Below, piece by piece: positions 1-64,000 of a stretch of 64,000 nucleotides of DNA; within the stretch, counting starts at the first letter, position 1; the number at the start of each line of letters is the position of its first letter. The stretch is from Procambarus clarkii. Taxonomy: Eukaryota > Arthropoda > Malacostraca > Decapoda > Cambaridae. Below the pieces are notes generated by a model. The model saw only the letters and a program-made list of their open reading frames with translations, was not told the DNA's origin and made no database searches. The stretch covers positions 19,349,210-19,413,209 of the forward strand of contig NC_091227.1 in NCBI RefSeq assembly GCF_040958095.1. The letters run 5' to 3'. The translations under genes and the position numbers were made by a program.

Positions 1-3000
1 TCTGCACCTATTTTCTGTTTCAAATTACGACGTTTCATACCGAAAATATGCCAATTACTGTAAACGGCGATGGGTCATATTTTGCCCAAACCCCCCTGCA
101 GTTTTTAAAATGTATGAAATGTCGGAAATTTGACTCCTAAGCGTGATTTTTTATCCGAATTCAGACTCTCTGCACCTATTTTCAGTTTCAAATTACGACT
201 TTTTATACCGATAATATGCCAATTACTGAAAACGGCGATGGGTCATATTTTGCCCAAACCCCCCTGCAGTTTTCAAAATGTCGGAAATTTGACTCCTGAG
301 CGTGATTTTTGAGCCGAATACTGACTCTCTGCACCTATTTTCAGTTTCAAATTACGACGTTTCATACCGAAAATATGCCAATTACTGAAAACGGCGATGG
401 GTCATATTTTGCCCAAACCCCCCTGCAGTTTTTAAAATGTATGAAATGTCGGAAATTTGACTCATAAGCGTGATTTTTGAGCCGAATTCTGACTCTCTGC
501 ACCTATTTTCAGTTTCAAATTACGACGTTTCATACCGAAAATATGCCAATTACTGTAAACGGCGATGAGTCATATTTTGCCCAAACCCCCCTGCAGTTTT
601 CAAAATTTCTGAAATGTCGGAAATTTGACTCCTGAGCATGATTTTTGAGCCGAATTCTGACTCTCTGCACCTAGTTTCAGTTTCATTTTACGACGAGGCA
701 TACCGAAAATATGCCAATTACTGTAAACGGCGATGGGTCATATTTTGCCCAAACCACCCTGCAGTTTTCAAAATGTCTGAAATGTCGGAAATTTGACTCA
801 TAAGCGTGATTTTTGAGCCGAATTCTGACTCCCTGCACCTATTTTCAGTTTCAAATTACGACGTTTCATACCGAAAATATGCCAATTACTGTAAACGGCG
901 ATGGGTCATATTTTGCCCAAACCCCCCTGCAGTTTTCAAAATGTCTGAAAAGTCGGAAATTTGAATTCTGAGCGTGATTTTTGAGCCGAATTCTGACTCT
1001 CTGCACCTATTTTCAGTTTCATATTACGATGAGGCATACCGAAAATATGCCAATTACTGTAAACGGCGATGGGTCATATTTTGCCCAAACTCCCCTGCAG
1101 TTTTCAAAATGTCTGAAATGTCGGAAATTTGACTCCTAAGCGTGATTTTTTATCCGAATTCTGACTCTCTGCACCTATTTTCAGTTTCCAATTACGACTT
1201 TTTATACCGAAAATATGCCAATTACTGAAAACGGCGATGGGTCATATTTTGCCCAAACCCCTCTGCAGTTATTAAAATGTCTGAAATGTTGGAAATTTGA
1301 CTCCTAATCGTGATTTTTTATCCGAATTCTGACTCTCTGCACCTATTTTCAGTTTCAAATTACGACGTTTCATACCGAAAATATGCCAATTACTGTAAAC
1401 GGCGATGAGTCATATTTTGCCCAAACCCCCCTGCAGTTTTCAAAATGTCTGAAATGTCGGAAATTTGACTCCTGAGCGTGATGTTTGAGCCGAATTCCAT
1501 CTCTCTGCACCTATTTTCTGTTTCAAATTACGACGTTTCATACCGAATATATGCCAATTACTGTAAACGGCGATGGGTCATATTTTGCCCAAACCCCCCT
1601 GCAGTTTTCAAAATGTATGAAATGTCGGAAATTTGACTCCTAAGCGTGATTTTTTATCCGAATTCTGACTCTCTGCACCTATTTTCAGTTTCAAATTACG
1701 ACTTTTTATACCGAAAATATGCCAATTACTGAAAACGGCGATGGGTCATATTTTGCCCAAACCCCTTTGCAGTTTTTAAAATGTATGAAATGTCGGAAAT
1801 TTGACTCATAAGCGTGATTTTTGAGCCGAATTCTGACTCTCTGCACCTATTTTAAGTTTCAAATTACGACGTTTCATACCGAAAATATGCCAATTACTGT
1901 AAACGGCGATGAGTCATATTTTGCCCAAACCCCCCTGCAGTTTTCAAAATTTCTGAAATGTCGGAAATTTGACTCCTGAGCGTGATTTTTGAGCCGAATT
2001 CTGACTCTCTGCAACAATTTTCATTTTCAAATTACGACGTTTCATACCGAAAATATGCCAATTACTGAAAATGGCGATGGGTCATATTTTGCCCAAACCC
2101 CCCTGCAGTTTTTAAAATGTATGAAATGTCGGAAATTTGACTCATAAGCGTGATTTTTGAGCCGAATTCTGACTCCCTGCACCTATTTTCAGTTTAAAAT
2201 TACGACGTTTCATACCGAAAATATGTCAATTACTGTAAACGGCGATGGGTCATATTTTGCCCAAACTCCCCTGCAGTTTTCAAAATGTCTGAAATGTCGG
2301 AAATTTGACTGCTAAGCGTGATTTTTTATCCGAATTCTGACTCTCTGCACCTATTTTCAGTTTCCAATTACGACTTTTTATACCGAAAATATGCCAATTA
2401 CTGAAAACGGCGATGGGTCATATTTTGGCCAAACCCCTCTGCAGTTATTAAAATGTCTGAAATGTTGGAAATTTGACTCCTGATCGTGATTTTTTATCCG
2501 AATTCTGACTCTCTGCACCTAATTTCAGTTTCAAATTACAACTTTTTATAACGAAAATATGCCAATTACTGAAAACGGCGATGGGTCATATTTTGCCCAA
2601 ACCCCCCTGCAGTTTTCAAAATGTCTGAGATGTCGGAAATTTGACTCCTGAGCGTGTTTTTTGAGCCGAATTCTGACTCTCTGCACCTATTTTCAGTTTC
2701 AAATTACGACGTTTCATACCGAAAATATGTTAATTACTGAAAACGGCGATGGGTCATATTTTTCCCAAACCCCCCTGCAGTTTTCAAAATGTCTGAAATG
2801 TCGGAAATTTGACTCCTGAGCGTGATTTTTTAGCCGAATTCTGACTCTCTGCACCTATTTTCAGTTTCAAATTACGACGTTTCTTACCGAAAATATGCCA
2901 ATTACTGTAAACGGCGATGGGTCATATTTTGCCCAAACCCCACTGCAGTTTTTAAAATGTATGAAATGTCGGAAATTTGACTCCTAAGCGTGATTTTTGA

Positions 3001-6000
3001 GCCGAATTCTGACTCTGCACCTATTTTCAGTTTCAAATTACGACTTTTTATACCGAAAATATGCCAATTACTGAAAACGGCGATGGGTCATATTTTGCCC
3101 AAACCCCCCTGCAGTTTTCAAAATGTCTGAAATGTCGGAAATTTGACTCCTGAGCGTGATTTTTTAGCCGAATTCTGACTCTGCACCTATTTTCAGTTTC
3201 AAATTACGACGTTTCATACCGAAAATATGCCAATTACTGTAAACGGCGATGGGTCATATTTAGCCCAAACCCCCCTGCAGTTTTCAAAATGTCTGAAATG
3301 TCGGAAATTTGACTCCTGAGCGTGATTTTTTATGCGAATTCTGACTCTCTGTACCTGTTTTCAGTTTCAAATTACGACGTTTCATACCGAAAATATGTTA
3401 ATTACTGAAAACGGCGATGGGTCATATTTTGCCCAAACCCCCCTGCAGTTTTCAAAATGTCGGAAATTTGACTCCTGAGCGTGATTTTTGAGCCGAATTC
3501 TGACTCTCTGCACCTATTTTCAGTTTCAAATTACGACGTTTCATACCGAAAATATGCCAATTACTGAAAACGGCGATGGGTCATATTTTGCCGAAACCCC
3601 CCTGCAGTTTTTAAAATGTATGAAATGTCGGAAATTTGACTCATAAGCGTGATTTTTGACCCGAATTCTGACTCCCTGCACCTATTTTCAGTTTCAAATT
3701 ACGACGTTTCATACCGAAAATATGCCAATTACTGTAAACGGCGATGGGTCATATTTTGCCCAAACCCCCCTGCAGTTTTCAAAATGTCTGAAATGTCGGA
3801 AATTTGAATTCTGAGCGTGATTTTTGAGCCGAATTCTGACTCTCTGCACCTATTTTCAGTTTCATATTACGATGAGGCATACCGAAAATATGCCAATTAC
3901 TGTAAACGGCGATGGGTCATATTTTGCCCAAACTCCCCTGCAGTTTTCAAAATGTCTGAAATGTCGGAAATTTGACTCCTAAGCGTGATTTTTTATCCGA
4001 ATTCTGACTCTCTGCACCTATTTTCAGTTTCCAATTACGAATTTTTATACCGAAAATATACCAATTACTGAAAACGGCGATGGGTCATATTTTGCCCAAA
4101 CCCCTCTGCAGTTATTAAAATGTCTGAAATGTTGGAAATTTGACTCCTGATCGTGATTTTTTATCCGAATTCTGACTCTCTGCACCTATTTTCAGTTTCA
4201 AATTACGACGTTTCTTACCGAAAATATGCCAATTACTGTAAACAGCGATGGGTCATATTTTGCCCAAACCCCCCTGCAGTTTTTAAAATGTATGAAATGT
4301 CGGAAATTTGACTCCTAAGCGTGATTTTCGAGCCGAATTCTGACTCTCTGCACCTATTTTCAGTTTCAAATTACGACGTTTCATACCGAAAATATGTCAA
4401 TTACTGTAAACGGCGATGAGTCATATTTTGCCCAAACCCCCCTGCAGTTTTCAAAATGTCTGAAATGTCGGAAATTTGACTCCTGAGCGTGATGTTTGAG
4501 CCGAATTCCATCTCTCTGCACCTATTTTCTGTTTCAAATTACGACGTTTCATACCGAATATATGCCAATTACTGTAAACGGCGATGGGTCATATTTTGCC
4601 CAAACCCCCCTGCAGTTTTCAAAATGTATGAAATGTCGGAAATTTGACTCCTAAGCGTGATTTTTTATCCGAATTCTGACTCTCTGCACCTATTTTCAGT
4701 TTCAAATTACGACTTTTTATACCGAAAATATGCCAATTACTGAAAACGGCGATGGGTCATATTTTGTCCAAACCCCTCTGCAGCTATTAAAATGTCTGAA
4801 ATGTTGGAAATTTGACTCCTGATCGTGATTTTTTATCCGAATTCTGACTCTCTGCACCTAATTTCAGTTTCAAATTACAACTTTTTATACCGAAAATATG
4901 CCAATTACTGAAAACGGCGATGGGTCATATTTTGCCCAAACCCCCCTGCAGTTTTCAAAATGTCTGAAATGTCGGAAATTTGACTCCTGAGCGTGATTTT
5001 TTAGCCGAATTCTGACTCTCTGCACCTATTTTCAGTTTCAAATTACGACGTTTCTTACCGAAAATATGCCAATTACTGTAAACGGCGATGGGTCATATTT
5101 TGCCCAAACCCCCCTGCAGTTTTTAAAATGTATGAAATGTCAGAAATTTGACTCCTAAGCGTGATTTTTGAGCCGAATTCTGACTCTGCACCTATTTTCA
5201 GTTTCAAATTACGACTTTTTATACCGAAAATATGCCAATTACTGAAAACGGCGATGGGTCATATTTTGCCCAAACCCCCCTGCAGTTTTCAAAATGTCTG
5301 AAATGTCGGAAATTTGACTCCTGAGCGTGATTTTTTATCCGAATTCTGACTCTCTGCACCTATTTTCAGTTTCAAATTACGACGTTTCATACCGAAAATA
5401 TGCCAATTACTGTAAACGGCGATGGGTCATATTTAGCCCAAACCCCCCTGCAGTTTTCAAAATGTCTGAAATGTCGGAAATTTGACTCCTGAGCGTGATT
5501 TTTTATGCGAATTCTGACTCTCTGTACCTGTTTTCAGTTTCAAATTACGACGTTTCATACCGAAAATATGTTAATTACTGAAAACGGCGATGGGTCATAT
5601 TTTGCCCAAACCCCCCTGCAGTTTTCAAAATGTCGGAAATTTGACTCCTGAGCGTGATTTTTGAGCCGAATTCTGACTCTCTGCACCTATTTTCAGTTTC
5701 AAATTACGACGTTTCATACCGAAAATATGCCAATTACTGAAAACGGCGATGGGTCATATTTTGCCCAAACCCCTCTGCAGTTATTAAAATCTCTGAAATG
5801 TTGGAAATTTGACTCCTGATCGTGATTTTTTATCCGAATTCTGACTCTCTGCACCTATTTTCAGTTTCAAATTACGACGTTTCATACCGAAAATATGCCA
5901 ATTACTGAAAACGGCGATGGGTCATATTTTGCCGAAACCCCCCTGCAGTTTTTAAAATGTATGAAATGTCGGAAATTTGACTCATAAGCGTGATTTTTGA

Positions 6001-9000
6001 CCCGAATTCTGACTCCCTGCACCTATTTTCAGTTTCAAATTACGACGTTTCATACCGAAAATATGCCAATTACTGTAAACGGCGATGGGTCATATTTTGC
6101 CCAAACCCCCCTGCAGTTTTCAAAATGTCTGAAATGTCGGAAATTTGAATTCTGAGCGTGATTTTTGAGCCGAATTCTGACTCTCTGCACCTATTTTCAG
6201 TTTCATATTACGATGAGGCATACCGAAAATATGCCAATTACTGTAAACGGCGATGGGTCATATTTTGCCCAAACTCCCCTGCAGTTTTCAAAATGTCTGA
6301 AATGTCGGAAATTTGACTCCTAAGCGTGATTTTTTATCCGAATTCTGACTCTCTGCACCTATTTTCAGTTTCCAATTACGACTTTTTATACCGAAAATAT
6401 GCCAATTACTGAAAACGGCGATGGGTCATATTTTGCCCAAACCCCTCTGCAGTTATTAAAATGTCTGAAATGTTGGAAATTTGACTCCTGATCGTGATTT
6501 TTTATCCGAATTCTGACTCTCTGCACCTATTTTCAGTTTCAAATTACGACGTTTCTTACCGAAAATATGCCAATTACTGTAAACGGCGATGGGTCATATT
6601 TTGCCCAAACCCCCCTGCAGTTTTTAAAATGTATGAAATGTCGGAAATTTGACTCCTAAGCGTGATTTTTGAGCCGAATTCTGACTCTCTGCACCTATTT
6701 TCAGTTTCAAATTACGACGTTTCATACCGAAAATATGCCAATTACTGTAAACGGCGATGAGTCATATTTTGCCCAAACCCCCCTGCAGTTTTCAAAATGT
6801 CTGAAATGTCGGAAATTTGACTCCTGAGCGTGATGTTTGAGCCGAATTCCATCTCTCTGCACCTATTTTCTGTTTCAAATTACGACGTTTCATACCGAAT
6901 ATATGCCAATTACTGTAAACGGCGATGGGTCATATTTTGCCCAAACCCCCCTGCAGTTTTCAAAATGTATGAAATGTCGGAAATTTGACTCCTAAGCGTG
7001 ATTTTTTATCCGAATTCTGACTCTCTGCACCTATTTTCAGTTTCAAATTACGACTTTTTATACCGAAAATATGCCAATTACTGAAAACGGCGATGGGTCA
7101 TATTTTGTCCAAACCCCTCTGCAGTTATTAAAATGTCTGAAATGTTGGAAATTTGACTCCTGATCGTGATTTTTTATCCGAATTCTGACTCTCTGCACCT
7201 AATTTCAGTTTCAAATTACAACTTTTTATACCGAAAATATGCCAATTACTGAAAACGGCGATGGGTCATATTTTGCCCAAACCCCCCTGCAGTTTTCAAA
7301 ATGTCTGAGATGTCGGAAATTTGACTCCTGAGCGTGTTTTTTGAGCCGAATTCTGACTCTCTGCACCTATTTTCAGTTTCAAATTACGACGTTTCATACC
7401 GAAAATATGTTAATTACTGAAAACGGCGATGGGTCATATTTTTCCCAAACCCCCCTGCAGTTTTCAAAATGTCTGAAATGTCGGAAATTTGACTCCTGAG
7501 CGTGATTTTTTAGCCGAATTCTGACTCTCTGCACCTATTTTCAGTTTCAAATTACGACGTTTCTTACCGAAAATATGCCAATTACTGTAAACGGCGATGG
7601 GTCATATTTTGCCCAAACCCCCCTGCAGTTTTTAAAATGTATGAAATGTCGGAAATTTGACTCCTAAGCGTGATTTTTGAGCCGAATTCTGACTCTGCAC
7701 CTATTTTCAGTTTCAAATTACGACGTTTCATACCGAAAATATGCCAATTACTGTAAACGGCGATGGGTCATATTTAGCCCAAACCCCCCTGCAGTTTTCA
7801 AAATGTCTGAAATGTCGGAAATTTGACTCCTGAGCGTGATTTTTTATGCGAATTCTGACTCTCTGTACCTGTTTTCAGTTTCAAATTACGACGTTTCATA
7901 CCGAAAATATGTTAATTACTGAAAACGGCGATGGGTCATATTTTGCCCAAACCCCCCTGCAGTTTTCAAAATGTCGGAAATTTGACTCCTGAGCGTGATT
8001 TTTGAGCCGAATTCTGACTCTCTGCACCTATTTTCAGTTTCAAATTACGACGTTTCATACCGAAAATATGCCAATTACTGAAAACGGCGATGGGTCATAT
8101 TTTGCCCAAACCCCTCTGCAGTTATTAAAATGTCTGAAATGTTGGAAATTTGACTCCTGATCGTGATTTTTTATCCGAATTCTGACTCTCTGCACCTATT
8201 TTCAGTTTCAAATTACGACGTTTCTTACCGAAAATATGCCAATTACTGAAAACGGCGATGGGTCATATTTTGCCCAAACCCCCCTGCAGTTTTTAAAATG
8301 TATGAAATGTCGGAAATTTGACTCCTGAGCGTGATTTTTTATGCGAATTCTGACTCTCTGCACCTATTTTCAGTTTCAAATTACGACGTTTCATACCGAA
8401 AATATGCCAATTACTGTAAACGGCGATGAGTCATATTTTGCCCAAACCCCCCTGCAGTTTTCAAAATTTCTGAAATGTCGGAAATTTGACTCCTGAGCGT
8501 GATTTTTGAGCCGAATTCCATCTCTCTGCACCTATTTTCTGTTTCAAATTACGACGATTCATACCGAAAATATGCCAATTACTGTAAACGGCGATGGGTC
8601 ATATTTTGCCCAAACCCCCCTGCAGTTTTCAAAATGTATGAAATGTCGGAAATTTGACTCCTAAGCGTGATTTTTTATCCGAATTCAGACTCTCTGCACC
8701 TATTTTCAGTTTCAAATTACGACTTTTTATACCGAAAATATGCCAATTACTGAAAACGGCGATGGGTCATATTTTGCCCAAACCCCCCTGCAGTTTTCAA
8801 AATGTCGGAAATTTGACTCCTGAGCGTGATTTTTGAGCCGAATTCTGACTCTCTGCACCTATTTTCAGTTTCAAATTACGACGTTTCATACCGAAAATAT
8901 GCCAATTACTGAAAACGGCGATGGGTCATATTTTGCCCAAACCCCCCTGCAGTTTTTAAAATGTATGAAATGTCGGAAATTTGACTCATAAGCGTGATTT

Positions 9001-12000
9001 TTGAGCCGAATTCTGACTTTCTGCACCTATTTTCAGTTTCAAATTACGACGTTTCATACCGAAAATATGCCAATTACTGTAAACGGCGATGAGTCATATT
9101 TTGCCCAAACCCCCCTGCAGTTTTCAAAATTTCTGAAATGTCGGAAATTTGACTCCTGAGCATGATTTTTGAGCCGAATTCTGACTCTCTGCACCTAGTT
9201 TCAGTTTCATTTTACGACGAGGCATACCGAAAATATGCCAATTACTGTAAACGGCGATGGGTCATATTTTGCCCAAACCACCCTGCAGTTTTCAAAATGT
9301 CTGAAATGTCGGAAATTTGACTCATAAGCGTGATTTTTGAGCCGAATTCTGACTCCCTGCACCTATTTTCAGTTTCAAATTACGACGTTTCATACCGAAA
9401 ATATGCCAATTACTGTAAACGGCGATGGGTCATATTTTGCCCAAACCCCCCTGCAGTTTTCAAAATGTCTGAAATGTCGGAAATTTGAATTCTGAGCGTG
9501 ATTTTTGAGCCGAATTCTGACTCTCTGCACCTATTTTCAGTTTCATATTACGATGAGGCATACCGAAAATATGCCAATTACTGTAAACGGCGATGGGTCA
9601 TATTTTGCCCAAACTCCCCTGCAGTTTTCAAAATGTCTGAAATGTCGGAAATTTGACTCCTAAGCGTGATTTTTTATCCGAATTCTGACTCTCTGCACCT
9701 ATTTTCAGTTTCCAATTACGACTTTTTATACCAAAAATATGCCAATTACTGAAAACGGCGATGGGTCATATTTTGCCCAAACCCCTCTGCAGTTATTAAA
9801 ATGTCTGAAATGTTGGAAATTTGACTCCTGATCGTGATTTTTTATCCGAATTCTGACTCTCTGCACCTATTTTCAGTTTCAAATTACGACGTTTCTTACC
9901 GAAAATATGCCAATTACTGTAAACGGCGATGGGTCATATTTTGCCCAAACCCCCCTGCAGTTTTTAAAATGTATGAAATGTCGGAAATTTGACTCCTAAG
10001 CGTGATTTTTGAGCCGAATTCTGACTCTCTGCACCTATTTTCAGTTTCAAATTACGACGTTTCATACCGAAAATATGCCAATTACTGTAAACGGCGATGA
10101 GTCATATTTTGCCCAAACCCCCCTGCAGTTTTCAAAATGTCTGAAATGTCGGAAATTTGACTCCTGAGCGTGATGTTTGAGCCGAATTCCATCTCTCTGC
10201 ACCTATTTTCTGTTTCAAATTACGACGTTTCATACCGAATATATGCCAATTACTGTAAACGGCGATGGGTCATATTTTGCCCAAACCCCCCTGCAGTTTT
10301 CAAAATGTATGAAATGTCGGAAATTTGACTCCTAAGCGTGATTTTTTATCCGAATTCTGACTCTCTGCACCTATTTTCAGTTTCAAATTACGACTTTTTA
10401 TACCGAAAATATGCCAATTACTGAAAACGGCGATGGGTCATATTTTGTCCAAACCCCTCTGCAGTTATTAAAATGTCTGAAATGTTGGAAATTTGACTCC
10501 TGATCGTGATTTTTTATCCGAATTCTGACTCTCTGCACCTAATTTCAGTTTCAAATTACAACTTTTTATACCGAAAATATGCCAATTACTGAAAACGGCG
10601 ATGGGTCATATTTTGCCCAAACCCCCCTGCAGTTTTCAAAATGTCTGAGATGTCGGAAATTTGACTCCTGAGCGTGTTTTTTGAGCCGAATTCTGACTCT
10701 CTGCACCTATTTTCAGTTTCAAATTACGACGTTTCATACCGAAAATATGTTAATTACTGAAAACGGCGATGGGTCATATTTTTCCCAAACCCCCCTGCAG
10801 TTTTCAAAATGTCTGAAATGTCGGAAATTTGACTCCTGAGCGTGATTTTTTAGCCGAATTCTGACTCTCTGCACCTATTTTCAGTTTCAAATTACGACGT
10901 TTCTTACCGAAAATATGCCAATTACTGTAAACGGCGATGGGTCATATTTTGCCCAAACCCCCCTGCAGTTTTTAAAATGTATGAAATGTCGGAAATTTGA
11001 CTCCTAAGCGTGATTTTTGAGCCGAATTCTGACTCTGCACCTATTTTCAGTTTCAAATTACGACTTTTTATACCGAAAATATGCCAATTACTGAAAACGG
11101 CGATGGGTCATATTTTGCCCAAACCCCCCTGCAGTTTTCAAAATGTCTGAAATGTCGGAAATTTGACTCCTGAGCGTGATTTTTTAGCCGAATTCTGACT
11201 CTCTGCACCTATTTTCAGTTTCAAATTACGACGTTTCATACCGAAAATATGCCAATTACTGTAAACGGCGATGGGTCATATTTAGCCCAAACCCCCCTGC
11301 AGTTTTCAAAATGTCTGAAATGTCGGAAATTTGACTCCTGAGCGTGATTTTTTATGCGAATTCTGACTCTCTGTACCTGTTTTCAGTTTCAAATTACGAC
11401 GTTTCATACCGAAAATATGTTAATTACTGAAAACGGCGATGGGTCATATTTTGCCCAAACCCCGTGCAGTTTTCAAAATGTCGGAAATTTGACTCCTGAG
11501 CGTGATTTTTGAGCCGAATTCTGACTCTCTGCACCTATTTTCAGTTTCAAATTACGACGTTTCATACCGAAAATATGCCAATTACTGAAAACGGCGATGG
11601 GTCATATTTTGCCCAAACCCCTCTGCAGTTATTAAAATGTCTGAAATGTTGGAAATTTGACTCCTGATCGTGATTTTTTATCCGAATTCTGACTCTCTGC
11701 ACCTATTTTCAGTTTCAAATTACGACGTTTCTTACCGAAAATATGCCAATTACTGAAAACGGCGATGGGTCATATTTTGCCCAAACCCCCCTGCAGTTTT
11801 TAAAATGTATGAAATGTCGGAAATTTGACTCCTGAGCGTGATTTTTTATGCGAATTCTGACTCTCTGCACCTATTTTCAGTTTCAAATTAAGACGTTTCA
11901 TACCGAAAATATGCCAATTACTGTAAACGGCGATGAGTCATATTTTGCCCAAACCCCCCTGCAGTTTTCAAAATTTCTGAAATGTCGGAAATTTGACTCC

Positions 12001-15000
12001 TGAGCGTGATTTTTGAGCCGAATTCCATCTCTCTGCACCTATTTTCTGTTTCAAATTACGACGTTTCATACCGAAAATATGCCAATTACTGTAAACGGCG
12101 ATGGGTCATATTTTGCCCAAACCCCCCTGCAGTTTTCAAAATGTATGAAATGTCGGAAATTTGACTCCTAAGCGTGATTTTTTATCCGAATTCAGACTCT
12201 CTGCACCTATTTTCAGTTTCAAATTACGACTTTTTATACCGAAAATATGCCAATTACTGAAAACGGCGATGGGTCATATTTTGCCCAAACCCCCCTGCAG
12301 TTTTCAAAATGTCGGAAATTTGACTCCTGAGCGTGATTTTTGAGCCGAATTCTGACTCTCTGCACCTATTTTCAGTTTCAAATTACGACGTTTCATACCG
12401 AAAATATGCCAATTACTGAAAACGGCGATGGGTCATATTTTGCCCAAACCCCCCTGCAGTTTTTAAAATGTATGAAATGTCGGAAATTTGACTCATAAGC
12501 GTGATTTTTGAGCCGAATTCTGACTCTCTGCACCTATTTTCAGTTTCAAATTACGACGTTTCATACCGAAAATATGCCAATTACTGTAAACGGCGATGAG
12601 TCATATTTTGCCCAAACCCCCCTGCAGTTTTCAAAATTTCTGAAATGTCGGAAATTTGACTCCTGAGCATGATTTTTGAGCCGAATTCTGACTCTCTGCA
12701 CCTAGTTTCAGTTTCAATTTACGACGAGGCATACCGAAAATATGCCAATTTCTGTAAACGGCGATGGGTCATATTTTGCCCAAACCACCCTGCAGTTTTC
12801 AAAATGTCTGAAATGTCGGAAATTTGACTCATAAGCGTGATTTTTGAGCCGAATTCTGACTCCCTGCACCTATTTTCAGTTTCAAATTACGACGTTTCAT
12901 ACCGAAAATATGCCAATTACTGTAAACGGCGATGGGTCATATTTTGCCCAAACCCCCCTGCAGTTTTCAAAATGTCTGAAATGTCGGAAATTTGAATTCT
13001 GAGCGTGATTTTTGAGCCGAATTCTGACTCTCTGCACCTATTTTCAGTTTCATATTACGATGAGGCATACCGAAAATATGCCAATTACTGTAAACGGCGA
13101 TGGGTCATATTTTGCCCAAACTCCCCTGCAGTTTTCAAAATGTCTGAAATGTCGGAAATTTGACTCCTAAGCGTGATTTTTTATCCGAATTCTGACTCTC
13201 TGCACCTATTTTCAGTTTCCAATTACGACTTTTTATACCGAAAATATGCCAATTACTGAAAACGGCGATGGGTCATATTTTGCCCAAACCCCTCTGCAGT
13301 TATTAAAATGTCTGAAATGTTGGAAATTTGACTCCTGATCGTGATTTTTTATCCGAATTCTGACTCTCTGCACCTATTTTCAGTTTCAAATTACGACGTT
13401 TCTTACCGAAAATATGCCAATTACTGTAAACGGCGATGGGTCATATTTTGCCCAAACCCCCCTGCAGTTTTTAAAATGTATGAAATGTCGGAAATTTGAC
13501 TCCTAAGCGTGATTTTTGAGCCGAATTCTGACTCTCTGCACCTATTTTCAGTTTCAAATTACGACGTTTCATACCGAAAATATGCCAATTACTGTAAATG
13601 GCGATGAGTCATATTTTGCCCAAACCCCCCTGCAGTTTTCAAAATGTCTGAAATGTCGGAAATTTGACTCCTGAGCGTGATGTTTGAGCCGAATTCCATC
13701 TCTCTGCACCTATTTTCTGTTTCAAATTACGACGTTTCATACCGAATATATGCCAATTACTGTAAACGGCGATGGGTCATATTTTGCCCAAACCCCCCTG
13801 CAGTTTTCAAAATGTATGAAATGTCGGAAATTTGACTCCTAAGCGTGATTTTTTATCCGAATTCTGACTCTCTGCACCTATTTTCAGTTTCAAATTACGA
13901 ATTTTTATACCGAAAATATGCCAATTACTGAAAACAGCGATGGGTCATATTTTGCCCAAACCCCCCTGCAGTTTTCAAAATGTCGGAAATTTGACTCCTG
14001 AGCGTGATTTTTGAGCCGAATTCTGACTCTCTGCACCTATTTTCAGTTTCAAATTACGACGTTTCATACCGAAAATATGCCAATTACTGAAAACGGCGAT
14101 GGGTCATATTTTGCCCAAACCCCCCTGCAGTTTTTAAAATGTATGAAATGTCGGAAATTTGACTCATAAGCGTGATTTTTGAGCCGAATTCTGACTCTCT
14201 GCACCTATTTTCAGTTTCAAATTACGACGTTTCATACCGAAAATATGCCAATTACTGTAAACGGCGATGAGTCATATTTTGCCCAAACCCCCCTGCAGTT
14301 TTCAAAATTTCTGAAATGTCGGAAATTTGACTCCTGAGCGTGATTTTTGAGCCGAATTCTGACTCTCTGCAACAATTTTCATTTTCAAATTACGACGTTT
14401 CATACCGAGAATATGGCAATTACTGAAAATGGCGATGGGTCATATTTTGCCCAAACCCCCCTGCAGTTTTTAAAATGTATGAAATGTCGGAAATTTGACT
14501 CGTAAGCGTGATTTTTGAGCCGAATTCTGACTCCCTGCACCTATTTTCAGTTTAAAATTACGACGTTTCATACCGAAAATATGCCAATTACTGTAAACGG
14601 CGATGGGTCATATTTTGCCCAAACTCCCCTGCAGTTTTCAAAATGTCTGAAATGTCGGAAATTTGACTCCTAAGCGTGATTTTTTATCCGAATTCTGACT
14701 CTCTGCACCTATTTTCAGTTTCCAATTACGACTTTTCATACCGAAAATATGCCAATTACTGAAAACGGCGATGGGTCATATTTTGCCCAAACCCCTCTGC
14801 AGTTATTAAAATGTCTGAAATGTTGGAAATTTGACTCCTGATCGTGATTTTTTATCCGAATTCTGACTCTCTGCACCTAATTTCAGTTTCAAATTACAAC
14901 TTTTTATACCGAAAATATGCCAATTACTGAAAACGGCGATGGGTCATATTTTGCCCAAACCCCGCTGCAGTTTTCAAAATGTCTGAGATGTCGGAAATTT

Positions 15001-17560
15001 GACTCCTGAGCGTGTTTTTTGAGCCGAATTCTGACTCTCTGCACCTATTTTCAGTTTCAAATTACGAAGTTTCATACCGAAAATATGTTAATTACTGAAA
15101 ACGGCGATGGGTCATATTTTTCCCAAACCCCCCTGCAGTTTTCAAAATGTCTGAAATGTCGGAAATTTGACTCCTGAGCGTGATTTTTTAGCCGAATTCT
15201 GACTCTCTGCACCTATTTTCAGTTTCAAATTACGACGTTTCATACCGAAAATATGCCAATTACTGAAAACGGCGATGGGTCATATTTTGCCCAAACCCCT
15301 CTGCAGTTATTAAAATGTCTGAAATGTTGGAAATTTGACTCCTGATCGTGATTTTTTGTCCGAATTCTGACTCTCTGCACCTATTTTCAGTTTCAAATTA
15401 CGACGTTTCTTACCGAAAATATGCCAATTACTGAAAACGGCGATGGGTCATATTTTGCCCAAACCCCCCTGCAGTTTTTAAAATGTATGAAATGTCGGAA
15501 ATTTGACTCCTGAGCGTGACTTTTTATGCGAATTCTGACTCTCTGCACCTATTTTCAGTTTCAAATTACGACGTTTCATACCGAAAATATGCCAATTACT
15601 GTAAACGGCGATGAGTCATATTTTGCCCAAACCCCCCTGCAGTTTTCAAAATTTCTGAAATGTCGGAAATTTGACTCCTGAGCGTGATTTTTGAGCCGAA
15701 TTCCATCTCTCTGCACCTATTTTCTGTTTCAAATTACGACGTTTCATACCGAAAATATGCCAATTACTGTAAACGGCGATGGGTCATATTTTGCCCAAAC
15801 CCCCCTGCAGTTTTCAAAATGTATGAAATGTCGGAAATTTGACTCCTAAGCGTGATTTTTTATCCGAATTCAGACTCTCTGCACCTATTTTCAGTTTCAA
15901 ATTACGACTTTTTATACCGAAAATATGCCAATTACTGAAAACGGCGATGGGTCATATTTTGCCCAAACCCCCCTGCAGTTTTCAAAATGTCGGAAATTTG
16001 ACTCCTGAGCGTGATTTTTGAGCCGAATTCTGACTCTCTGCACCTATTTTCAGTTTCAAATTACGACGTTTCATACCGAAAATATGCCAATTACTGAAAA
16101 CGGCGATGGATCATATTTTGCCCAAACCCCCCTGCAGTTTTTAAAATGTATGAAATGTCGGAAATTTAACTCATAAGCGTGATTTTTGAGCCGAATTCTG
16201 ACTCTCTGCACCTATTTTCAGTTTCAAATTACGACGTTTCATACCGAAAATATGCCAATTACTGTAAACGGCGATGAGTCATATTTTGCCCAAACCCCCC
16301 TGCAGTTTTCAAAATTTCTGAAATGTCGGAAATTTGACTCCTGAGCATGATTTTTGAGCCGAATTCTGACTCTCTGCACCTAGTTTCAGTTTCATTTTAC
16401 GACGAGGCATACCGAAAATATGCCAATTACTGTAAACGGCGATGGGTCATATTTTGCCCAAACCACCCTGCAGTTTTCAAAATGTCTGAAATGTCGGAAA
16501 TTTGACTCATAAGCGTGATTTTTGAGCCGAATTCTGACTCCCTGCACCTATTTTCAGTTTCAAATTACGACGTTTCATACCGAAAATATGCCAATTACTG
16601 TAAACGGCGATGGGTCATATTTTGCGCAAACCCCCCTGCAGTTTTCAAAATGTCTGAAATGTCGGAAATTTGAATTCTGAGCGTGATTTTTGAGCCGAAT
16701 TCTGACTCTCTGCACCTATTTTCAGTTTCATATTACGATGAGGCATACCGAAAATATGCCAATTACTGTAAACGGCGATGGGTCATATTTTGCCCAAACT
16801 CCCCTGCAGTTTTCAAAATGTCTGAAATGTCGGAAATTTGACTCCTAAGCGTGATTTTTTTTCCGAATTCTGACTCTCTGCACCTATTTTCAGTTTCCAA
16901 TTACGACTTTTTATACCGAAAATATGCCAATTACTGAAAACGGCGATGGGTCATATTTTGCCCAAACCCCTCTGCAGTTATTAAAATGTCTGAAATGTTG
17001 GAAATTTGACTCCTGATCGTGATTTTTTATCCGAATTCTGACTCTCTGCACCTATTTTCAGTTTCAAATTACGACGTTTCTTACCGAAAATATGCCAATT
17101 ACTGTAAACGGCGATGGGTCATATTTTGCCCAAACCCCCCTGCAGTTTTTAAAATGTATGAAATGTCGGAAATTTGACTCCTAAGCGTGATTTTTGAGCC
17201 GAATTCTGACTCTCTGCACCTATTTTCAGTTTCAAATTACGACGTTTCATACCGAAAATATGCCAATTACTGTAAACGGCGATGGGTCATATTTTGCCCA
17301 AACCCCCCTGCAGTTTTCAAAATGTCTGAAATGTCGGAAATTTGACTCCTGAGCGTGATGTTTGAGCCGAATTCCATCTCTCTGCACCTATTTTCTGTTT
17401 CAAATTACGACGTTTCATACCGAATATATGCCAATTACTGTAAACGGCGATGGGTCATATTTTGCCCAAACCCCCCTGCAGTTTTCAAAATGTATGAAAT
17501 GTCGGAAATTTGACTCCTAAGCGTGATTTTTTATCCGAATTCTGACTCTCTGCATCTATT
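1..17560 (+). repeat. Satellite zone A: higher-order blocks of 14-22 monomers
   Basis: This part is marked by a variant reading GATGTTTGAGCC followed by GAATTCCATCTC. It recurs at about 1480, 4491, 6832, 10172, 13679 and 17357, so blocks are about 3.01, 2.34, 3.34, 3.51 and 3.68 kb. These are whole numbers of monomers after allowing for the 159- and 166-bp forms. Other monomers recur at fixed places in each block, such as the one with ATTACGATGAGGCATACC. Block copies are nearly identical to each other while neighbouring monomers differ more, the signature of amplification of multi-monomer units. Confidence 0.85.
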
Positions 17561-20500
17561 TTCAGTTTCAAATTACGACTTTTTATACCGAAAATATGCC
17601 AATTACTGAAAACAGCGATGGGTCATATTTTGCCCAAACCCCCCTGCAGTTTTCAAAATGTCGGAAATTTGACTCCTGAGCGTGATTTTTGAGCCGAATT
17701 CTGACTCTCTGCACCTATTTTCAGTTTCAAATTACGACGTTTCATACCGAAAATATGCCAATTACTGAAAACGGCGATGGGTCATATTTTGCCCAAACCC
17801 CCCTGCAGTTTTTAAAATGTATGAAATGTCGGAAATTTGACTCATAAGCGTGATTTTTGAGCCGAATTCTGACTCTCTGCACCTATTTTCAGTTTCAAAT
17901 TACGACGTTTCATACCGAAAATATGCCAATTACTGTAAACGGCGATGAGTCATATTTTGCCCAAACCCCCCTGCAGTTTTCAAAATTTCTGAAATGTCGG
18001 AAATTTGACTCCTGAGCGTGATTTTTGAGCCGAATTCTGACTCTCTGCAACAATTTTCATTTTCAAATTACGACGTTTCATACCGAAAATATGCCAATTA
18101 CTGAAAATGGCGATGGGTCATATTTTGCCCAAACCCCCCAGCAGTTTTTAAAATGTATGAAATGTCGGAAATTTGACTCATAAGCGTGATTTTTGAGCCG
18201 AATTCTGACTCCCTGCACCTATTTTCAGTTTAAAATTACGACGTTTCATACCGAAAATATGCCAATTACTGTAAACGGCGATGGGTCATATTTTGCCCAA
18301 ACTCCCCTGCAGTTTTCAAAATGTCTGAAATGTCGGAAATTTGACTCCTAAGCGTGATTTTTTATCCGAATTCTGACTCTCTGCACCTATTTTCAGTTTC
18401 CAATTACGACTTTTTATACCGAAAATATGCCAATTACTGAAAACGGCGATGGGTAATATTTTGCCCAAACCCCTCTGCAGTTATTAAAATGTCTGAAATG
18501 TTGGAAATTTGACTCCTGATCGTGATTTTTTATCCGAATTCTGACTCTCTGCACCTAATTTCAGTTTCAAATTACAACTTTTTATACCGAAAATATGCCA
18601 ATTACTGAAAACGGCGATGGGTCATATTTTGCCCAAACCCCCCTGCAGTTTTCAAAATGTCTGAGATGTCGGAAATTTGACTCCTGAGCGTGTTTTTTGA
18701 GCCGAATTCTGACTCTCTGCACCTATTTTCAGTTTCAAATTACGACGTTTCATACCGAAAATATGTTAATTACTGAAAACGGCGATGGGTCATATTTTTC
18801 CCAAACCCCCCTGCAGTTTTCAAAATGTCTGAAATGTCGGAAATTTGACTCCTGAGCGTGATTTTTTAGCCGAATTCTGACTCTCTGCACCTATTTTCAG
18901 TTTCAAATTACGACGTTTCTTACCGAAAATATGCCAATTACTGTAAACGGCGATGGGTCATATTTTGCCCAAACCCCCCTGCAGTTTTTAAAATGTATGA
19001 AATGTCGGAAATTTGACTCCTAAGCGTGATTTTTGAGCCGAATTCTGACTCTGCACCTATTTTCAGTTTCAAATTACGACTTTTTATACCGAAAATATGC
19101 CAATTACTGAAAACGGCGATGGGTCATATTTTGCCCAAACCCCCCTGCAGTTTTCAAAATGTCTGAAATGTCGGAAATTTGACTCCTGAGCGTGATTTTT
19201 TAGCCGAATTCTGACTCTCTGCACCTATTTTCAGTTTCAAATTACGACGTTTCATACCGAAAATATGCCAATTACTGTAAACGGCGATGGGTCATATTTA
19301 GCCCAAACCCCCCTGCAGTTTTCAAAATGTCTGAAATGTCGGAAATTTGACTCCTGAGCGTGATTTGTTATGCGAATTCTGACTCTCTGTACCTGTTTTC
19401 AGTTTCAAATTACGACGTTTCATACCGAAAATATGTTAATTACTGAAAACGGCGATGGGTCATATTTTGCCCAAACCCCCCTGCAGTTTTCAAAATGTCG
19501 GAAATTTGACTCCTGAGCGTGATTTTTGAGCCGAATTCTGACTCTCTGCACCTATTTTCAGTTTCAAATTACGACGTTTCATACCGAAAATATGCCAATT
19601 ACTGAAAACGGCGATGGGTCATATTTTGCCGAAACCCCCCTGCAGTTTTTAAAATGTATGAAATGTCGGAAATTTGACTCATAAGCGTGATTTTTGAGCC
19701 GAATTCTGACTCTCTGCACCTATTTTCAGTTTCAAATTACGAGGTTTCATACCGAAAATATGCCAATTACTGTAAACGGCGATGAGTCATATTTTGCCCA
19801 AACCCCCCTGCAGTTTTCAAAATTTCTGAAATGTCGGAAATTTGACTCCTGAGCGTGATTTTTGAGCCGAATTCTGACTCTCTGCAACAATTTTCATTTT
19901 CAAATTACGACGTTTCATACCGAAAATATGCCAATTACTGAAAATGGCGATGGGTCATATTTTGCCCAAACCCCCCTGCAGTTTTTAAAATGTATGAAAT
20001 GTCGGAAATTTGACTCATAAGCGTGATTTTTGAGCCGAATTCTGACTCCCTGCACCTATTTTCAGTTTAAAATTACGACGTTTCATACCGAAAATATGCC
20101 AATTACTGTAAACGGCGATGGGTCATATTTTGCCCAAACTCCCCTGCAGTTTTCAAAATGTCTGAAATGTCGGAAATTTGACTCCTAAGCGTGATTTTTT
20201 ATCCGAATTCTGACTCTCTGCACCTATTTTCAGTTTCCAATTACGACTTTTTATACCGAAAATATGCCAATTACTGAAAACGGCGATGGGTCATATTTTG
20301 CCCAAACCCCTCTGCAGTTATTAAAATGTCTGAAATGTTGGAAATTTGACTCCTGATCGTGATTTTTTATCCGAATTCTGACTCTCTGCACCTAATTTCA
20401 GTTTCAAATTACAACTTTTTATACCGAAAATATGCCAATTACTGAAAACGGCGATGGGTCATATTTTGCCCAAACCCCCCTGCAGTTTTCAAAATGTCTG

Positions 20501-23500
20501 AAATGTCGGAAATTTGACTCCTGAGCGTGATTTTTTAGCCGAATTCTGACTCTCTGCACCTATTTTCAGTTTCAAATTACGACGTTTCATACCGAAAATA
20601 TGCTAATTACAGTAAACGGCGATGGGTCATATTTAGCCCAAACCCCATTGCAGTTTTCAAAATGTCTGAAATGTCGGAAATTTGACTCCTGAGCGTGATT
20701 TTTTATGCGAATTCTGACTCTCTGTACCTGTTTTCAGTTTCAAATTACGACTTTTTATACCGAAAATATGCCAATTACTGAAAACGGCGATGGGTCATAT
20801 TTTGCCCAAACCCCCCTGCAGTTTTTAAAATGTATGAAATGTCGGAAATATGACTCCTAAGCGTGATTTTTGAGCCAAATTCTGACTCTCTGCACCTATT
20901 TTCAGTTTCAAATTACGACTTTTTATACCGAAAATATGCCAATTACTGAAAACGGCGATGGGTCATATTTTGCCCAAACCCCCTGCAGTTTTCAAAATGT
21001 TTGAAATGTCGGAAATTTGACTCCTGAACATGATTTTTGAGCCGAATTCTGACTCTCTGCACCTATTTTCAGTTTCAAATTACGACGTTTCATACCGAAA
21101 ATATGCCAATTACTGTAAACGGCGATGGGTCATATTTAGCCCAAACCCCCCTGCAGTTTTCAAAATGTCTGAAATGTCGGAAATTTGACTCCTGAGCGTG
21201 ATTTTTTATGCGAATTCTGACTCTCTGTACCTGTTTTCAGTTTCAAATTACGACTTTTTATACCGAAAATATGCCAATTACTGAAAACGGCGATGGGTCA
21301 TATTTTGCCCAAACCCCCCTGCAGTTTTTAAAATGTATGAAATGTCGGAAATATGACTCCTAAGCGTGATTTTTGAGCCAAATTCTGACTCTCTGCACCT
21401 ATTTTCAGTTTCAAATTACGACTTTTTATACCGAAAATATGCCAATTACTGAAAACGGCGATGGGTCATATTGTGCCCAAACCCCCTGCAGTTTTCAAAA
21501 TGTCTGAAATGTCGGAAATTTGACTCTTGAACATGATTTTTGAGCCGAATTCTGACTCTCTGCACCTATTTTCAGTTTCAAATTACGACGTTTCATACCG
21601 AAAATATGCCAATTACTGAAAACGGCGATGGGTCATATTTTGCCCAAACCCGCCTGCAGTTTTTAAAATGTATGAAATGTCGGAAATTTGACTCATAAGC
21701 GTGATTTTTGAGCCGAATTCTGACTCTCTGCACCTATTTTCAGTTTCATATTACGACGAGGCATACCGAAAATATGCCAATTACTGTAAAAGGCGATGGG
21801 TCATATTTTGCCCAAACCCCCCTGCAGTTTTCAAAATGTCTGAAATGTCGGAAATTTGACTCCTGAGCGTGATTTTTGAGCCGAATTCTGACTCTCTGCA
21901 ACAATTTTCAGTTTCAAATTACGACGTTTCATACCGAAAATATGCCAATTACTGAAAATTGCGATGGGTCATATTTAGCCCAAACCCCCCTGCAGTTTTT
22001 AAAATGTATGAAATGTCGGAAATTTGACTCATAAGCGTGATTTTTGAGCCGAATTCTGACTCCCTGCACCTATTTTCAGTTTCAAATTACGACGTTTCAT
22101 ACCGAAAATATGCCAATTACTGTAAACGGCGATGGGTCATATTTTGCCCAAACCCCCCTGCAGTTTTTAAAATGTATGAAATGTCGGAAATTTGACTCAT
22201 AAGCGTGATTTTTGAGCCGAATTCTGACTCTCTGCACCTATTTTCAGTTTCAAATTACGACGTTTCATACCGAAAATATGCCAATTACTGTAAACGGCGA
22301 TGAGTCATATTTTGCCCAAACCCCCCTGCAGTTTTCAAAATTTCTGAAATGTCGGAAATTTGACTCCTGAGCGTGATTTTTGAGCCGAATTCTGACTCTC
22401 TGCAACAATTTTCATTTTCAAATTACGACGTTTCATACCGAAAATATGCCAATTACTGAAAATGGCGATGGGTCATATTTTGCCCAAACCCCCCAGCAGT
22501 TTTTAAAATGTATGAAATGTCGGAAATTTGACTCATAAGCGTGATTTTTGAGCCGAATTCTGACTCCCTGCACCTATTTTCAGTTTAAAATTACGACGTT
22601 TCATACCGAAAATATGCCAATTACTGTAAACGGCGATGGGTCATATTTTGCCCAAACTCCCCTGCAGTTTTCAAAATGTCTGAAATGTCGGAAATTTGAC
22701 TCCTAAGCGTGATTTTTTATCCGAATTCTGACTCTCTGCACCTATTTTCAGTTTCCAATTACGACTTTTTATACCGAAAATATGCCAATTACTGAAAACG
22801 GCGATGGGTAATATTTTGCCCAAACCCCTCTGCAGTTATTAAAATGTCTGAAATGTTGGAAATTTGACTCCTGATCGTGATTTTTTATCCGAATTCTGAC
22901 TCTCTGCACCTAATTTCAGTTTCAAATTACAACTTTTTATACCGAAAATATGCCAATTACTGAAAACGGCGATGGGTCATATTTTGCCCAAACCCCCCTG
23001 CAGTTTTCAAAATGTCTGAGATGTCGGAAATTTGACTCCTGAGCGTGTTTTTTGAGCCGAATTCTGACTCTCTGCACCTATTTTCAGTTTCAAATTACGA
23101 CGTTTCATACCGAAAATATGTTAATTACTGAAAACGGCGATGGGTCATATTTTTCCCAAACCCCCCTGCAGTTTTCAAAATGTCTGAAATGTCGGAAATT
23201 TGACTCCTGAGCGTGATTTTTTAGCCGAATTCTGACTCTCTGCACCTATTTTCAGTTTCAAATTACGACGTTTCTTACCGAAAATATGCCAATTACTGTA
23301 AACGGCGATGGGTCATATTTTGCCCAAACCCCCCTGCAGTTTTTAAAATGTATGAAATGTCGGAAATTTGACTCCTAAGCGTGATTTTTGAGCCGAATTC
23401 TGACTCTGCACCTATTTTCAGTTTCAAATTACGACTTTTTATACCGAAAATATGCCAATTACTGAAAACGGCGATGGGTCATATTTTGCCCAAACCCCCC

Positions 23501-26500
23501 TGCAGTTTTCAAAATGTCTGAAATGTCGGAAATTTGACTCCTGAGCGTGATTTTTTAGCCGAATTCTGACTCTCTGCACCTATTTTCAGTTTCAAATTAC
23601 GACGTTTCATACCGAAAATATGCCAATTACTGTAAACGGCGATGGGTCATATTTAGCCCAAACCCCCCTGCAGTTTTCAAAATGTCTGAAATGTCGGAAA
23701 TTTGACTCCTGAGCGTGATTTGTTATGCGAATTCTGACTCTCTGTACCTGTTTTCAGTTTCAAATTACGACGTTTCATACCGAAAATATGTTAATTACTG
23801 AAAACGGCGATGGGTCATATTTTGCCCAAACCCCCCTGCAGTTTTCAAAATGTCGGAAATTTGACTCCTGAGCGTGATTTTTGAGCCGAATTCTGACTCT
23901 CTGCACCTATTTTCAGTTTCAAATTACGACGTTTCATACCGAAAATATGCCAATTACTGAAAACGGCGATGGGTCATATTTTGCCGAAACCCCCCTGCAG
24001 TTTTTAAAATGTATGAAATGTCGGAAATTTGACTCATAAGCGTGATTTTTGAGCCGAATTCTGACTCTCTGCACCTATTTTCAGTTTCAAATTACGAGGT
24101 TTCATACCGAAAATATGCCAATTACTGTAAACGGCGATGAGTCATATTTTGCCCAAACCCCCCTGCAGTTTTCAAAATTTCTGAAATGTCGGAAATTTGA
24201 CTCCTAAGCGTGATTTTTTATCCGAATTCTGACTCTCTGCACCTATTTTCAGTTTCCAATTACGACTTTTTATACCGAAAATATGCCAATTACTGAAAAC
24301 GGCGATGGGTCATATTTTGCCCAAACCCCTCTGCAGTTATTAAAATGTCTGAAATGTTGGAAATTTGACTCCTGATCGTGATTTTTTATCCGAATTCTGA
24401 CTCTCTGCACCTAATTTCAGTTTCAAATTACAACTTTTTATACCGAAAATATGCCAATTACTGAAAACGGCGATGGGTCATATTTTGCCCAAACCCCCCT
24501 GCAGTTTTCAAAATGTCTGAAATGTCGGAAATTTGACTCCTGAGCGTGATTTTTTAGCCGAATTCTGACTCTCTGCACCTATTTTCAGTTTCAAATTACG
24601 ACGTTTCATACCGAAAATATGCTAATTACTGTAAACGGCGATGGGTCATATTTAGCCCAAACCCCATTGCAGTTTTCAAAATGTCTGAAATGTCGGAAAT
24701 TTGACTCCTGAGCGTGATTTTTTATGCGAATTCTGACTCTCTGTACCTGTTTTCAGTTTCAAATTACGACTTTTTATACCGAAAATATGCCAATTACTGA
24801 AAACGGCGATGGGTCATATTTTGCCCAAACCCCCCTGCAGTTTTTAAAATGTATGAAATGTCGGAAATATGACTCCTAAGCGTGATTTTTGAGCCAAATT
24901 CTGACTCTCTGCACCTATTTTCAGTTTCAAATTACGACTTTTTATACCGAAAATATGCCAATTACTGAAAACGGCGATGGGTAATATTTTGCCCAAACCC
25001 CTCTGCAGTTATTAAAATGTCTGAAATGTTGGAAATTTGACTCCTGATCGTGATTTTTTATCCGAATTCTGACTCTCTGCACCTAATTTCAGTTTCAAAT
25101 TACAACTTTTTATACCGAAAATATGCCAATTACTGAAAACGGCGATGGGTCATATTTTGCCCAAACCCCCCTGCAGTTTTCAAAATGTCTGAGATGTCGG
25201 AAATTTGACTCCTGAGCGTGTTTTTTGAGCCGAATTCTGACTCTCTGCACCTATTTTCAGTTTCAAATTACGACGTTTCATACCGAAAATATGTTAATTA
25301 CTGAAAACGGCGATGGGTCATATTTTTCCCAAACCCCCCTGCAGTTTTCAAAATGTCTGAAATGTCGGAAATTTGACTCCTGAGCGTGATTTTTTAGCCG
25401 AATTCTGACTCTCTGCACCTATTTTCAGTTTCAAATTACGACGTTTCTTACCGAAAATATGCCAATTACTGTAAACGGCGATGGGTCATATTTTGCCCAA
25501 ACCCCCCTGCAGTTTTTAAAATGTATGAAATGTCGGAAATTTGACTCCTAAGCGTGATTTTTGAGCCGAATTCTGACTCTGCACCTATTTTCAGTTTCAA
25601 ATTACGACTTTTTATACCGAAAATATGCCAATTACTGAAAACGGCGATGGGTCATATTTTGCCCAAACCCCCCTGCAGTTTTCAAAATGTCTGAAATGTC
25701 GGAAATTTGACTCCTGAGCGTGATTTTTTAGCCGAATTCTGACTCTCTGCACCTATTTTCAGTTTCAAATTACGACGTTTCATACCGAAAATATGCCAAT
25801 TACTGTAAACGGCGATGGGTCATATTTAGCCCAAACCCCCCTGCAGTTTTCAAAATGTCTGAAATGTCGGAAATTTGACTCCTGAGCGTGATTTGTTATG
25901 CGAATTCTGACTCTCTGTACCTGTTTTCAGTTTCAAATTACGACGTTTCATACCGAAAATATGTTAATTACTGAAAACGGCGATGGGTCATATTTTGCCC
26001 AAACCCCCCTGCAGTTTTCAAAATGTCGGAAATTTGACTCCTGAGCGTGATTTTTGAGCCGAATTCTGACTCTCTGCACCTATTTTCAGTTTCAAATTAC
26101 GACGTTTCATACCGAAAATATGCCAATTACTGAAAACGGCGATGGGTCATATTTTGCCGAAACCCCCCTGCAGTTTTTAAAATGTATGAAATGTCGGAAA
26201 TTTGACTCATAAGCGTGATTTTTGAGCCGAATTCTGACTCTCTGCACCTATTTTCAGTTTCAAATTACGAGGTTTCATACCGAAAATATGCCAATTACTG
26301 TAAACGGCGATGAGTCATATTTTGCCCAAACCCCCCTGCAGTTTTCAAAATTTCTGAAATGTCGGAAATTTGACTCCTAAGCGTGATTTTTTATCCGAAT
26401 TCTGACTCTCTGCACCTATTTTCAGTTTCCAATTACGACTTTTTATACCGAAAATATGCCAATTACTGAAAACGGCGATGGGTCATATTTTGCCCAAACC

Positions 26501-28390
26501 CCTCTGCAGTTATTAAAATGTCTGAAATGTTGGAAATTTGACTCCTGATCGTGATTTTTTATCCGAATTCTGACTCTCTGCACCTAATTTCAGTTTCAAA
26601 TTACAACTTTTTATACCGAAAATATGCCAATTACTGAAAACGGCGATGGGTCATATTTTGCCCAAACCCCCCTGCAGTTTTCAAAATGTCTGAAATGTCG
26701 GAAATTTGACTCCTGAGCGTGATTTTTTAGCCGAATTCTGACTCTCTGCACCTATTTTCAGTTTCAAATTACGACGTTTCATACCGAAAATATGCTAATT
26801 ACTGTAAACGGCGATGGGTCATATTTAGCCCAAACCCCATTGCAGTTTTCAAAATGTCTGAAATGTCGGAAATTTGACTCCTGAGCGTGATTTTTTATGC
26901 GAATTCTGACTCTCTGTACCTGTTTTCAGTTTCAAATTACGACTTTTTATACCGAAAATATGCCAATTACTGAAAACGGCGATGGGTCATATTTTGCCCA
27001 AACCCCCCTGCAGTTTTTAAAATGTATGAAATGTCGGAAATATGACTCCTAAGCGTGATTTTTGAGCCAAATTCTGACTCTCTGCACCTATTTTCAGTTT
27101 CAAATTACGACTTTTTATACCGAAAATATGCCAATTACTGAAAACGGCGATGGGTCATATTTTGCCCAAACCCCCTGCAGTTTTCAAAATGTTTGAAATG
27201 TCGGAAATTTGACTCCTGAACATGATTTTTGAGCCGAATTCTGACTCTCTGCACCTATTTTCAGTTTCAAATTACGACGTTTCATACCGAAAATATGCCA
27301 ATTACTGTAAACGGCGATGGGTCATATTTAGCCCAAACCCCCCTGCAGTTTTCAAAATGTCTGAAATGTCGGAAATTTGACTCCTGAGCGTGATTTTTTA
27401 TGCGAATTCTGACTCTCTGTACCTGTTTTCAGTTTTCATATTACGACTTTTTATACCGAAAATATGCCAATTACTGAAAACGGCGATGGGTCATATTTTG
27501 CCCAAACCCCCCTGCAGTTTTTAAAATGTATGAAATGTCGGAAATATGACTCCTAAGCGTGATTTTTGAGCCAAATTCTGACTCTCTGCACCTATTTTCA
27601 GTTTCAAATTACGACTTTTTATACCGAAAATATGCCAATTACTGAAAACGGCGATGGGTCATATTGTGCCCAAACCCCCTGCAGTTTTCAAAATGTCTGA
27701 AATGTCGGAAATTTGACTCTTGAACATGATTTTTGAGCCGAATTCTGACTCTCTGCACCTATTTTCAGTTTCAAATTACGACGTTTCATACCGAAAATAT
27801 GCCAATTACTGAAAACGGCGATGGGTCATATTTTGCCCAAACCCGCCTGCAGTTTTTAAAATGTATGAAATGTCGGAAATTTGACTCATAAGCGTGATTT
27901 TTGAGCCGAATTCTGACTCTCTGCACCTATTTTCAGTTTCATATTACGACGAGGCATACCGAAAATATGCCAATTACTGTAAAAGGCGATGGGTCATATT
28001 TTGCCCAAACCCCCCTGCAGTTTTCAAAATGTCTGAAATGTCGGAAATTTGACTCCTGAGCGTGATTTTTGAGCCGAATTCTGACTCTCTGCAACAATTT
28101 TCAGTTTCAAATTACGACGTTTCATACCGAAAATATGCCAATTACTGAAAATTGCGATGGGTCATATTTAGCCCAAACCCCCCTGCAGTTTTTAAAATGT
28201 ATGAAATGTCGGAAATTTGACTCATAAGCGTGATTTTTGAGCCGAATTCTGACTCCCTGCACCTATTTTCAGTTTCAAATTACGACGTTTCATACCGAAA
28301 ATATGCCAATTACTGTAAACGGCGATGGGTCATATTTTGCCCAAACCCCCCTGCAGTTTTCAAAATGTCTGAAATGTCGGAAATTTGAAT
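17560..28390 (+). repeat. Satellite zone B: blocks with CAACAATTTTCA and TTGCAG variants
   Basis: This zone is marked by TGCAACAATTTTCATTTTC monomers (about 18049, 19887, 22404), a CCCCAGCAGTTTT monomer at 18139 and 22493 (spacing 4354 bp, 26 monomers with short forms), an ACGAGGTTTCAT monomer at about 19741, 24094 and 26270, and a CCCCATTGCAG monomer at about 20644, 24661 and 26835. The 2.2-kb stretch from about 18.0 kb is repeated almost unchanged from about 22.36 kb. Boundaries are approximate because the monomers intergrade. Confidence 0.75.
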
Positions 28391-30210
28391 CCTGAGCGTG
28401 AGTTTTGAGCCGAATTCTGACTCTTTGCACCTATTTTCAGTTTCATATTACGATGAGGCACACCGAAAATATGCCAATTACTGTAAACGGCGATGGGTCA
28501 TATTTTGCCCAAACTCCCCTGCAGTTTTCAAAATGTCTGAAATGTCGGAAATTTGACTCCTAAGCGTGTTTTTTTATCCGAATTCTGACTCTCTGCACCT
28601 ATTTTCAGTTTCCAATTATGACTTTTTATACCGAAAATATGCCAATTACTGAAAACGGCGATGGGTCATATTTTGCCCAAACCCCCCTGCAGTTATTATA
28701 ATGTCTGAAATGTTGGAAATTTGACTCCTGAGCGTGATTTTTTATCCGAATTCTGACTCTCTGCACCTAATTTCAGTTTCAAATTACAACTTTTTAAACC
28801 GAAAATATGCCAATTACTGAAAACGGCGATGGGTCATATTTTGCCCAAACCCCCCTGCAGTTTTCAAAATGTCTGAGATGTCGGAAATTTGACTCCTGAG
28901 CGTGATTTTTGAGCCGAATTCTGACTCTCTGCACCTATTTTCAGTTTCAAATTACGACGTTTCATCCCGAAAATATGCCAATTACTGAAAACGGCGATGG
29001 GTCATATTTTTCCCAAACCCCCCTGCAGTTTTCAAAATGTCTGAAATGTCGGAAATTTGACTCCTGAGCGTGATTTTTTAGCCGAATTCTGACTCTCTGC
29101 ACCTATTTTCAGTTTCAAATTACGACGTTTCTTATCGAAAATATGCCAATTACTGTAAACGGCGATGGGTCATATTTTGCCCAAACCCCCCCTGCAGTTT
29201 TCAAAATGTCTGAAATGTCGGAAATTTGACTCCTGAGCGTGATTTTTTAGCCGAATTCTGACTCTCTGCACCTATTTTCAGTTTCAAATTACGACGTTTC
29301 TTATCGAAAATATGCCAATTACTGTAAACGGCGAAGGGTCATATTTTGCCCAAACCCCCCTGCAGTTATTATAATGTCTGAAATGTTGGAAATTTGACTC
29401 CTGAGCGTGATTTTTTATCCGAATTCTGACTCTCTGCACCTAATTTCAGTTTCAAATTACAACTTTTTAACCCGAAAATATGCCAATTACTGAAAACGGC
29501 GATGGGTCATATTTTGCCCAAACCCCCCTGCAGTTTTCAAAATGTCTGAGATGTCGGAAATTTGACTCCTGAGCGTGATTTTTTATCCAAATTCTGACTC
29601 TCTGCACCTATTTTCAGTTTCAAATTACGACGTTTCATAACGAAAATATGCCAATTACTGAAAACGGCGATGGGTCATATTTTGCCCAAACCCGCCTGCA
29701 GTTTTTAAAATGTATGAAATGTCGGAAATTTGACTCATAAGCGTGATTTTTGAGCCGAATTCTGACTCTCTGCACCTATTTTCAGTTTCATATTACGACG
29801 AGGCATACCGAAAATATGCCAATTACTGTAAAAGGCGATGGGTCATATTTTGCCCAAACCCCCCTGCAGTTTTCAAAATGTCTGAAATGTCGGAAATTTG
29901 ACTCCTGAGCGTGATTTTTGAGCCGAATTCTGACTCTCTGCAACAATTTTCAGTTTCAAATTACGACGTTTCATACCGAAAATATGCCAATTACTGAAAA
30001 TTGCGATGGGTCATATTTAGCCCAAACCCCCCTGCAGTTTTTAAAATGTATGAAATGTCGGAAATTTGACTCATAAGCGTGATTTTTGAGCCGAATTCTG
30101 ACTCCCTGCACCTATTTTCAGTTTCAAATTACGACGTTTCATACCGAAAATATGCCAATTACTGTAAACGGCGATGGGTCATATTTTGCCCAAACCCCCC
30201 TGCAGTTTTC
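27070..30210 (+). repeat. Intra-array duplication, copy 1 (partner 37150-40293)
   Basis: This stretch matches 37150-40293 at an offset of about 10082 bp, close to 60 monomers. Shared rare markers include ATATTGTGCCCAAACC (27663 and 37745), GAATCCTGAGCGTGAG (28388 and 38470), GCGTGTTTTTTTATCC (28564 and 38646) and TTTCATCCCGAAAA. The copies differ by scattered single changes, so the duplication is recent relative to monomer divergence but not perfect. Confidence 0.75.
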
Positions 30211-33200
30211 AAAATGTCTGAAATGTCGGAAATTTGAATCCTGAGCGTGAGTTTTGAGCCGAATTCTGACTCTTTGCACCTATTTTCAGTTTCATATTAC
30301 GATGAGGCACACCGAAAATATGCCAATTACTGTAAACGGCGATGGGTCATATTTTGCCCAAACTCCCCTGCAGTTTTCAAAATGTCTGAAATGTCGGAAA
30401 TTTGACTCCTAAGCGTGATTTTTTATCCGAATTCTGACTCTCTGCACCTATTTTCAGTTTCCAATTATGACTTTTTATACCGAAAATATGCCAATTACTG
30501 AAAACGGCGATGGGTCATATTTTGCCCAAACCCCCCTGCAGTTATTATAATGTCTGAAATGTTGGAAATTTGACTCCTGAGCGTGATTTTTTATCCGAAT
30601 TCTGACTCTCTGCACCTAATTTCAGTTTCAAATTACAACTTTTTAAACCGAAAATATGCCAATTACTGAAAACGGCGATGGGTCATATTTTGCCCAAACC
30701 CCCCTGCAGTTTTCAAAATGTCTGAGATGTCGGAAATTTGACTCCTGAGCGTGATTTTTGAGCCGAATTCTGACTCTCTGCACCTATTTTCAGTTTCAAA
30801 TTACGACGTTTCATACCGAAAATATGCCAATTACTGAAAACGGCGATGGGTCATATTTTTCCCAAACCCCCCTGCAGTTTTCAAAATGTCTGAAATGTCG
30901 GAAATTTGACTCCTGAGCGTGATTTTTTAGCCGAATTCTGACTCTCTGCACCTATTTTCAGTTTCAAATTACGACGTTTCTTATCGAAAATATGCCAATT
31001 ACTGTAAACGGCGATGGGTCATATTTTGCCCAAACCCCCCCTGCAGTTTTCAAAATGTCTGAAATGTCGGAAATTTGACTCCTGAGCGTGATTTTTTAGC
31101 CGAATTCTGACTCTCTGCACCTATTTTCAGTTTCAAATTACGACGTTTCTTATCGAAAATATGCCAATTACTGTAAACGGCGATGGGTCATATTTTGCCC
31201 AAACCCCCCTGCAGTTTTCAAAATGTCTGAAATGTCGGAAATTTGACTCCTAAGCGTGATTTTTTATCCGAATTCTGACTCTCTGCACCTATTTTCAGTT
31301 TCCAATTATGACTTTTTATACCGAAAATATGCCAATTACTGAAAACGGCGATGGGTCATATTTTGCCCAAACCCCCCTGCAGTTATTATAATGTCTGAAA
31401 TGTTGGAAATTTGACTCCTGAGCGTGATTTTTTATCCGAATTCTGACTCTCTGCACCTAATTTCAGTTTCAAATTACAACTTTTTAAACCGAAAATATGC
31501 CAATTACTGAAAACGGCGATGGGTCATATTTTGCCCAAACCCCCCCTGCAGTTTTCAAAATGTCTGAAATGTCGGAAATTTGACTCCTGAGCGTGATTTT
31601 TTAGCCGAATTCTGACTCTCTGCACCTATTTTCAGTTTCAAATTACGACGTTTCTTATCGAAAATATGCCAATTACTGTAAACGGCGATGGGTCATATTT
31701 TGCCCAAACCCCCCTGCAGTTATTATAATGTCTGAAATGTTGGAAATTTGACTCCTGAGCGTGATTTTTTATCCGAATTCTGACTCTCTGCACCTAATTT
31801 CAGTTTCAAATTACAACTTTTTAACCCGAAAATATGCCAATTACTGAAAACGGCGATGGGTCATATTTTGCCCAAACCCCCCTGCAGTTTTCAAAATGTC
31901 TGAGATGTCGGAAATTTGACTCCTGAGCGTGATTTTTTATCCAAATTCTGACTCTCTGCACCTATTTTCAGTTTCAAATTACGACGTTTCATAACGAAAA
32001 TATGCCAATTACTGAAAACGGCGATGGGTCATATTTTGCCCAAACCCGCCTGCAGTTTTTAAAATGTATGAAATGTCGGAAATTTGACTCATAAGCGTGA
32101 TTTTTGAGCCGAATTCTGACTCTCTGCACCTATTTTCAGTTTCATATTACGACGAGGCATACCGAAAATATGCCAATTACTGTAAAAGGCGATGGGTCAT
32201 ATTTTGCCCAAACCCCCCTGCAGTTTTCAAAATGTCTGAAATGTCGGAAATTTGACTCCTGAGCGTGATTTTTGAGCCGAATTCTGACTCTCTGCAACAA
32301 TTTTCAGTTTCAAATTACGACGTTTCATACCGAAAATATGCCAATTACTGAAAATTGCGATGGGTCATATTTAGCCCAAACCCCCCTGCAGTTTTTAAAA
32401 TGTATGAAATGTCGGAAATTTGACTCATAAGCGTGATTTTTGAGCCGAATTCTGACTCCCTGCACCTATTTTCAGTTTCAAATTACGACGTTTCATACCG
32501 AAAATATGCCAATTACTGTAAACGGCGATGGGTCATATTTTGCCCAAACCCCCCTGCAGTTTTCAAAATGTCTGAAATGTCGGAAATTTGAATCCTGAGC
32601 GTGAGTTTTGAGCCGAATTCTGACTCTTTGCACCTATTTTCAGTTTCATATTACGATGAGGCACACCGAAAATATGCCAATTACTGTAAACGGCGATGGG
32701 TCATATTTTGCCCAAACTCCCCTGCAGTTTTCAAAATGTCTGAAATGTCGGAAATTTGACTCCTAAGCGTGATTTTTTATCCGAATTCTGACTCTCTGCA
32801 CCTATTTTCAGTTTCCAATTATGACTTTTTATACCGAAAATATGCCAATTACTGAAAACGGCGATGGGTCATATTTTGCCCAAACCCCCCTGCAGTTATT
32901 ATAATGTCTGAAATGTTGGAAATTTGACTCCTGAGCGTGATTTTTTATCCGAATTCTGACTCTCTGCACCTAATTTCAGTTTCAAATTACAACTTTTTAA
33001 ACCGAAAATATGCCAATTACTGAAAACGGCGATGGGTCATATTTTGCCCAAACCCCCCTGCAGTTTTCAAAATGTCTGAGATGTCGGAAATTTGACTCCT
33101 GAGCGTGATTTTTTATGCGAATTCTGACTCTCTGCACCTATTTTCAGTTTCAAATTACGACGTTTCATACCGAAAATATGCCAATTCTGAAAACGGCGAT

Positions 33201-36200
33201 GGGTCATATTTTTCCCAAACTCCCCTGCAGTTTTCAAAATGTCTGAAATGTCGGAAATTTGACTCCTGAGCGTGATTTTTTAGCCGAATTCTGACTCTCT
33301 GCACCTATTTTCAGTTTCAAATTACGACGTTTCTTATCGAAAATATGCCAATTACTGTAAACGGCGATGGGTCATATTTTGCCCAAACCCCCCCTGCAGT
33401 TTTCAAAATGTCTGAAATGTCGGAAATTTGACTCCTGAGCGTGATTTTTTAGCCGAATTCTGACTCTCTGCACCTATTTTCAGTTTCAAATTACGACGTT
33501 TCTTATCGAAAATATGCCAATTACTGTAAACGGCGATGGGTCATATTTTGCCCAAACCCCCCTGCAGTTTTCAAAATGTCTGAAATGTCGGAAATTTGAC
33601 TCCTAAGCGTGATTTTTTATCCGAATTCTGACTCTCTGCACCTATTTTCAGTTTCCAATTATGACTTTTTATACCGAAAATATGCCAATTACTGAAAACG
33701 GCGATGGGTCATATTTTGCCCAAACCCCCCTGCAGTTATTATAATGTCTGAAATGTTGGAAATTTGACTCCTGAGCGTGATTTTTTATCCGAATTCTGAC
33801 TCTCTGCACCTAATTTCAGTTTCAAATTACAACTTTTTAAACCGAAAATATGCCAATTACTGAAAACGGCGATGGGTCATATTTTGCCCAAACCCCCCTG
33901 CAGTTTTCAAAATGTCTGAGATGTCGGAAATTTGACTCCTGAGCGTGATTTTTGAGCCGAATTCTGACTCTCTGCACCTATTTTCAGTTTCAAATTACGA
34001 CGTTTCATACCGAAAATATGCCAATTACTGAAAACGGCGATGGGTCATATTTTTCCCAAACCCCCCTGCAGTTTTCAAAATGTCTGAAATGTCGGAAATT
34101 TGACTCCTGAGCGTGATTTTTTAGCCGAATTCTGACTCTCTGCACCTATTTTCAGTTTCAAATTACGACGTTTCTTATCGAAAATATGCCAATTACTGTA
34201 AACGGCGATGGGTCATATTTTGCCCAAACCCCCCTGCAGTTTTCAAAATGTCTGAGATGTCGGAAATTTGACTCCTGAGCGTGATTTTTGAGCCGAATTC
34301 TGACTCTCTGCACCTATTTTTAGTTTCAAATTACGACGTTTCATACCGAAAATATGCCAATTACTGAAAACGGCGATGGGTCATATTTTTCCCAAACCCC
34401 CCTGCAGTTTTCAAAATGTCTGAAATGTCGGAAATTTGACTCCTAAGCGTGATTTTTTAGCCGAATTCTGACTCTCTGCACCTATTTTCAGTTTCAAATT
34501 ACGACGTTTCATACCGAAAATATGCCAATTACTGAAAACGGCGATGGGTCATATTTTGCCCAAACCCCCCTGCAGTTTTCAAAATGTCTGAAATGTCGGA
34601 AATTTGACTCCTAAGCGTGATTTTTTATCCGAATTCTGACTCTCTGCACCTATTTTCAGTTTCCAATTATGACTTTTTATACCGAAAATATGCCAATTAC
34701 TGAAAACGGCGATGGGTCATATTTTGCCCAAACCCCCCTGCAGTTATTATAATGTCTGAAATGTTGGAAATTTGACTCCTGAGCGTGATTTTTTATCCGA
34801 ATTCTGACTCTCTGCACCTAATTTCAGTTTCAAATTACAACTTTTTAAACCGAAAATATGCCAATTACTGAAAACGGCGATGGGTCATATTTTGCCCAAA
34901 CCCCCCTGCAGTTTTCAAAATGTCTGAGATGTCGGAAATTTGACTCCTGAGCGTGATTTTTTATCCAAATTCTGACTCTCTGCACCTATTTTCAGTTTCA
35001 AATTACGACGTTTCATAACGAAAATATGCCAATTACTGAAAACGGCGATGGGTCATATTTTGCCCAAACCCGCCTGCAGTTTTTAAAATGTATGAAATGT
35101 CGGAAATTTGACTCATAAGCGTGATTTTTGAGCCGAATTCTGACTCTCTGCACCTATTTTCAGTTTCATATTACGACGAGGCATACCGAAAATATGCCAA
35201 TTACTGTAAAAGGCGATGGGTCATATTTTGCCCAAACCCCCCTGCAGTTTTCAAAATGTCTGAAATGTCGGAAATTTGACTCCTGAGCGTGATTTTTGAG
35301 CCGAATTCTGACTCTCTGCAACAATTTTCAGTTTCAAATTACGACGTTTCATACCGAAAATATGCCAATTACTGAAAATTGCGATGGGTCATATTTAGCC
35401 CAAACCCCCCTGCAGTTTTTAAAATGTATGAAATGTCGGAAATTTGACTCATAAGCGTGATTTTTGAGCCGAATTCTGACTCCCTGCACCTATTTTCAGT
35501 TTCAAATTACGACGTTTCATACCGAAAATATGCCAATTACTGTAAACGGCGATGGGTCATATTTTGCCCAAACCCCCCTGCAGTTTTCAAAATGTCTGAA
35601 ATGTCGGAAATTTGAATCCTGAGCGTGAGTTTTGAGCCGAATTCTGACTCTTTGCACCTATTTTCAGTTTCATATTACGATGAGGCACACCGAAAATATG
35701 CCAATTACTGTAAACGGCGATGGGTCATATTTTGCCCAAACTCCCCTGCAGTTTTCAAAATGTCTGAAATGTCGGAAATTTGACTCCTAAGCGTGATTTT
35801 TTATCCGAATTCTGACTCTCTGCACCTATTTTCAGTTTCCAATTATGACTTTTTATACCGAAAATATGCCAATTACTGAAAACGGCGATGGGTCATATTT
35901 TGCCCAAACCCCCCTGCAGTTATTATAATGTCTGAAATGTTGGAAATTTGACTCCTGAGCGTGATTTTTTATCCGAATTCTGACTCTCTGCACCTAATTT
36001 CAGTTTCAAATTACAACTTTTTAAACCGAAAATATGCCAATTACTGAAAACGGCGATGGGTCATATTTTGCCCAAACCCCCCTGCAGTTTTCAAAATGTC
36101 TGAGATGTCGGAAATTTGACTCCTGAGCGTGATTTTTGAGCCGAATTCTGACTCTCTGCACCTATTTTCAGTTTCAAATTACGACGTTTCATACCGAAAA

Positions 36201-39200
36201 TATGCCAATTACTGAAAACGGCGATGGGTCATATTTTTCCCAAACCCCCCTGCAGTTTTCAAAATGTCTGAAATGTCGGAAATTTGACTCCTGAGCGTGA
36301 TTTTTTAGCCGAATTCTGACTCTCTGCACCTATTTTCAGTTTCAAATTACGACGTTTCTTATCGAAAATATGCCAATTACTGTAAACGGCGATGGGTCAT
36401 ATTTTGCCCAAACCCCCCCTGCAGTTTTCAAAATGTCTGAAATGTCGGAAATTTGACTCCTGAGCGTGATTTTTGAGCCGAATTCTGACTCTCTGCACCT
36501 ATTTTCAGTTTCAAATTACGACGTTTCTTATCGAAAATATGCCAATTACTGTAAACGGCGATGGGTCATATTTTGCCCAAACCCCCCTGCAGTTTTCAAA
36601 ATGTCTGAAATGTCGGAAATTTGACTCCTAAGCGTGATTTTTTATCCGAATTCTGACTCTCTGCACCTATTTTCAGTTTCCAATTATGACTTTTTATACC
36701 GAAAATATGCCAATTACTGAAAACGGCGATGGGTCATATTTTGCCCAAACCCCCCTGCAGTTATTATAATGTCTGAAATGTTGGAAATTTGACTCCTGAG
36801 CGTGATTTTTTATCCGAATTCTGACTCTCTGCACCTAATTTCAGTTTCAAATTACAACTTTTTAAACCGAAAATATGCCAATTACTGAAAACGGCGATGG
36901 GTCATATTTTGCCCAAACCCCCCTGCAGTTTTCAAAATGTCTGAGATGTCGGAAATTTGACTCCTGAGCGTGATTTTTGAGCCGAATTCTGACTCTCTGC
37001 ACCTATTTTCAGTTTCAAATTACGACGTTTCATACCGAAAATATGCCAATTACTGAAAACGGCGATGGGTCATATTTTTCCCAAACCCCCCTGCAGTTTT
37101 CAAAATGTCTGAAATGTCGGAAATTTGACTCCTGAGCGTGATTTTTTAGCCAAATTCTGACTCTCTGCACCTATTTTCAGTTTCAAATTACGACTTTTTA
37201 TACCGAAAATATGCCAATTACTGAAAACGGCGATGGGTCATATTTTGCCCAAACCCCCTGCAGTTTTCAAAATGTTTGAAATGTCGGAAATTTGACTCCT
37301 GAACATGATTTTTGAGCCGAATTCTGACTCTCTGCACCTATTTTCAGTTTCAAATTACGACGTTTCATACCGAAAATATGCCAATTACTGAAAACGGCGA
37401 TGGGTCATATTTAGCCCAAACCCCCCTGCAGTTTTCAAAATGTCTGAAATGTCGGAAATTTGACTCCTGAGCGTGATTTTTTATGCGAATTCTGACTCTC
37501 TGTACCTGTTTTCAGTTTTCATATTACGACTTTTTATACCGAAAATATGCCAATTACTGAAAACGGCGATGGGTCATATTTTGCCCAAACCCCCCTGCAG
37601 TTTTTAAAATGTATGAAATGTCGGAAATATGACTCCTAAGCGTGATTTTTGAGCCAAATTCTGACTCTCTGCACCTATTTTCAGTTTCAAATTACGACTT
37701 TTTATACCGAAAATATGCCAATTACTGAAAACGGCGATGGGTCATATTGTGCCCAAACCCCCTGCAGTTTTCAAAATGTCTGAAATGTCGGAAATTTGAC
37801 TCTTGAACATGATTTTTGAGCCGAATTCTGACTCTCTGCACCTATTTTCAGTTTCAAATTACGACGTTTCATACCGAAAATATGCCAATTACTGAAAACG
37901 GCGATGGGTCATATTTTGCCCAAACCCGCCTGCAGTTTTTAAAATGTATGAAATGTCGGAAATTTGACTCATAAGCGTGATTTTTGAGCCGAATTCTGAC
38001 TCTCTGCACCTATTTTCAGTTTCATATTACGACGAGGCATACCGAAAATATGCCAATTACTGTAAAAGGCGATGGGTCATATTTTGCCCAAACCCCCCTG
38101 CAGTTTTCAAAATGTCTGAAATGTCGGAAATTTGACTCCTGAGCGTGATTTTTGAGCCGAATTCTGACTCTCTGCAACAATTTTCAGTTTCAAATTACGA
38201 CGTTTCATACCGAAAATATGCCAATTACTGAAAATTGCGATGGGTCATATTTAGCCTAAACCCCCCTGCAGTTTTTAAAATGTATGAAATGTCGGAAATT
38301 TGACTCATAAGCGTGATTTTTGAGCCGAATTCTGACTCCCTGCACCTATTTTCAGTTTCAAATTACGACGTTTCATACCGAAAATATGCCAATTACTGTA
38401 AACGGCGATGGGTCATATTTTGCCCAAACCCCCCTGCAGTTTTCAAAATGTCTGAAATGTCGGAAATTTGAATCCTGAGCGTGAGTTTTGAGCCGAATTC
38501 TGACTCTTTGCACCTATTTTCAGTTTCATATTACGATGAGGCACACCGAAAATATGCCAATTACTGTAAACGGCGATGGGTCATATTTTGCCCAAACTCC
38601 CCTGCAGTTTTCAAAATGTCTGAAATGTCGGAAATTTGACTCCTAAGCGTGTTTTTTTATCCGAATTCTGACTCTCTGCACCTATTTTCAGTTTCCAATT
38701 ATGACTTTTTATACCGAAAATATGCCAATTACTGAAAACGGCAATGGGTCATATTTTGCCCAAACCCCCCTGCAGTTATTATAATGTCTGAAATGTTGGA
38801 AATTTGACTCCTGAGCGTGATTTTTTATCCGAATTCTGACTCTCTGCACCTAATTTCAGTTTCAAATTACAACTTTTTAAACCGAAAATATGCCAATTAC
38901 TGAAAACGGCGATGGGTCATATTTTGCCCAAACCCCCTGCAGTTTTCAAAATGTCTGAGATGTCGGAAATTTGACTCCTGAGCGTGATTTTTGAGCCGAA
39001 TTCTGACTCTCTGCACCTATTTTCAGTTTCAAATTACGACGTTTCATCCCGAAAATATGCCAATTACTGAAAACGGCGATGGGTCATATTTTTCCCAAAC
39101 CCCCCTGCAGTTTTCAAAATGTCTGAAATGTCGGAAATTTGACTCCTGAGCGTGATTTTTTAGCCGAATTCTGACTCTCTGCACCTATTTTCAGTTTCAA

Positions 39201-40293
39201 ATTACGACGTTTCTTATCGAAAATATGCCAATTACTGTAAACGGCGATGGGTCATATTTTGCCCAAACCCCCCCTGCAGTTTTCAAAATATCTGAAATGT
39301 CGGAAATTTGACTCCTGAGCGTGATTTTTTAGCCGAATTCTGACTCTCTGCACCTATTTTCAGTTTCAAATTACGACGTTTCTTATCGAAAATATGCCAA
39401 TTACTGTAAACGGCGATGGGTCATATTTTGCCCAAACCCCCCTGCAGTTATTATAATGTCTGAAATGTTGGAAATTTGACTCCTGAGCGTGATTTTTTAT
39501 CCGAATTCTGACTCTCTGCACCTAATTTCAGTTTCAAATTACAACTTTTTAACCCGAAAATATGCCAATTACTGAAAACGGCGATGGGTCATATTTTGCC
39601 CAAACCCCCCTGCAGTTTTCAAAATGTCTGAGATGTCGGAAATTTGACTCCTGAGCGTGATTTTTTATCCAAATTCTGACTCTCTGCACCTATTTTCAGT
39701 TTCAAATTACGACGTTTCATAACGAAAATATGCCAATTACTGAAAACGGCGATGGGTCATATTTTGCCCAAACCCGCCTGCAGTTTTTAAAATGTATGAA
39801 ATGTCGGAAATTTGACTCATAAGCGTGATTTTTGAGCCGAATTCTGACTCTCTGCACCTATTTTCAGTTTCATATTACGACGAGGCATACCGAAAATATG
39901 CCAATTACTGTAAAAGGCGATGGGTCATATTTTGCCCAAACCCCCCTGCAGTTTTCAAAATGTCTGAAATGTCGGAAATTTGACTCCTGAGCGTGATTTT
40001 TGAGCCGAATTCTGACTCTCTGCAACAATTTTCAGTTTCAAATTACGACGTTTCATACCGAAAATATGCCAATTACTGAAAATTGCGATGGGTCATATTT
40101 AGCCCAAACCCCCCTGCAGTTTTTAAAATGTATGAAATGTCGGAAATTTGACTCATAAGCGTGATTTTTGAGCCGAATTCTGACTCCCTGCACCTATTTT
40201 CAGTTTCAAATTACGACGTTTCATACCGAAAATATGCCAATTACTGTAAACGGCGATGGGTCATATTTTGCCCAAACCCCCTGCAGTTTTCAA
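28390..40293 (+). repeat. Satellite zone C: gene-proximal blocks of 11-18 monomers
   Basis: Diagnostic variants are CTTATCGAAAAT (CTTACCGAAAAT elsewhere), GTTATTATAATG (GTTATTAAAATG elsewhere), CTTTTTAAACCG, and a run of seven C before TGCAG. A monomer with GATGAGGCACACCG recurs at about 28454, 30304, 32658, 35682 and 38538. The spacings of 1850, 2354, 3024 and 2856 bp correspond to 11, 14, 18 and 17 monomers. The last monomer is cut at CTGCAGTTTTCAA (ending 40293), where unique DNA begins. Confidence 0.8.
37150..40293 (+). repeat. Intra-array duplication, copy 2, at the gene-side edge
   Basis: Second copy of the block at 27070-30210 (offset about 10.08 kb). It runs to the edge of the array, so the array-gene junction falls within what is internal sequence in copy 1. 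This argues that the edge was made by breakage or insertion within an existing array, or that the assembly joined two pieces here. Confidence 0.7.
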
Positions 40294-40342
40294 GAACAAC
40301 AACAACAACAGACAGTGTCAGTAGTGTGTTGTGATATGAAAT
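40294..40342 (+). promoter_or_regulatory. INTS7 5' leader and candidate initiator
   Basis: Only 49 bp separate the last satellite base from the INTS7 start codon. They hold an (AAC)n tract at 40295-40310 and TCAGTAG at 40318-40324, which fits the arthropod initiator TCAKTY imperfectly. If transcription starts at the A at 40320, the leader is about 23 nt and the -30 region lies in the final satellite monomer. An out-of-frame ATG at 40336 opens a 14-codon frame that overlaps the INTS7 start and stops at 40378-40380. No TATA box is evident in the unique part. Whether this is the whole promoter is inference. Confidence 0.35.
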
Positions 40343-43300
40343 ATGGCTACAGCATTAGCAAGACCCATCTCCTTTCCTGATATTGGGTTGAGTGAGCAGG
40401 ACCAGGATGGTAATTCAGCGTTGCTGGAGCTGGACAGAGGTGAGCGGTCGCTCTGTGTCCCGGGACATCTTTGGAAGATATAAAATAGATTAATTAATTT
40501 TGTCGGGGACAGGCTGCCTGGGTATTTTACCTGAGAGCCAATGACACTAGTGCCCTCGACGAAAACATGAGCCGGCGGCTTGTCGAAGCTCCCCTATTTG
40601 CCTTGATGATCTATTCTACCTTACCTACCAACCTACCTTACCTTACCTAGTTGTACTTTAAAAGTTAAAAGTTTACAGCTTCCACGGGTAGGCGGTTCCA
40701 TGGGTTTATATCCCTGTGGGTGAAGAGACATTTCCTGTTCTCAGTCCTACATTGTGGCTTGTTGAGCTTGAAACCGATGTTACTTAAATATATATACCCA
40801 GGGCTATATAGTCGTAATGGCTTGGCGCTTTTCCCCTGATAGTTCCCTTCCCCTCGTATATACGTATGTTGGGCTTATAGCGAGGTCCCCCACAAGATGG
40901 AAATACAGACCCTCCCCAGGATGCAACCCCACAACATGGTGACTAACTCCTGGGTATCTACTTACTGCTAGGTAAACAGAGGCAGTAGATGATAGGAATA
41001 TGCCCAACCATTTTTGTCCCGCCCTGAAATTTGAACCCGGGATTCCCAATTGTGAGTCGAGAACAAACATCTCTACTACTAATCTAATTTGACATCAGCA
41101 GTGGTCACACTTGTATGGGTAAAGAATTCATGCATTGTTATTACTGTAAGGTGTTGTATTCACAGTATATATTGGAGCCTCGAGAGCCTTGACTTAGGCC
41201 ACAGAGGCTGACGTATTGCACTGCACAATTTGGATACAAGTTGAAGAGATGATGGATTATTTGAATACATCATAACATAAAGGGGGACGCAGTCGGGTTC
41301 ATTCTCAATTCACAGTCATGAATTCCGGGTTTGAATCCCGAGTAGGGCAGAAATGGTTGGGTGCGTTCCTACCATTTCCTGCCTCTGTTCACCTACCAGT
41401 AAATAGGTACCCAGGCATTAACTTGTTGTAGAGTTGCATCTTTGGGAAAGGTTAGTAGTTTGACCTTTGGAGTGACCTTGATGTAAACCGTACATGTGTA
41501 TGTATACTGGATGTCTTTTCCCCAACATAGTGAATTAATTAAATTAATAATACCATAATGTTGTGGCATGAAAGCGGCACAAGATCAAATTTGCCAGTAC
41601 AACAATGTGAAGTCACCAATGACTTGAAATTTGAACAAGTCACATCTCTCATTGAACCCTATTGGTAAATTTAGATGTAAAAAATGTTCTCATCAAAATT
41701 TCCCTACCTGCTGATATGGGTTGGAAATTTGAAGTATTGCTTTACTTTAAAAATTGACCACTTGGTATGGCATTTCACTGGTAAGATAAAGTTGCCATAT
41801 CTAGCTGCTTGTTGGCATCTTGTGCCAAGAAAACCTATAGCACCTGCATCAGTGAATAGATTGCAACCATTCTAATAACATGTTGAATCACAAAAGACGG
41901 AAAGGTATTCATTGTGAAAATTATAATACATGATTTTTATGATAATCAAATGTAGACTAAGGAAGGAAGATGATTGTATTTTTCTCAGAAAAGAACATTT
42001 ATGTATTTATCAAATATGACAACACCTTGGATACAGTACTACTTTATATGAAGGTATAATATTGTCTTAAGAGTGTTGTAAGATGCCTACTGTACTTGCT
42101 AACGTGGAATTTTTTCCCTCAATATTACGCAACTTGTTTAATTCATATATTTTTCGCCTTATTTCAACATATTGAAGTACAGTATAAATAAAACTTTCTT
42201 GATTTTATACTTAGTTTTAGCCAATGTGGTAGGTGCTACAATTTATTCGCCCATGTGTCTGACAAGAGGCAACTTTATCCTATGAATTAACTATTGTTAT
42301 CCTATGAATTAGGCTATTGTTATAAATAATTATCATCATGTTTTGGAGAGGATGATTCTAATCATTATATTTCTTCCAATTATGAAATTTTGGGTATACA
42401 ATTTTTCTAATTTTTATTACTGGAAGTACAGTACAGTATGACATTTGTAACTTTGGTACTGTAATATTGTATAATACATAATACAAAAATTATATTCATG
42501 GGGCCTCGTGGGGCCTCGTAGCCTGGTGGATAGCGCGCAGGACTCGTAATTCTGTGGCGCGGGTTCGATTCCCGCACGAGGCAGAAACAAATGGGCAAAG
42601 TTTCTTTCACCCTGAATGCCCCTGTTACCTAGCAGTAAATAGGTACCTGGGTGTTAGTCAGCTGTCACGGGCTGCTTCCTGGGGGTGGAGGCCTGGTCGA
42701 GGACCGAGCCGCGGGGACACTAAAGCCCCGAAATCATCTCAAGATAACCTCAAGATATGGGTAGTAATACAAAATTTAAGCTTAGCAGTCATATTGCCTG
42801 TGATTATTATGCAAATTTGTTTAAGAATACGTTGAAAAAAGTTCTTTACAGGTCTTAAAGAGTTTTAGGCAGAATTTCCATTGCATATAAAATTTTGTAT
42901 TTGTGATTTCCAGGGCTGAAATCATCGAGAACAGGAGAACAGTGTGAAGCTATATCTAAATTTCCAGCACTGTTTGAAAAATACCCATTTCCTATCCTAA
43001 TTAACTCTGCTCTACTGAAATTGGCTGATGTATTCCGCCAGGAGACACCGGGGTGAGTTTGTATTTTTATGTATCGTGTATAGAATGGAGCTGTTTTGCA
43101 CTTGTCATAGTTAGTGTTTGCAAAGTTATGAAAACTTTTATACCTAAAATGATGTACAGTGCCTTGGTGAAGGAAATGCTAAATCAACTCATTATAGATG
43201 TGAAAAGTGTTTATTTGTTCCAGCATGATATTGTGATCTGTATTTTGCATGGGGAAAAAAAAAGACACTCCTTTGGTATGCATACCTTGTCATGTATTGT

Positions 43301-45422
43301 TTGATACAACATTCTGAGCATCACAGTTGTAGAAAGTAAAATACAGTACAGTACAGAAATACTGAGGTGCTTTTAACTCAAAATGTGGTAAATCATGAAA
43401 ATTGTTTCCTTGTCTGTGAGCAAAACACAACAAACATTATTCATGGGATACATTTGTGTAATAAAGGAAAAAGATAAAACTAACCAAAAAAAAAAATGTC
43501 GTTGGTTTGGTGAGCTGTACACGGAGGCCTGATGGCGAGGTCATTGAAGCTGTTAATGCCAGATGCGTTGTTTGCCGACAGTGGTATGGGGAGACAATTC
43601 AAATGTTCAATTTCAGTGGTTTGATGCTTTGTTCATTAATTTACATAATATAGAGTTTGCATTGAATATATTTATGTACAGATGTCTGATAAACAGTGCT
43701 AAAAATACTTTACAATATAATTGAGTACACTGTACTGTAAGTCTACATTACTTATGTACACCTTTCTTGCATTCCTGGCACAGCTCAGGAAGTGTCTCCT
43801 CTGAGACACTTTCTTCTCTACCCAACCCTTTGCTCAAATTCTCTCTGGTTTTGTCATCCGAGAATGGATTGAAACACTGGTGGTAAAGAGCAATTGTTAT
43901 CTGACAATAACCCCAGGCTCCTAGTAAATGATAACCTCATTGTATTATTGCAATGAGGTTATTATTTATTATTATCATTGCATTGCAATTACAAAACAAG
44001 ATCAATTTTTTTCATGAGTATTTATTATCTCCATTACATTTTTATAGATGTATTATGATCATACAGTATTTACATTAATACAAAGTAGGCAGTAATAACA
44101 AAAATCGTTAAATGATGATAACTACAGTGGCTAGAAGTTTGACATATGATTTTTTTATTATTATTATTATTATTTTCTACCACAGATGTGGCCACACATT
44201 TACAATGCTAATCAGCATATATACATTTTCTTCTGTCCTCCATGGACAGGGTTAGAGATGTGTTAAACATATAGTTCAGGGGTTTATTGAACAATCAACC
44301 ACAGAAGGCGATTCGGTGCTTTTAAAATGCTAAGCTAACCTACATACGTAAATACATAGAAACACAGATGTTTGACATATGATGACTACACATTGTAGAC
44401 TGTGTACATTCGTAACGTGTTCCTCAATCTTTTATATCAAGTGTCTCGTGTACCATACTTTATTGAGTTATCAAATTCCACTTTAACTTACCCCTTACCA
44501 AACCACTGTGGAATTCTCCAGGAAAAGATCTGCATTTGTTTTCTTGCCTGAGCGAAGTCAGTTTTATTTCCTATTCATGATTTTGCTTCATCTTCCATTG
44601 TTGTTAATAAATCAAGTTAGTACTGTAGGGTTTTTTCACAAAATAAGCTTACTATAACTTCATTTCAGGAGCAACTTTGTGCGTGTCTGTGTTGTTGAAG
44701 TGGTGGAATCGTGTGGACGGCATTTAGATAAGCTCATTAATGTGGATGAGTTCCTCCGTCGTATTACAACTGTCATGCATTCAAATGATCCAGTGAGTTG
44801 AAGATAACAAACATTTTATATAAAATTTTTCTGCTTGTTCTTAGTACTGTATTTGTAGGCTGTTGCTTAAGGTTAGCCAATTGGTAAGTTCTGTATATGT
44901 AAACCATTTTATGAAGGATTCATTTATGTTTGGAAAACTTTGATACCTAGGATAGTAGGTTATATAATAATGATGTATCATAGGTAACATTAGTTCTTTT
45001 ATTTATAATCTTTATTATTTAGCTATATAATGTAAAGAGAACAGTGCTGTAAATGAATGTGTATTCTGTGTGAAAAGGGGCATTATTTTAATGTTTGTGA
45101 AAAGAGGTGTACTGGCTAACTCTCATCCTGTAACTATACTTAGGTAATTATACAGACGAGCTATAGGGATGTCTTCAGAAAATAAATATTTTTCCAACTA
45201 TACTTGCCTTCATAAAGCAAAAGTGATTGTCTTCTAATGGAGACTAAATGTCAGTCATTAAGACATAAGAGAACGGTAATTTGAAAAGGAAATAACAGAT
45301 TGATTTCACTTTAAAAGGGAATGTTACTGGGAATTATTGTATGTTTGTACAAAGCAGGATTTCACAGCACCAGATACACTATGGACTTAAGAGCATAACT
45401 TAGAGCACTTAGTGTAAGTGAT

Positions 45423-45472
<50 letters not shown>

Positions 45473-48400
45473 CAGTATATATATATATAACTTGATGATT
45501 TAAGTAGAAGCAAAGCAGTTGAGTACTGAAAAAAGGTGCTCATAAGCTTAGCTTCCCACTGCAGATTATTTTCAATGCATCTTTACAAAAGAAACCTTGC
45601 AGACATAAGAAGTGGTAACCATTCCCAATTTATAAAAATGATAACAAAAGGTCCATTAAGCTATTGGTCAGTATTACGTATTACTGACAAATATGCATGT
45701 TAAATTACTTTCTCCATTAATTTGACTAAATGGGTTAAAGCTCTGTAAATAAAAAATATAATAAACTTGCAGTATCATCGCATTGAAATCACAATGGCAT
45801 GATTGACAATGGTTTTACTTGGGCAGAGTATGAGCATTTTGTGTTTTTATAATGAACCGAGCTAGACTGTACTGTATCTCTTTCTAAGAATAATCCGTTT
45901 ATAATGACATTATTCAGTCAAGAAAAATAAAATGTTATGTATGAAGATTTTCCTGTAATGGCTGTTCTCTCTTTTAACCCGCAGTTGGCACGGGCCCTCA
46001 CTCTTCGTACTCTGGGATGGATGTCGGGGGTTGTGGGAGAGAACAGACGAGTGCAGCATCTGATCCGTGAAGCCCTAGATGCTAAGGAATCGGTGGAGCT
46101 TCAGGCTGCTATAATGGCTGCAGAAAAATATGCTGCAAAATCTAAGTATGGATTTTGAATATTTTATGGGTGTCAATTATTAATATAATAATTACATGGT
46201 GTATTCATTTTATACTTCTGATAAATATCTTACATGAGAAATAGTTAACATTTTTTTTTTTAGTGCTGCAAAAGTTATAGCAGTAATATATTTGACAGAA
46301 CATTTGCTATGAACATGTGTGAACGTCTCATCCACATGATTGGAGGACTGGCAACACCAGTTGATGTGAAGCTACAGCTGATTCAAGTGTTTCAACACAT
46401 GCATCATGATGCTGAAACTGCTGCAACTGTAAGAATAACTTGGTATTATGAATATTCAGGGTATGGAAGGAGCAACTGCTGAATCATAATTTTGTTCTGT
46501 ATTATATTATCTTGCTGAGATCAGTCTCTTCCAAAAATGATAGTATGTGTAGCAACGTTTGGTTGGACGTACAAAAATTACCTATTGTACCCAGAAAAAA
46601 TTCATGTTTTGTACTATATTATTTTTGTGGACGGTAAGAACCAAGCTTAAGCTTTCCCTAGGCCTATTAAAACACAAATATGCAGGCGATGAGTCACAAT
46701 AACGTGGCTAAATTATATTGACCAAACCACACACTAGAAGGTGAAGGGACGACGACGTTTCGGTCCGTCCTGGACCATTCTCAAGTCAATCAAGTAAAAA
46801 TATGTACTAAATTTGACCTAAGATGTCTTGTATTAGGCTAAGAATTGCTTATTTAGACCTAGGACAGGTTAAGCTAGGTTGTTTAGTTCCAGTTTTAGAA
46901 ATGTATTTCGGTATAATTCCAATAGGACAAAATAACTTTTCCTACGTATACCAGTTCATTTATGTACAATGAACAAGTAGTTGCTATCACCACTATCTCT
47001 TCTATGTCCTCTTTCTTATTCCTCCTCCTCTTCCCTCTTTCCCTTTTTGTCTTACATAACTATTATCATCATCCATTGTTTGGCAAGGTTTTGATCCAAG
47101 TACTGAGGGACTTTATGTTGATACTGTTAAAAGTAGTATTTGGTACATTTGTTGCACATTTAAATTATACTGAATAAAGTTGTAAATTTGATTATGTAAC
47201 ATTTTTAAGAATTCATTTTGAGTAAACAAATATATGGTTTTTATTCAGGAGCTTAAAATAAAATTTTAATTAATAGCCATCTGGATTATTAAAAATGGCT
47301 TGATGAATAATCGTCTCCACATAAATTAATTACCGTACTATTTAAGGTGCGGAGTTTGTGCCTGGAGCTATTGAAGGAGTACCCAACACAGCGAGTGGTG
47401 ATTACAACATTACACACGCTCACACAACTGGCTGCTCATATTCTGGTGGACATTCCTCAGCAGGTGAGTTACAAATATTCTCATTCATTCGGCAGGTGAG
47501 CTATAGGTAGTCTCATTCATTTAGCAGGTTGTTAGCAGGAAATGGATGATTGACATTTTGTTTGACTATATCTTTACACTTAATATCTGAAATATGTGAG
47601 GAACTCCCTTGGTTATTATGCTGAATGAGGGAGTACTAGTTCCCCATGATGATACAGATTGCAGTAGTATAAATTCTTTGTGATGCTACAAATTGTTGAA
47701 GCACTAATTCTGTTATACTATCAAGTGTGGAGCTAATAGTTCCCCATTATGTACCATGTGTGGAAGTGTTAGTCGAGTGTTATGCTATAGAGTATGGAAG
47801 GTAGAGTGACATGAAAGAATGTATTAAACCAAATGTATTTATTCTTCACAGCCAATTTTTACATTCTCAGAGCACATTGTTTGTGAATGCTTCTAGAGAT
47901 TGTCTAATGCATCATTACAGTGAAGGTTTATTCTAATGAGACTTAATATTATTGTGTAAACTTGTTTTACAGTATTCCAAAAAATGTGTATCTTTAAAGG
48001 TTATATCTGTGATTATTATTATAGAAATTTTTTTTTCTGAGCTAGCTCTCAAAGGTATATGTTTAAGCTGTACTGACATTGGATATTGATGCATGTGTTT
48101 TGCAATTAATTCCAGACAGAATTTTGAGTGTCCAAGCTAAGCCGAGGCAGATATATAATAAAAATTAGTTTCCATACTTCCTCTGCATTCAGATCTTATT
48201 ATGTTAAAGATAGTTTTTGTTTTGTTTTCTTTAATGTTATCAAGATAACCAATTAAAGATGTTTTCTTCTACCCCCATCAGCAGTACTGGTTTGTTCACC
48301 CCATACTCATCATGTGAGCAAAATATATATATAGAGCATAGGAATTTTTAATATTTTATCAATAGCAATAAAATTATAAGCCATTTTCTGTTTAGTTCAG

Positions 48401-51400
48401 GTGTGATAAGTTTAGATCTGTCTCTAAAGGGTTAAGTTTTCACAAAATATAAGATATAATGGTCTAGTGTGTGTCCCCTGTCTTTTTCCACACACTTCAC
48501 ATTTCTTGGTAGGTTGTTTACCTCTTTCTCGACATTAGAGAACATTATGTCTAGTTGCCTTCTTCTAGGCAAAAGATGGAGATAAAATACCAATATGAAG
48601 TATAGTATTACCCAATTATTCATCACTCCATGTGTCTCTTTTAAGTAGGAGTCCTTCCCAAATTATGTTTTTATTCTTTAATTCCAAATCTGTTCTGTTT
48701 TGTTACAGGTTGACCTCTTAATTGGATACTTGGAGAGTGAGGCACGCATTGGAGTCCGTCAAGCAGTCCTTGGCGAGCTTGGGTTCCTAGCAGGGGCAGC
48801 ACCACATGCTTGGTCTGCAGACAACGTGGAAACACTGGTTAAGTTTACTCGATCTTCTCGCCACAATCCTGCTATGACTACAACAGCCCTCTCTGTTCTG
48901 GCATCACTGACTGCAGCTCCAGCTCTGCCTCGCATCACACTTACTCCTGGTAGGTTGTTAATGTTAGCAATATTGAAGCTTTAGTTGAGTTTTATTACAG
49001 TTTAGCATTAGTGAATTCATACTCTTGGATATCAAAACTATTATGGTGCCATAATGTCTTTCTTTTTACTTAATTTATCAACAAAGTCGACTTTATTCAT
49101 TACATTGGAGTCGGTTACCTTTCCTTCAACAGGATTTAATATTTGGATTAGCCATTTGGAAAGCTTATAAGCAGTACAGTGTATAGCCTATGGAGCTAAT
49201 AAGTGTGTCAGAATTATTAAATTTAACTTTAACACATCCATACATGTAAGGCAGAAGTTGTTAGGAATTTTTTAATTACAAGTAGTCTTTTTACCTATTC
49301 TTTTGTTTTGGTTAAATTGCTTTTTATACTATCCAAAGTGTTCTTTGTAAATTTACATTGTGTTCCTCAATTCATTTTATAATTTATTTTGTTCACAATT
49401 ACACTAGATTAGACAGGTTTGCTTGTGTCATGTGTAAAGATTTAATTCTTAAGTAACACACAGACAAAGCTAGAGAAAGTTCAGAGGTATGCAACTAAGC
49501 TAGTCCCAGAACTAAGAGGCATGAGTTACGAGGAGAAGCTGCATGAACTGCACTTCACATTGCTGGAAGACAGAGGAGCTCAGGGAGATATAATCACCAC
49601 ATACAAAATCCTCAGGGGAATTGAGAGTAAACAAGGATGGATTATTTAACATGGGTGGTACAGACACAAGGGGACACAAGTGGAAGCCGAGTACCCAAAT
49701 GAGCCACAGAGACATTCGAAAGAACTTTTTCAGCGTCAGAGTACTGTAGTAAGTAAATGGAATGCATTAGGCAGTGATGTGTGGAGGCTGACTCCATACA
49801 CAAGTTTCAAATGTAGATATGATAGAGCTCGAGAAGCTCAGGAATACACAAGTAGATTGATGGTTGAGAGGCGGGACCAAAGAGCCAAAGCTCAAGCTCA
49901 ACCCCGCAAGCACAATTGGGTGAGTACACTAGTGGTGATGTGTATCCCAGAAAAATATGAATTTAAGAATTGTCATAACTAAAGAGTTGTAAAAAGACCA
50001 TTGACCACCCACCTTTCAGTGGTGTTATTTATGTATATATATCCACATTTATATTTATACATTTTGTATATAACTACTTTCAAGTTTAACTTTGAATTAT
50101 TTCAGAATGTGCCCTTGTAGACTTGTGCCGAGAGTGTGTGTACGACAGTAACATTCATGTGGCATGCAGAGCCATTCAGCTGTTTACCAACATAGCTATC
50201 TATATGTAAGTAGCAGTGTTTCTCCTTGACATTTATAGCATTGTCTTGTTTATAATGCTGTACGGTACTGTAAACTCTCTTTGTTTGTACCTTGTTAAGA
50301 AGCATGTTTGTAATGTTGCACACAAGTTAAGCACATTTTATCTTGCATGTGTTTTGTCTCGCCCGAAGGTTTGAGGAGCAGAAAACAAGTGTAGTGTGTG
50401 AAGAGGCTCACTGTGCTGCTCTGAGTCTTCTGCAGAGTGTTGTCAGTGCATCACAGGTTGATGATGCTGCCAAGCCTGGCCCCGAGGGGTTCATTCCTGC
50501 TGGTCTTCGGACGTGTTTGGTATGCATGTACAGTACATTCTTTTTAATTTCAGTGGATGAAGTTTAGGGTCAACCCACCACACTTTTTGATACTGCACAA
50601 AACCATATTATACTTAAGAGACTTTTACATATTTCATTATTACTGTAATGTTAGTATGATTAGCATGGCTTTAAAATTTAATCTTTGCATATTTTTCTTT
50701 GGTAAGGTGTGTACTGTGCTACTAGCCCAGACTAAATCAAATATCATGAGTGACTTAGCCGTCACTCTGACTGACATCCTGGCAGACAGCATACTATCAG
50801 GTTAGTCACTTTTATTGACCTTTTGAGTGCTAGATTTATAATACAAAAACAAACTAAAATCTTACAAGATTGCAAATTTTGGTAGTATGAAAAATGTCAA
50901 TTATACAAAATGCAAATCTTATTGCCATTAGAAAAAGAACTTGACCTTGGCTTGCATTCCCCATGTGTCAGTTGGTGGGGGTCCATTTCAGTTTTTACGT
51001 GTTGATGCATAAATCGCTTTATACAACAGTCTTCTTATGTTTGCAGTTTAATTAAACAGTAATGAAAATAGTGTAATGTTTTCATTCAGAATATATTTGT
51101 TAACAATAATGATAAAATCCAGACACCTTACTCTATATTCCAATTAAAATCTTGGTATACACTTCAACCATGCATGCATTCATTTCCATCACTACACGTT
51201 GGATTTTGGTCCTCACCTTGCATACAACTCACAGATGAATGACGATCTTGTAGAAGCTGAGTCAAACAGATCAATTTTATTTTCAGAAAGTTAATAAACA
51301 ATAATATTGAATGTGGAACTTACAAAAATTTGTTAAAGTGAACAATAAAAAATTAATGGAAACTTGTAAAGGCTTATTTGATGTAGTGGATTTTTTAAGG

Positions 51401-54400
51401 GATATCTAAGGTATCTTGGAAAAGATGTGGATTATGACATAGTGAGAAGTGAAGGCATGGGATAAAGAATCTGAGAGAAATAAAAGTAAAAGTTGTGACT
51501 TTATTACTTAATTTATTGTTATAAATTTGTGAAGATATTATTTCATTTTTTTTTACTGTTTCTATAGTTTGTGGATGTCAGCTGGTGTGTGAGGCATTAG
51601 CATCCCTCGGGGGAAGTCGTGGTGAAGTTCTAACGCCACATCTGACACCAATTTTGAAACTCATTCAAAAATTTACACTTGAAGCACCACTCAGTCCACA
51701 CAAAACCAAATTAATGGTAGGTTATTTGAAACTATTTTGATAAAATTCAGAATAATTTTGTTTAGTCTGTAATTTGTCGCAATGTAAACACTATACAACA
51801 TGAATTTTAGGGATTCAACAGTAGTTAAAATTTACAGAATTGGTGTGCCTTAATTTTACAAAATGGGCACAGTTTATGAAACTTGAAGTGAATTTTTTTT
51901 TATTTCCATATTCTTTCGCTTTGCCAACAAAGCATCACTCATTATTTTCTCCTTTTTCTGTTCTTTACAATAGAAAATGTTTGAGACCATCCAGTACTTT
52001 GAAGATTATTATTCAAAGCTCTCAAGCCAATTATTTCTTGGTATTACTTCACTGTACTGGTATATATTACTTGGTCCTGGTAGTGCAGTTGGATTCGTTC
52101 TCGACGCACAATCAAGAATCTAGGGTTTGAATCTAGGGCGGGACAGAAATGGTTGGGCACATTTCCTTTTATCTAATGCTTCTGTCACCTAGCAGTGAGT
52201 AGGTACTCGAGAGTTAGCTTGTTGTGGGGTTGCATCCTGGGCGGGGTCAGTAATTCGGTTTTTGGGGGGACGACCTCGATAATACATACTATTTATACAT
52301 TGCTTGCTATTAGTTCTGAAGATTACATTGACTAGCATACAATATAATATGTTCATGTAACCCAGGTTACACTTGTCACGCTGGTTATGCAAGTGTTCCA
52401 TGGCCACGTCTGGTCCAGTCAAGCAGAAGCAGCTGTAGTGGCAGCAAGTAAATGTGTTGATCAATGGGCAGCATTCTGTATGGCACGACAGGCATCAAGG
52501 TTTGTGGAAATTATAGTTTTTAACATTTCATAGGAAGAAAGAATCCTGTTTACTGTCTTCCTTAAAGCTGCAGTATAATAATAATAATAAAGTTTGACAT
52601 TGCTTAGCACAATTTTAATTAACTTTCCATGATCTTGAAAAAATGTTAGACAATGGAAAATATGACTAAAGAATTAAGCCATACATTATTTTCAAAAGTA
52701 TAGTATCAGTAATAGTATTAAACTAAATGTATTGCTTTCAGTAAGTCAAAACTTTTCTACATACAATTTAAAATAGGTATGGCCATCATAGCCTGGCTGC
52801 TGGGATGTATGGAGTATTAAGTTGGCGTGTATGCTCCGACCAACAACATTTCTGGGTTTCGGCTCTGGGGAGGTAGTCTTGGTGAAGCCTGCCCAGTAGC
52901 AGCAGGTGACAGAGCAGATAATCTCACAGCAGCAAACACTCACCTCCACCGAGCACTCTCGGCTCTAAAGGTAATGAACTTCAGATAAATTTATGCAGAT
53001 CAATGTTAGATGCATGATGAATATTGAATTGCCTTCAAATTTATTAATGTAACTTTTTATTAAATTGGTTTAAGATACACATAGTGTTGTAAAGTCAATA
53101 GAATTATAATCATTACACCATATTAAAGGTTGTCATCATTATGCCATTTTCATTTTTCATTAAGTGAGGAGATAAACACCCAGAAGAAATACAGAAAAAA
53201 TAGGAGAGCAATATGGTTAATGATAGTCAAAAAGATACCCATCCATTTACACATGATGTGAACACCATATAACTATGTTGCCACTTACACAAAACATACA
53301 CAGCAGCACTGCTTCATATGACTGCATATTTATTGCTCTATCTTAACAAATTGTATCCTCTTAATCATATATCCTTCCTTACATGTGCTGTGTTCACACT
53401 TCACTCTCTCACATAGTTACTCACAATGTCTAACCAGCATTTCTTGGCCGCTGCCTCCTCCCTTTTATAGAATTCTTTCAGATACTGTACAGTATATCAT
53501 TCTATTATTTGTTCATTTAGTATGACCAACCCATTTTGATACTTCCTAATGTCTTTTCTAAGAGCCATGTAATCAGACTGACAACACTTTCTACTGATAT
53601 TATCTTGATATGATAATTAAGGTCTTTTGTTATATTGCCATACTGTGTGTTTATAAATGTGTACTTTTCATTTTTTTTTTTTTTTTAAAGGCTGCAAGCA
53701 CATCAAATCAGCCTATGACTTTCTGTCAAGAGTATGTGAGACTTAGGGCTGAAACTTTCATGTGCCACGCTCAGCTACTCCACGCCTGCCTCTCTCTCCG
53801 CACTGCCCCTCCCCCGGCTATTGCTGCATCTTTAGCAACATCAACAAGAGATGATCTCTTAAGGTGTGGCAGAGTATCACAGCAACTTGCAAAATCAGCT
53901 CGAGACTTTAACAATTTAGCCACTCAGTATGGAACTCTATACCAGGTAAACCTCTTTTAATTTGTTTAAATAAATTAAAACAAATATTTAAATTGTATGA
54001 GCCAATATTTATATATTTTGTATTGTATTTTGAAGAACAAAAAGTTCCCCTATATATTAATGTCTTATTGTAATACAGTATAATACTGTACAATAATGTT
54101 CCTCAAACTAAATGAGTGGTCACAGTTTAGTGAATAGTTACAAACCCACTCTTGAATTCCACATACTGTATTCCAAGAAACTCATTTGTTTCATTTTACA
54201 TCGATTTTGATTTGCTTAAATAAGGTGGCTAGTTGGTGGGTCTGCAGAACCATGCAGCAGATTGAGGAAGAGAACAACCTTAGGGTTATCATCCACCAGT
54301 CATTGAAAGTTGTTCAACAAATAGGAGCTGCTGTAAAAAAAAAATAGCTAACATAACTTTAGGAATAATTAGATGCACCTTTGACTTAAAGAAAAAAATA

Positions 54401-57400
54401 TGGTTAATTAGCTCTGCAAATCTCTGGTGCACCTCCATCTGGACTACTGTATCTAAGCATGGGGCTCTAATTTTATGCTCAGCTGTTTACAGGCGACCCT
54501 TGATTTCCACTGAAGTTATGTTCCTGTAAAAGTTGTGTAATTAAATAAATCATGCAAATCAAATTTAAAGGTACTGTACATGGATAATATAGTGTACCAG
54601 GTGAAATGGTGTAAAACAAATTATTTAGCAAATAATAATTTAATATTTTTTCAGTCAGTGTTTGATGCTGATCCACAAACTTTGTGTAATATAGCACTTC
54701 TACAACAAGGGGCATTATTGGTGGCTCAAGGTATTGAGATTATTACAAGACCATCAGCTGGGCAACTAACAGAAGATTACACTGGTCCAGACTTGACCAC
54801 AATCACCAGCAAACTTGGGGGTGGGGAAACGGTGGAAACCCAGTCCATAATTGGTACACTAGAGGAGGCCACAACAATGGTTCGCAGACTTGCACAGGTT
54901 AGTAAACAAAAAAATATATAACTATACTGTATTAAATGTGTTTCTATACTGTATATATAATTGATTTATGTGTAACTATCATAGGCTGTCAATAATTCCT
55001 CTTTTTATATATATATTTGTCCCAATATTGTTGCTAGCCTTTATAAATGGGTGTCTTGATCCTATACTTTTAATGTATTGCTTCAATCTATATTCGATTT
55101 TAGATCACCGGTAGAATCTTCCTCTGTAGAAATTAAAGGATCGATGGAAACATTTGCCAAATATTATTTTGGTGTTTGCAGTGTAATGACATTGACATGA
55201 AGTAATCAGCTGTTTCCAACCATTCTTTCATAAACAATCTGGTCTTGTTGCGTATTTTATTTGTACATATTCTTCTTGTATTGTCATAATACTAATACTG
55301 TACTGACTTATCATAAATTTTCTTTACCTAACATATTTCAGTAAGTGATAATTACCTTTTATGCTTGAATTCATTTTATGAATATTGAAAGATAATGTAG
55401 ATGTAAAGTGATGTACTGTAACTATTATCTTTGCTGTATAAATGTTACATCCATATGTTTTCATCTTATTAGGTATCTTGTGAGGTGAAACCTGTGAGAG
55501 AACAACATCTACAGTTACTTCAAGGAATCTCTCAAGTGCTGACAAGTGTACCACTTCCATATCCTCGTTCTTTTTCCAAACTCTGCAGAAGACTACTATA
55601 ACCCTAGCCCTTCTTCCACAGCCTCGCACTCCTGGTGACCCCATCAGTGTTCAGGTTTGTCGGTTTGACAAGTACTCGGCTAATCTAAATCAAATTTGAT
55701 AATTTTGTATTTTATGCCTTCAAATCACAATCTTGTAATTTTGAGTCAGATTGTAACAACTTTATTCTTATCTCCAGTTTGCATTTTAATCAAATAATTT
55801 CATGCTAAATGAAGGAGCTTTATGACTCAATCATAAGTATTGTAGGATTGACACCTGCATATACATATTGTTGCTTTTAAGACCATTTGCAGGATCCATT
55901 GTACATGATTTCATTACATAAGGAGCTATGTAGTATTAAGATGTAAAATAAATAGACTTGCTATTTCCAGACCACCTCAATGTTAGCAGTTAAAGTAGAA
56001 GGTGTTATAGGTCATGGCAAAAGACCAGGCCTTTTCCGATCTGTACGTTCCGTCACTTTGACCGTAAATTCAGTGATTCAAAATCGTCCTCAGCACACCT
56101 TGGACTTAAAGGTAAGTTATGTACAGTACTTCTAGTTAGAGTCTGATTTAGCTGATCAACGCATTATTACCTTCACCAAGCAAATTTCATAATACAAGAT
56201 GGAAAAAGTCTCATGCTGCTCATGTTAAATACAGTACTGTTGATATGAGTGGCCATCCTATTCTTGCACTTAAAAGTAATGCCACCATAATTTTGATGCT
56301 CTCAAGATTGTGCTGTACTTAATATAAGAGCATTAGCTATGAAAAGGGGTTTTGTACTCGGGAGGTATGTAGAGTTAATTCATTGCTACAGTTCATACTT
56401 CTCGACTTGCTTGTTAATTTACTAGGTAGAGTACACGTACCAATGTTGCATTTAGCGAGGTTCAAGAAGTTAGTCGGAGGAAGATGACACAGGATTCAGC
56501 TGTATACTGTACTGTACTAGAAGACTATAATGAATGTGCACCAGATTTTGATAGTTTGAATTTGCTCTGCATGAAGAATGACAGGTAAATTACTCTTAAA
56601 TTAAAAATTATTACAGCAAGTGGTAAGGATACCAAATGTTAATGAATTAATTTTACAGATTGAGCCAAACGAGATGTTGACCCAAACAGTAGAGCCACAC
56701 AATGACTTCTTTGCAGCACAGTTCCTGCTAGGGTTCCCTGTACCAGGAATCTACCAAGTATGTACAATATGGTACAACATAAAATGAGATTTATACAGTA
56801 TTGAATTTGGAATCAAGATAGTATTTTAGTACCAGGTCCAGCATATTTATACGAGTAGAAATAATTTTATATTAATGGTATCAAGTTCATTGTTAGTGAG
56901 AACTGTCTTAATTGGTTTTGATTATTATTGGTGCAGTACAGTATGTAATGTAGCTAAAGTATATGCTTCCCATAACATAGGTATAAATTCATATCTTTTA
57001 ATAATGTACAGTATACTTAAGGAAAGCATGGAATCTTTAAGATTGTAAAATATCAATGAACTTATTTACCAGACAATTTCATGTGATGGCAAGTGTTCTG
57101 TAACGTGCACAACAGATTTTAACGCCTCACATCCGAAGGTGTTAAAACATAGCATCCACGCTCCGAAAGTAAATGTTCCAAAGAGGCTAAAATGCATCGT
57201 CCCATTCATAGTTTTGATTTTCAGTTCCTGAGCGAATCTATTTGTATCATCCAGTCCGAAACTAGTGAAAAGTCGCTGCTATTAATGTGGAAAGAGCATA
57301 TTTGGGGCATGAGTGGACTTACCAGAGGGCATCCCTCTCACCCAGGCAGCCTCACCTGTGAGGCTGTATAATCATTACTGTCATACTTAAATCTATTATA

Positions 57401-58180
57401 ATTTGTTATCTGTACTCCTAGAGAAGTCTTTGCAAACATTGACACCAAACTCGACAATGTAAAATGATTGAGCCTGCATATTGTTTGTAACGATTTTTAC
57501 TTAATGGGCAGAGTTAATGATTTTTTTCATTTGCAAACTACCTGAAAGTTATTTAAACAAAAAATTCACTGCTGTACACATGCACACCATTTTTGGCTTG
57601 ATTGTTCTTTTTATTTAGAGTAATTTATTTTATGAGCATTTTTAATATTTGTATATTAATTTGTCATGCACAATTATATACAGTACACTTGTTTTTGCAT
57701 TTTTTTTTTCTCTAAAATTTATTTGCAAACATACATTGTGACATACTTGACACCCAACAAAAACTTAGAAAATGCAGAAAATGAAAAGTTTGTGGTTCAG
57801 AATGCCACCTCATCAGTGTTGGAACTTACCTAACTGTTATTTAAAGTGTTTTGTTGAATTGTCTTGTGTATGACATGACCTTGCCTATTTGGTGACTTCA
57901 GGTGAGTGTGGATACATCAGTCACAGATGATTCTGATGATGCTTGGCAGACGGGACCCCGTCACACGCTTACTGTCAAATCACAAGAGGATCCAGCCAGT
58001 AAGGCAAGCGTCTCGCAGACTCCACGGCAGGTACCTCCCAGCCAGTATGCACCCTCTACATCACAGGGACCATCAGGTCCTCCACCAGGTGTTACTGTAT
58101 TACCTCCTGGTCCTCCAGGACCTAACCCACCTTCTGCTCCACAGATAACACAGTTTAACATACCAAGACCAGGAATTTAG
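40343..58180 (+). CDS. INTS7: Integrator complex subunit 7 (19 coding exons)
   Basis: INTS7 is an alpha-helical-repeat scaffold of the nuclear Integrator complex, which binds RNA polymerase II, cleaves snRNA and nascent mRNA 3' ends and attenuates promoter-proximal transcription. Exons: 40343-40439, 42914-43052, 44669-44792, 45985-46145, 46299-46428, 47347-47463, 48709-48949, 50106-50205, 50369-50519, 50707-50800, 51568-51716, 52366-52499, 52777-52970, 53691-53945, 54655-54897, 55473-55654, 55971-56111, 56659-56757, 57902-58180. All introns are GT-AG and phases agree except for two homopolymer frame breaks (exons 13 and 16). Total 3030 nt, about 1009 residues; human INTS7 has 962. Matches to human as I remember it: GNSALLELDRG (exon 1), KYPFPILINSALLKLADVFR (2), NVDEF and HSNDP (3), GLATPVDVKLQL and QHMHHDA (5), ARQAS (12), PPPAIA and LRCGR (14), FDAD (15), KVEGV and RPGLFR (17), VEPHNDFF and QFLL (18), WQTGPRHT (19). 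The start is supported by homology and a good context (A at -3, G at +4). Confidence 0.96.
40480..40780 (-). mobile_element. LINE 3' fragment (CR1/L2-like), antisense in INTS7 intron 1
   Basis: The reverse complement of about 40665-40775 translates as NKPQCRTENRKCLFTHR followed by DINPWNRLPVEAVNF and a stop. This is the typical C-terminus of a non-LTR retrotransposon reverse transcriptase (W-N-x-L-P-x-E-V-V-N). The rest to about 40480 probably belongs to its 3' tail. Only the very end of the element is present, as is common for 5'-truncated LINE copies. Confidence 0.65.
40860..41068 (-). mobile_element. tRNA-derived SINE, family 2, copy a
   Basis: On the minus strand the copy begins near GTTCTCGACTCACAATTGGG and has a B-box-like GGGTTCAAATT. 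It continues with GACAAAAATGGTTGGGC, then TTACCTAGCAGTAAGTAG, then GTTGTGGGGTTGCATCCTGG. The same order appears at 41283-41482 and 52072-52282. It lies in INTS7 intron 1. The open frame on its minus strand has no gene-like features. Confidence 0.7.
41283..41482 (+). mobile_element. tRNA-derived SINE, family 2, copy b
   Basis: Shows GACGCAGTCGGGTTCATTCTC, the B-box-like GGGTTTGAATCCC, GGCAGAAATGGTTGGGTG, CACCTACCAGTAAATAGG and TTGTTGTAGAGTTGCATC in the same order as copies a and c. Diverged, in INTS7 intron 1, sense orientation. Confidence 0.7.
42501..42758 (+). mobile_element. tRNA-Thr-like SINE with intact tRNA head
   Basis: The head at 42513-42582 folds as a full tRNA. Acceptor arms GCCTCGT and ACGAGGC pair perfectly. 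The anticodon stem is CAGGA with TTCTG around loop CTCGTAA (anticodon CGT at 42545-42547, threonine). The T arm is GCGGG/CCCGC. Pol III A box TAGCCTGGTGG (42519-42529) and B box GGTTCGATTCC (42562-42572) are consensus. The body continues through TTACCTAGCAGTAAATAGG to CTCAAGATAACCTCAAGATA at the end. The first ten bases, GGGCCTCGTG, repeat the start of the head. It looks young and lies in INTS7 intron 1. Confidence 0.85.
43053..44668 (+). other. INTS7 intron 2: no gene; hairpin and simple repeats
   Basis: A perfect inverted repeat (ATAACCTCATTG at 43931-43942 and its complement at 43951-43962, 8-nt loop) and a TTA-rich tract near 44150-44174 are the only structure recognised. The stretch 44180-44340 reads like a dispersed repeat, but I cannot assign it. 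Short open frames here lack coding character. Confidence 0.5.
45423..45490. repeat. (TA)n microsatellite in INTS7 intron 3
   Basis: An almost pure TA dinucleotide tract, interrupted once by ATACAG. The rest of intron 3 (44793-45984) shows nothing recognisable. Confidence 0.95.
46681..46792 (-). mobile_element. Penelope-like retroelement terminal fragment
   Basis: On the plus strand the segment includes GACGACGTTTCGGTCCGTCC then TGGACCATTCTCAAGTC. An ACGTTTCGG...CCATTCTCAAGTC arrangement is familiar from terminal repeats of Penelope-like elements. On the minus strand it reads GGTCC-AGGAC-GGACC-GAAAC, resembling the stem II and GAAAC core of the hammerhead ribozymes that such elements are known to carry. 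The CUGAUGA part is only loosely matched. Lies in INTS7 intron 5. Identification is from recall, not a search. Confidence 0.5.
47458..47532 (+). repeat. Triplicated 5' splice site after INTS7 exon 6
   Basis: The donor CAG|GTGAG at 47461-47468 is followed by near-copies with GT at 47496 and 47528, each 32 bp apart. The intervening text repeats (TCTCATTCATT then GGCAG or AGCAG). The second copy keeps CAG|GTGAGC; the third has decayed to CAG|GTTGTT. Use of the second or third donor would add 32 or 64 nt to exon 6 and shift the frame, so the first is taken as authentic, in agreement with the phase of exon 7. Confidence 0.75.
49458..49930 (+). mobile_element. LINE 3' fragment (CR1/L2-like) in INTS7 intron 7
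   Basis: Translates as KLEKVQRYATKLVPELRGM followed by SYEEKLHELHFTLLEDRG and GDIITTYKIL, then after a frame change NFFSVRV, SKWNALG and REAQEYTSRLMVERRDQRAK. These are the C-terminal reverse transcriptase landmarks of CR1/L2-type LINEs (LE-x-VQR-x-ATK, LEDRR-x-x-GD, FFS-x-RVV-x-WN-x-L). The copy is 5'-truncated and holds at least one frameshift, so it is dead. The open frames within it are not host genes. Confidence 0.8.
50801..51567 (+). other. INTS7 intron 10: nothing recognised
   Basis: AT-rich intron sequence between exon 10 and exon 11. No coding frame, tRNA head, LINE motif or tandem repeat was seen. Confidence 0.5.
52072..52282 (+). mobile_element. tRNA-derived SINE, family 2, copy c
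   Basis: Reads GGTCCTGGTAGTGCAGTTGG, TTCGTTCTCGACGCACAATC, GGGTTTGAATC, GGGACAGAAATGGTTGGGC, TCACCTAGCAGTGAGTAGG and TTGTGGGGTTGCATCCTGG. This is the best-preserved copy of family 2 in the window. It sits in INTS7 intron 11, about 80 bp before the exon 12 acceptor. Confidence 0.75.
52777..52970 (+). CDS. INTS7: INTS7 exon 13, with a one-base frame break
   Basis: The exon opens in frame with YGHHSLAAGMYGVLSW and reaches HFWVSALG, matching the human HFYFW region. It then hits TAG at 52874-52876. One base further on, the frame reads SLGEACPVAAGDRADNL and continues to ALSALK at the donor, which fits the family in spacing and joins exon 14 in phase 0. The break lies at the GGGG run 52867-52870, with one G more than the frame needs. 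The exon is 194 nt where 193 would keep phase. Confidence 0.85.
52971..53690 (+). other. INTS7 intron 13: nothing recognised
   Basis: AT-rich; ends in a 16-nt T run before TTAAAG at the exon 14 acceptor, a strong polypyrimidine tract. No repeat family or other gene recognised. Confidence 0.5.
54235..54490 (+). mobile_element. LINE reverse transcriptase fragment in INTS7 intron 14
   Basis: Three-frame reading gives EEENNLRVIIHQSLKVVQQ, then LCKSLVHLHLDYCI and AWG. This corresponds to the LGVIIHxSLKxxxQ and LYKSLVRPHLEYCxQAW motifs near the thumb of CR1/L2-type reverse transcriptases. Frames change and stops intervene, so it is a decayed fragment. It is from the region just upstream of that preserved at 49458-49930, but is a separate insertion. 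Confidence 0.7.
54898..55472 (+). other. INTS7 intron 15: nothing recognised
   Basis: AT-rich intron with no repeat or coding motif I can identify. Confidence 0.5.
55473..55654 (+). CDS. INTS7: INTS7 exon 16, with a one-base frame break
   Basis: The exon begins VSCEVKPVREQHLQLLQ and runs in frame to VPLPYPRS. The continuing frame meets a stop at TAA in CTACTATAACC, whereas a shifted frame reads QTLQKTTITLALLPQPR, then GDPISVQ, like the human FFQKLQSTSIKLALSPSPR. The break falls in the T run at 55571-55575, which is one T short of the frame. The length of 182 nt, rather than 183, agrees with this. Confidence 0.85.
56758..57901 (+). other. INTS7 intron 18: small hairpin, otherwise nothing
   Basis: The perfect inverted repeat CAGCCTCACCTGTGAGGCTG at 57347-57366 (9-bp arms, 2-nt loop) is the only notable structure. 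The region 57110-57310 is less AT-rich than its surroundings and may be an old repeat, but shows no family landmarks. Confidence 0.45.
57902..58180 (+). CDS. INTS7: INTS7 last coding exon with Pro/Gly-rich tail
   Basis: The first part (VSVDTSVTDDSDDAWQTGPR) aligns with the end of the conserved C-terminal domain of INTS7. After EDPASK the chain changes to a low-complexity tail rich in Pro, Gly, Ser and Gln, with PPGVTVLPPGPPGPNPPSAP near the end, finishing at FNIPRPGI and TAG (58178-58180). The human protein instead ends in a Gln-rich stretch, so the tail is not conserved in sequence. A candidate poly(A) signal follows at 58221. Confidence 0.85.
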   Translation: MSVDTSVTDDSDDAWQTGPRHTLTVKSQEDPASKASVSQTPRQVPPSQYAPSTSQGPSGPPPGVTVLPPGPPGPNPPSAPQITQFNIPRPGI

Positions 58181-58220
58181 TGGAATCTGGCACAAAGATG
58201 ATTTTGTGATGAACTATCTG

Positions 58221-58226
58221 ATTAAA
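58221..58226 (+). terminator. Candidate INTS7 poly(A) signal ATTAAA
   Basis: ATTAAA lies 41 bp after the INTS7 stop codon and is followed by T-rich sequence (GGTTAGTTTTATTTTCCC). It would give a 3' UTR of only about 60-70 nt. AATAAA was not seen in the first 150 bp after the stop. Confidence 0.45.
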
Positions 58227-59468
58227 ATATTCTGTACGTATTCAATATGGTTAGTTTTATTTTCCCTTCATATAAAATCATCATTGTTAGTCATTGGATA
58301 TTATCATAAGCAGTCCAGAATGTATATAATTTTATCATTACTCAGTTTCCTTGGTAGAGGGTGAATCAGAGTGGAGAAAATACTTTACATCATTGACACT
58401 ATTCCCCCCCACTCCTTGAATTGTCATAATGGTGCAGTATCCCTAAACTGCTTTCACTAGCCAGTCAATCATGTTCTTGTTCAATTGCCTAATTATTTCT
58501 CCATGTATTTTAACGAGCACGCTTCTCAAATTCACTTCTATTATTCCAACATTTTCACATTTATGCCATAATTATGAAAAAGTGTGCATCACCATTATAT
58601 ATATATATATATAAAAAAAAAATTCAATCGAGAGTAGTCTAGGAATGTTTAGTGGATGGTTATCTAGTCATCACCTCAGGAATGTCAAACTGACCTTTTG
58701 CAAATGCTCTCAATTTCCTTCCCTCTAAAACTTAACCAGCACATAATCTATAAAAAATAATAGAATTAAGTCAGCTCATAAGCAATGGCAATGAAATACC
58801 TGGTGCTGAAACACCATCTAAGGGCAGCATATCAAAATTTTTAATATTTGTGAAAAGAACTTCAGTAAATATAAGTGCCTAGCTAGCTATATAGCATAAA
58901 ACGTTGATTAAAGTCTTCCTAAAATATCACAGGGTATGATCAAAAGATCATCTTCTAAGAGCTTAATATTATATCTATACAAAAGGGAATACCCCCAATA
59001 AGGATGAACAGAAAATATTCTGCACTCACTAGGTCATAGTACATGACTTAGTTGTATAGAAATTTAAGCCACAGCAGGTAGCTCAGGCCATTACCTAGTT
59101 CGCACTCTTATGCAGAAATTGTTGGAATGACCAACAGATAGCAAGTGGCAGACATGTAACTGCAATCCACCTGTCTAATGAAAATGACAAGTGGATATTT
59201 CCTGAACAGTCCTATTATGGGGAAGGTCAACAGAACATTTCTATATACGTCACACATTTTCGTAATGAGGAAGGGACATCATCTACTGCCTCTTAACAAC
59301 GTTCTTATGTTTAACTTTTACCACCGACTTTCTTGGGACCCATGGCATGATATATAACAATCACAGTACTTTTATGTTTAGAAACCAAAAAAGTTGAAAA
59401 ACAACGAAGTACTTTACAAAGAATTCAAGTGCGTTCATCACTGGTGAACTAGTGTGGATGCCCACGCC
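58227..59468. other. Convergent intergenic region, no gene recognised
   Basis: Between the end of INTS7 and the MITE. It contains a short TA tract near 58597-58612 and no open frame or repeat with recognisable features. Confidence 0.5.
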
Positions 59469-59848
59469 ACCAGGACAACCCGTTCTCGCAAATTCGTAAA
59501 GTCAATATTGACTTATTAACTACGTGCATAGGTGATATACTAAACATAATAGATACCCTTAAAAAGATTCACAGAAAACACCGACCTTACCTAACCTTGT
59601 TAGTATCTTAAGATAAGCATCTTATTGCTTCGTAATTACAATTATTACTTAACCTATACCTATTATAGGTTAGGTAATAATTGTAATTACGAAGCAATAA
59701 GATGCTTATCTTTAAGATACTAACAAGGTTAGGTAAGGTCGGTGTTTTCTATGAATCTTTTTAAGGGTATCTATTATGTTATGTCACCTATGCACATATT
59801 TAATGTCAATATTGACTTATTAAATTTGCGAGAACGGGTTGACCAGGA
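59469..59848. mobile_element. Fold-back MITE with 7-bp target duplication
   Basis: The element spans 59476-59841 (366 bp) and is almost one long palindrome. Left end CAACCCGTTCTCGCAAATT is mirrored by AATTTGCGAGAACGGGTTG at the right. The inner arms (about 59570-59655 and 59662-59750) are near-perfect complements. ACCAGGA occurs directly before (59469-59475) and after (59842-59848), a clean 7-bp target-site duplication. There is no coding capacity, so it depends on a transposase elsewhere. The 7-bp duplication and CA start do not fix the superfamily; P, MULE, Dada or an atypical hAT are possible. Preserved arms suggest a recent insertion. Confidence 0.85.
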
Positions 59849-60247
59849 ACCACACACTCGGTCAACCCATACATATATCAACAAGCTCGTAAATTTGCAG
59901 AGGGACGTTCAGCAACTGACGTTACACCGTTTCTAATGGTACTTATTCAAGCCTTGGTCTGGCGCTTCTTGCAAGAACTTATCTAAGTGCCTCTTTAATA
60001 CATCCACTTTGTTCTAGCAATATTTTACTAAACTTTCCACATCTACTGTACATCCAAAACAGTTTACACATTAAACTTACTCTCACATGCCACCAAGTGC
60101 TTCAGTCATCTTAACCTATAAGCACATGAAAATTTTTAAACAATATACAGTGAGCAAAGGGAAGGCATGAACTTTTGACATTTCCATCAATATCCAAATA
60201 AGGAACAGTACAGGACTTTAATAAATCTAAAATATTATCATAATTTC
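59849..60247. other. Intergenic stretch downstream of RpS15, nothing recognised
   Basis: AT-rich sequence between the MITE and the RpS15 poly(A) signal; no gene or repeat identified. Confidence 0.5.
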
Positions 60248-60253
60248 TTTATT
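60248..60253 (-). terminator. RpS15 poly(A) signal AATAAA
   Basis: AATAAA on the minus strand begins 7 nt after the RpS15 stop codon. The 3' UTR would therefore be only some 20-30 nt long, in line with the short UTRs of ribosomal protein mRNAs. Confidence 0.8.
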
Positions 60254-60259
60254 GACAGT

Positions 60260-61551
60260 TTACTTGAGAGGGATGAACCTGGAGCTGTGGGTGGCACCAA
60301 TACCAGGCCTACCATGCTTGACTGGCTTGTAAGTGATGGAGAACTCGGCTAAGTAATGACTTATCATCTCTGGCTGAAATTGGAGAAGAAAACTAAGTAA
60401 TAGCATTGCCCCATAAGATGTCTAAAAGGATTAGCACAGAAAAGACAGTATGCCATTTATTCCTGAATATGGAATGCAGTGGAATGGAAGGTAAAGGTAA
60501 CATTATTCTGGATTAAAAGAGCAGTAATGCTAAGACTATCAGTAAACTATAACCATGGAAGAAGGGTGTAAGTTTGAGAGAGATTGTTGCCACAATAAAT
60601 TTTTTCAATATCGGCCAACAAATCTACATGTTGCATCCTACCACGTTGAGGTTCCAAAGCCTTGCTACACATCAAATTGATCAGTCTGATTCCTATTCTT
60701 TTACTATTTCATTACATACTATATATTGTCTTTGAGGAGCATAGGATAATTAAAATACATTTAAACATCCAATAAACCCCAAACATTGATCTATGAGCTT
60801 GCTTTATGACTGGACTACACAGTCCGGCCACTTGGTTTGCCACTCAATTTTTTAATAAAATAATAAAAATAGCTTTATGGTAGTACTAGTTGATAAAATG
60901 CTGCTTATACTGTTGCCAAAAACCTCTGGACCACCTTCCAGGTAAACAAAGATGTTCCCATGGTATGGGGGAGGAGGAGGGGTTGGAAAAGAAGATGGCA
61001 GCTTGCAGTACTCTGCTGATTAAAGGAACAACAAGTTCCCTTACTAATGTGTGGGAAGAGGGTGGCTTAATGCGTCATATTACCAAATTAATTACACCTA
61101 CCAGCCGTGCAACCAAACAAGCTGCTTGTAGCTTTAATGTTTCTACAAGCAGACCTTTTTCCACAAGTACTCTTGCCTGATTTGCCTGATTTTTAAATTA
61201 GGCTCTGCTAACTGGGTACCTTGTTAATACTTACATATGAAATAAGAATGATATATCTAAACTTAAAATGACTCAACATAGACAAGATTTTAACACATTA
61301 GTACCTAGATACTAACCTTAATTTCAACTTGATTGAAGGTTTTGCCGTTGTATACACCAACCATAGATCCCACCATCTCAGGCACAATGATCATGTCACG
61401 TAAGTGTGTCTTAACAACAGCAGGTTTTTCAAGAGCAGGGCATTCCTTCTTAGCCTTGCGAAGTCTCTTCAGGAGAGCCATGTGTTTACGCTTCAAGCCA
61501 CGCTGAAAACGACGACGTTGACGGCAGGGAAACAACTCTACCAGCTGCTCA
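60260..61551 (-). CDS. RpS15: 40S ribosomal protein S15 (uS19), 5'-partial in window
   Basis: uS19 is a component of the small subunit head near the decoding site. Two coding exons are visible: 61317-61551 ([69 protein letters not shown]) and 60260-60373 ([37 protein letters not shown], stop at 60260-60262). The intron 60374-61316 is GT-AG, phase 0. About 115 of the usual 145-150 residues are present. The residues before SEQLVEL (normally [20 protein letters not shown]) are on one or more upstream exons; the acceptor is at 61552-61553, and I found no match up to 64000. In a motif that is GHYLGEF in most animals this copy has SHYLAEF. Introns argue against a processed pseudogene. It is convergent with INTS7. 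Confidence 0.93.
60717..60862 (+). repeat. Dispersed repeat, copy 1 (partner 63262-63405)
   Basis: Shares ATATATTGTCTTTGAGGAGC, ATAGGATAATTAAAA, TTTAAACATCCAATAAACC, TATGAGCTTGCTTTATGACT and CACTTGGT-TGCCACTCA with the second copy 2.54 kb downstream, same orientation. It lies in the RpS15 intron. No family recognised. Confidence 0.85.
60870..61316 (-). other. Rest of the RpS15 intron, no gene recognised
   Basis: The only longish open frame (60890-61180, plus strand) is antisense to RpS15 and shows no domain, so I treat it as chance. Confidence 0.5.
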
Positions 61552-63094
61552 CTGGAATAATTTATGAATGACAATCAAGTTCTGCACCAATAAATATTTT
61601 ACATCTTCAGTGTCATCATTATCTACTGTATTAAGTGAAATGTTACTGTAACTGGTGGGACTAGTAAACAACTGAGAGGTCAGAATGAGAAGAGTATTTA
61701 CACACACATGAGTTGTTTGAACCCTTCAACTACATCTATCAACACACCTATCAACCAGGTTTATTTCATTAGTGCAAGTGTCAACCCAGGGTTGATTTTT
61801 AGGTCTAAATGCATTGAAAGTCCTGCAGGTACACATTTCAGTGTCTTCAAGTAAACAGTAACAAATGCCATCTTGCAACAAGATCATTGGGCACCCCTGC
61901 TGGGTACGAGGGCCTCAGTACCAACACAGCAAATATTAGTTGGGTTCCTAGTTGTAGTTGTTCCTACAGAAAATTAACAAATGAAAAATTATTCAGGACT
62001 TAGGGACTAGAAGTCTGATAATTAAAGTGTTGGCTACAGTTAGCAATGTGCACAGTGTATCGGGTGGCACTTTGCTTTGTCAGGTGCTCCCAGCAACTGG
62101 CGAGCGTATGTCCATGGATCAATGGAGGAGATATTTCCCAGAATTGTTCAGTAGTTTGCAATGGTGCATAATACTGTAGTTAAATATAACACATGAATAG
62201 TGTGATAACAGCAAAAAATCAGTTTTATCTGTATTATTTTATGGAGTGATACAAGTTACACGAATGCACATAGGTATCTGTGCATTCCCATGATCTACAC
62301 ATTGTGATGTAAGTAACTGACAGTCCAATAAATCATTGCACCTACAACTTTGTGCAAAATGAGTGGAGGCTAGGCTGACCCCTGGATCAAAAATTACAAG
62401 ACTTATCTCGCTCACCAGAACTGCCTAGTGGGTTGCAATAGTGAATAAACATGTAGTTATATATAACATCTATACATTGTGATAACAGCAAAAACAGTGT
62501 TTTTGCTGGTGACCGCCATGGGTCTTCTCATCCATCAGAATTCACGAATTGGTGATATCACTTTCTCACCACCACAACCAAAGCTAGTTACATGGAAATT
62601 AAATTTTCCCATGATTAGGGAATGCATTTTAACATTAGGAAAAAAAAAAAAACCATGTGCGAGTCCCACGAGTTGTCATACAAAGCATGTGTGCAGCGCA
62701 GACAAATTAAGAGAGGCCATGATTAGGTAATGAGAGGCCAGAGGTAATCAGGCCATGATTAGTGAATAAACTAAAGGTAAAAGGGTTAAGGAAAATGACT
62801 AGAGCAATGAAAATTTTAGAATTAGCTACACAATTAGAAGAAAGTAAAGAGTAATGGCTTAAACCATTATATAGTACAGTATGTTAAATATTGGTATAGT
62901 AAAAAAGGAGTGACAGCAACAAATGTACAATCAAACAAGGAATGATAAATCATAAGGAACTCCAAAGTTGTTATGAAATTACATCACCGAGGCTTTAATC
63001 CTCTTTCTGGACACGTGCCCACCCCACCCTACCACGAAAGCAACCAAATACATCAGCAATAAATTTAGTCAATAATATAGATGTCTTGTATTCT
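61552..63094. other. Probable RpS15 upstream intron, with an old repeat pair
   Basis: No exon of RpS15 or another gene was found. Segments 62150-62225 and 62430-62500 are related: each has TTGCAAT-GTG, TGTAGTTA-ATATAACA and GTGTGATAACAGCAAAAA or a close form. A poly(A) run lies at 62640-62651. Confidence 0.5.
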
Positions 63095-63205
63095 AGTGTG
63101 GCCAATGCAGTTGGTCCACACCTAAAACTCCCGGGTTTGAATCCAGTTCAGGATACATTCATTTTGGTGCATTTCTTACAACTGATAGCTCTGTTCACCT
63201 AGCAC
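63095..63205 (+). mobile_element. tRNA-derived SINE, family 2, truncated copy d
   Basis: Has GTGGCCAATGCAGTTGGTCC, CCGGGTTTGAATCCAG, a degenerate CATTTTGGTGCATTTC and TCTGTTCACCTAGCA, after which similarity stops. Same order as copies a-c but truncated and more diverged. Confidence 0.6.
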
Positions 63206-63261
63206 CACCACAAATAAGCCCAACTGGTTTCTTGTTTATGATGGCAAACTATTTCACTTAA

Positions 63262-63405
63262 TGTTATATATTGTCTTTGAGGAGCATAGGATAATTAAAA
63301 GATTTAAACATCCAATAAACCTCAAAATTTTTCTATGAGCTTGCTTTATGACTGGATTATATTAAATCCAGTCACTTGGTATGCCACTCACTTTTACACC
63401 ACAAT
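63262..63405 (+). repeat. Dispersed repeat, copy 2 (partner 60717-60862)
   Basis: See copy 1. The copies differ mainly by small insertions and deletions: ACTACACAGTCCGGCC there corresponds to ATTATATTAAATCCAG here. Confidence 0.85.
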
Positions 63406-64000
63406 AAATCCCTTTTATCTAGCTGTATAACATTTAATAACATTACTGAAGTTGTACTATTACCAAATGAAAGTAATGTAAACACTTGATTAATTTAGGC
63501 ATCTTCAAATACTAGTTTCTTATAACTGTTGCATCTATCAATTAGAATTTTAAATTTAAAAGAAACAGATTTGCTGAATAGCCATCAAATACAAACAGTA
63601 CTGTTCACACATGAATACATTATTACCCCATTTCCCACTTCCTATCACATTGGGGGGATCCATCAGCTTGGAAAAAAAATATTGTAAATCAATTCATTCA
63701 CAATACACAACATCCATGATAAAGAAGCATAAACCCTTCTCCAATGATTGTAGACAAGTGCACCACACTATTCAGTCTAGAATGTTCTTCCGTCACTTAC
63801 AGCACAAATGCGTCTGCCACCATATTATAAAAAGCTTTCACCCGGCCTTATCCCTTACTAAATTCCATGTGTTCACATATACCAAGTATTTGAATAACTG
63901 GCCACATCAAGCATTTTACTATTCATTTCAATTACTTTCATCCACATTTACTGCAGTATTTTTATTTCACTATTAAAATAGTAATTTTTATCTAATCTCA
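63406..64000. other. Window end, no gene recognised
   Basis: AT-rich. A 121-codon open frame (63611-63976, plus strand) has no recognisable domain and a composition typical of noncoding AT-rich DNA, so I do not call it a gene. Confidence 0.5.

Follow-up and report, generated by a model that had tools for sequence, protein, structure and literature searches.

A 168-bp satellite array that ends 49 bp upstream of the INTS7 start codon in the crayfish Procambarus clarkii

Satellites near genes are already known, and several described systems resemble the locus reported here in part. TCAST satellite elements lie near Tribolium castaneum genes in lengths of up to tetramers, at least 262 nt from the gene in the accessible part of the survey (PMC3411249), and silencing by them has been shown after heat stress (PMC4537270). 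As at the present locus, satellite repeats there sit beside protein-coding genes, and they have been proposed to act as promoters or local silencers (PMC3411249, PMC4537270). The crayfish array is longer and closer to its gene than the Tribolium cases in the available survey text (PMC3411249): the window shows 240 full monomers, and the array ends 49 bp from the ATG. The PRAT satellite of Palorus beetles is likewise of nucleosome scale with possible internal initiation, but its RNA polymerase II transcripts were mapped by experiment, as far as the accessible text goes, whereas our case offers an initiator-like match in the DNA (PMC2220036). Genes of Drosophila pericentromeric heterochromatin provide a third parallel, namely a gene of housekeeping type beside repeats that is thought to keep a compact promoter; according to the available portion of that work insulator binding was measured there (PMC7368049), whereas we made a scan, in which the TATCGATA motif was absent from 40069-40345. 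Finally, decapod genomes are rich in satellite families, as the freshwater crayfish satellitomes illustrate, and the text available from those two studies yielded no 168-bp family (PMC13130569, PMC10454600). Literature searches for a 168-bp satellite in decapods, for satellite DNA in crustacea, and for a combination with promoters found nothing.

The window, by which we mean the whole 64,000-nucleotide stretch analysed (contig NC_091227.1 of assembly GCF_040958095.1, positions 19,349,210 to 19,413,209), begins inside the array. TRF reports one array at 1-40293 with a period of 168, 240.6 copies and 92% matches, its length in view being a lower bound because the repeats run off the left end of the window. 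Wrap-around alignment cuts it into 242 pieces, of which 240 are full monomers and two are partial (50 bp at the window's left end and 57 bp at 40237-40293). The full monomers have a mean identity to the consensus of about 95.7-95.8%, and most of them (203) are 168 bp long, the remainder being 159 (12), 166, 167 and 169 (8 each) or 158 bp (1). Such a long head-to-tail run of similar monomers is what defines satellite DNA, and chance is ruled out as the origin of a 40-kb tandem array. The full monomers comprise 105 distinct sequences, and 181 of the 240 have a copy identical in its aligned columns elsewhere in the window's array, as homogenisation by local duplication would have it. Overlapping duplications at many different spacings (e.g. 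11, 14, 22, 43, 48 and 60 monomers), and not a single regular higher-order repeat, make up the array. The satellite has no 14-mer in common with 40294-64000 on either strand (12-mers: 6 forward, 3 reverse), and blastn with word size 7 against the rest of the window gives just matches of 15-17 bases at E 0.95. The autocorrelation of WW dinucleotides at a lag of 10-11 is weak (0.06, shuffle P 0.17), and we therefore do not claim nucleosome positioning from sequence. No exact match to a 23-base pattern from the monomer came up in viral and genome contig collections, which contain no animal genomes.

The gene beyond the array is INTS7, with homology over much of the Integrator subunit 7 protein. 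Its joined N-terminal peptides match the PDB INTS7 chains 8rbx_g (E 1.3e-98) and 7cun_G (E 1.4e-98), aligning query 12-330 to chain 13-327 in 8rbx_g, and three joined downstream stretches match the same two chains at E 3.4e-58, the best of them aligning query 202-324 to residues 611-735 of 7cun_G. The start codon at 40343-40345 is preceded by an in-frame TGA at 40337-40339 and lies in a favourable context, with A at -3 and G at +4. We consider it very improbable that this is a non-expressed duplicate or allele of INTS7 which lost its promoter to the array while a working copy lies elsewhere: introns are present, so the gene is not a retrocopy, and the homology runs from near the N terminus into PDB residues 611-735 with no broken frame in the stretches read. 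Within the gene, a 32-bp unit repeated 2.3 times in tandem (80% matches, 47457-47529) spans an INTS7 exon end, so that the CAGGTGAG donor is present twice. In intron 1, at 42513-42760, a longer repeat-like stretch begins with a sequence resembling tRNA-Thr (CGT anticodon; Rfam tRNA, 44.7 bits) and is probably a tRNA-derived SINE; nothing besides this one tRNA was found among RNA families in 38000-64000. The repeat at 42500-42770 had no match in phages, and a 27-base pattern had none in viral contigs, both collections being without animal genomes. Two adjoining ORF stretches at 49446-49982 look as if they could encode the C terminus of a reverse transcriptase of LINE type.

Table 1. Features of the satellite array, the junction and INTS7 (window coordinates)
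Feature	Position	Strand	Basis or remark
168-bp satellite array	1..40293	+	TRF and monomer decomposition
Interior counterpart of the terminal block, lying 10,082-10,083 bp further upstream	27131..30212	+	monomer comparison, blastn
Terminal array block, 99.773% identical to 27131-30212	37214..40293	+	monomer column comparison and blastn
Initiator-like TCAGTT of the last full monomer, also contributing to a moderate 3' splice site whose AG ends at 40203	40200..40205	+	both readings at chance level
Upstream ORF of 48 codons that opens at a satellite ATG and overlaps the start of INTS7 in another frame	40234..40380	+	
Truncated last monomer, 57 of 168 bp	40237..40293	+	decomposition
49-bp non-satellite spacer	40294..40342	+	(AAC)5 at 40295-40309; TCAGT at 40318-40322; out-of-frame ATG at 40336
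INTS7 coding part of exon 1, then GT (gtgagc) donor	40343..40439	+	sequence, ORFs, PDB homology
INTS7 gene, approximate span (exon boundaries only partly refined), last stretch to stop ending 58180	40343..58180	+	peptide stretches and homology

A first-pass annotation of this DNA had the last monomer stop at about 40293 and INTS7 start at 40343, and TRF, the decomposition and the sequence agree on both points, giving a spacer of exactly 49 bp. The array breaks off mid-monomer, after 57 of 168 bases; the monomer is left after ...GTTTTCAA (40293), and GAACAACAACAACAACAGACAG... follows. Monomers at the edge of an array are usually expected to diverge more than those inside it. Here the last 5, 10 and 20 full monomers are 95.4%, 95.7% and 96.0% identical to the consensus, against 95.8% for all, and identity shows no trend towards the junction (Spearman 0.05, P 0.42). 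An old, worn array edge is ruled out, the monomers close to the junction being no more divergent than others. The terminal and interior blocks align by blastn over 3082 positions with 5 mismatches and 2 gap openings (99.773% identity), and when compared by columns the last 18 full monomers (from monomer 223) and the terminal partial differ from the block 60 monomers earlier at 7 columns, with the same-offset identity reaching its left limit 66 bases before 37214. On this comparison the array edge took part in a recent duplication. As the edge is unworn and the terminal block copies the interior, the junction is young, or has been refreshed by exchange, or the assembly path is wrong, and the sequence does not separate the three. 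The last of these would mean that exon 1 belongs next to another satellite copy, or next to no satellite, and that the true promoter lies elsewhere, which we judge unlikely. A block 10 kb further in is nearly identical to the last 3.08 kb, and the array is full of near-identical blocks spaced at several distances, which is the setting where assemblers take wrong exits; a false join would also give the same unworn edge. Set against this, the window contains no N, the 105 distinct sequences in 240 full monomers mean that long reads could place many of them, and a wrong exit within the array would still put a satellite-flank junction in some read.

The array and the gene differ in their CpG content, with an observed/expected ratio of 1.16 in the array, 0.51 in 40294-42913 (exon 1 to intron 1), and 0.33 in both the gene body and the downstream DNA. 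Germline methylation causes excess CpG decay, and the monomers carry no sign of it: in the 240 full monomers, whose counts are not independent because monomers are related, transitions number 116/3840 (0.030) at the 16 CpG columns and 411/12665 (0.032) at the 53 other C/G columns, and in the 105 distinct monomer sequences, 48/1680 and 192/5541. Long-standing germline methylation of the array is thus argued against, because the array has kept its CpGs while most of those in the gene have disappeared, and as regards CpG decay the monomers do not look like methylated satellite heterochromatin. The earlier suggestion that INTS7 is exposed to satellite chromatin therefore finds no support as regards DNA methylation, since CpG columns decay no faster. 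This contrast resembles the accessible description of the marbled crayfish methylome, in which the bodies of housekeeping genes carry methylation and most repeats do not (PMC6172769). A more elaborate reading would make the CpG-rich, unmethylated array the whole upstream regulatory region of INTS7, a repeat-built counterpart of a CpG island whose copy number and chromatin tune INTS7 output, and we regard this as improbable.

Where transcription of INTS7 begins was approached through motifs, upstream ORFs and splice sites. No TATA box (TATAWAWR or TATAWA) occurs in 40069-40345 on either strand. The single TCAGT of the spacer is a weak candidate because about 0.08 would be expected per 49 bp at the rate of the gene's plus strand (1.57/kb), and for TCAKTY the expectation in 168 bp is about 0.3 (plus-strand rate in the gene 1.83/kb). 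Given this last figure, the TCAGTT of the last monomer, which is also in the monomer consensus, is unremarkable. In beetles, RNA polymerase II transcribes satellites from sites within them, according to the part of that work at hand (PMC2220036). That the satellite itself is the INTS7 promoter, with initiation inside monomers that each bear TCAGTT, is highly unlikely in our estimation; the initiator-like matches are at chance level, there is no TATA box, and so no core motif exceeds chance, and a start at 40202 in the last full monomer would yield an overlapping upstream ORF. Three ATGs lie ahead of the INTS7 ATG, at 40234, 40256 and 40336. A leader beginning downstream of 40234 avoids the 48-codon ORF, one starting upstream of 40256 adds an ORF of 22 codons, and the spacer ATG opens a 14-codon ORF overlapping the INTS7 ATG. 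These upstream ORFs would give a short leader a slight preference; it is slight because the leader may contain the ATG at 40336 in any case, as it would with a start at 40320, so that overlapping upstream ORFs are perhaps tolerated.

Splice sites bear on whether the promoter belongs to a noncoding exon further upstream, within the array or past it, that is joined by splicing to the last monomer or to the spacer. We scored AG sites with a matrix built from 16 hand-picked acceptors of this INTS7 gene, whose leave-one-out scores range from -2.6 to 13.1. The 49-bp spacer contains no strong acceptor by this measure, its AG sites scoring -11.6, -8.4, 1.1 and -10.5; the 1.1 belongs to the AG within TCAGT (40321), which betters 2 of the 16 own acceptors, and the AG at the junction (40294) scores 1.3. 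In the last full monomer the AG ending at 40203 reaches 3.3, better than 4 of the 16 own acceptors and than 87.1% of 1383 background AG sites, and a CTGAC seen by eye ahead of a pyrimidine stretch in the monomer presumably fits the branch-point consensus. A hidden exon spliced into the last monomer is hence possible on this scoring but not indicated, and we hold an upstream noncoding exon of any kind to be rather unlikely: an acceptor at 40203 would leave the 48-codon overlapping ORF in the leader, similar sites exist in other monomers and the choice of the last among some 240 would need explaining, the best spacer acceptor scores just 1.1, and an exon beyond the array would require a satellite intron of more than 40 kb.

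We propose that INTS7 is a working gene whose minimal promoter lies where an ordinary satellite array ends, a model that, judged from the sequence, has about an even chance of being right. A recent tandem rearrangement would have brought the nucleosome-sized 168-bp array to end just upstream of INTS7, and the array would stop short of the minimal sequence that the gene needs. Transcription would then start no more than about 100 bp ahead of the ATG, perhaps at the TCAGT of 40318-40322, and a start this close is favoured because the spacer acceptors are poor and a longer leader gains the 48-codon ORF. A core promoter extends about 40 bp to each side of the position where transcription starts. 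The promoter proposed here would straddle the junction, taking in the last satellite bases, the spacer and the start of exon 1, and all DNA further upstream would be satellite which INTS7 tolerates and which does not act as silencing chromatin. The first-pass annotation had held 49 bp to be too short for a full promoter, which goes somewhat too far, since the spacer and exon 1 would accommodate part of a core promoter. The straddling promoter is favoured by there being no separate upstream DNA over 40 kb, and a recent rearrangement by edge monomers that are near the consensus and by the last 3.08 kb copying the interior; against the straddling promoter stand the missing TATA box, a TCAGT at chance level and the possibility of splicing into the spacer at the 40321 AG. 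The first-pass annotation had posed three alternatives (a core promoter overlapping satellite, an upstream noncoding exon, or a wrong join), which are the right set; the first is somewhat favoured because the spacer has no strong acceptor and a satellite-containing leader would bring in an upstream ORF, although the sequence does not decide among them.

Should the junction prove false, the case would still serve as a caution regarding places where assemblies join a satellite to a gene. If instead the junction holds, a gene of essential type works with almost no unique upstream DNA beside more than 40 kb of satellite, and the locus would provide a natural test of how little promoter such a gene needs, of whether a satellite can supply promoter function, and of whether satellite chromatin spreads into an adjacent gene.
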